Part shown: one piece after another, positions 1-24,464 of the stretch | Numbering within the stretch: the stretch's first letter is position 1 | Layout: every line of letters starts with the position of its first letter | Virus record (IMG/VR): IMGVR_UViG_3300032304_001354 | Span: 1-24,464 of that record | DNA from: a virus | Reading direction: 5' to 3' (one strand) | Length of the DNA stretch: 24,464 nt | The notes under the pieces: model-generated | Seen by the model: only the letters and a program-made list of their open reading frames with translations | Databases searched by the model: none | Told to the model about the DNA's origin: nothing | Position numbers and translations under genes: made by a program

Positions 1-825
1 ACATCAGGATCATCATCTTTGACAGTTGCAACTGGTACAGGAACAACAGCAACATTTTATGTCTACACAAAGACAACAGCAATCGGTACAGTTGTAATCA
101 CTAACGGTGGAACACAACTTACATACTACGTACAGGGAACTGCTGGTAAGATTAATAATCTAACAGTATCGGCTCCTGCAAACGGTGCTGCTGGTACAAA
201 GCAGGACGTTCTAGTTACAGCAACAGACGTATTTGGAAACAAGGTTTCTGGTAAGTCAATCACTGCAACTGTATTTGCTGCAACAGCAACAGTTGACACA
301 GCAACAGTATCAACTGGTGCAACACTTTCAGATTTTGGAGTTGCAAAGTTTAGCGCAACACTTCCAGCAACTGGAACACGTTCACTAATTATGTTTGCTC
401 CAACAACTTCAACAGATGCTGCATCTGCAGATGTAGTTGGTCTAACTGCTCGTACTCTTGCACCATTTGCAGAAATTGCAGTTCGTGATCTAGTATCAGA
501 ACTTGCTGCTGAAAAGGCTGCAAAGGATGCAGCAATCGCTGCGAAGGCTGTTGCAGATGCTGCAGTTGTAAAGGCTGCTGCTGATGCAGTTGCTGCTAAG
601 GCTGCTTCAGATGCTGCTCTTGTAGCAGAAAAGGCTGCTTCAGCAAAAGCACTAGCAGATGCAAAGGTTGCATCAGATGCAGCACTTGCTGCTAAGGATG
701 CAGTAATTGCTAAGTTGACTGCAGACAATGCAGCAACATTGGCAAAGATCAAGGCATCATTTAATGCACTTGCTAAGCAGTGGAACACAAAGAATCCAAA
801 GGCAAAGGTTGCTCTACTTAAGTAA
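1..825 (+). CDS. C-terminal part of a large Ig-like, Ala-rich coiled-coil surface/structural protein (5' end outside window)
   Basis: The reading frame is open from base 1, so the start lies upstream; a TTG at 19 is only an internal codon. The visible part begins with beta-rich, Thr/Val/Gly-rich sequence typical of bacterial Ig-like (Big/invasin-type) domains, with the recognisable core VTATDVFGNKVSGKSITATV. It then changes abruptly, around the middle of the visible part, into an Ala/Lys/Asp heptad-like stretch (AAKDAAIAAKAVADAAVVKA and similar) that should form a long coiled coil. It ends with a basic tail (NTKNPKAKVALLK). No enzyme motif is seen. Ig-like domains are common on phage tail and capsid decoration proteins and on actinobacterial surface proteins. 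The gene sits upstream of a PA14 adhesin and is closed by a strong terminator, so it is probably the last gene of a structural transcription unit. The exact role is unknown. Confidence 0.75.
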   Translation, partial: TSGSSSLTVATGTGTTATFYVYTKTTAIGTVVITNGGTQLTYYVQGTAGKINNLTVSAPANGAAGTKQDVLVTATDVFGNKVSGKSITATVFAATATVDTATVSTGATLSDFGVAKFSATLPATGTRSLIMFAPTTSTDAASADVVGLTARTLAPFAEIAVRDLVSELAAEKAAKDAAIAAKAVADAAVVKAAADAVAAKAASDAALVAEKAASAKALADAKVASDAALAAKDAVIAKLTADNAATLAKIKASFNALAKQWNTKNPKAKVALLK

Positions 826-842
826 CCAAAACCTAAAAGTTT

Positions 843-873
843 GGGAGTCAGGAAACTGGCTCCCTTTCTTTTT
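843..873 (+). terminator. Rho-independent terminator after the Ig-like gene
   Basis: A 9-bp stem (GGGAGTCAG with CTGGCTCCC, one G-U pair) closes a GAAA tetraloop and is followed by TTTCTTTTT. It starts 18 nt after the stop codon at 825. GNRA-type loops stabilise such hairpins. It separates the upstream unit from the promoter at 898-906. Confidence 0.9.
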
Positions 874-897
874 GTCTATATGTCTAACTGAATAATT

Positions 898-906
898 TGA
901 TATAAT
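898..906 (+). promoter_or_regulatory. Extended -10 promoter for the PA14 adhesin operon
   Basis: TGATATAAT is a perfect extended -10 element (TGnTATAAT). No convincing -35 is seen at 16-18 nt. Transcription would start near 913, giving a short leader with the Shine-Dalgarno AAGAGGAGAG (911-920) before the TTG start at 929. The same nine bases recur at 5479 and 8344. Confidence 0.7.
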
Positions 907-928
907 AGGCAAGAGGAGAGTCCACCAC

Positions 929-3070
929 TTGAATAAACTCTTGCGTATATTTACGGTTTTATTACTTGCTTTTGGATGGTTATTTATAGCACCAACAGAG
1001 GCTAATTCTGACGACCCTCTAACAGTTGCAGCCCAAAAGATTCAAAACCTTAATAGTGCAGTAGATAAATTAGACTACAAAGACGGTTTAATAGGCATGA
1101 TTGACATAGCAGAGAACAAGTTTATGTATGCTAAAAATCTGCGGGATGTCAGAGATGCTGCTCAAGAAGACTACGAGGATGCAGTAGAAGCAGAGGAACT
1201 AGCCTTAGAAGAAGTAGACCTTGCCCAGTCCAATGTAGATGGCCAAACAGTAACAGTAGAACTTGCCCTTGACCACAAAGAAGATGCTCTTCAAGAAAAG
1301 AATGATGCACAGGATGCTCTTAACATAGCCAACATTAATCTTCAAACAGCCCAATCAAATATGCAGGGTGCTGGAGGATCAGGACTTGCTTATACAGTTT
1401 ATAACTTATTAAGAAATGGCAATCAAGCAGTACCAGGATCTGTTCTGTGTTCTGGTAATTGGAACTCAAACTCTATGCAACTTCCAGTTTGTGGAAACAG
1501 ATATGAAAACTTTATAGTTAAATTTACTGGACAGATAACAGTTCCAGAATGGTTCACATCAACAAAATTTGCAGGATATACAGATGATGGTTTTAGGATG
1601 TATATTGACGGAGCATTAGTTATTAATAACTGGGTTGAGCAAGGAGCAGGATGGAGTCAATACTCTCCAATATATGATGTAACTACAGATAAAACATTTG
1701 ATGTAGAAATTCGGTGGTATAACGGTGGGGGACCAGGATCTTATCATCTTGGATGGGGAATACCATATGATTCGTCTGGAAGTTTAGGTTGGACTGGTGC
1801 AGGTTGCGACTATGCTGGAAATCCAAGAGTGTGGGGACAAAACTTTAGTTGTAATCTTGATACATTTTCTTCTGGATCTGGACCAACACAAGCACAAACA
1901 GATGCTTACAATGAAGCACTTGCAACAAGAAATGCAGCACAGCAAGACTACAACAATGCTTTGTCAGAATATAATGACAAATTAAATGTTTATAACCAAG
2001 AGACTGCAACACTAAATTCATTAAATCAAATATTAACTAATAAAGAATCTGAGTATGATAACGCAGTAAATGATACAGCAGATGCTTTGTCTGAAAAGAA
2101 CAATGCCATAAATGATTTTAATAATGCAGTCAATGATGTCAATGGTGCAATTGATGACGCATGGCGTTACTATGATGAGCAATCACAAAGAGAAATTCAA
2201 AGAGCAATTGCTCAAGCAGCAGCCAATGCTGCAGCAAACCAGCCTAAGCCAGAGCCAAAGCCAACAGTTGAACCAGAAAAGCCAAAGCCTTCTCCACCAC
2301 CAACAGAAAAGCCTGAGCCAAAGCCAACAGTTGAACCAGAAAAGCCAAAGCCTTCTCCACCACCAACAGAAAAGCCTGAGCCAAAGCCAACAAAACCAGA
2401 AGAGCCTAAGCCTACACCTGCCCCAAGCCCTGAACCAAAGCCAGAGCCAACTCCAGAGCCTCCTGTTGAGCCTTCTCCAGAGCCTAAGCCACTTCCAAGA
2501 CCAGACTTTAAGCCAGCAGAAAACATTGATCCAGCAATTAAGGATACAGAGTTAGCAGCATTGATTCCACAAAAGGGTACAGGAAACTCAGAAGATTTAT
2601 CTGGAGTTATTGCAAACCTTACAAGCAAGGATAATAAATTAGTTAAACTTTCTGTAGAACAAACAGCAGCAGTAAGCCAAACACTTAAGTCTTTGACTCA
2701 AGAAGCAAAGCAAGAAGTTGCAGCAGACCTTGGAATTTCTACAGCAGAAGTTGCAAAGGTGGCAGAGGCAATGAAATCAGATCCTGCAGTTGCTGCAGCA
2801 TTTGTTGAGTTCGCAGATAGAGCAGGGGATGCAGGAGATACCCCAATGCCATTTACACTAGCAGACGCAACTACAGAAGTACAAACAGAAGAATTCTTAG
2901 CAGATCCACTTGGAGCAGTATTTGAAGTGGATGTTACAGAACTCCTATCCAATTTTTCTGAGTTGGGTATGGATATGACAGATGATCAGAGAGAAAAAGC
3001 GCAAGAAGTAATTGTCCCAGTGGTCATTGCATCACAAATTGCGGCATCAGTAATAAGGAGAAATAAATGA
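929..3070 (+). CDS. Secreted PA14-domain adhesin with coiled coils and a proline-rich stalk
   Basis: The 713-residue protein starts at TTG with a good Shine-Dalgarno 8 nt upstream. Residues 1-25 form a signal peptide (MNKLLRIFTVLLLAFGWLFI, then APTEA). Residues about 30-148 are an acidic Ala/Glu/Asp coiled coil. A PA14-like domain spans about 153-310 and includes the calcium/carbohydrate-site-like motif TDDGFRMYIDG (218-228) and cysteines 174, 188, 293 and 308, which may pair. A second coiled coil runs about 320-430. A Pro/Lys/Glu-rich stalk with 21-residue repeats runs about 440-530, followed by a mostly helical C-terminal region. There is no LPXTG motif or C-terminal membrane anchor. PA14 domains bind glycans in fungal and bacterial adhesins, so a fibre or host-binding role is inferred. 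The stop overlaps the next gene's start by 4 nt (ATGA). Confidence 0.8.
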   Translation: MNKLLRIFTVLLLAFGWLFIAPTEANSDDPLTVAAQKIQNLNSAVDKLDYKDGLIGMIDIAENKFMYAKNLRDVRDAAQEDYEDAVEAEELALEEVDLAQSNVDGQTVTVELALDHKEDALQEKNDAQDALNIANINLQTAQSNMQGAGGSGLAYTVYNLLRNGNQAVPGSVLCSGNWNSNSMQLPVCGNRYENFIVKFTGQITVPEWFTSTKFAGYTDDGFRMYIDGALVINNWVEQGAGWSQYSPIYDVTTDKTFDVEIRWYNGGGPGSYHLGWGIPYDSSGSLGWTGAGCDYAGNPRVWGQNFSCNLDTFSSGSGPTQAQTDAYNEALATRNAAQQDYNNALSEYNDKLNVYNQETATLNSLNQILTNKESEYDNAVNDTADALSEKNNAINDFNNAVNDVNGAIDDAWRYYDEQSQREIQRAIAQAAANAAANQPKPEPKPTVEPEKPKPSPPPTEKPEPKPTVEPEKPKPSPPPTEKPEPKPTKPEEPKPTPAPSPEPKPEPTPEPPVEPSPEPKPLPRPDFKPAENIDPAIKDTELAALIPQKGTGNSEDLSGVIANLTSKDNKLVKLSVEQTAAVSQTLKSLTQEAKQEVAADLGISTAEVAKVAEAMKSDPAVAAAFVEFADRAGDAGDTPMPFTLADATTEVQTEEFLADPLGAVFEVDVTELLSNFSELGMDMTDDQREKAQEVIVPVVIASQIAASVIRRNK
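2252..2393 (+). repeat. 63-bp in-frame tandem repeat coding the proline-rich stalk
   Basis: Two identical 63-bp units (2252-2314 and 2315-2377) plus a partial third (from 2378) encode a 21-residue unit beginning EPKPTVEPEKPKPSPPPTEK. Further degenerate EPKP repeats follow. The identity at DNA level indicates recent duplication, so stalk length is likely to vary by slippage or recombination. Confidence 0.95.
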
Positions 3071-3294
3071 AAATAATCAATAAAGCCATCAACCTGTTAG
3101 GAAAAATGCTCAAAGGATTAATCAAGTGGTTTAGAGACGCAGGAATGGAATTAATTGCACAGGCATTCACCCTCCTTGGCTTCTTTATCGCATGGCTAAC
3201 TTTGACAGGATCAGCAAGAGACATCGTTGGTATTGCAGTATTAATAACAACAGTAATCTGGCTAATCACAATACCACTACGAAAGGAAGAATAA
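3067..3294 (+). CDS. Small two-TM membrane protein, holin candidate
   Basis: A 75-residue protein with a basic amphipathic N-terminus (MKIINKAINLLGKMLKGLIK) and two hydrophobic segments, about residues 30-47 (LIAQAFTLLGFFIAWLTL) and 53-70 (IVGIAVLITTVIWLITI), followed by RKEE. Size and two-helix topology match class II-type holins. It overlaps the adhesin stop (ATGA) and the next gene by one base (TAATG), so the three are translationally coupled. The Shine-Dalgarno is AAGGAG just upstream. Holin function is inferred from topology and from the neighbouring second holin-like protein and a lysin about 3 kb away. Another small membrane role is possible. Confidence 0.6.
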   Translation: MKIINKAINLLGKMLKGLIKWFRDAGMELIAQAFTLLGFFIAWLTLTGSARDIVGIAVLITTVIWLITIPLRKEE

Positions 3295-3578
3295 TGGCAG
3301 TTAAAAAAATAGTAGAACCCCCAAAGCAGGAGCACCCACAGAAAGCAATAACAAATATTCTAATGAGAATTCTTGCGGTATTTGCAGCATCAGGACTATC
3401 AGTCTTGGGAGCAGGAGCCGTAGTAGGAATTGACACAGTTCAGGCAGTTATGCTTGCAGGACTATTAGGAGTAGCAACAGTTATTGAAAGGCTGGCTAGG
3501 GCTTTTTTGGACGATGGAAAACTATCATTGGCAGAAATCAATGATGCGTTTAAATCAGTAGACAAAAAGGCTAATTAG
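3294..3578 (+). CDS. Holin-like small membrane protein
   Basis: A 94-residue protein beginning MAVKKIVEPPKQEHPQKAI. I chose the ATG at 3294 because it overlaps the previous stop by one base (TAATG) and gives a sensible holin-like N-terminus. A longer frame open upstream would lie within the preceding gene. Two hydrophobic helices, about residues 23-47 (ILAVFAASGLSVLGAGAVVG) and 50-67 (AVMLAGLLGVATVI), are followed by a charged tail with DDGKLSLAEINDAFKSV. This arrangement (basic N-terminus, two TMs, short helical tail) resembles actinophage holins. Tandem small membrane proteins in lysis cassettes are common in actinophages. Confidence 0.6.
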   Translation: MAVKKIVEPPKQEHPQKAITNILMRILAVFAASGLSVLGAGAVVGIDTVQAVMLAGLLGVATVIERLARAFLDDGKLSLAEINDAFKSVDKKAN

Positions 3579-3596
3579 TCATATTTTAGACCTTGC

Positions 3597-3626
3597 TTGA
3601 CACCCCTCCTGGGGAACTGGTATACT
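3597..3626 (+). promoter_or_regulatory. Strong promoter of the proteasome-like gene
   Basis: Consensus -35 TTGACA (3597-3602), an 18-bp spacer, and TATACT (3621-3626) preceded by TG (3618-3619), forming an extended -10. The predicted transcript start is near 3633. Shine-Dalgarno GGGAGGGG (3643-3650) precedes the ATG at 3657. Confidence 0.85.
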
Positions 3627-3657
3627 TAAATATACCTAATCTGGGAGGGGTTTGTCA
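3598..3657 (+). promoter_or_regulatory. Nested inverted repeats over promoter and RBS (candidate operator / RBS-sequestering hairpin)
   Basis: Outer arms ACCCCTCC (3602-3609) and GGAGGGGT (3644-3651) are perfectly complementary. The pairing extends across a 2-nt bulge through TGAC (3598-3601) and GTCA (3654-3657), reaching the A of the start codon. An inner dyad GGTATA (3619-3624) / TATACC (3631-3636) lies over the -10 and the start site. In read-through RNA from the holin genes the whole structure could form and hide the Shine-Dalgarno. RNA started near 3633 lacks the 5' arm and would be translatable. Confidence 0.55.
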
Positions 3658-4181
3658 TGACTTGCATCGCTGTTGTTCGCCATGAAGATAAAATTTATAT
3701 GGCTGGAGATCGTGGAGCATCAGATGATGGTACCATTCTAGCACTTGAAGCACCAAAGGTTTGGAAGATAGGTCCATACTTAATTGGATATGCTGGATCA
3801 ATGGACGGAGAAAGAATCCGTTACAACTTTAAGCCAACTGCACCCAACATTAAAGACACGGATAGATTTATGCAGACAAAGTTTGTCAAAGAACTAAAAG
3901 AATTTTATAATGAGTTCTGGGTAGACACATCTAAAGACGGAGACCTTGGTTTAATTATTGCAGTTCGTGGACAAATATACGAACACAGTTCTGCAGACAT
4001 GTCTTTATCTAAGTACACACTACCATACCTTGCTATGGGATCTGGTGCAGAGTATGCTTATGGGGTTTTGTATGCAACAGATAAACAAAAAAATGCAAGG
4101 AACAGAGTAATGCAAGCAGTAAATGCTGCAATTAAATTTAACCCTTCATGCATGGGGCCAGTTGACGTAGTAAGCCTTTAG
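3657..4181 (+). CDS. Proteasome-beta / HslV-like Ntn hydrolase
   Basis: The 174-residue protein begins MTCIAVVRHEDKIYMAGDRG. After removal of Met1, Thr2 becomes the N-terminal nucleophile. Relative to that threonine, the Asp of GDRGAS falls at position 17 and the Lys of APKVW at position 33, the canonical Thr1/Asp17/Lys33 set of 20S proteasome beta and HslV subunits. A later YLAMGSGAEYAYGVLYA segment (124-140) matches the conserved GSG helix region of the family. No propeptide is present. Family members are N-terminal threonine peptidases that assemble as rings. Whether this one is a free peptidase or joins the host proteasome is unknown. It has its own promoter and an unusual leader structure. 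Confidence 0.8.
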   Translation: MTCIAVVRHEDKIYMAGDRGASDDGTILALEAPKVWKIGPYLIGYAGSMDGERIRYNFKPTAPNIKDTDRFMQTKFVKELKEFYNEFWVDTSKDGDLGLIIAVRGQIYEHSSADMSLSKYTLPYLAMGSGAEYAYGVLYATDKQKNARNRVMQAVNAAIKFNPSCMGPVDVVSL

Positions 4182-4190
4182 GAGTATACT
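4162..4190 (+). promoter_or_regulatory. Promoter for a leaderless mRNA
   Basis: TTGACG (4162-4167), 17-bp spacer, TATACT (4185-4190), then exactly 6 nt before the ATG at 4197. The predicted start of transcription falls on the start codon. It lies inside the 3' end of the proteasome-like gene. Confidence 0.75.
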
Positions 4191-4196
4191 TATAAT

Positions 4197-4418
4197 ATGT
4201 CTGAAGAGTGGGAAGAAATTTTAAACAATATGCAAGACAAAGACTTAGACTATAGAGAGTTTGAGATTTGGCTTGAAAACGGAATTGAGCGGGGATGGGT
4301 AACTGAACCGTTCTGTAATACTCATGAGGGTGATCCCTACATGAATGAAGAAGAACAGCAGGAATGGGAAGAGGGCGGAGACCCTTGCCAAGTAGTAATT
4401 AAAATCAAAGAAAACTAA
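4197..4418 (+). CDS. Small acidic protein of unknown function
   Basis: A 73-residue, strongly acidic protein (MSEEWEEILNNMQDKDLDYR at the start; a Glu/Trp-rich EEEQQEWEEGGDP segment near the end) with two cysteines (residues 40 and 64). I do not recognise a family. There is no Shine-Dalgarno; the ATG lies 6 nt after a -10 hexamer, fitting a leaderless message. It sits between two peptidase genes. The acidic character would suit a DNA mimic or a binding partner, but nothing here demonstrates that. Confidence 0.65.
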   Translation: MSEEWEEILNNMQDKDLDYREFEIWLENGIERGWVTEPFCNTHEGDPYMNEEEQQEWEEGGDPCQVVIKIKEN

Positions 4419-4430
4419 CAGGGAGAAAAA

Positions 4431-5312
4431 ATGAAGAAAATCGCAGTGGGAGTTATAGCGGTACTTAGTTTAGTATTGCTTCAGCCAGTAAACGCACAAC
4501 CAAACAAGTCAATTGTTATTATTGATACAGCAATTGATTCATCTATTCCACAACTAAAGGAAAAACTTGTACAAGAAGTTTGTATTCTTGGAAGCATGGT
4601 TTGTCCAAATGGTCAGAAGTTTCAGGAAGGTCCTGGAGCAGCAACTCTTCCATCAGCACAAGCACTAAATGGTGGCTTTGAGCATGGAACTATTATGGCG
4701 CTTATTGCTAACAAGGTAAATCCAGATGTTAACATTATCTTTGTAAGAATTGCTGGCATGACAAAGCGTGGAACAATGGATACCTATAGTATTACTGAAG
4801 TAGAAAAGGCTCTTACATGGGTAGTAAATAATAAGCAAAAGTATAATATTGTTTCAGTTTCCGCTTCACAAGGAAACCATTCTGGCCTAAGAACTGGAAC
4901 AAACTATTGCCCAATTAGGGCAACACACGCTCAACTTATTGGAAACATTGATAAGTTGTCGTCATTAGGTGTTGCTACAATTTTTTCTGCAGGAAACAAT
5001 CGTGACTATTCAAGAATTGATTTCCCAGCATGTATTCCACAGGCTGTAGCAGTTGGTGGAGCAACAGAAGACGATGCAATGGCTCCATATTCAAATGTAG
5101 CACCAGAGGTAGACTTTTATTCTCTTGGAGCATTTGATACTCAGGCTGGAAGATCAGTTGGAACATCAGCAGCAACTGCAGCGTTCTCTGCAAACTGGGC
5201 TAAAAATTACAAGGGTACATATCAATCAACTTATGATTACTTTGTATCAGTATCAAAGCAAGCAGTAGGAAGATCAACTACAACTAATAGGCTTGTAAGT
5301 CTCTTAGGTTAA
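4431..5312 (+). CDS. Secreted subtilisin-like serine protease (S8 family)
   Basis: The 293-residue protein has a signal peptide (MKKIAVGVIAVLSLVLLQPV, then NA/Q) and a complete S8 catalytic set: Asp32 in IVIIDTAID, His85 in GGFEHGTIMA, oxyanion Asn189 in FSAGNN, and Ser246 in GTSAATAA. Cysteines 51/58 and 160/201 could form disulfides in an exported enzyme. It lacks an obvious pro-domain, because the catalytic Asp comes only about 10 residues after the signal peptide; subtilases usually carry an I9 propeptide. Shine-Dalgarno AGGGAG precedes the ATG. An exported protease in a phage-like region could cleave host surface proteins or mature virion proteins. It is followed directly by two tRNA genes. 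Confidence 0.88.
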   Translation: MKKIAVGVIAVLSLVLLQPVNAQPNKSIVIIDTAIDSSIPQLKEKLVQEVCILGSMVCPNGQKFQEGPGAATLPSAQALNGGFEHGTIMALIANKVNPDVNIIFVRIAGMTKRGTMDTYSITEVEKALTWVVNNKQKYNIVSVSASQGNHSGLRTGTNYCPIRATHAQLIGNIDKLSSLGVATIFSAGNNRDYSRIDFPACIPQAVAVGGATEDDAMAPYSNVAPEVDFYSLGAFDTQAGRSVGTSAATAAFSANWAKNYKGTYQSTYDYFVSVSKQAVGRSTTTNRLVSLLG

Positions 5313-5319
5313 TTGGTTT

Positions 5320-5392
5320 TGGTCTGTAACTCAGATGGTAGAGTGCCGAACTGTTAATTCGGATGTCGCAGGATCGATACCTGCCAGACCAG
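5320..5392 (+). tRNA. tRNA-Asn (GUU)
   Basis: All four arms fold: acceptor TGGTCTG/CAGACCA, D stem ACTC/GAGT, anticodon stem CCGAA/TTCGG with loop CTGTTAA (anticodon GTT), and T stem GCAGG/CCTGC. The discriminator is G, as expected for Asn. CCA is not encoded. The T loop reads ATCGATA, with A instead of the near-universal T at position 54. It starts 7 nt after the protease stop and is probably cotranscribed with it. Confidence 0.93.
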
Positions 5393-5396
5393 CAAA

Positions 5397-5472
5397 GCGA
5401 AAGTAACTCAATTGGTAGAGTTTCTGCCTTCCAAGCAGAATGTTGCGAGTTCAAGTCTCGTCTTTCGCTCCA
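5397..5472 (+). tRNA. tRNA-Gly (UCC), CCA encoded
   Basis: Acceptor GCGAAAG/CTTTCGC, D stem ACTC/GAGT, anticodon stem TCTGC/GCAGA with loop CTTCCAA (anticodon TCC), T stem GCGAG/CTCGT with loop TTCAAGT, discriminator T, and encoded CCA at 5470-5472. It reads GGA, a very frequent glycine codon in this AT-rich window. It lies 4 nt after tRNA-Asn. Confidence 0.95.
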
Positions 5473-5478
5473 AATATT

Positions 5479-5513
5479 TGATATAATAGTATTAGGTCGC
5501 CTTATGGGACCTA
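5479..5513 (+). promoter_or_regulatory. Extended -10 promoter and 5' hairpin of the Hsp20 gene
   Basis: TGATATAAT (5479-5487) is a perfect extended -10. The predicted start near 5494 coincides with a hairpin (TAGGTC 5493-5498 with GACCTA 5508-5513) that would form the extreme 5' end of the mRNA. Such 5' stems often protect transcripts from decay. The Shine-Dalgarno AAAGGGG lies further down before the ATG at 5543. Confidence 0.65.
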
Positions 5514-5542
5514 TTAACTTATTCGCTTGAAAGGGGAATAAA

Positions 5543-5971
5543 ATGGTAGTAACACATGCAATGGATCTATTCAATGATCCTTTTTTTATTGGCTTTAACA
5601 GAGAGTTAAGCCGTTTGAATACAGCACATAAAACAAACTCACAAACATATCCTCCATATGACCTTCTCAAACTAGATGAAGATACATATAGGATTTCTTT
5701 GGCTGTTGCTGGATTTTCCAGGGAAGATATTAATATCTCAGTAGACAATGGAACTCTTATTATTAAGGGTGAGATTTTAGAGGTAATAGATGCTGAAGTA
5801 GTTCATAAGGGTATTGCTGGTCGTAAATTTGTACGATCATTTGCTCTTGGAGAATATATGGAGGTAACTGGTGCAGAAATGAAGGACGGTATGCTACATA
5901 TTAATGTAGATCGTATTATTCCTGAAGATAAAAAGCCAAAGACTATTGAAATCAAAGTTGCTAAAAAGTAG
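5543..5971 (+). CDS. Hsp20 / alpha-crystallin small heat-shock protein (IbpA-like)
   Basis: The 142-residue protein has a short N-terminal arm (DLFNDPFFIGFNRELSRL), then the typical IbpA entry PPYDLLKLDEDTYRISLAVA followed by GFSREDI, a full alpha-crystallin beta-sandwich, and the C-terminal I-x-I anchor (TIEIKV) used for oligomer assembly. Length and motifs are those of bacterial small heat-shock proteins, ATP-independent holdases. Phage-encoded Hsp20 proteins are known, for example in cyanophages, and are thought to support virion assembly or host proteostasis. It is expressed from its own promoter with a structured leader. Confidence 0.93.
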   Translation: MVVTHAMDLFNDPFFIGFNRELSRLNTAHKTNSQTYPPYDLLKLDEDTYRISLAVAGFSREDINISVDNGTLIIKGEILEVIDAEVVHKGIAGRKFVRSFALGEYMEVTGAEMKDGMLHINVDRIIPEDKKPKTIEIKVAKK

Positions 5972-5986
5972 TATATAGGCTATAAT
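5958..5986 (+). promoter_or_regulatory. Promoter of the CHAP lysin gene
   Basis: TTGCTA (5958-5963), 17-bp spacer, TATAAT (5981-5986). It overlaps the end of the Hsp20 coding region. The leader is about 50 nt, with Shine-Dalgarno TAGGAGAT before the ATG at 6042. Confidence 0.7.
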
Positions 5987-6041
5987 TATATAAGAGACCT
6001 AGGCATGTCTTTAAACTGCCCCTTAATATTAGGAGATAAAA

Positions 6042-6683
6042 ATGGCAGCAAAAGGTAGTCTAGAAGCAATCATTGAGGTTGCAAAGAAAGAGTTAGGAAC
6101 CATTGAAGGTCCTAAAGATAACGAAACAAAGTACGGTGCATGGATGAAGGTTAACTTCCAACCATGGTGCCAGTCATTCGTTTCTTGGTGTGCATTTACT
6201 GCGGGGGTAGCAAAGTTTCCAAAGTCTGCATCAACAGTAGCAGCATCAGATCAGTTTAAGAAAGAAGGCCGTTGGTCAGATGCTCGTAATGATGATCCAA
6301 TGCCAGGAGACTGGATTTATTTTGATTTCCCAGAAGATGGCGTAAATCGTATTTCACATGTTGGTCTTTGCATTAAGAACAATGGCGATGGAACAATTCA
6401 AGTTATTGAAGGAAACACATCAGGAACTGCAAAGGGAGATCAGCGCAATGGTGGAATGTGCGTTGAGAAAACTCGTGGTTATGTTAAAAATAACAAGAAG
6501 AAGTTAGTTAATGCTGTAGTTGGTTGGGGTCGTCCAGTTTATTCTGGTGAAGAAAATGCACCACTACTAAATAAACTAGCAGCAACTCCAGTAAAGACAA
6601 CATCAGCAGATGCTGCTAAGAAAACTTCAACAAGTCAAAATGTTAAGAAGTCTTCTGGTACCAAAGGAAGTCAGGTTAAGTAA
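6042..6683 (+). CDS. CHAP-domain peptidoglycan hydrolase (putative endolysin)
   Basis: The 213-residue protein carries an N-terminal CHAP (NlpC/P60-related) domain at about residues 8-150. The catalytic pair is visible as Cys43 in PWCQSFVSWC and His106 in RISHVGL, with a polar third residue in VIEGNTSG (122-128). MPGDWIYF is the usual strand before the His. CHAP enzymes cut peptide bonds in peptidoglycan as amidases or endopeptidases. The remaining 50 residues are a Ser/Thr/Lys-rich tail (KKTSTSQNVKKSSGTKGSQV) that may bind the wall weakly. There is no signal peptide, so export would rely on a holin, consistent with the holin-like genes at 3067, 3294 and 14783. A virion-associated lysin is the alternative. 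Confidence 0.9.
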   Translation: MAAKGSLEAIIEVAKKELGTIEGPKDNETKYGAWMKVNFQPWCQSFVSWCAFTAGVAKFPKSASTVAASDQFKKEGRWSDARNDDPMPGDWIYFDFPEDGVNRISHVGLCIKNNGDGTIQVIEGNTSGTAKGDQRNGGMCVEKTRGYVKNNKKKLVNAVVGWGRPVYSGEENAPLLNKLAATPVKTTSADAAKKTSTSQNVKKSSGTKGSQVK

Positions 6684-6869
6684 TTGCCTGCTTATGAATA
6701 CAAATGTACAGGACAATGTTCTGAAATTGTAATCAAACAAAGATCTATTAAAGACAGCGATCCAGGGTATGAGTGTGAAATTTGCACTCTACCACTGGAA
6801 CGTGTATACTCTAATGTAACAGCAGTATTCAACGGTAGTGGATTCTATTCCACTGATAACAGAAAGTAG
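6684..6869 (+). CDS. FmdB-type zinc-ribbon protein
   Basis: The 61-residue protein starts at TTG directly after the lysin stop. MPAYEYKC matches the signature N-terminus of the FmdB family (MPxYEYxC). The first metal knuckle is CTGQC rather than the usual CxxC, and the second is CEIC. The C-terminal FNGSGFYSTDNRK also matches the family (GSGFYxTD). FmdB proteins are small zinc ribbons, often annotated as regulatory, with no settled biochemical role. They are frequent in actinobacteria and actinophages. The non-standard start and weak Shine-Dalgarno suggest coupling to lysin translation. Confidence 0.85.
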   Translation: MPAYEYKCTGQCSEIVIKQRSIKDSDPGYECEICTLPLERVYSNVTAVFNGSGFYSTDNRK

Positions 6870-6876
6870 TAGTATA

Positions 6877-7128
6877 ATGTTTACAATGATTAAAGATGAA
6901 GTAAAGCAAGAATGGCAACTATCACCTCATGATCGTTGTGACAGATGCAGTGCAGAAGCGCTTGTAAAAGTTACTGGATTAAGCGGAGAGTTATTGTTTT
7001 GCGGTCATCACTATAACAAGGTTATGGATAATCCTGAAGGATATAAGAAAATGATTTCTTTTGCAATAACCGTCCTTGATGAAAGACATAAACTTATTGA
7101 GAACAAGTCAAAAGGGGAAGACTACTAA
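6877..7128 (+). CDS. DUF7455-like small zinc-binding protein
   Basis: The core DRCDRCSAEALVKVT, followed by GELLFCGHHYNKV, matches a small actinobacterial family (DUF7455) with a CxxC...CxHH metal site. Two starts are possible: ATG 6877 or ATG 6886. A TATAAT hexamer (6873-6878) overlaps the first and lies 7 nt before the second, so a leaderless message starting at 6886 is plausible. Neither start has a Shine-Dalgarno. The C-terminal half is helical and charged. The function is unknown; the family is a useful marker of an actinobacterial host. The stop overlaps the next ATG by one base (TAATG). Confidence 0.82.
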   Translation: MFTMIKDEVKQEWQLSPHDRCDRCSAEALVKVTGLSGELLFCGHHYNKVMDNPEGYKKMISFAITVLDERHKLIENKSKGEDY

Positions 7129-7535
7129 TGTATGAATATTATGTAAGAAAAGTAGAGAACGTAGTAGATGGAGATACCATTGACGTTCTTATTGATTTAG
7201 GTTTTGATATTCTATTTGCATCCCGTGTAAGATTGGCTGGTATTGATACCCCTGAGTCTCGCACAAAGGATCTTGCTGAGAAAGCACTTGGCCTTGAAGC
7301 CAAGGAGTATCTAAAGAAGTCTTTAAAGGATGCTAAAACAGTTGTAATTAAGACTGAGAAGATGGACTCATCTGAAAAGTATGGTCGCATTTTAGGATGG
7401 GTATATGTAGATGGCAATACAGTATCTTTAAATGACATGATGATCAATGACGGTTACGCATGGGGTTATCTAGGTGATACCAAGGTTAAAGACTTTGAGG
7501 CACTTAAAAAGGCTAGACTAAAATCAGGTAAGTAA
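7128..7535 (+). CDS. Staphylococcal-nuclease-like thermonuclease
   Basis: The 135-residue protein is a complete SNase (OB-fold) domain. It has the calcium-site VDGDTID (13-19), the catalytic block RVRLAGIDTPE containing Arg35, Asp40, Thr41 and Glu43, and KYGR with Arg87. These catalytic residues happen to fall on the same numbers as in mature staphylococcal nuclease. There is no signal peptide or membrane anchor, so it acts in the cytoplasm or is released on lysis. Family members cut DNA and RNA with calcium. Degradation of host nucleic acid or nucleotide recycling are plausible roles. It is coupled by one-base overlaps at both ends. Confidence 0.93.
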   Translation: MYEYYVRKVENVVDGDTIDVLIDLGFDILFASRVRLAGIDTPESRTKDLAEKALGLEAKEYLKKSLKDAKTVVIKTEKMDSSEKYGRILGWVYVDGNTVSLNDMMINDGYAWGYLGDTKVKDFEALKKARLKSGK

Positions 7536-7759
7536 TGGATATAAAAAGTCAAGCCTTGTTAGAGCATCTAATTATTCAAGGTGCAATTGAGATATCTGGC
7601 ATTGATCAATCTGGCGAGATGACATACTCAATTACCGATAAGTTACAAGAGGTTCATCCAGAACTATATATGCAACTTAGAGATGAGTTTGAACATAACA
7701 TGTTTGAAATGATAGGTCAAGGTCCAAAGGTTATGACCTGGAAAATTAGAACAAGATAA
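7535..7759 (+). CDS. Small phage protein, paralog of the gene at 8010
   Basis: A 74-residue protein. LIIQGAIEISGIDQSGEMTY, then SITDKLQEVHPELY, aligns with LILEGALEVAGLDTETGEFL, then YAITSKMKDIMPDMY, of the protein at 8010-8339. This version is shorter and lacks the C-terminal half. No known domain is recognised; the pattern looks helical with a beta hairpin. It starts on a TAATG overlap with the nuclease gene. The two paralogs bracket thioredoxin. Confidence 0.78.
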   Translation: MDIKSQALLEHLIIQGAIEISGIDQSGEMTYSITDKLQEVHPELYMQLRDEFEHNMFEMIGQGPKVMTWKIRTR

Positions 7760-8023
7760 ATGAAAATGATTCTTTATTTTACTGCTGATTGGTGTAATCC
7801 TTGTAAAAAAACAAAGCCAATTGTTGAAGAATTAAACCGTGAACAAATCATGGCTAAATTTTTTATAGTTGATGTTGATTCAGAGATTGAAATGACTAAA
7901 GATTTTGAGATTAAATCTGTTCCCACATTTGTAGTAATGAAAGACAATAAAGAAATTCATCGTGTAACTGGGGCACAAACAAGGCAGCAGTTAGAGGAGT
8001 TAATCAGATATGAACAACAATGA
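7760..8023 (+). CDS. Thioredoxin-like protein
   Basis: The 87-residue protein is a compact thioredoxin fold: strand MILYF, active site ADWCNPCKKTKP with a CNPC redox pair, strand FFIVDVDSE, the cis-proline motif SVPTFVVM, and a final helix. The usual CGPC is changed to CNPC, which should shift the redox potential. The length is short for thioredoxin (about 105) and close to phage- and archaeal-type versions. Likely roles are a reductant for ribonucleotide reductase or a disulfide exchange partner. The start follows the upstream stop directly, and its end overlaps the next gene by 14 nt. Confidence 0.92.
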   Translation: MKMILYFTADWCNPCKKTKPIVEELNREQIMAKFFIVDVDSEIEMTKDFEIKSVPTFVVMKDNKEIHRVTGAQTRQQLEELIRYEQQ

Positions 8024-8339
8024 AGATGAACTAATAAAAAATCTTATACTTGAAGGTGCCTTAGAGGTTGCTGGACTTGACACTGAAACTGGAGAGTTTC
8101 TTTATGCAATAACATCTAAGATGAAAGACATTATGCCAGATATGTATGAGGATCATCTTAAGACAGTAAATAGAGACCTGCTAAACCTATGGGAAAAAGG
8201 ATATGTCAATATTGACTTTTTCTTACCAGACCCAGTAGTAACTATATCTGAAAAAGGTATTGATAAGGCTGAGATTTCTAAACTAACTAAGCCCGAAATC
8301 TGGGCACTAGAAGAAGTCAAGAGACTTCTACAAAGGTAA
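8010..8339 (+). CDS. Small phage protein, longer paralog of the gene at 7535
   Basis: A 109-residue protein whose first 50 residues are homologous to the product of 7535-7759 (shared pattern L-I-x-x-G-A-x-E-x-x-G-x-D, then Y-x-I-T-x-K). It adds a C-terminal extension with FFLPDPVVTISEKG and a terminal amphipathic helix. The family is unrecognised. Its ATG lies inside the end of the thioredoxin gene (14-nt overlap), so it is translationally coupled. Confidence 0.78.
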   Translation: MNNNEDELIKNLILEGALEVAGLDTETGEFLYAITSKMKDIMPDMYEDHLKTVNRDLLNLWEKGYVNIDFFLPDPVVTISEKGIDKAEISKLTKPEIWALEEVKRLLQR

Positions 8340-8343
8340 AGTC

Positions 8344-8352
8344 TGATATAAT
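8344..8352 (+). promoter_or_regulatory. Extended -10 promoter for a leaderless mRNA
   Basis: TGATATAAT, with the hexamer at 8347-8352, is followed by exactly 6 nt and then the ATG at 8359. No good -35 is visible, as is usual for extended -10 promoters. The predicted transcript begins at the start codon. Confidence 0.75.
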
Positions 8353-8358
8353 CAGTAT

Positions 8359-8943
8359 ATGATAAAAGAAGGCGACTTTGTTATGGGCATGACATCTGAG
8401 GGTGTTGTGCATGGTGTTGTAGAGCATATTATGGTTGAGGGTGGAACACTAGGAACTCCTGGATCAGAGTATGCCCTTGAGTCAATGCCTCCAGAAAACC
8501 CAGCAATGTCTGTTAGAATTTATGAAGAAGAAGATGGCAAGTGGGACCCAACTGCATATAGTATTGGAATGATGTATAAGGATGCAAAAATTGCAGACAT
8601 AAATAATCACAACATGGAAGAGGATAGCGAAGAGATGGATTCAGAGGTTGCAATGGCAATGTATGATTCATCAATTGGAAAATCACAAGAAATGGAAGAA
8701 GAAATGGAAAAAGCAAAAAAGCCTAACTATGGTGAAATGATTCAGCCACGTCGTGGTGGCTCAACACCTTCTAACCCAAGACTTTATGCAAGAGTTGTAC
8801 AGGCAGCAAAAGATAAATTTGATGTGTACCCATCTGCAGTTGCAAACTCCTGGGTTGTTCAAGAATACAAGCGCCGTGGTGGAACATATAAATCTGAAAA
8901 AGAATTAGGATCAGATAATTTTTGGAATGGATTTTTAAAATAA
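8359..8943 (+). CDS. SH3-like N-terminal domain plus DUF5872-like C-terminal domain protein
   Basis: A 194-residue protein in three parts. Residues 1-80 look like a small beta-barrel (KEGDFVMGMTSEGVVHGVVE, then HIMVEGGTLGTPGSEYALES) of a kind often fused to phage capsid-protease-linked proteins. Residues about 85-125 are an acidic, Met/Glu-rich linker (EEDSEEMDSEVAMAMYDSSI). Residues about 135-194 match the DUF5872 pattern RLYARVVQAAKDKFDVYPSA, then VANSWVVQEYKRRGGTYK. DUF5872 is frequent in large phages and viruses, with unknown function. The message appears leaderless. Confidence 0.75.
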   Translation: MIKEGDFVMGMTSEGVVHGVVEHIMVEGGTLGTPGSEYALESMPPENPAMSVRIYEEEDGKWDPTAYSIGMMYKDAKIADINNHNMEEDSEEMDSEVAMAMYDSSIGKSQEMEEEMEKAKKPNYGEMIQPRRGGSTPSNPRLYARVVQAAKDKFDVYPSAVANSWVVQEYKRRGGTYKSEKELGSDNFWNGFLK

Positions 8944-9077
8944 TGCCAAAGAAAAAGTCACAATCATTTAATGCAACACAAATTAAAGACGGAAAGATTG
9001 TGCGAATGAATAAAAACGGTACAATTAAATCTATTCTTGGTCCATATGAAGTTAAGCATCCAAAGAAGGATAAGTAA
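8943..9077 (+). CDS. Small basic protein, 44 aa
   Basis: An ATG overlapping the previous stop (TAATG) opens a 44-codon frame that ends on a TAATG overlap with the next gene. The product is Lys-rich (MPKKKSQSFNATQIKDGKIV at the start, KHPKKDK at the end). The precise one-base overlaps on both sides are the main evidence that it is real. A nucleic-acid-binding role would fit its charge but is not shown. Confidence 0.75.
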   Translation: MPKKKSQSFNATQIKDGKIVRMNKNGTIKSILGPYEVKHPKKDK

Positions 9078-9445
9078 TGGCAGAGACATACTCACCTAAT
9101 GCAGGCATGAAGGCTGCAGCACGTCGTGCTTTAAAATGGAAAGAAGAAGGTAAGGCAACTGGTGCAGGAACTCCTGTAGGCTGGGGTAGAGCAACAGATA
9201 TTGTTAGTGGAGCATCTATGTCTCTTGATACTGTTAAAAGAATGTACTCTTTCTTTTCACGGCATGAAGTAGATAAAAAAGGCAAAGGATTTTATGATGG
9301 TCCAGAATTCCCATCAAATGGAAGAATAATGTGGGATGCATGGGGTGGAGATGCAGGTTTTACATGGAGTCGTGCTATAGTTGAGCGTGAAAAAAATAAA
9401 GCAGAAAAGGTTTGGCAAGGAAGTCCATTTAGTTTAAAGGAGTAA
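9077..9445 (+). CDS. Conserved phage-type protein with KRMYSFFSRHEVDK / GRIMWDAWGGDAG motif
   Basis: A 122-residue protein. The ordered motifs AAARRALKWKEEGKATGAGT, VGWGRATDIVSGASMS, TVKRMYSFFSRHEVDKKGKG and GRIMWDAWGGDAGFTWSRAI recall a domain I know from phage and prophage proteins, where it occurs alone or fused to capsid-protease or portal-region proteins. I cannot give it a function with confidence. Its pattern of conserved Arg, Lys, His and Trp suggests a helical nucleic-acid- or protein-binding module. It follows the 44-residue gene with a one-base overlap. Confidence 0.78.
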   Translation: MAETYSPNAGMKAAARRALKWKEEGKATGAGTPVGWGRATDIVSGASMSLDTVKRMYSFFSRHEVDKKGKGFYDGPEFPSNGRIMWDAWGGDAGFTWSRAIVEREKNKAEKVWQGSPFSLKE

Positions 9446-9447
9446 AT

Positions 9448-9834
9448 TTGAGTTATATCCTTATTGTGGGCTTGACATTGGTAGCCTTTTGCTTTATAAT
9501 TATAGTAATGAATAAAAAAAGAAAAAAATCTTTTAATAAAGTACTATATCGTCAAAGCGATATGCACAACATATTAAAAGAATTTTTCTTTAAAGACATT
9601 TTTGATGATAAGGTTGTTACATCTCAATCTAAAATATGGAAAGAGAAACAAACAACCAAAGTTGTAATAATAGATGAGAAAGCATATTGGGTGTCAAATA
9701 ACATGTTCTATGTCGGAGATGCTATAAACGGAAAGGTTCGTCCAGAAACTGGAAAGCCTTTAGATACAACCAAGATGTCAAAAAAAGAAATAGATAAACT
9801 ATTGTTTATTTTAGATAATTTAAAGGGGGAGTAA
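9448..9834 (+). CDS. Single-TM protein with an internal promoter and second start
   Basis: The 128-residue protein starts at TTG 9448 with a strong Shine-Dalgarno (AAAGGAG, 5 nt spacing). Residues 3-20 form a membrane helix (ILIVGLTLVAFCFIIIV), followed by a basic stretch (NKKRKKSF) that places the rest in the cytoplasm. The soluble part (KVVIIDEKAYWVSNNMFYVG and LDTTKMSKKEIDKLLFILDN) resembles small actinophage proteins of unknown function. Codons of the membrane helix contain a perfect promoter pointing at the in-frame ATG 9508 (residue 21). A leaderless message from there would make a 108-residue form without the membrane segment. Confidence 0.78.
   Translation: MSYILIVGLTLVAFCFIIIVMNKKRKKSFNKVLYRQSDMHNILKEFFFKDIFDDKVVTSQSKIWKEKQTTKVVIIDEKAYWVSNNMFYVGDAINGKVRPETGKPLDTTKMSKKEIDKLLFILDNLKGE
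9472..9500 (+). promoter_or_regulatory. Perfect consensus promoter inside a coding region
   Basis: TTGACA (9472-9477), 17-bp spacer, TATAAT (9495-9500): both hexamers match the sigma-70/sigma-A consensus exactly. The in-frame ATG at 9508 lies 7 nt after the -10, so the transcript could begin at that start codon. Confidence 0.75.
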
Positions 9835-10457
9835 TGTATATATCAGAAAAACCAATTCAACCAACAAACATCTATGCTGGATGCATTGCAGAATATGAAA
9901 ACATATGGGATGAAGAAAAAACTAAAAAGTATATTGAAGATATTGAGTCTGCAATAGATGATCGTGAGTCTGGAATTATTTTTAATAAAGCCGTTTCTTT
10001 TAATCATGGGGATCCAAATAATTTATATTATAATGAGCACAGAACTAACTATAATCTTGGTTTAACTGATAGCGCAAAGGTTAATGAGTCTTTTAGAATA
10101 ATTCATAATGATTTTTATTTAAAATCAATTGCTGCACTTTCATCATATTGTTCTATTTTTGACATTAAAGAAGAAATAAAATTTGTTGAACAAATCAACT
10201 TGTTGAGGTATCAAGGTGGACAACGTTATGATGCACACTATGACGGTGGGACAACAAGTGGTAGGTCCGTTTCTCCAATACTTTATATAAACGAAGATTA
10301 TTCTGGAGGAGAACTTGAGTTTGTTAACTTTAACCTAAAGATTAAACCAAAGTCAGGATCTTTATATTTATTTCCATCAAACTATGCATATAGACATATT
10401 GCACATCCAGTAACTTCTGGTACAAAGTATGCAATTGTTACATGGCTTCACGACTAA
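9834..10457 (+). CDS. 2-oxoglutarate/Fe(II)-dependent dioxygenase, prolyl-4-hydroxylase type
   Basis: The 207-residue protein has a C-terminal double-stranded beta-helix. INLLRYQGGQRYDAHYDGG gives the iron ligands His135 and Asp137. SPILYINEDYSGGELEFV is the conserved P4H strand pair. The distal His is His188 in YRHIAHPV, followed by VTSGTKYAIVTWLHD, in which Lys198 replaces the usual Arg that binds 2-oxoglutarate (Lys does this in animal P4H). The family hydroxylates proline or other residues in proteins. The N-terminal half is family-variable. Phage P4H-like enzymes are known but their substrates mostly are not. A GlcNAc-type transferase lies about 1.4 kb downstream and a proline-rich adhesin upstream, both candidate pathway partners. 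Confidence 0.92.
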   Translation: MYISEKPIQPTNIYAGCIAEYENIWDEEKTKKYIEDIESAIDDRESGIIFNKAVSFNHGDPNNLYYNEHRTNYNLGLTDSAKVNESFRIIHNDFYLKSIAALSSYCSIFDIKEEIKFVEQINLLRYQGGQRYDAHYDGGTTSGRSVSPILYINEDYSGGELEFVNFNLKIKPKSGSLYLFPSNYAYRHIAHPVTSGTKYAIVTWLHD

Positions 10458-10470
10458 AAGGAGAGTTATT

Positions 10471-10752
10471 ATGGAAAACACAAAAGAACTAGAGTTGTTT
10501 AAGTATTATCAAAAAAAATCAATTGAGTTAGAGTTATCAAATTTAATTCTTCAAATGAAACATGCTGATGAATTGCAAATTCAAAAAGAAGCATTTCAAA
10601 AAGAATTAGAAAAAATAAGAAATAAGTTTGAAGAAGATAAAGAAAATTTAATTAAAAACTTTACTAAAAAAAATAATACTGTTGAAAAGAAAACAAGAAC
10701 AATAAAGAAAAAGGCGGAAAAGTTAAATGATAGTCGCAGTACAGGGAAGTAG
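10471..10752 (+). CDS. Small coiled-coil protein
   Basis: A 93-residue protein starting at ATG 10471, behind the Shine-Dalgarno AAAAGGAGAG. An in-frame TTG-type start further upstream would overlap the oxygenase and is unlikely. Nearly the whole chain is charged helix with heptad spacing (ELQIQKEAFQKELEKIRNKF), ending in a Lys-rich tail (KKTRTIKKKAEKL). No family is recognised. The last 26 nt overlap the next gene. Confidence 0.72.
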   Translation: MENTKELELFKYYQKKSIELELSNLILQMKHADELQIQKEAFQKELEKIRNKFEEDKENLIKNFTKKNNTVEKKTRTIKKKAEKLNDSRSTGK

Positions 10753-11077
10753 TGAGTTTGACGACTATAATCTATTTCTTCGTGCAATAAGCGTTGCTTT
10801 ATCTGGAATGAAAGAAGAAGAAAAAGATTTTATAATCTATTCTGTTGGTCCAAACAAAGTTAACTCTTTTGTTTCAGAGTTTTCAAACCTTTCAGAAAGA
10901 GGAATGAAAGCCAGGGGTCGTAAGATAAAGTTTTATAAAGTTCCAGAAAGTTGGGTACATGACAACATGGATCAAGTAAACTATTTTGCATTTCTTAGCA
11001 AACCAAAAGAGCCAGTATCTAAACTAACCACTTTTGCAGAATCAAAAAATGTAGAAGTAGGAATATTCCGTTACTAA
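10727..11077 (+). CDS. Possible SLOG/DUF2493-like Rossmann-type protein
   Basis: A 116-residue protein starting MIVAVQGSSEFDDYNLFLRA. The first strand, Gly-rich turn and FDDY recall DUF2493/SLOG proteins (V-x-G-x-R-x-F-x-D-Y), which bind nucleotide-like ligands. The usual Arg of GGRDF is missing (GSSEF), so the match is weak. The remainder alternates strand and helix (DFIIYSVGPNKVNSF, KIKFYKVPESWV), consistent with a small Rossmann fold. It overlaps the coiled-coil gene by 26 nt. Confidence 0.6.
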   Translation: MIVAVQGSSEFDDYNLFLRAISVALSGMKEEEKDFIIYSVGPNKVNSFVSEFSNLSERGMKARGRKIKFYKVPESWVHDNMDQVNYFAFLSKPKEPVSKLTTFAESKNVEVGIFRY

Positions 11078-11090
11078 AAGAAAGAATACA

Positions 11091-11300
11091 ATGATAATTA
11101 ATTCGTTAGAGCATATGGAAAAAATTGTTTCAAAGAATAAGGAACTTGCATGGATAGGCTGGGACGTTGTAGAGCGTAAAAGATCAGACCTTGCAAGAAC
11201 ATCTCCAAGTGGAGTACGTGTAAAAAATGCATGGTATCTACAAAAAACCTTTAACCTTAATCGTAATGGTTGGGATATTCCAAACAAATACGGTCAGTAA
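11091..11300 (+). CDS. Small phage-type protein of unknown function
   Basis: A 69-residue protein with LAWIGWDVVERKRSDLARTS, then KNAWYLQKTFNLNRNGWDIP. This Trp/Asn-rich pattern resembles small proteins I associate with actinophage genomes, function unknown. ATG 11091 is followed by a second in-frame ATG at 11115; the first has a moderate Shine-Dalgarno (AAAAGAAAGA). It abuts the WhiB-like gene. Confidence 0.72.
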   Translation: MIINSLEHMEKIVSKNKELAWIGWDVVERKRSDLARTSPSGVRVKNAWYLQKTFNLNRNGWDIPNKYGQ

Positions 11301-11585
11301 ATGAAGCAACATTTATGGAAAGATGAGGCAGCATGTCTTGGTCTTGATACTAATATATTTTTTGATAAGTATGAAGACAATGTAGACGTACGCCCAATAG
11401 TTGATTCAATGTGTCAAAGATGTCCAGTTTCAAAGATCTGTTTTGCTAATGGAGTTTCTGGTAAAGAATATGGTGTGTGGGGTGGGGTATTTCTTGAACT
11501 TGGGAATATATCTAGAGAGTTTAACAAACACAAAACCAAGCAAGACTGGGCTAATACCTGGCAAGCATTGACAATGGAGAAGTAG
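11301..11585 (+). CDS. WhiB-like [4Fe-4S] transcription regulator
   Basis: The 94-residue protein has the four cluster cysteines in Wbl order: Cys12 in AACLG, Cys38 and Cys41 in CQRCPVSKIC, and Cys47. These are followed by the signature turn GVWGG (58-62), which contacts sigma-A in host WhiB proteins. WLEWKDEA-like and FF motifs at the N-terminus (LWKDEAACLGLDTNIFF) also fit. The C-terminal tail is less basic than in DNA-binding Wbl proteins. WhiB proteins are confined to actinobacteria and their phages, so this is the best host marker in the window. Phage versions can act as dominant regulators of host sporulation or division genes (WhiBTM4 is the precedent). The ATG directly follows the previous stop. 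Confidence 0.92.
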   Translation: MKQHLWKDEAACLGLDTNIFFDKYEDNVDVRPIVDSMCQRCPVSKICFANGVSGKEYGVWGGVFLELGNISREFNKHKTKQDWANTWQALTMEK

Positions 11586-11816
11586 TTGTATACAGATCAA
11601 ATGCGTAGAGCCTTTCACTCTGTAAGTCCTCCAAAAGGATTTACTATAGAGTTAATTGATAATGAGCATTTTTTAACTATTAAGTTAAACGAACATAAAT
11701 TTTCAAAAATGGTTCATGACGATAAAATTGAGGCCCTTCAATATGTTTTAAACTTGAAGAAAGCATTGGAGATGGAAGGCGCAATTGTATTGGTTACAAG
11801 AGAGGCCGTAAAGTGA
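11586..11816 (+). CDS. Small protein of unknown function
   Basis: A 76-residue protein starting at TTG immediately after the WhiB-like stop. It contains KGFTIELIDNEHFLTIKLNE, then ALQYVLNLKKALEMEGAIVL, a beta-beta-alpha pattern. No family is recognised. The contiguous reading (stop, then start) and the 4-nt GTGA overlap with the next gene support translation by coupling. Confidence 0.7.
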   Translation: MYTDQMRRAFHSVSPPKGFTIELIDNEHFLTIKLNEHKFSKMVHDDKIEALQYVLNLKKALEMEGAIVLVTREAVK

Positions 11817-12727
11817 GAATCTTTATATCTATTGCCTCATATCGTGATCCAGAACTTCAGTGGACAATTAAAAGCGCTATTGAAAATGCTAATAATCCAG
11901 ACAACTTATACTTTGGCGTTGTTCATCAAGGAGTTGATTCAGAACTATTTGATATTCAAACAATTAAAAACATGTCTTTAATTAAGATGCATCCAAAAGA
12001 AGCAAAAGGTGCAGGATATGCAAGAGCAAAAGCAATGGAACTGTACTCTGGACAAGAGTATTTCCTTCAAATTGATTCACATACAAGGTTTGCTCCTGGC
12101 TGGGACTTAATTTGTATTGATCAGTTAAACAGGGCTAAAAATATATCTGGTCATAGTCGTGTATTGTTGTCATACTTTCCTGCCCCGTTTGAACCTGAAA
12201 GAAATGGAGGTATGTTTTTAGTAAAAAATAACCCAAAGATAAAAGACTATCCAACTAGACAAAGAATATTATTAAATAAAAGGAAACAGTGGACAGCAGA
12301 AAGATTTGAGTTTGATAGTAAACTAAAAGAAAACCCAGAACTTTCTCAAACAGTTCTTGGTGGCTTTATGTTTTCAGATGGATCAATAGTTAACGAAATA
12401 CCTTATGATCCAGAGATTAGTTTCTTTGGTGAAGAGATTTGTTTTGCCATGAGATCATGGACAAGAGGGTGGGACATATACTCTCCTTCAAAAAATATTG
12501 TTTATCATTTTTATTCTCGTGGTGGATATAGTAAGATATGGAAAGACAGAAATTTACGTGGCATGTCTTGGAAAGAAATAGAAGAGATCTCTTATAGTAA
12601 ACAAAAAAGAGTTCTTTGTGGCGAAGAAGAAGGAGTTTTTGGTGCTGGAAACATTAGAACACTTGCCGAGTATGAGATCTTTACTAATACTAACTTTAAA
12701 GATTTTTATAGTTTGACAAAGCCTTAG
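11813..12727 (+). CDS. GlcNAc-transferase family (Skp1 GnT-like, PF11397-type) glycosyltransferase
   Basis: The 304-residue protein starts at GTG on a GTGA overlap. It is a GT-A fold with IFISIASYRDPEL at the N-terminus, KGAGYARAKAMELYSGQEYF, then LQIDSHTRF (Asp88 and His90 as the metal/sugar-nucleotide motif), and FFGEEICFAMRSWTRGWDIY later. These are the hallmarks of the family named after Dictyostelium Skp1 polypeptide GlcNAc-transferase, which adds GlcNAc to hydroxyproline. Bacterial and phage members are common but mostly uncharacterised; the acceptor here is unknown. The proximity of a prolyl-hydroxylase-like gene is notable. The family could equally act on a glycan. Confidence 0.88.
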   Translation: MRIFISIASYRDPELQWTIKSAIENANNPDNLYFGVVHQGVDSELFDIQTIKNMSLIKMHPKEAKGAGYARAKAMELYSGQEYFLQIDSHTRFAPGWDLICIDQLNRAKNISGHSRVLLSYFPAPFEPERNGGMFLVKNNPKIKDYPTRQRILLNKRKQWTAERFEFDSKLKENPELSQTVLGGFMFSDGSIVNEIPYDPEISFFGEEICFAMRSWTRGWDIYSPSKNIVYHFYSRGGYSKIWKDRNLRGMSWKEIEEISYSKQKRVLCGEEEGVFGAGNIRTLAEYEIFTNTNFKDFYSLTKP

Positions 12728-12741
12728 TCTTAGGATATAAT
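12713..12741 (+). promoter_or_regulatory. Perfect consensus promoter for a leaderless mRNA
   Basis: TTGACA (12713-12718), 17-bp spacer, TATAAT (12736-12741), then 6 nt (TAAAAC) to the ATG at 12748. Both hexamers and the spacing are ideal. The -35 lies in the last codons of the GlcNAc-transferase gene. Confidence 0.87.
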
Positions 12742-12747
12742 TAAAAC

Positions 12748-13197
12748 ATGTGGAGTGGTGATATGAAAGATATTTTTATTGTTGTTTTTGCAACATTGTC
12801 AGTTTGTTTTGCAGCCTCATACATTTTGGTTTTAAAGCAATCTATTAAACTTAAAAGAGATGTTTCAAAACTTTTTATTGAAAAAACTTTGCTTCAAGAA
12901 TATGCTGATCTAACTAAGTCCACAAAAATAAAAGAAGATTCAGATGACTCAATACACAAAGAAAACTTTATTAAGTTTCTTTCTGATTCTAGGCTGTGGG
13001 CATTTGAATATATTGAGAATGTGCAAAAAGGTTTAACTAAGTTTGTTAATGATGTTGATGCAGACATATCATACTTTGATGAATACGGAGAAGCGTTGTC
13101 CATGTCAAGACCAGACTATCCGTCTATGAAGAATATTTCAAAGGCATACAAAGAATTAAAAACACTACTTCCAGAAGAGGGCATAGATGAAAAATAA
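12748..13197 (+). CDS. Membrane-anchored small protein
   Basis: A 149-residue protein with an N-terminal membrane helix (residues about 8-29, IFIVVFATLSVCFAASYILV), then a charged helical cytoplasmic part (KQSIKLKRDVSKLFIEKTLL) and a conserved-looking segment DSRLWAFEYIENVQKGLTKF. Similar TM-plus-coil proteins are frequent in actinophages; the function is unknown. A leaderless start at 12748 is favoured by the perfect promoter. ATG 12763 (residue 6), with GGAGTGG upstream, is an alternative. The end overlaps the next gene by 11 nt. Confidence 0.78.
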   Translation: MWSGDMKDIFIVVFATLSVCFAASYILVLKQSIKLKRDVSKLFIEKTLLQEYADLTKSTKIKEDSDDSIHKENFIKFLSDSRLWAFEYIENVQKGLTKFVNDVDADISYFDEYGEALSMSRPDYPSMKNISKAYKELKTLLPEEGIDEK

Positions 13198-13903
13198 AAA
13201 GGTTACATTTATTCCTGGAACAAAAGACTCACAACTTTTAGTAGAGTCTCCAAAACCATCAAAAAGATATATTCCTGAATGGTTTAAAGACATGCCACAA
13301 GAAAAAACAAATATATATAACACTGGAACAGATAAAACTGCAAAGTTATGTATGCCATTTTTAGACTCAATTAGTTGCGGATACATACAAGAATTACCAT
13401 GTGATTTAAAAATAATAAATAATGGAATAGATGATGATGGAAATGACATAATATCTTATAGATGGTTTGGTGGAATTCAACCATGCTCTACTAGAAGAGA
13501 AGAATTTGGATCTCAAAATATGCTACCAAATTTTGATGGGTACTATACATCAGAGTTTCATTGGATAACTAACTGGGAACCAAAAACTCCAGATGGATAT
13601 AGCACTATGTATCACCATCCATCAAACAGACTTGATTTACCATTTCATACGCTTACTGGAATTATAGATACAGACAAATGGTCTATTACTGGACCTTTGC
13701 CATTTTTTATTAAAAGGGGTTTTGAAGGAATTATTCCTGCAGGAACACCAATATATCAAATTACATTTGTAAAAAGAGAAAATTGGGTTTCAGAAAAAGA
13801 AAATTATGATGAAGACTTTCAAAAAAAACATCTTCAAAATGCTAAAAAACTTAGTTGGGGTGGATATAAAAAATTTTATTGGAATAGAAAAAGTTTTGAA
13901 TAA
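13187..13903 (+). CDS. Phage protein of unknown function, first of a tandem paralog pair
   Basis: A 238-residue protein. The scaffold VTFIPGTKDSQLLVESPKPS, then RYIPEWFKDMP, LCMPFLDSISCGYIQELPCD, NRLDLPFHTLTGIIDTDKW and LPFFIKRGFEGIIPAGTPIY, recurs in the next gene and in uncharacterised proteins of other large phages; it resembles the DUF6065 type. The alternating beta pattern with conserved His, Pro and aromatic residues suggests a jelly-roll or cupin-like fold. No catalytic motif can be assigned. It sits in the same plus-strand run as the 2OG oxygenase and the GlcNAc-transferase. Confidence 0.78.
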   Translation: MKNKKVTFIPGTKDSQLLVESPKPSKRYIPEWFKDMPQEKTNIYNTGTDKTAKLCMPFLDSISCGYIQELPCDLKIINNGIDDDGNDIISYRWFGGIQPCSTRREEFGSQNMLPNFDGYYTSEFHWITNWEPKTPDGYSTMYHHPSNRLDLPFHTLTGIIDTDKWSITGPLPFFIKRGFEGIIPAGTPIYQITFVKRENWVSEKENYDEDFQKKHLQNAKKLSWGGYKKFYWNRKSFE

Positions 13904-13912
13904 ATATATATT

Positions 13913-14614
13913 ATGAAAAAAATATACTTTATACCACAAACAGAACTTGCACAAGAGGTTATTGATCCGCCTAAACCAGCAAAAAACTTTATTCCTGAAT
14001 GGTATAAAAAATTACCAAGAAAAATGAATAAAAATCTTTTGTGGAGAAACCCAAATGGTTCATCAAATAGATCAATGAAAGCATGCGTTCCAGTTATGGA
14101 TACACTAACTTCAGGATATATAATTACAACTTCTGCTGATATATATGTTAATCAAAACATTGAATATGAGCATAAATTTATGTGGGAAGTAAGCAGAACA
14201 TTGATAACAACACATATAAAAGAGCAGTATGGAGAAATGCCTGTTCCAGATGGATATGAAAAAGATCCTTTTAAATGGGAAACTGACTGGATTATAAAAA
14301 CTCCAAAAGGATTTAGTCTTTTATTTTCTCATCCATCATATCGTTTTGATCTTCCTTTTATTACTTTTACTGGAATAGTTGATGCTGATAAATATAATAT
14401 GGCATTAAACCTGCCATTCTTTTTAAAAGAAGGATTTGAAGGTTTAATTCCAAAAGGAACTCCTATTGCTCAGGTTATGCCAATTAAAAGAGAATCTTGG
14501 AAATCTTCAACAAAAAAATATTCCCCAAAACAAAAATATAATTTAGAAAAAATAAAGAGTATTATAGATAGATCATATAAAAAAACATTTTGGCAAAAAA
14601 AGGAGTACTTATAA
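13913..14614 (+). CDS. Phage protein of unknown function, second of a tandem paralog pair
   Basis: A 233-residue paralog of the preceding protein. YFIPQTELAQEVIDPPKPAK, NFIPEWYKKLPR, ACVPVMDTLTSGYIITTSAD, YRFDLPFITFTGIVDADKY and LPFFLKEGFEGLIPKGTPIA match its motifs one for one. Divergence is high outside these blocks, so the duplication is old. The C-terminus differs (Lys-rich, ending FWQKKEYL). There is no Shine-Dalgarno; the start lies 9 nt after the previous stop in a very AT-rich gap. Confidence 0.78.
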   Translation: MKKIYFIPQTELAQEVIDPPKPAKNFIPEWYKKLPRKMNKNLLWRNPNGSSNRSMKACVPVMDTLTSGYIITTSADIYVNQNIEYEHKFMWEVSRTLITTHIKEQYGEMPVPDGYEKDPFKWETDWIIKTPKGFSLLFSHPSYRFDLPFITFTGIVDADKYNMALNLPFFLKEGFEGLIPKGTPIAQVMPIKRESWKSSTKKYSPKQKYNLEKIKSIIDRSYKKTFWQKKEYL

Positions 14615-14615
14615 A

Positions 14616-14774
14616 ATGAAAGATATATTGCTATCAACACTAACAGGTTTTGGATGTGGCGTTATATTTGCTGCATTCAAATTGCCAGTACCAGCACCAC
14701 CAGTTTTTGCGGGTGTCGCAGGAATTGTAGGGCTATGGGCTGGATATGCTATACTAATAAAGGTTCTATCCTAG
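14616..14774 (+). CDS. XapX-domain small membrane protein
   Basis: A 52-residue protein with the hallmark of the XapX family: MKDILLSTLTGFGCGVIFAA, then FKLPVPAPPVFAGVAGIVGL, then WAGYAIL. Two hydrophobic helices flank the K-L-P-x-P-A-P-P turn. XapX proteins are small predicted membrane proteins of unknown function, often beside xanthosine permease genes. Here it sits next to a holin-like gene. Shine-Dalgarno AAGGAG (within the previous gene's end) precedes the ATG; the gene starts 2 nt after the upstream stop. Confidence 0.85.
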   Translation: MKDILLSTLTGFGCGVIFAAFKLPVPAPPVFAGVAGIVGLWAGYAILIKVLS

Positions 14775-14782
14775 GAGGAAAA

Positions 14783-15067
14783 ATGAACACAGAACAACTA
14801 AAGGCAGTACTTGCATCATACGGACGTTCAGTCCTTGCATCAGGTCTTGCGCTATACATGGCAGGCGTAACAGATCCAAAGGATCTATGGACTGCACTTG
14901 TAGCAGCAATAGCACCAGTGGCTATTAGAGCAATCAATCCTAACGACAAGGCTTTTGGTGTATTGCCAGATGCTAAGGCCGTTGATGCGGCTCTGAAGGC
15001 TGCTAAGGCACCTGTAAAGAAGGCTGCTAAGAAGGCTGTTGCTAAGAAGGCTGCGCCAAAGAAGTAA
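14783..15067 (+). CDS. Holin-like membrane protein with Ala/Lys-rich tail
   Basis: A 94-residue protein. I place the start at ATG 14783 behind TAGGAGGAA; the frame is open further upstream but overlaps XapX out of frame. The N-terminal 65 residues (VLASYGRSVLASGLALYMAG, then WTALVAAIAPVAIRAINPND) give one to two hydrophobic helices separated by TDPKD, a pattern seen in actinophage holins. The tail is Ala/Lys repeats (KAAKAPVKKAAKKAVAKKAA), like histone-H1-type tails, and could bind nucleic acid, the membrane surface or wall polymers. It is the last gene before the convergent terminator. Confidence 0.72.
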   Translation: MNTEQLKAVLASYGRSVLASGLALYMAGVTDPKDLWTALVAAIAPVAIRAINPNDKAFGVLPDAKAVDAALKAAKAPVKKAAKKAVAKKAAPKK

Positions 15068-15084
15068 TACTTACTTACAGAATT

Positions 15085-15112
15085 GCCAGTCTAGAAATAG
15101 GCTGGCTTTTTT
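15085..15112 (+). terminator. Rho-independent terminator at the convergent junction
   Basis: GCCAGTCT (15085-15092) pairs with AGGCTGGC (15099-15106), with one G-U pair and a 6-nt loop, followed by six T. It ends plus-strand transcription 4 nt before the stop of the minus-strand glycan operon. Confidence 0.92.
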
Positions 15113-15115
15113 GTT

Positions 15116-16150
15116 TTACGAGTTAATTAAGTTTATGTATTTATCTTTTAATGACTCTGTTGAAAAATTAATAAAGCCAAGATCAAATGCTTCTTGTTTG
15201 ATTAGATTATTTTTCTTTTCCATGTATTCGTCAACTATTTTTGCAAGGGTTTTTGGATCAATATCATATACATCAATAACAGCCTTAGCCTTAAATTCAT
15301 CAATCTTGCTTGCCTTTACCGTCCATTTATCAGGAAGGATGGCATTGTTTGGAGAAATGCGGGGCATAAAAACAGGTAGCCCACTAAGAAGAGCCTCATT
15401 CATAGGTAAACATAATCCAGCATACCTTCTAGGTAATACCATTGCATCATAGCCAGAGTATAAATCTTCTGGTTCTTTTGTTGTATTAGTCTGGATAGTT
15501 AGTCTTTCATTAGTATTTCTAATACCTAAATCAGTTTGAGTTTTAATTACAACTTCGTAATCTCCTGTAGAATACTTAAGCATTTCTATTACAGAATTAG
15601 TACCGTTTCTATCTTTAACTGCAGCCTTGCCACCAATATGTAATATACGATTATGGTTCTTTGACATATTATTTTCTTTTGCATTATTAAAGTTTTCGTG
15701 GTTTGTTGGTGGGGGTAGATAAACAACCTTACATTTATCACCAAAACGTTCAACTATCTTATCCATATTCCATAGGCTTGGGGCAACAAGAACGTCTGGA
15801 AGTGACCACTCTGTATGCACAAGGTTTCCAAAGAACTCATAGTTATATTGAAGTATTGTCTTAACTCCACGAGATCTTGCTATATCAATAAATCTTGGAC
15901 TATAAAATGTCTCACAACTAATAACTACGTCAACATCTGTAATAAAATTTGCTATCTCAGCAGTTGTTGGAAAACCTTTTAGTGTAGCAGTATAGTTATA
16001 TCCATCATACCAGTCAAAATGTTGTTTATTTTGATTAAAGAACCTTGAATTAATAAGCATAATTTTATCAGGGTTTAGCATATTTACTAATTCCCTGGTT
16101 TGATTACCAAGACCAGTATCATCACATCTTGCAATTATTCCAACTCTCAT
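15116..16150 (-). CDS. GT-B glycosyltransferase (family 4-like), last gene of glycan operon
   Basis: A 344-residue protein with a two-domain GT-B layout. The N-terminus VGIIARCDDTGLGNQTRELV has the Gly-rich acceptor-domain loop. The C-terminal domain contains ILHIGGKAAVKDRNGTNSVI and PRRYAGLCLPMNEALLSGLP, the E-x7-E-like nucleotide-sugar region of GT1/GT4 enzymes. The sugar and acceptor cannot be told from sequence. It starts on a 4-nt overlap with the upstream gene, indicating coupled translation. Confidence 0.85.
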   Translation of the reverse strand: MRVGIIARCDDTGLGNQTRELVNMLNPDKIMLINSRFFNQNKQHFDWYDGYNYTATLKGFPTTAEIANFITDVDVVISCETFYSPRFIDIARSRGVKTILQYNYEFFGNLVHTEWSLPDVLVAPSLWNMDKIVERFGDKCKVVYLPPPTNHENFNNAKENNMSKNHNRILHIGGKAAVKDRNGTNSVIEMLKYSTGDYEVVIKTQTDLGIRNTNERLTIQTNTTKEPEDLYSGYDAMVLPRRYAGLCLPMNEALLSGLPVFMPRISPNNAILPDKWTVKASKIDEFKAKAVIDVYDIDPKTLAKIVDEYMEKKNNLIKQEAFDLGFINFSTESLKDKYINLINS

Positions 16151-16908
16151 TCAGAATACCCCCAAGTAAGATCATCACTAGTATACTTTCTTGTACCCTG
16201 ACGACCATCTAAATGATATGATCTTTTTATGTTTCCTTCTGGATGGTATATCCATAATTTATGCTTATTCCATCCATCCTCAGAGAATACACCGTATGGA
16301 GAAATATCATCTTGAACTCTTCCGTGTGTAGTATCTTCAATAAAAGCAAAATCTTCTACTTCTGGAAGAATAACTTTTCTATAGTATTCAACAGTAGATA
16401 GATGTGGCCTTTGACTCCACTGAGATGTTTTCATAAATCCATCCTCTAATCCAAACATCAAATGATTATGAGGTTCAGGTATTGATGACTCAAAATGAAA
16501 TCTAATTGTATTTGCTTTTCCATACTCAATCATATCTAAACATTTGTCCCAATCAATCTCAACATCGGGTGTAAGTGGAGCATCTCCTTCAACATAAAGA
16601 AGGCAAGGTGTATTTATAAGATTGATAGTCTGCTTTAGCATTGTGCTTTGATGGCTATGCTTATTAAATATAATTGGCAAAACATTTTTATATTGGTGAA
16701 GACACTTCCATAAAATTCTATTTTTGTATTCATCATAATCTTGTTTGCGATGCAACTGTTCTGATCTTAATCCATCAATTTGCATTATAATTTCATTATT
16801 AGGAAAGTGATGCCTAATAGATTTAATAGTTTCATCTATCATGTCTGTACTTGGGTGCCCTGGAATTATTGATGTTGCAAGAATAATAGTTACATCTCTT
16901 TTATGCAT
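16147..16908 (-). CDS. GT-A-like glycosyltransferase
   Basis: The 253-residue protein begins RDVTIILATSIIPGHPSTDM, the first Rossmann-like strand and nucleotide-binding loop of GT2-type enzymes. A metal-site motif LLYVEGDAPLTPDVEIDW (EGD in place of the usual DxD) follows near residue 105. A C-terminal region has HGRVQDDISPYGVFSEDG and YHLDGRQGTRKYTSDD. The family assignment is by fold pattern only. It overlaps the next gene by 4 nt and the previous by 8 nt within the operon. Confidence 0.78.
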   Translation of the reverse strand: MHKRDVTIILATSIIPGHPSTDMIDETIKSIRHHFPNNEIIMQIDGLRSEQLHRKQDYDEYKNRILWKCLHQYKNVLPIIFNKHSHQSTMLKQTINLINTPCLLYVEGDAPLTPDVEIDWDKCLDMIEYGKANTIRFHFESSIPEPHNHLMFGLEDGFMKTSQWSQRPHLSTVEYYRKVILPEVEDFAFIEDTTHGRVQDDISPYGVFSEDGWNKHKLWIYHPEGNIKRSYHLDGRQGTRKYTSDDLTWGYSE

Positions 16909-17749
16909 TTATCTGCCTCATAATCTTAATTCCTAGATCTCTTTTTTGTTTGATCCACCAACATACTACTTGGTGCATATTATTTGGATACTGATCTAAT
17001 AGTTTTGGAACTAATTTATTAAGTTCATTCCAATTTGATACATAGTTAAATGGAACATTAACTCCAAACATGTTTTTATAAAAATCTGTCTGTATTCCTT
17101 TTGGATTTATTGTATCTGCTACTGGCAACGTTAATAACTCTATTGACTCAAAAAATCTAAATGTATCTATTACTGCTGCACCAGATGGACATGGTGCAAT
17201 TTTTGCACTTGCAAGTTTGGCATAGTAGTCTTTTGGCTTATCTCCTTGTGAAAAGCCTGCAGTTGGTCCATATAAAGAATTCTTTAGGGTTGGCATAACA
17301 TGAGATAACTCTATCCTTCTTTGGTGAGTAATCTGTCCACCAAAGTAAACATCGTATTCTTTTTCTTTGTATTCTGGAGAATTATCACTTAAGTGCTGTG
17401 GAACACCAATTGGCATTTTATTATATGCTGCATGTTTTTTATGAGGGTATTGAATCCATATCTCAATATTTGGATGATTAATTTTATCTACATCAAACCT
17501 AGCATTCTCATCTCCATTAATAAATAAAACAACTCTAGAGATTTTACTTAATTCCTTAGATAGTCTATCCTCATTTCCAGCAGTTTGTGGTCCAGGGATT
17601 ACAACAAATGCTCTATCACTTTCTGGAATCTTTGTAACTTTTATTTGATTAATTTCGTACTTATCAAATATTTCTTTTATTAATCCATAGTCCCATTTAT
17701 CATTTGCATAATCTTTTCCATCATGAGAGTAAAGGTATGCATTAATCAT
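16901..17749 (-). CDS. Exostosin-like GT-B glycosyltransferase
   Basis: A 282-residue protein. The C-terminal donor-site segment LASAKIAPCPSGAAVIDTFR, then FFESIELLTLPVA, matches exostosin/GT47- or CgeB-like GT-B enzymes, in which a Pro-x-Gly loop and a helix with E-S/A bind the nucleotide sugar. The preceding EKEYDVYFGGQITHQRRIEL is the typical inter-domain strand (the YDVxFxGxxTHxRR pattern). The N-terminal acceptor domain is divergent. The donor and acceptor are unknown. It overlaps the methyltransferase gene by 4 nt. Confidence 0.8.
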   Translation of the reverse strand: MINAYLYSHDGKDYANDKWDYGLIKEIFDKYEINQIKVTKIPESDRAFVVIPGPQTAGNEDRLSKELSKISRVVLFINGDENARFDVDKINHPNIEIWIQYPHKKHAAYNKMPIGVPQHLSDNSPEYKEKEYDVYFGGQITHQRRIELSHVMPTLKNSLYGPTAGFSQGDKPKDYYAKLASAKIAPCPSGAAVIDTFRFFESIELLTLPVADTINPKGIQTDFYKNMFGVNVPFNYVSNWNELNKLVPKLLDQYPNNMHQVVCWWIKQKRDLGIKIMRQINA

Positions 17750-18312
17750 TTAGTACCCCTAACAAACATCCATTGAGGGTGCATGTGATCTGTAAATATT
17801 AGGCTATTAAACCCAGTATTTTTTAATATGTTTTCAATTTCAAACCTTGATGTTTGATAAGAGTATGGAGAGTTTTCCTCTCCAATAACAAACTGAAAGA
17901 ATAAAATACCACCATCTTTTAAATTATCATATGCAAGTTTTATGTAGTTAATCTTTTCTTGGTGCTCAATATGTTGAAAGACCAACATTGAGTATACTAA
18001 ATCAAGATTGTTTCCAACTTCTTGATACTTTATATTATCTCTCTTAGGTGCAAGGTTTATCATTTCATCAGAGATATCTAATCCGTAAAAATTACATTCA
18101 TCATACTTGTCTGCTAAAGGAACTAACAGTCTCCCTATACCACATCCAATTTCTAAAACATTATTCCAATTATCATTATTATTTTCTATAAGATTTAAAA
18201 ATGTTTCAGTAGATGCCCACTCATCTGCAATATATTTATACCTTACATCTGGATCTTTAGCAGCGTTATCCCAAAAAATTTTAGATTGATTCATAGTATA
18301 AGTGAACCTCAT
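17746..18312 (-). CDS. Class I SAM-dependent methyltransferase
   Basis: A 188-residue protein with motif I VLEIGCGIGRLLVPLAD (52-68), motif II FYGLDISDEMINLA, and motif IV/post-I DLVYSMLVFQHIEH, the standard order of the Methyltransf_11/25 group. Small size and context suggest O- or N-methylation of a sugar or peptide in the glycan pathway; the substrate is unknown. The ATG at 18312 overlaps the FkbM gene by 32 nt. ATG 18294 (residue 7) would reduce this to 14 nt and is a possible alternative. Confidence 0.88.
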   Translation of the reverse strand: MRFTYTMNQSKIFWDNAAKDPDVRYKYIADEWASTETFLNLIENNNDNWNNVLEIGCGIGRLLVPLADKYDECNFYGLDISDEMINLAPKRDNIKYQEVGNNLDLVYSMLVFQHIEHQEKINYIKLAYDNLKDGGILFFQFVIGEENSPYSYQTSRFEIENILKNTGFNSLIFTDHMHPQWMFVRGTK

Positions 18313-18994
18313 GCTGATAGTCTAAAATTATTTCAGTATAACCTAATCCCTTAATCCATTGTCTAAGATTATATAAAGATTCATTCCATTGCTGTAACAT
18401 AAACTCAGGGTGTCCAGATAGCCAAATCTTTGGTTTGTGCTCTCTAAGGACCTTCTCAGCCCCTCCTAGGACCCTCCACTCACTGCCCTCTACGTCCAAT
18501 GAAATGGCGGTAGGTGGCTTAATCCCGTGATCATATACACAAGAATCTATAGTAATCTGACCATAGGATTCTCCTTCAAGGTATAGTTCTTTGAATCCGT
18601 GGGCTGCTTCAATTACGTTGTTAACTTCTGGTGGCCATTCATTATAATATATTCTTGAAAGATTATTTATCTTATCAGATGCAAATCCAGGAATACAAAC
18701 CATTGGAAGATCTAGATTGTTTGCACTCCAAAGCAATGGAAAGTGTGACCAGACTTTAGGGTTTGGTTCAAATACAACTACTTCCGCACCCCACATTTGA
18801 CATAGTGCAGCAAACTCGCCTTCTTCTGCACCAACATAGTACATAACATCTCCAGAAGAAATATTTTCAGACATGTGTCTTAGTCTTGGTTTTTCCCAAC
18901 CTTTAGGTTCGTACCATTCAGGGCGAGCAGCACGATGATCTGGCAAAGTAATCTCAAACTCACCATTAACTATTACTTTTTTCATCTCTGTCAT
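18281..18994 (-). CDS. FkbM-family methyltransferase
   Basis: I place the start at ATG 18994, which forms a 4-nt ATGA overlap with the epimerase stop, as at other junctions of this operon; ATG 19033 in the same frame would overlap by 43 nt. SAM-site features are DVMYYVGAEEGEFAALCQMW and EVVVFEPNPKVWSHF. The signature AISLDVEGSEWRVLGGAEKV (the DxEGxE motif) is diagnostic of FkbM enzymes. The family O-methylates sugars and other hydroxyls and is frequent in polysaccharide and glycopeptidolipid clusters. Confidence 0.9.
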   Translation of the reverse strand: MTEMKKVIVNGEFEITLPDHRAARPEWYEPKGWEKPRLRHMSENISSGDVMYYVGAEEGEFAALCQMWGAEVVVFEPNPKVWSHFPLLWSANNLDLPMVCIPGFASDKINNLSRIYYNEWPPEVNNVIEAAHGFKELYLEGESYGQITIDSCVYDHGIKPPTAISLDVEGSEWRVLGGAEKVLREHKPKIWLSGHPEFMLQQWNESLYNLRQWIKGLGYTEIILDYQHEVHLYYESI

Positions 18995-19875
18995 TTCTGC
19001 AACCAGTCTATTAATGATACTTTTGGTGTCCATCCAGTTAAACCTTTAAACTTTTCATTAGACGCAAGAGTTTCTTGCACCTCACCAATTCTTGACGGGA
19101 TAAACTTAACATCATTTGAAATCATATTAGCAATATCAATTATAGAATAGTTACTTCCATACCCAATGTTATACACCTCACCAAAGCCATGACTTACTTC
19201 AGATGCAAGGATGTTTGCTTCCACTACATCAGATATGTGTGTAAAGTCTCTGCTCTGAGATCCATCTCCAACAACTGTTAAAGGTTTTCCTTCATGGTAT
19301 TGTTTTAAAAATAGTCCTATTACTGGTGCATACTGACCCTTTAGTGGCTGTCTATCTCCATAAACATTAAAGTATCTAAGTGATATAGTCTCAAGACCGT
19401 AAAGATTATAATAAACTCTTGCAAGGTTTTCACCAAATACCTTTGCAGCAGAGTATGGTGTTAGTGGGTCAGATCCCTGCGTTTCTATGTTTGGAAGTAT
19501 TGCTTTCTTACCATATGCAGATGATGTACTAGAATAAATAAACTTTTTTACTTTTGCCAAGCGAGATAGTTCTAATACGTTAGCAGTTCCAACTGCATTA
19601 GACTCAATAGATTTTCTAGGGTTTAATATTGCTGGTTGAATTCTTGCATCAGATGCAATGTGGAATACATAGTCAACTCCATTAAATAAATGTTCTATCT
19701 GTTCATAATCACATATATCATACTTATAATTATTTGCTTTTGGGTTCCAGTAAAATTGATCATGACACTCTGCTGACTCATTATCTATACAGATAACACT
19801 ATGCCCAAGATCTATAAGTTTATCAACAAGATTAGAACCAATAAAACCAGCACCGCCAGTAACTAAACAATTCAT
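18991..19875 (-). CDS. NAD-dependent sugar-nucleotide epimerase/dehydratase (GalE-like extended SDR)
   Basis: The 294-residue protein has the NAD-binding GGAGFIG (7-13), an acidic adenosine-ribose residue (ICIDNESAE), the active-site SSTSSAYG (115-122), and the catalytic YSAAK pair Tyr141/Lys145, followed by LRYFNVYGDRQ and SRDFTHISDVVEANI. This is a complete extended short-chain dehydrogenase of the UDP-hexose 4-epimerase group. It is slightly shorter than GalE (about 335). It would make or convert the nucleotide sugar used by the neighbouring transferases. It overlaps the upstream gene by 4 nt. Confidence 0.93.
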   Translation of the reverse strand: MNCLVTGGAGFIGSNLVDKLIDLGHSVICIDNESAECHDQFYWNPKANNYKYDICDYEQIEHLFNGVDYVFHIASDARIQPAILNPRKSIESNAVGTANVLELSRLAKVKKFIYSSTSSAYGKKAILPNIETQGSDPLTPYSAAKVFGENLARVYYNLYGLETISLRYFNVYGDRQPLKGQYAPVIGLFLKQYHEGKPLTVVGDGSQSRDFTHISDVVEANILASEVSHGFGEVYNIGYGSNYSIIDIANMISNDVKFIPSRIGEVQETLASNEKFKGLTGWTPKVSLIDWLQK

Positions 19876-20828
19876 TTAATACCAAGTTCTTCTAATATTG
19901 CAGTCCACCTATGAACATATGTATGTTCCTTCTTTGTACGATTATGACCATTTACCCTAATTCTTTCTCGTACCAAAGAGTTTTCAAGATATTGATCTAT
20001 CTTATCTTTCAAGTTATTAAAGTCTCCATGCTTGTAGAATACAACTTCATCTGGCATAAAATATTCATCTAATCCCCTAATTTCTGGGTAGATAGTAAAA
20101 CCACCACGACCAGTAGACTCAAACAATCTATCACTAGTGTAGTAAGGATAATCAAATCCTATATTAAGGCTATCTCCAACTGCAATCTTACTCTTGGCAT
20201 AGATACGGTTTAGTGCATCTCCACGAATAGTTCCAGTATCTCCGTCTCCACCTACATGAAGGAATCGCTTGCCGTATGTTTTTCTTAAGAAGTCAATTAG
20301 TTCTGGACGATATTTATGTTCATGGTGATATCTTTTGCTACCAACAAAAATAACATCATACTCAAAGTTTTGTGTGTCATAGTCTGGGTGGATGTAACAT
20401 TCTTTATCGTATACCCCTGCAGGCATAAAGTGGCCTTTGACGGCGGTATTGTGATCAAACCAATCAGCCATAAGTTTATCTACAGTAAAGAAATGTCCAA
20501 TAGTTCTATAGAAACTATCATGCTTTAGATCTTTCTGACGATCTAAACCAAACCAAAGGTCCAGATGGTATGTCATTGTAGGCACACCAGAGGCATTTAG
20601 TTGCTTAAGGACTTCATCCATTGTAATGTTACCAATGGTTTCCCAGCCATGTGTGTGTACCCAGATAAATAGATCAGAGGTTGATGCTTTTTCTAGGATG
20701 GTTTGTGTCTTGGCCTTACGCTCCTGCAATTTTGTCACGGTATGGCCTAAAGACTCTAGACTACTAGCATGATGATTCTCACTACTATAAGATACTTCAA
20801 AGTTACCAAGAAAAACTATATTAGCCAA
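19872..20828 (-). CDS. CgeB/YkvP-like glycosyltransferase, first gene of glycan operon
   Basis: The 318-residue protein starts at TTG behind AAAGGGG. It has a divergent N-terminal domain and a clear C-terminal CgeB-type donor domain: EYDVIFVGSKRYHHEHKYR, SDRLFESTGRGGFTIYPE, then IRGLDEYFMPDEVVFYKHGD and an ending RTKKEHTYVHRWTAILEEL. These are the hallmarks of the Glyco_trans_1_2 group (spore-coat CgeB, YkvP). In phages such genes are often near other decoration enzymes. It heads the seven-gene minus-strand operon just downstream of tRNA-Arg. Confidence 0.88.
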   Translation of the reverse strand: MANIVFLGNFEVSYSSENHHASSLESLGHTVTKLQERKAKTQTILEKASTSDLFIWVHTHGWETIGNITMDEVLKQLNASGVPTMTYHLDLWFGLDRQKDLKHDSFYRTIGHFFTVDKLMADWFDHNTAVKGHFMPAGVYDKECYIHPDYDTQNFEYDVIFVGSKRYHHEHKYRPELIDFLRKTYGKRFLHVGGDGDTGTIRGDALNRIYAKSKIAVGDSLNIGFDYPYYTSDRLFESTGRGGFTIYPEIRGLDEYFMPDEVVFYKHGDFNNLKDKIDQYLENSLVRERIRVNGHNRTKKEHTYVHRWTAILEELGIK

Positions 20829-20857
20829 GACTACCCCTTTGTTTTAAATCTAAAACA

Positions 20858-20863
20858 ATTATA
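20858..20863 (-). promoter_or_regulatory. Candidate -10 for the glycan operon
   Basis: On the minus strand, TATAAT lies between tRNA-Arg and the TTG start at 20828, about 30 nt upstream of it. A small hairpin (GTTTTA/TAAAAC, plus coordinates 20841-20856) follows. No good -35 is present, because the position falls in the tRNA T arm. The operon may therefore also be read from the tRNA promoter at 21103-21131. Confidence 0.45.
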
Positions 20864-20864
20864 G

Positions 20865-20936
20865 CACGCCTAGAGGGATTTGAACCCCCGACAGTCTGGG
20901 TAGAAACCAGATACTCTTCCGCTGAGTTATAGGCGT
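20865..20936 (-). tRNA. tRNA-Arg (UCU)
   Basis: On the minus strand: acceptor ACGCCTA/TAGGCGT, D stem ACTC/GAGT, anticodon stem TCTGG/CCAGA with loop TTTCTAC (anticodon TCT), T stem GGGGG/CCCTC (one G-U) with loop TTCAAAT, discriminator G. CCA is not encoded. It reads AGA, the main arginine codon in this window and one that is rare in most actinobacterial hosts. Confidence 0.93.
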
Positions 20937-20940
20937 TTAG

Positions 20941-21014
20941 TACATCTGGAAGGACTTGAACCTTCGGCTATCTGCATATAAGGCAGGTACTCTAACCAAC
21001 TGAGTTACAGATGT
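20941..21014 (-). tRNA. tRNA-Ile (UAU)
   Basis: On the minus strand: acceptor ACATCTG/CAGATGT, D stem ACTC/GAGT, anticodon stem CCTGC/GCAGA (one C-A mismatch at 27-43) with loop CTTATAT (anticodon TAT), T stem GAAGG/CCTTC with loop TTCAAGT, discriminator A. The anticodon would read ATA directly. Most bacteria instead use a CAU tRNA modified to lysidine for this codon. CCA is not encoded. Confidence 0.88.
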
Positions 21015-21018
21015 ATAG

Positions 21019-21093
21019 TACACCAGGTAGGACTTGAACCTACGAATAGCCGAATTATGAGTTCGGTGCCTTAACCAACTTGGCTACTGGTGC
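21019..21093 (-). tRNA. tRNA-Met (CAU), elongator type
   Basis: On the minus strand: acceptor GCACCAG/CTGGTGT (G-U at 1-72), D stem GCC/GGC, anticodon stem CCGAA/TTCGG with loop CTCATAA (anticodon CAT), T stem GTAGG/CCTAC with loop TTCAAGT, discriminator A. The anticodon stem lacks the three G-C pairs of initiators and position 1-72 is paired, so it is not tRNA-fMet. A lysidine-type Ile tRNA is possible but less likely, as a UAU tRNA-Ile is adjacent. Confidence 0.88.
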
Positions 21094-21102
21094 ATAACTA
21101 TA

Positions 21103-21131
21103 AGTATATTCTATAGTTAGAAAATAGTCAA
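21103..21131 (-). promoter_or_regulatory. Strong promoter of the minus-strand tRNA array
   Basis: On the minus strand: TTGACT (plus coordinates 21126-21131), 17-bp spacer, TATACT (21103-21108), then 9 nt to the first base of tRNA-Met. It lies 2 nt upstream of the carbamoyltransferase stop. It drives tRNA-Met, tRNA-Ile and tRNA-Arg and probably reads on into the glycan operon, since no terminator follows tRNA-Arg. Confidence 0.85.
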
Positions 21132-21133
21132 GT

Positions 21134-22795
21134 TTATTTTGTAATTAATATCTTTAGTTCTGGTAGATATAAGTAATCAATCTCTGATTTGTTAAACGTG
21201 TTTATAGCATTATCTAAAGTTTCATTGATGGTATCTCCAGCAAGATTTAAAGAAGTATTAAATAGTATAGGAACTCCAGTTAAATTATAAAACTCCTCTA
21301 TTAATAAATAATAGTTAATATTATCTTCTTTAGTTAAAGTTTGAATTCTACATGTTCCATCTATATGTGTTATTGCTGGTATTTGATCTTGTTTATCTTT
21401 TAATACGTCAACAGCAAACATCATAAATTTAGAATCTTCAAGGCTGTGTAATTCAAACCAATCTTTTGCGTGCTCTTTTAATACTGTTCCAGCAAAAGGT
21501 CTAAAGCCTTCTCTCATTTTTACAGAATTTACATGATCTTTTCCATTTATATCTCTAGGATCATAAAGAATGCTTCTGTTTCCTAGTGCTCTTGGCCCAG
21601 CCTCAGAAGATCCTTGAAACATAGCAATAATATTTTTTTTAGATATTAATTCAGCAACAAATCCTGGCTCTACTTCTGATAAAATTTTTAAATTATTTAA
21701 AAGATTAAGATCATAAGTAATTGTTGGGCCATAATATATATGTTCTTGTTTTTTAATTTTTTTACTTTGACTTAAACTATAATATACTTGCTTTGCTGCA
21801 CCTATTGCATTACCAGCATCTGTTGATATTGGCTCTACATAAAGTTTGATGTCTTTAGGAAGTTGTTTTAATAAATTATAATTTGATACACAGTTTAAGA
21901 AAAATCCTCCAGATAAACAAATATTTTTTTCTTTTGTTTTTTCAATCATTTTAAGAATATATTCTGCAACATTTTCTTGCACTTCTTTTTGTAACATAAA
22001 AGCAAAGTCTGCCTTATCTTGAAAAGTATTAGGAATATTAAAGTTAAACATATATTCTTTGTTTTTAATAACAATATTATTTTTATCTATGTAGCCATCT
22101 TTATAAAATGATGGGTATTTACTATTTAATTTTCCATAAGGAGCAAGCCCCATAACTTTTCCAGCATCATGCTTTGTAAACCCAAGGGCTTTTCCCGCAT
22201 ATTCAAAAAGTGCCCCCTCTGAAACGCTATTAGTTAAATATAATTTTTCTTTTACTTGGTGTGGATTCTCAACATCATAAAACATTGATGAAACATATTT
22301 TTCAATTAATTCAAAATTATATGGATATGATGCAATATATGCAGATTTATTCTCCCAACCTTTTTCTTTATTGGGATTTATCTTATCGTTTTTAATCATG
22401 TACGGACTTCCAGCACCATCTAAAACAATACAAAGTGCTTTATCAAACCCAGAATTATAAAATGCAGTAGCAGCATGAGTTTCATGATGACCTGCAAAAT
22501 AGTTATGTATCTTAAAACCATGGTCTAAAAATGTTTTATTTAATCCAGAAACCTGAGCAACATAAGAATCTGTTAACTCAGTTTTATATGCTGGACCAAA
22601 AACTTCAAAACCAGTTAAAACTAAGTGGTCAATGTGATCAACATAGTCTTTAACTTTTTCTATAGCCTTGAAAGCATACTTGTCATACTTTATATTAGAA
22701 AGTCTTTCATTTTCAATATGAAACAATACATTTTCATCTTCTAATAAAGCAACAGAGGAGTTATGAAATCCAGTGTTTATTCCTAAAATTATCAT
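21134..22795 (-). CDS. NodU/CmcH-family carbamoyltransferase
   Basis: The 553-residue protein has the full two-domain layout. The N-terminal Kae1/TsaD-like domain contains ILGINTGFHNSSVALLEDE, the metal-binding GHHETHAATAFYNSGFDKAL (His103, His104 and His107) and LCIVLDGAGS, and makes the carbamoyl-adenylate. The C-terminal Carbam_trans_C domain has the signature GSSEAGPRALGNRSILYDPR and FRPFAGTVL, and transfers carbamoyl to a hydroxyl. Family products carbamoylate Nod factors, antibiotics and surface polysaccharides using carbamoyl phosphate and ATP. It is separated from the glycan operon by three tRNAs but is on the same strand, so a role in glycan carbamoylation is a natural inference. Confidence 0.93.
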   Translation of the reverse strand: MIILGINTGFHNSSVALLEDENVLFHIENERLSNIKYDKYAFKAIEKVKDYVDHIDHLVLTGFEVFGPAYKTELTDSYVAQVSGLNKTFLDHGFKIHNYFAGHHETHAATAFYNSGFDKALCIVLDGAGSPYMIKNDKINPNKEKGWENKSAYIASYPYNFELIEKYVSSMFYDVENPHQVKEKLYLTNSVSEGALFEYAGKALGFTKHDAGKVMGLAPYGKLNSKYPSFYKDGYIDKNNIVIKNKEYMFNFNIPNTFQDKADFAFMLQKEVQENVAEYILKMIEKTKEKNICLSGGFFLNCVSNYNLLKQLPKDIKLYVEPISTDAGNAIGAAKQVYYSLSQSKKIKKQEHIYYGPTITYDLNLLNNLKILSEVEPGFVAELISKKNIIAMFQGSSEAGPRALGNRSILYDPRDINGKDHVNSVKMREGFRPFAGTVLKEHAKDWFELHSLEDSKFMMFAVDVLKDKQDQIPAITHIDGTCRIQTLTKEDNINYYLLIEEFYNLTGVPILFNTSLNLAGDTINETLDNAINTFNKSEIDYLYLPELKILITK

Positions 22796-22811
22796 AAACT
22801 ATTTTCCATTT

Positions 22812-23201
22812 CTATAAGTATCTAACTTCATCAATGATTTTATTTTTTAATGCAATCTTAATCATATTATCTGAATAACTTTCTGGTTCTGGTTTAGCAG
22901 AAAAATAAACAATATATTTTAATGTATTATAAGTTTTTATTAATGCACCATTAGCAATTGCTTTTTTAACATTATCAGTTCTTTGTGCCCCTGGTCTTTT
23001 TCCTTCTCCGACATCTCCACCTTTTGCTTCAACGTATTCAAAGCCAAAATCTGAGTGTGCACGAAAGTCTACTTCACAACCAGCAATCTCAAAACAATAA
23101 TTTCTATCAATATTAGTGAAACCCCTATTGACCAAATCTGCATATACAAGTTCTTCAAAAGCGTCTCCAGACTTTTTAGATTGTGATTGAAAGTTTTCCA
23201 T
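22812..23201 (-). CDS. PD-(D/E)XK-like nuclease domain protein
   Basis: The 129-residue protein has SGDAFEELVYADLVNRGF (first helix with Glu17), EIAGCEVDFRAHS (Asp45), then FGFEYVEAKGG (Glu58-x-Lys60), the D...ExK core of restriction-endonuclease-fold nucleases. A QRTDNVKKAI helix follows. Holliday-junction-, VRR- or transposon-type nucleases share this layout; the specific role is unknown. The ATG lies 6 nt after TACAAT on the minus strand, a leaderless arrangement. Confidence 0.82.
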   Translation of the reverse strand: MENFQSQSKKSGDAFEELVYADLVNRGFTNIDRNYCFEIAGCEVDFRAHSDFGFEYVEAKGGDVGEGKRPGAQRTDNVKKAIANGALIKTYNTLKYIVYFSAKPEPESYSDNMIKIALKNKIIDEVRYL

Positions 23202-23207
23202 ATGTTT

Positions 23208-23216
23208 ATTGTATCA
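23208..23216 (-). promoter_or_regulatory. Extended -10 promoter for a leaderless nuclease mRNA
   Basis: On the minus strand TGATACAAT (hexamer at 23208-23213) is followed by exactly 6 nt (AAACAT) and the ATG at 23201. A weak TTAACA lies 19 nt upstream. It overlaps the end region of the upstream membrane-protein gene. Confidence 0.6.
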
Positions 23217-23218
23217 GT

Positions 23219-23452
23219 TTACAAATGTATCTTGTTAACTGGCTCTTTAGACCAATGTATATAAGATTTAATATATACTGCTCCATAGGCTATTGCTGCA
23301 AAAATAAATCCGTACTGCTTAGTAGTAATAGCATAAACCATCCATAGACATTCATTTACAAGTAATATAAGCCAAGCCCATATAACCTTGCGTCCTACAA
23401 AAAATGTTCCTGTTACTCCTATGGCTGCCAATACCCAAGACCAGTACTGCAT
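23219..23452 (-). CDS. Small three-TM membrane protein
   Basis: A 77-residue protein with three predicted helices: about 5-20 (SWVLAAIGVTGTFFVG), 25-42 (WAWLILLVNECLWMVYAI) and 48-65 (GFIFAAIAYGAVYIKSYI), each with Trp/Tyr at the interfaces. Similar short proteins occur in actinophages and resemble half of a PnuC-type transporter, but no ligand motif is clear. It starts 1 nt after the stop of the 29-residue gene upstream. Confidence 0.75.
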   Translation of the reverse strand: MQYWSWVLAAIGVTGTFFVGRKVIWAWLILLVNECLWMVYAITTKQYGFIFAAIAYGAVYIKSYIHWSKEPVNKIHL

Positions 23453-23453
23453 A

Positions 23454-23543
23454 TTAATCCTGCTTAACCTTATAAGTCATAACGAAATAACAGGCTAAAT
23501 ACCCAGCAATAAATGCAGGGATCAAGAATAAAACATTAATCAT
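23454..23543 (-). CDS. 29-aa single-TM peptide
   Basis: The minus-strand frame from ATG 23543 encodes MINVLFLIPAFIAGYLACYF, followed by VMTYKVKQD. It is one membrane helix with a basic C-terminus. It overlaps the zinc-ribbon gene by 8 nt upstream and ends 1 nt before the next start, so it fits the operon pattern. Very short; evidence is limited to context and composition. Confidence 0.6.
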   Translation of the reverse strand: MINVLFLIPAFIAGYLACYFVMTYKVKQD

Positions 23544-23637
23544 CTTCTTCCTCAAATTCTCTAAGGGCATTGCTATTGTCATTACAATAATTACAATCGC
23601 CATATACTAATTTATTTCCACAGTAGTTACAAAACAT
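23536..23637 (-). CDS. 33-aa zinc-ribbon protein
   Basis: The minus-strand ATG 23637 sits behind a GGGGGAAT Shine-Dalgarno. The product begins MFCNYCGNKLVYGDCNYC, a minimal four-cysteine zinc ribbon (CNYC...CNYC), and ends with an acidic tail (REFEEEDD). It is the first gene of a minus-strand run read from the promoter at 23657-23685. Metal binding is a safe inference; the role is not. Confidence 0.75.
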   Translation of the reverse strand: MFCNYCGNKLVYGDCNYCNDNSNALREFEEEDD

Positions 23638-23656
23638 TATTCCCCCTAACCTATCT

Positions 23657-23685
23657 ATTCTAGCAGATTTGGAAAACTTTTGCAA
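23657..23685 (-). promoter_or_regulatory. Minus-strand promoter, interleaved with a plus-strand promoter
   Basis: On the minus strand: TTGCAA (plus coordinates 23680-23685), 17-bp spacer, TAGAAT (23657-23662) preceded by TGC, giving an extended -10. The predicted start near 23650 leaves a short leader with the Shine-Dalgarno of the zinc-ribbon gene at 23637. Confidence 0.65.
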
Positions 23686-23697
23686 GTATGATAGAAT
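23669..23697 (+). promoter_or_regulatory. Plus-strand promoter for a leaderless mRNA, interleaved with the minus promoter
   Basis: TTGGAA (23669-23674), 17-bp spacer, TAGAAT (23692-23697) preceded by TGA (extended -10), then 6 nt to the ATG at 23704. Its -35 lies inside the spacer of the opposing promoter, and vice versa. Confidence 0.65.
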
Positions 23698-23703
23698 TCT
23701 AGC

Positions 23704-23910
23704 ATGTGTGTATTTTGTAGAGGCGTACTAACCCCAATAGTTTATTCACGGGTAGTTGACGATGTGCTTCTTGGCATGCATAAATCTGGACAAATAATAT
23801 TATCAGGACCAGCAGAAAGATATGTTGATCGTCCTAGATCATACTGTAGAAGATGTCAAGAGCCAAGTACGGTAGAGGTTCCTCTTGATAATGCATTGGT
23901 TTTAGATTAG
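23704..23910 (+). CDS. Small CxxC/CxxC protein
   Basis: The only plus-strand gene in this end of the window. The 68-residue product begins MCVFCRGVLTP (Cys2, Cys5) and has a second knuckle YCRRC (Cys48, Cys51), which together could bind one zinc ion. Between them lie VVDDVLLGMHKSGQIILSGP and a basic segment RYVDRPRSYCRR. No family is recognised. The start is leaderless. Its stop overlaps the converging minus-strand gene by 4 nt. Confidence 0.72.
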   Translation: MCVFCRGVLTPIVYSRVVDDVLLGMHKSGQIILSGPAERYVDRPRSYCRRCQEPSTVEVPLDNALVLD

Positions 23911-24026
23911 TCTTTATCTGGTATTTCATCAAATCTGCGATAACCTTTTCTAACCAACAACCTTGCTATTTGAAATGTAGCAAGTAAGTATCCAAATAAC
24001 ATTCCGTACAACATATGTAAAAGCAT
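23907..24026 (-). CDS. 39-aa single-TM peptide
   Basis: The minus-strand ATG at 24026 overlaps the previous stop (TAATG) and encodes MLLHMLYGMLFGYLLATFQI, then ARLLVRKGYRRFDEIPDKD: one membrane helix and a basic, then acidic, tail. Exact overlap with the gene upstream supports translation. The function is unknown. Confidence 0.62.
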   Translation of the reverse strand: MLLHMLYGMLFGYLLATFQIARLLVRKGYRRFDEIPDKD

Positions 24027-24136
24027 TAATCAATCCTATCTAAATCTTCAAGACTGTTAATACCATAAAGATTAATCATTTCTTCAACAGTAAACTCTAA
24101 GTCAAACTCTTCTTCAGTATCCACCTGTACACTCAT
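24026..24136 (-). CDS. 36-aa acidic peptide
   Basis: The minus-strand ATG 24136 opens MSVQVDTEEEFDLEFTVEEM, followed by INLYGINSLEDLDRID. It is strongly acidic, probably a helix-turn-helix-sized bundle. It overlaps the upstream zinc-type gene by 23 nt and the downstream gene by one base. No family is known to me. Confidence 0.6.
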   Translation of the reverse strand: MSVQVDTEEEFDLEFTVEEMINLYGINSLEDLDRID

Positions 24137-24356
24137 TTCTTGTATGATATAGTCTAACCTTTGTCATAATTTTGCGGGATGGAGCATAAAGATCATCCTT
24201 ACATGTTAAACACTTATAAGACCATTCACCAGTAAAGAAATCATGAACATAACCCTTGGCGTTAGAGTACTTCTTGGCTACAAAGGTTTGGAAAGGATCA
24301 GGAATCTCTAGTGACTGGATCAAGTCTGTCCCAATGTCCCATGATGTTTCCGACAA
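24114..24356 (-). CDS. Small Cys-rich (zinc-type) protein; start uncertain
   Basis: The minus-strand frame ends at 24114. The convincing part is the C-terminal 60 residues: FVAKKYSNAKGYVHDFFTGE, then WSYKCLTCKDDLYAPSRKIM and a final RLYHTRNEC, with a CxxC plus His and Cys that could form a zinc knuckle. No ATG is available. TTG 24356 would overlap the upstream gene by 59 nt, and TTG 24323 (with GGGAC upstream) by 26 nt; the latter may be more realistic. The function is unknown. Confidence 0.6.
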   Translation of the reverse strand: MSETSWDIGTDLIQSLEIPDPFQTFVAKKYSNAKGYVHDFFTGEWSYKCLTCKDDLYAPSRKIMTKVRLYHTRNECTGGY

Positions 24357-24464
24357 ATACCTGTCCAGTTTCTCTATCTATAAGAAAATACTTTTCTGGA
24401 CACTTAGTCTTAACTGTAAGACCAATTGGCTCTTCTAATTGTTCAAACTTTTTTGATTGTCTCA
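24298..24464 (-). CDS. C-terminal end of an unidentified protein (5' end outside window)
   Basis: A minus-strand frame is open from the window edge and stops at 24298 after 54 residues, including EPIGLTVKTKCPEKYFLIDR, then ETGQVFVGNIMGHWDRLDPV. The composition is protein-like and the frame has coding-type codon use, unlike the other two frames, which stop early. The start lies beyond the window, so the family cannot be judged. Confidence 0.6.
   Translation of the reverse strand, partial: RQSKKFEQLEEPIGLTVKTKCPEKYFLIDRETGQVFVGNIMGHWDRLDPVTRDS

What the first reader, a model, noticed from the sequence alone, without database searches (positions are those of the whole stretch)
9834..12727. Possible phage prolyl-hydroxylation plus GlcNAc-transfer pathway, with a proline-rich adhesin as candidate substrate
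A P4H-type 2OG-Fe(II) oxygenase (ligands His135, Asp137, His188) lies about 1.4 kb from a glycosyltransferase with the LQIDSHTRF motif of the Skp1 GnT family. In Dictyostelium the two enzyme types act in sequence: P4H makes hydroxyproline on Skp1 and the GnT adds GlcNAc to it. The same window encodes a secreted PA14 adhesin (929-3070) with a repetitive Pro/Lys/Glu stalk that would be an obvious hydroxyproline-type substrate. A paired phage system of this kind would be new to me. The motifs are seen directly; the pathway link is inference.
Basis: partly seen in the sequence, partly recalled or inferred. Interest (0 to 1): 0.75.

Follow-up and report, generated by a model that had tools for sequence, protein, structure and literature searches.

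The report
Phage tail hydroxylation–glycosylation cassette, found nearby
The two enzymes flagged here are real but show no sign of working as a pair in this virus; related viruses, however, carry a linked set of genes that probably hydroxylates and glycosylates proline- and threonine-rich tail proteins, which would explain why so many phages encode prolyl-hydroxylase-like genes.

Summary
In detail: a P4H-type 2OG oxygenase (9834-10457), a PF11397 glycosyltransferase (11813-12727) and a PA14 protein with a Pro-rich stalk (929-3070). The proposed pathway does not hold for these three genes. The oxygenase sits in a slot that is empty in 98 of 99 distinct syntenic relatives (53 with the GT in view), whereas the GT is conserved. 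Among 49 phages with the adhesin, oxygenase and GT co-occur exactly as chance predicts (8 seen, 8.1 expected). The nearest full relative (105 kb) has GT and stalk but no such oxygenase. Following the lead elsewhere paid off. A sister oxygenase family lies directly downstream of a (TP)n/(APTPV)n tail protein in 62 of 66 testable loci (0 of 67 for the window's type), often with a PF11397 GT. In 61 homologous tail loci, the oxygenase is present in 17 of 21 with Pro-rich repeats and in 1 of 40 without. Loci with (TTTTAAP)n repeats carry the GT but no oxygenase. Two bacterial proteins fuse GT and oxygenase domains. The modelled GT resembles mucin-type polypeptide GalNAc-transferases. I infer a swappable phage tail-decoration cassette; modification itself is untested.

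The parts
9834..10457 (+). P4H-type 2OG-Fe(II) oxygenase (window type); sporadic insertion
   Evidence: PF13640 4.9e-16; His135/Asp137/His188/Lys198; AF2 + Foldseek prolyl hydroxylase fold; slot empty in 98/99 distinct relatives
10471..10752 (+). small hypothetical ORF that lies with the oxygenase in the same inserted stretch (start at 10471 by its ribosome-binding-like GGAG; the ORF listing gives 10429)
   Evidence: absent from the relatives tabulated
9448..9834 (+). left border of the slot (hypothetical, 128 aa), conserved
   Evidence: 80-90% identical in relatives, directly followed by the 10727-11077 homologue after 4-16 bp
10727..11077 (+). right border of the slot (hypothetical, 116 aa), conserved
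11301..11585 (+). WhiB-like regulator; points to an actinobacterial host
   Evidence: PF02467 1.5e-11
11813..12727 (+). PF11397 glycosyltransferase with DSH motif; conserved gene of this phage group
   Evidence: PF11397 1.4e-57; 156 relatives, best 98% identical; fold matches polypeptide GalNAc-transferases
929..3070 (+). PA14 protein with Pro/Lys/Glu stalk; conserved gene of this phage group, not tied to the oxygenase
   Evidence: PF07691 3.1e-7; 453 relatives; stalk kept in records without PF13640

Best explanation
In the window, the oxygenase and the GT are unrelated residents of a moron-rich late region of an actinophage-like genome. The oxygenase is a sporadic P4H-fold enzyme with an unknown protein substrate; the GT is a conserved polypeptide-glycosyltransferase-like enzyme with an unknown target. 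In relatives of this phage, and in other phages, genes of the same two superfamilies form a real unit in the tail locus: a tail protein carrying (TP)n, (APTPV)n or (TTTTAAP)n repeats, followed by a P4H-like oxygenase where the repeats are Pro-rich and often by a PF11397 GT, sometimes with other GTs, sugar-nucleotide enzymes or a radical SAM protein. I infer that after synthesis of the tail protein the oxygenase hydroxylates repeat prolines and the GT adds a HexNAc to repeat Thr and/or hydroxyproline, giving a stiff, mucin- or arabinogalactan-like decorated tail. SHOWN: gene order, co-presence and co-absence, domain families, predicted folds, gene fusions in bacteria. INFERRED: substrate, order of steps, sugar, acceptor residue, benefit to the phage.
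For: Window: slot empty in 98/99 distinct relatives; GT 75-98% identical in the best 80 relatives versus at most 70% for the oxygenase; 4/36 GT records have PF13640 and 8/50 oxygenase records have PF11397; 49 adhesin records: 33 PF13640+, 12 PF11397+, 8 both. Cassette: first seen in L317, where a (TP)n tail protein is followed by the oxygenase, which overlaps a PF11397 GT; 62/66 versus 0/67 loci with a Pro-rich gene upstream, 39/43 versus 0/44 after 90% clustering (p 1e-20), GT within 1.5 kb 18/43 versus 0/44 (p 3e-7); homologous tail loci 17/21 versus 1/40 (p 2e-10), 8/11 versus 1/22 non-redundant (p 1e-4); an independent version with a classical P4H (3.7e-28 to B. anthracis P4H) 28 bp after a (TP)n gene and then a PF11397 GT (L394); GT+oxygenase fusions in two bacterial MAGs; GT fold matches ppGalNAc-transferases.
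Against: The association could come from whole tail-tip modules being swapped together: only 3-4 independent contrasts exist on the tree, too few for a sign test. About half of the cassettes lack a PF11397 GT. Within the (TP)8 scan alone, GT proximity is not beyond chance (p 0.38 and 0.31) and oxygenase proximity is modest (p 0.02). The cassette family differs from proven prolyl hydroxylases over most of its length (E 0.0013) and has Arg where P4Hs have Lys. No chemical evidence exists. L027 and the window do have oxygenase and GT in the same stretch.
Confidence: 0.72

Rival explanations
1. One reading: in this phage the P4H hydroxylates the Pro-rich stalk of the PA14 protein and the GT then adds GlcNAc to hydroxyproline.
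For: All three genes lie within 12 kb; both enzymes have intact motifs; the stalk resembles XP-repeat P4H substrates; PF13640 and PF11397 can act in one pathway (fusions; Skp1 pathway, PMC6939170).
Against: Slot empty in 98/99 relatives; chance co-occurrence; G001 keeps a 90% identical adhesin and 96-97% identical GT without any PF13640 gene in 105 kb; no signal peptide was noticed on either enzyme, while the adhesin looks exported.
Confidence: 0.06
2. The cassette genes travel together only because tail-tip modules are exchanged as blocks; the oxygenase acts on something else (host protein, another tail protein, a small molecule).
For: The tail locus is modular and swaps as a unit; some genomes have up to 8 PF13640 genes, most not beside Pro-rich proteins; cyanophage 2OG genes sit beside varied genes.
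Against: Within one tail-locus family, repeat chemistry and enzyme content switch together (L634 versus L619, Pro-rich with oxygenase versus Pro-poor without); the L394 version uses a different P4H and a different tail protein; GT-oxygenase fusions exist.
Confidence: 0.2
3. Parallel rather than sequential modification (a variant of the best explanation): the GT glycosylates Thr as in mucins, and the oxygenase hydroxylates Pro independently.
For: GT fold is closest to polypeptide GalNAc-transferases; GT present without the oxygenase in five Pro-poor tail loci (L613, L615, L616, L618, L619), of which L616, read in full, has (TTTTAAP)n repeats; GT60 includes the T. cruzi mucin-type enzyme (PMC8724618).
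Against: GT-P4H fusions in bacteria and the Pythium dual-function enzyme cited in PMC8724618 favour a coupled Hyp pathway.
Confidence: 0.4

Closest known systems
Skp1 prolyl hydroxylation/GlcNAc pathway (PhyA + Gnt1, CAZy GT60) of Dictyostelium, Toxoplasma and Pythium
   Same: P4H-fold oxygenase plus PF11397 (GT60-related) glycosyltransferase; fused in a plant-pathogenic oomycete (cited in PMC8724618) and in two bacterial MAGs here
   Different: One proline on a cytoplasmic regulator versus many repeat residues on a phage tail protein; the window's own pair is not linked at all
PBCV-1 (chlorovirus) prolyl 4-hydroxylase vCPH
   Same: Virus-encoded P4H; closest solved fold to the window enzyme (5c5t); hydroxyproline in viral proteins was reported (Eriksson 1999, cited in PMC9301287; that its substrates are (PAPK)n repeats is from memory)
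   Different: Virus of algae; no PF11397 partner or tail-protein gene cassette known to me
Mucin-type O-glycosylation (ppGalNAcT GT27; T. cruzi pp-alphaGlcNAcT GT60)
   Same: GT fold and DSH motif; Thr/Pro-rich repeats like (TTTTAAP)n and (TP)n as likely targets
   Different: No lectin domain; encoded in phage tail loci; often beside a P4H-like oxygenase
Plant and algal extensin/arabinogalactan Hyp-glycosylation
   Same: (Ser/Thr/Ala-Pro)n repeats hydroxylated by P4H, then glycosylated; algal P4H bound to (Ser-Pro)5 is a fold match (3gze)
   Different: Secretory pathway of eukaryotes and other glycosyltransferase families

Membership tests
P4H-type 2OG-Fe(II) oxygenase (window 9834-10457) | HxD...H iron triad and a basic 2OG-binding residue at distal His+10 | tested here: met
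   His135, Asp137, His188 invariant; Lys198
P4H-type 2OG-Fe(II) oxygenase (window 9834-10457) | Double-stranded beta-helix closest to prolyl hydroxylases | tested here: met
   Foldseek top: 5c5t, PHD2, 3gze
P4H-type 2OG-Fe(II) oxygenase (window 9834-10457) | Hydroxylates peptidyl proline | not testable with these tools
   needs an enzyme assay
PF11397 / GT60-related glycosyltransferase (window 11813-12727) | Profile match and DSH metal motif | tested here: met
   1.4e-57; Asp88 and His90 invariant
PF11397 / GT60-related glycosyltransferase (window 11813-12727) | GT-A fold of polypeptide HexNAc-transferases | tested here: met
   50 of 50 listed Foldseek hits are ppGalNAc-transferases
PF11397 / GT60-related glycosyltransferase (window 11813-12727) | Transfers GlcNAc to hydroxyproline | not testable with these tools
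   needs an assay
Skp1-like P4H + GnT pathway (window genes) | Both enzymes present together across relatives | tested here: not met
   98/99 empty slots; 8 co-occurrences versus 8.1 expected
Skp1-like P4H + GnT pathway (window genes) | Pro-rich stalk tied to the oxygenase | tested here: not met
   stalk kept in G001 without PF13640
Phage tail-repeat decoration cassette (defined here from L317, L322, L451-L529) | Pro-rich tail protein directly upstream of the oxygenase on the same strand | tested here: not met
   none in the window within 6 kb; 0/67 window-type loci versus 62/66 cassette-type loci

The most novel reading that the evidence does not exclude
Bacteriophages of lakes and other waters carry an exchangeable tail-tip cassette that makes hydroxyproline in (TP)n/(AP)n repeats and adds sugar to it through a GT60-type enzyme: a Skp1- or extensin-like hydroxyproline glycosylation system working on phage tails, shared with bacterial GT-P4H fusion proteins. 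Relatives of the window's phage (G006, G002, G108) carry versions of the cassette.
Probability: 0.3. Interest if true: 0.88.

Novelty: new variant of a known kind. Interest (0 to 1): 0.7.

Why it matters
P4H-like genes are among the abundant 'auxiliary metabolic genes' reported in viromes, and a recent survey says that how viruses use them 'remains cryptic' (PMC9301287). A match between repeat chemistry and enzyme content gives a concrete, testable answer: they modify the virion. It would bring mucin- or extensin-like post-translational modification into bacteriophage tails, a new way for phages to vary their surface.

Tried and rejected
Window P4H-GT-adhesin pathway: rejected on co-occurrence and synteny. 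Isolated phages: PF11397 in XacN1, CM1 and RAS14; in XacN1 and RAS14, the two whose surroundings I read, it lies in a non-tail region (beside a carbamoyltransferase in XacN1) with no oxygenase annotated near. P4H-like genes of Erwinia Y3, Salmonella Sen-NF, Microcystis Mel-JY01 and Synechococcus S-H9-1 show no Pro-rich neighbour among the annotated products (their proteins were not scanned for repeats). Cassette-type oxygenase in the genome-contig collection of bacterial and archaeal genomes: none found. Scanning for (TP)8 DNA alone gave only a modest signal, because most phage (TP)n proteins have no oxygenase beside them. A strict (XP)7 filter missed (APTPV)n repeats; reading the upstream genes fixed this. 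Tree-based independent contrasts: same direction but too few. Literature searches found no description of a phage hydroxyproline-glycan system, but the library lacks most subscription journals.
Full report
What is in the window. The record is a 24,464-base virus fragment. ORF 9834-10457 is a 2OG-Fe(II) oxygenase (PF13640 E 4.9e-16) whose iron ligands His135, Asp137 and His188 are invariant in 31 relatives, with Lys198 at the P4H position for 2OG binding. Its predicted structure (pLDDT 93.9) is closest to the PBCV-1 viral prolyl hydroxylase, to PHD2 and to algal P4H with a (Ser-Pro)5 peptide. ORF 11813-12727 is a PF11397 glycosyltransferase (E 1.4e-57) with the DSH motif. Its predicted structure (pLDDT 91.1) matches polypeptide GalNAc-transferases in all 50 listed Foldseek hits. 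ORF 929-3070 has a PA14 domain and a Pro-rich stalk. A WhiB gene (11301-11585) points to an actinobacterial host.

The window's pair is not a unit. The GT is a conserved gene: 156 relatives were found, up to 98% identical, in the order WhiB-76 aa-GT-149 aa in most relatives tabulated. The oxygenase has no relative above 70%. In 98 of 99 distinct relatives that hold both neighbours of the oxygenase, these neighbours are 4-16 bp apart and the slot is empty; 53 of the 98 have the GT in view. Only L027 has an oxygenase there. At record level, 4 of 36 GT records contain PF13640 (none in the 105,870-, 105,135- and 100,390-base records) and 8 of 50 oxygenase records contain PF11397. Among 49 records chosen by the PA14 adhesin, 33 have PF13640, 12 have PF11397 and 8 have both; independence predicts 8.1. 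Record G001 keeps a 90% identical adhesin and a 96-97% identical GT without any PF13640 gene in 105 kb. Records are fragments, so absence in one record is weak; the empty-slot test does not suffer from this.

A real cassette elsewhere. Record G108 (locus L317), another adhesin-bearing phage, has a 668-aa protein with very long (TP)n and (AP)n repeats, then (after a small Cys-rich ORF) a PF13640 oxygenase, then a PF11397 GT whose start overlaps the end of the oxygenase gene. The repeat protein matches virion and tail families, and neighbouring genes match tail fibre and baseplate families. Record G006, which also carries the window-type GT, has a (TP)n protein, the oxygenase, a second protein that by eye resembles a 2OG oxygenase, two proteins that by eye resemble fucosyltransferases, and a GDP-mannose dehydratase-type gene. 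A (TP)8 DNA scan found more cases: L357, L365, L368, L394 and L398.

How tight is the link? Relatives of the L317-type oxygenase (80 loci) were compared with window-type relatives (80 loci). With at least 1.5 kb of upstream room, a Pro-rich gene lies within 2 kb upstream on the same strand in 62 of 66 versus 0 of 67, and a PF11397 GT within 2 kb in 27 of 66 versus 0 of 67. After clustering at 90% identity the numbers are 39/43 versus 0/44 and, for a GT within 1.5 kb, 18/43 versus 0/44. The repeats include (TP)n, (APTPV)n and (PPAPT)n-like forms.

A test inside one locus. The N-terminal domain of the repeat protein defines a family of tail loci with and without repeats. In 61 such loci with enough sequence downstream, the oxygenase is present in 17 of 21 with Pro-rich repeats and in 1 of 40 without (p 1.8e-10); non-redundant, 8 of 11 versus 1 of 22 (p 1e-4). 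The four Pro-rich loci without an oxygenase all have a PF11397 GT. Five Pro-poor loci also have the GT; the one I read in full, L616 (the same contig as L009, a close relative of the window), has mucin-like (TTTTAAP)n repeats with a radical SAM gene, the GT and an epimerase-like gene. So the oxygenase follows proline-rich repeats, while the GT occurs with Thr/Pro-rich repeats with or without the oxygenase. On a tree of a neighbouring tail gene the changes go the same way, but only three or four independent contrasts exist, which is too few for significance. Exchange of whole modules remains a possible cause.

Independent support. L394 has a different, classical P4H (3.7e-28 to B. anthracis P4H and 2.8e-16 to Chlamydomonas P4H) 28 bp after a (TP)n gene and followed by a PF11397 GT. 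In bacterial genomes, 8 of 80 PF11397 loci have a 2OG oxygenase within 2 kb, and in two cases the domains are fused: a 641-aa ORF in a Burkholderiales MAG (GT 20-325, P4H 520-631) and a 2009-aa ORF in a Rickettsiales MAG (four GT domains, a redoxin domain and 2OG domains). A dual-function P4H/GlcNAc-transferase is known from a plant-pathogenic oomycete (van der Wel 2019, cited in PMC8724618).

Mechanism. Shown: families, motifs, folds, gene order, co-presence. Inferred: the cassette oxygenase hydroxylates repeat prolines of the tail protein; the GT adds HexNAc to Thr and/or hydroxyproline. The fold and the GT-only Pro-poor loci favour Thr; the fusions and the Skp1 precedent (PMC6939170) favour hydroxyproline; both may occur. 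The (APTPV)n/(TP)n chemistry resembles algal P4H substrates. For the window's own enzymes I commit only to this: a prolyl-hydroxylase-fold enzyme and a polypeptide HexNAc-transferase-fold enzyme, each with an unknown protein target, acting separately.

Known or new. Virus-encoded P4H is known from chloroviruses, and P4H-like genes are listed as virus auxiliary genes whose use 'remains cryptic' (PMC9301287). I found no description of a phage tail cassette of this kind in the open library. I rate it a new variant of a known kind: known enzyme chemistries, apparently a new setting and a new repeat-matched gene cassette. The interest score is for the cassette to which the finding led; the window's own pair would score about 0.15.

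Noticed in passing
window 13187-13903 and 13913-14614 (+): Two paralogues of phrog_7084 (one weakly DUF6065) follow the GT; similar proteins recur beside GT and 2OG genes in other loci (by eye in L326 and in G001 8613-9326). Function unknown; their steady company suggests part of a modification toolkit.
   Followed up: no
window 15116-20828 (-): Minus-strand cluster of glycosyltransferase-like, methyltransferase-like, FkbM-like and epimerase-like genes (most named by eye), conserved with the GT in relatives; one protein weakly resembles RXYLT1. The methyltransferase and the neighbouring carbamoyltransferase are variable.
   Followed up: partly
L451-L529, between Pro-rich gene and oxygenase: An about 80-aa Cys-rich protein (CxxCPELIKLTxQCKKCGCFMxxKTKLxxATCPLGKW) sits between the repeat protein and the oxygenase in nearly all cassettes read; in L374 and L633 it is fused to the N-terminus of the PF11397 GT.
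   Followed up: partly
L616 10289-11302 (+): A radical SAM/SPASM-like protein stands between the (TTTTAAP)n tail protein and the GT; the L660 locus has a similar gene after its oxygenase. A further modification enzyme in the same cassettes.
   Followed up: partly
L724 1072-2994; L774 3997-10023: Bacterial PF11397-P4H fusion proteins (Burkholderiales and Rickettsiales MAGs); in three SAR86-type loci the two genes are head to head.
   Followed up: partly
window 929-3070: The PA14 protein has a signal-peptide-like start and ends in a hydrophobic stretch followed by RRNK, unusual for a phage structural protein; it may be a surface protein made in the host.
   Followed up: no
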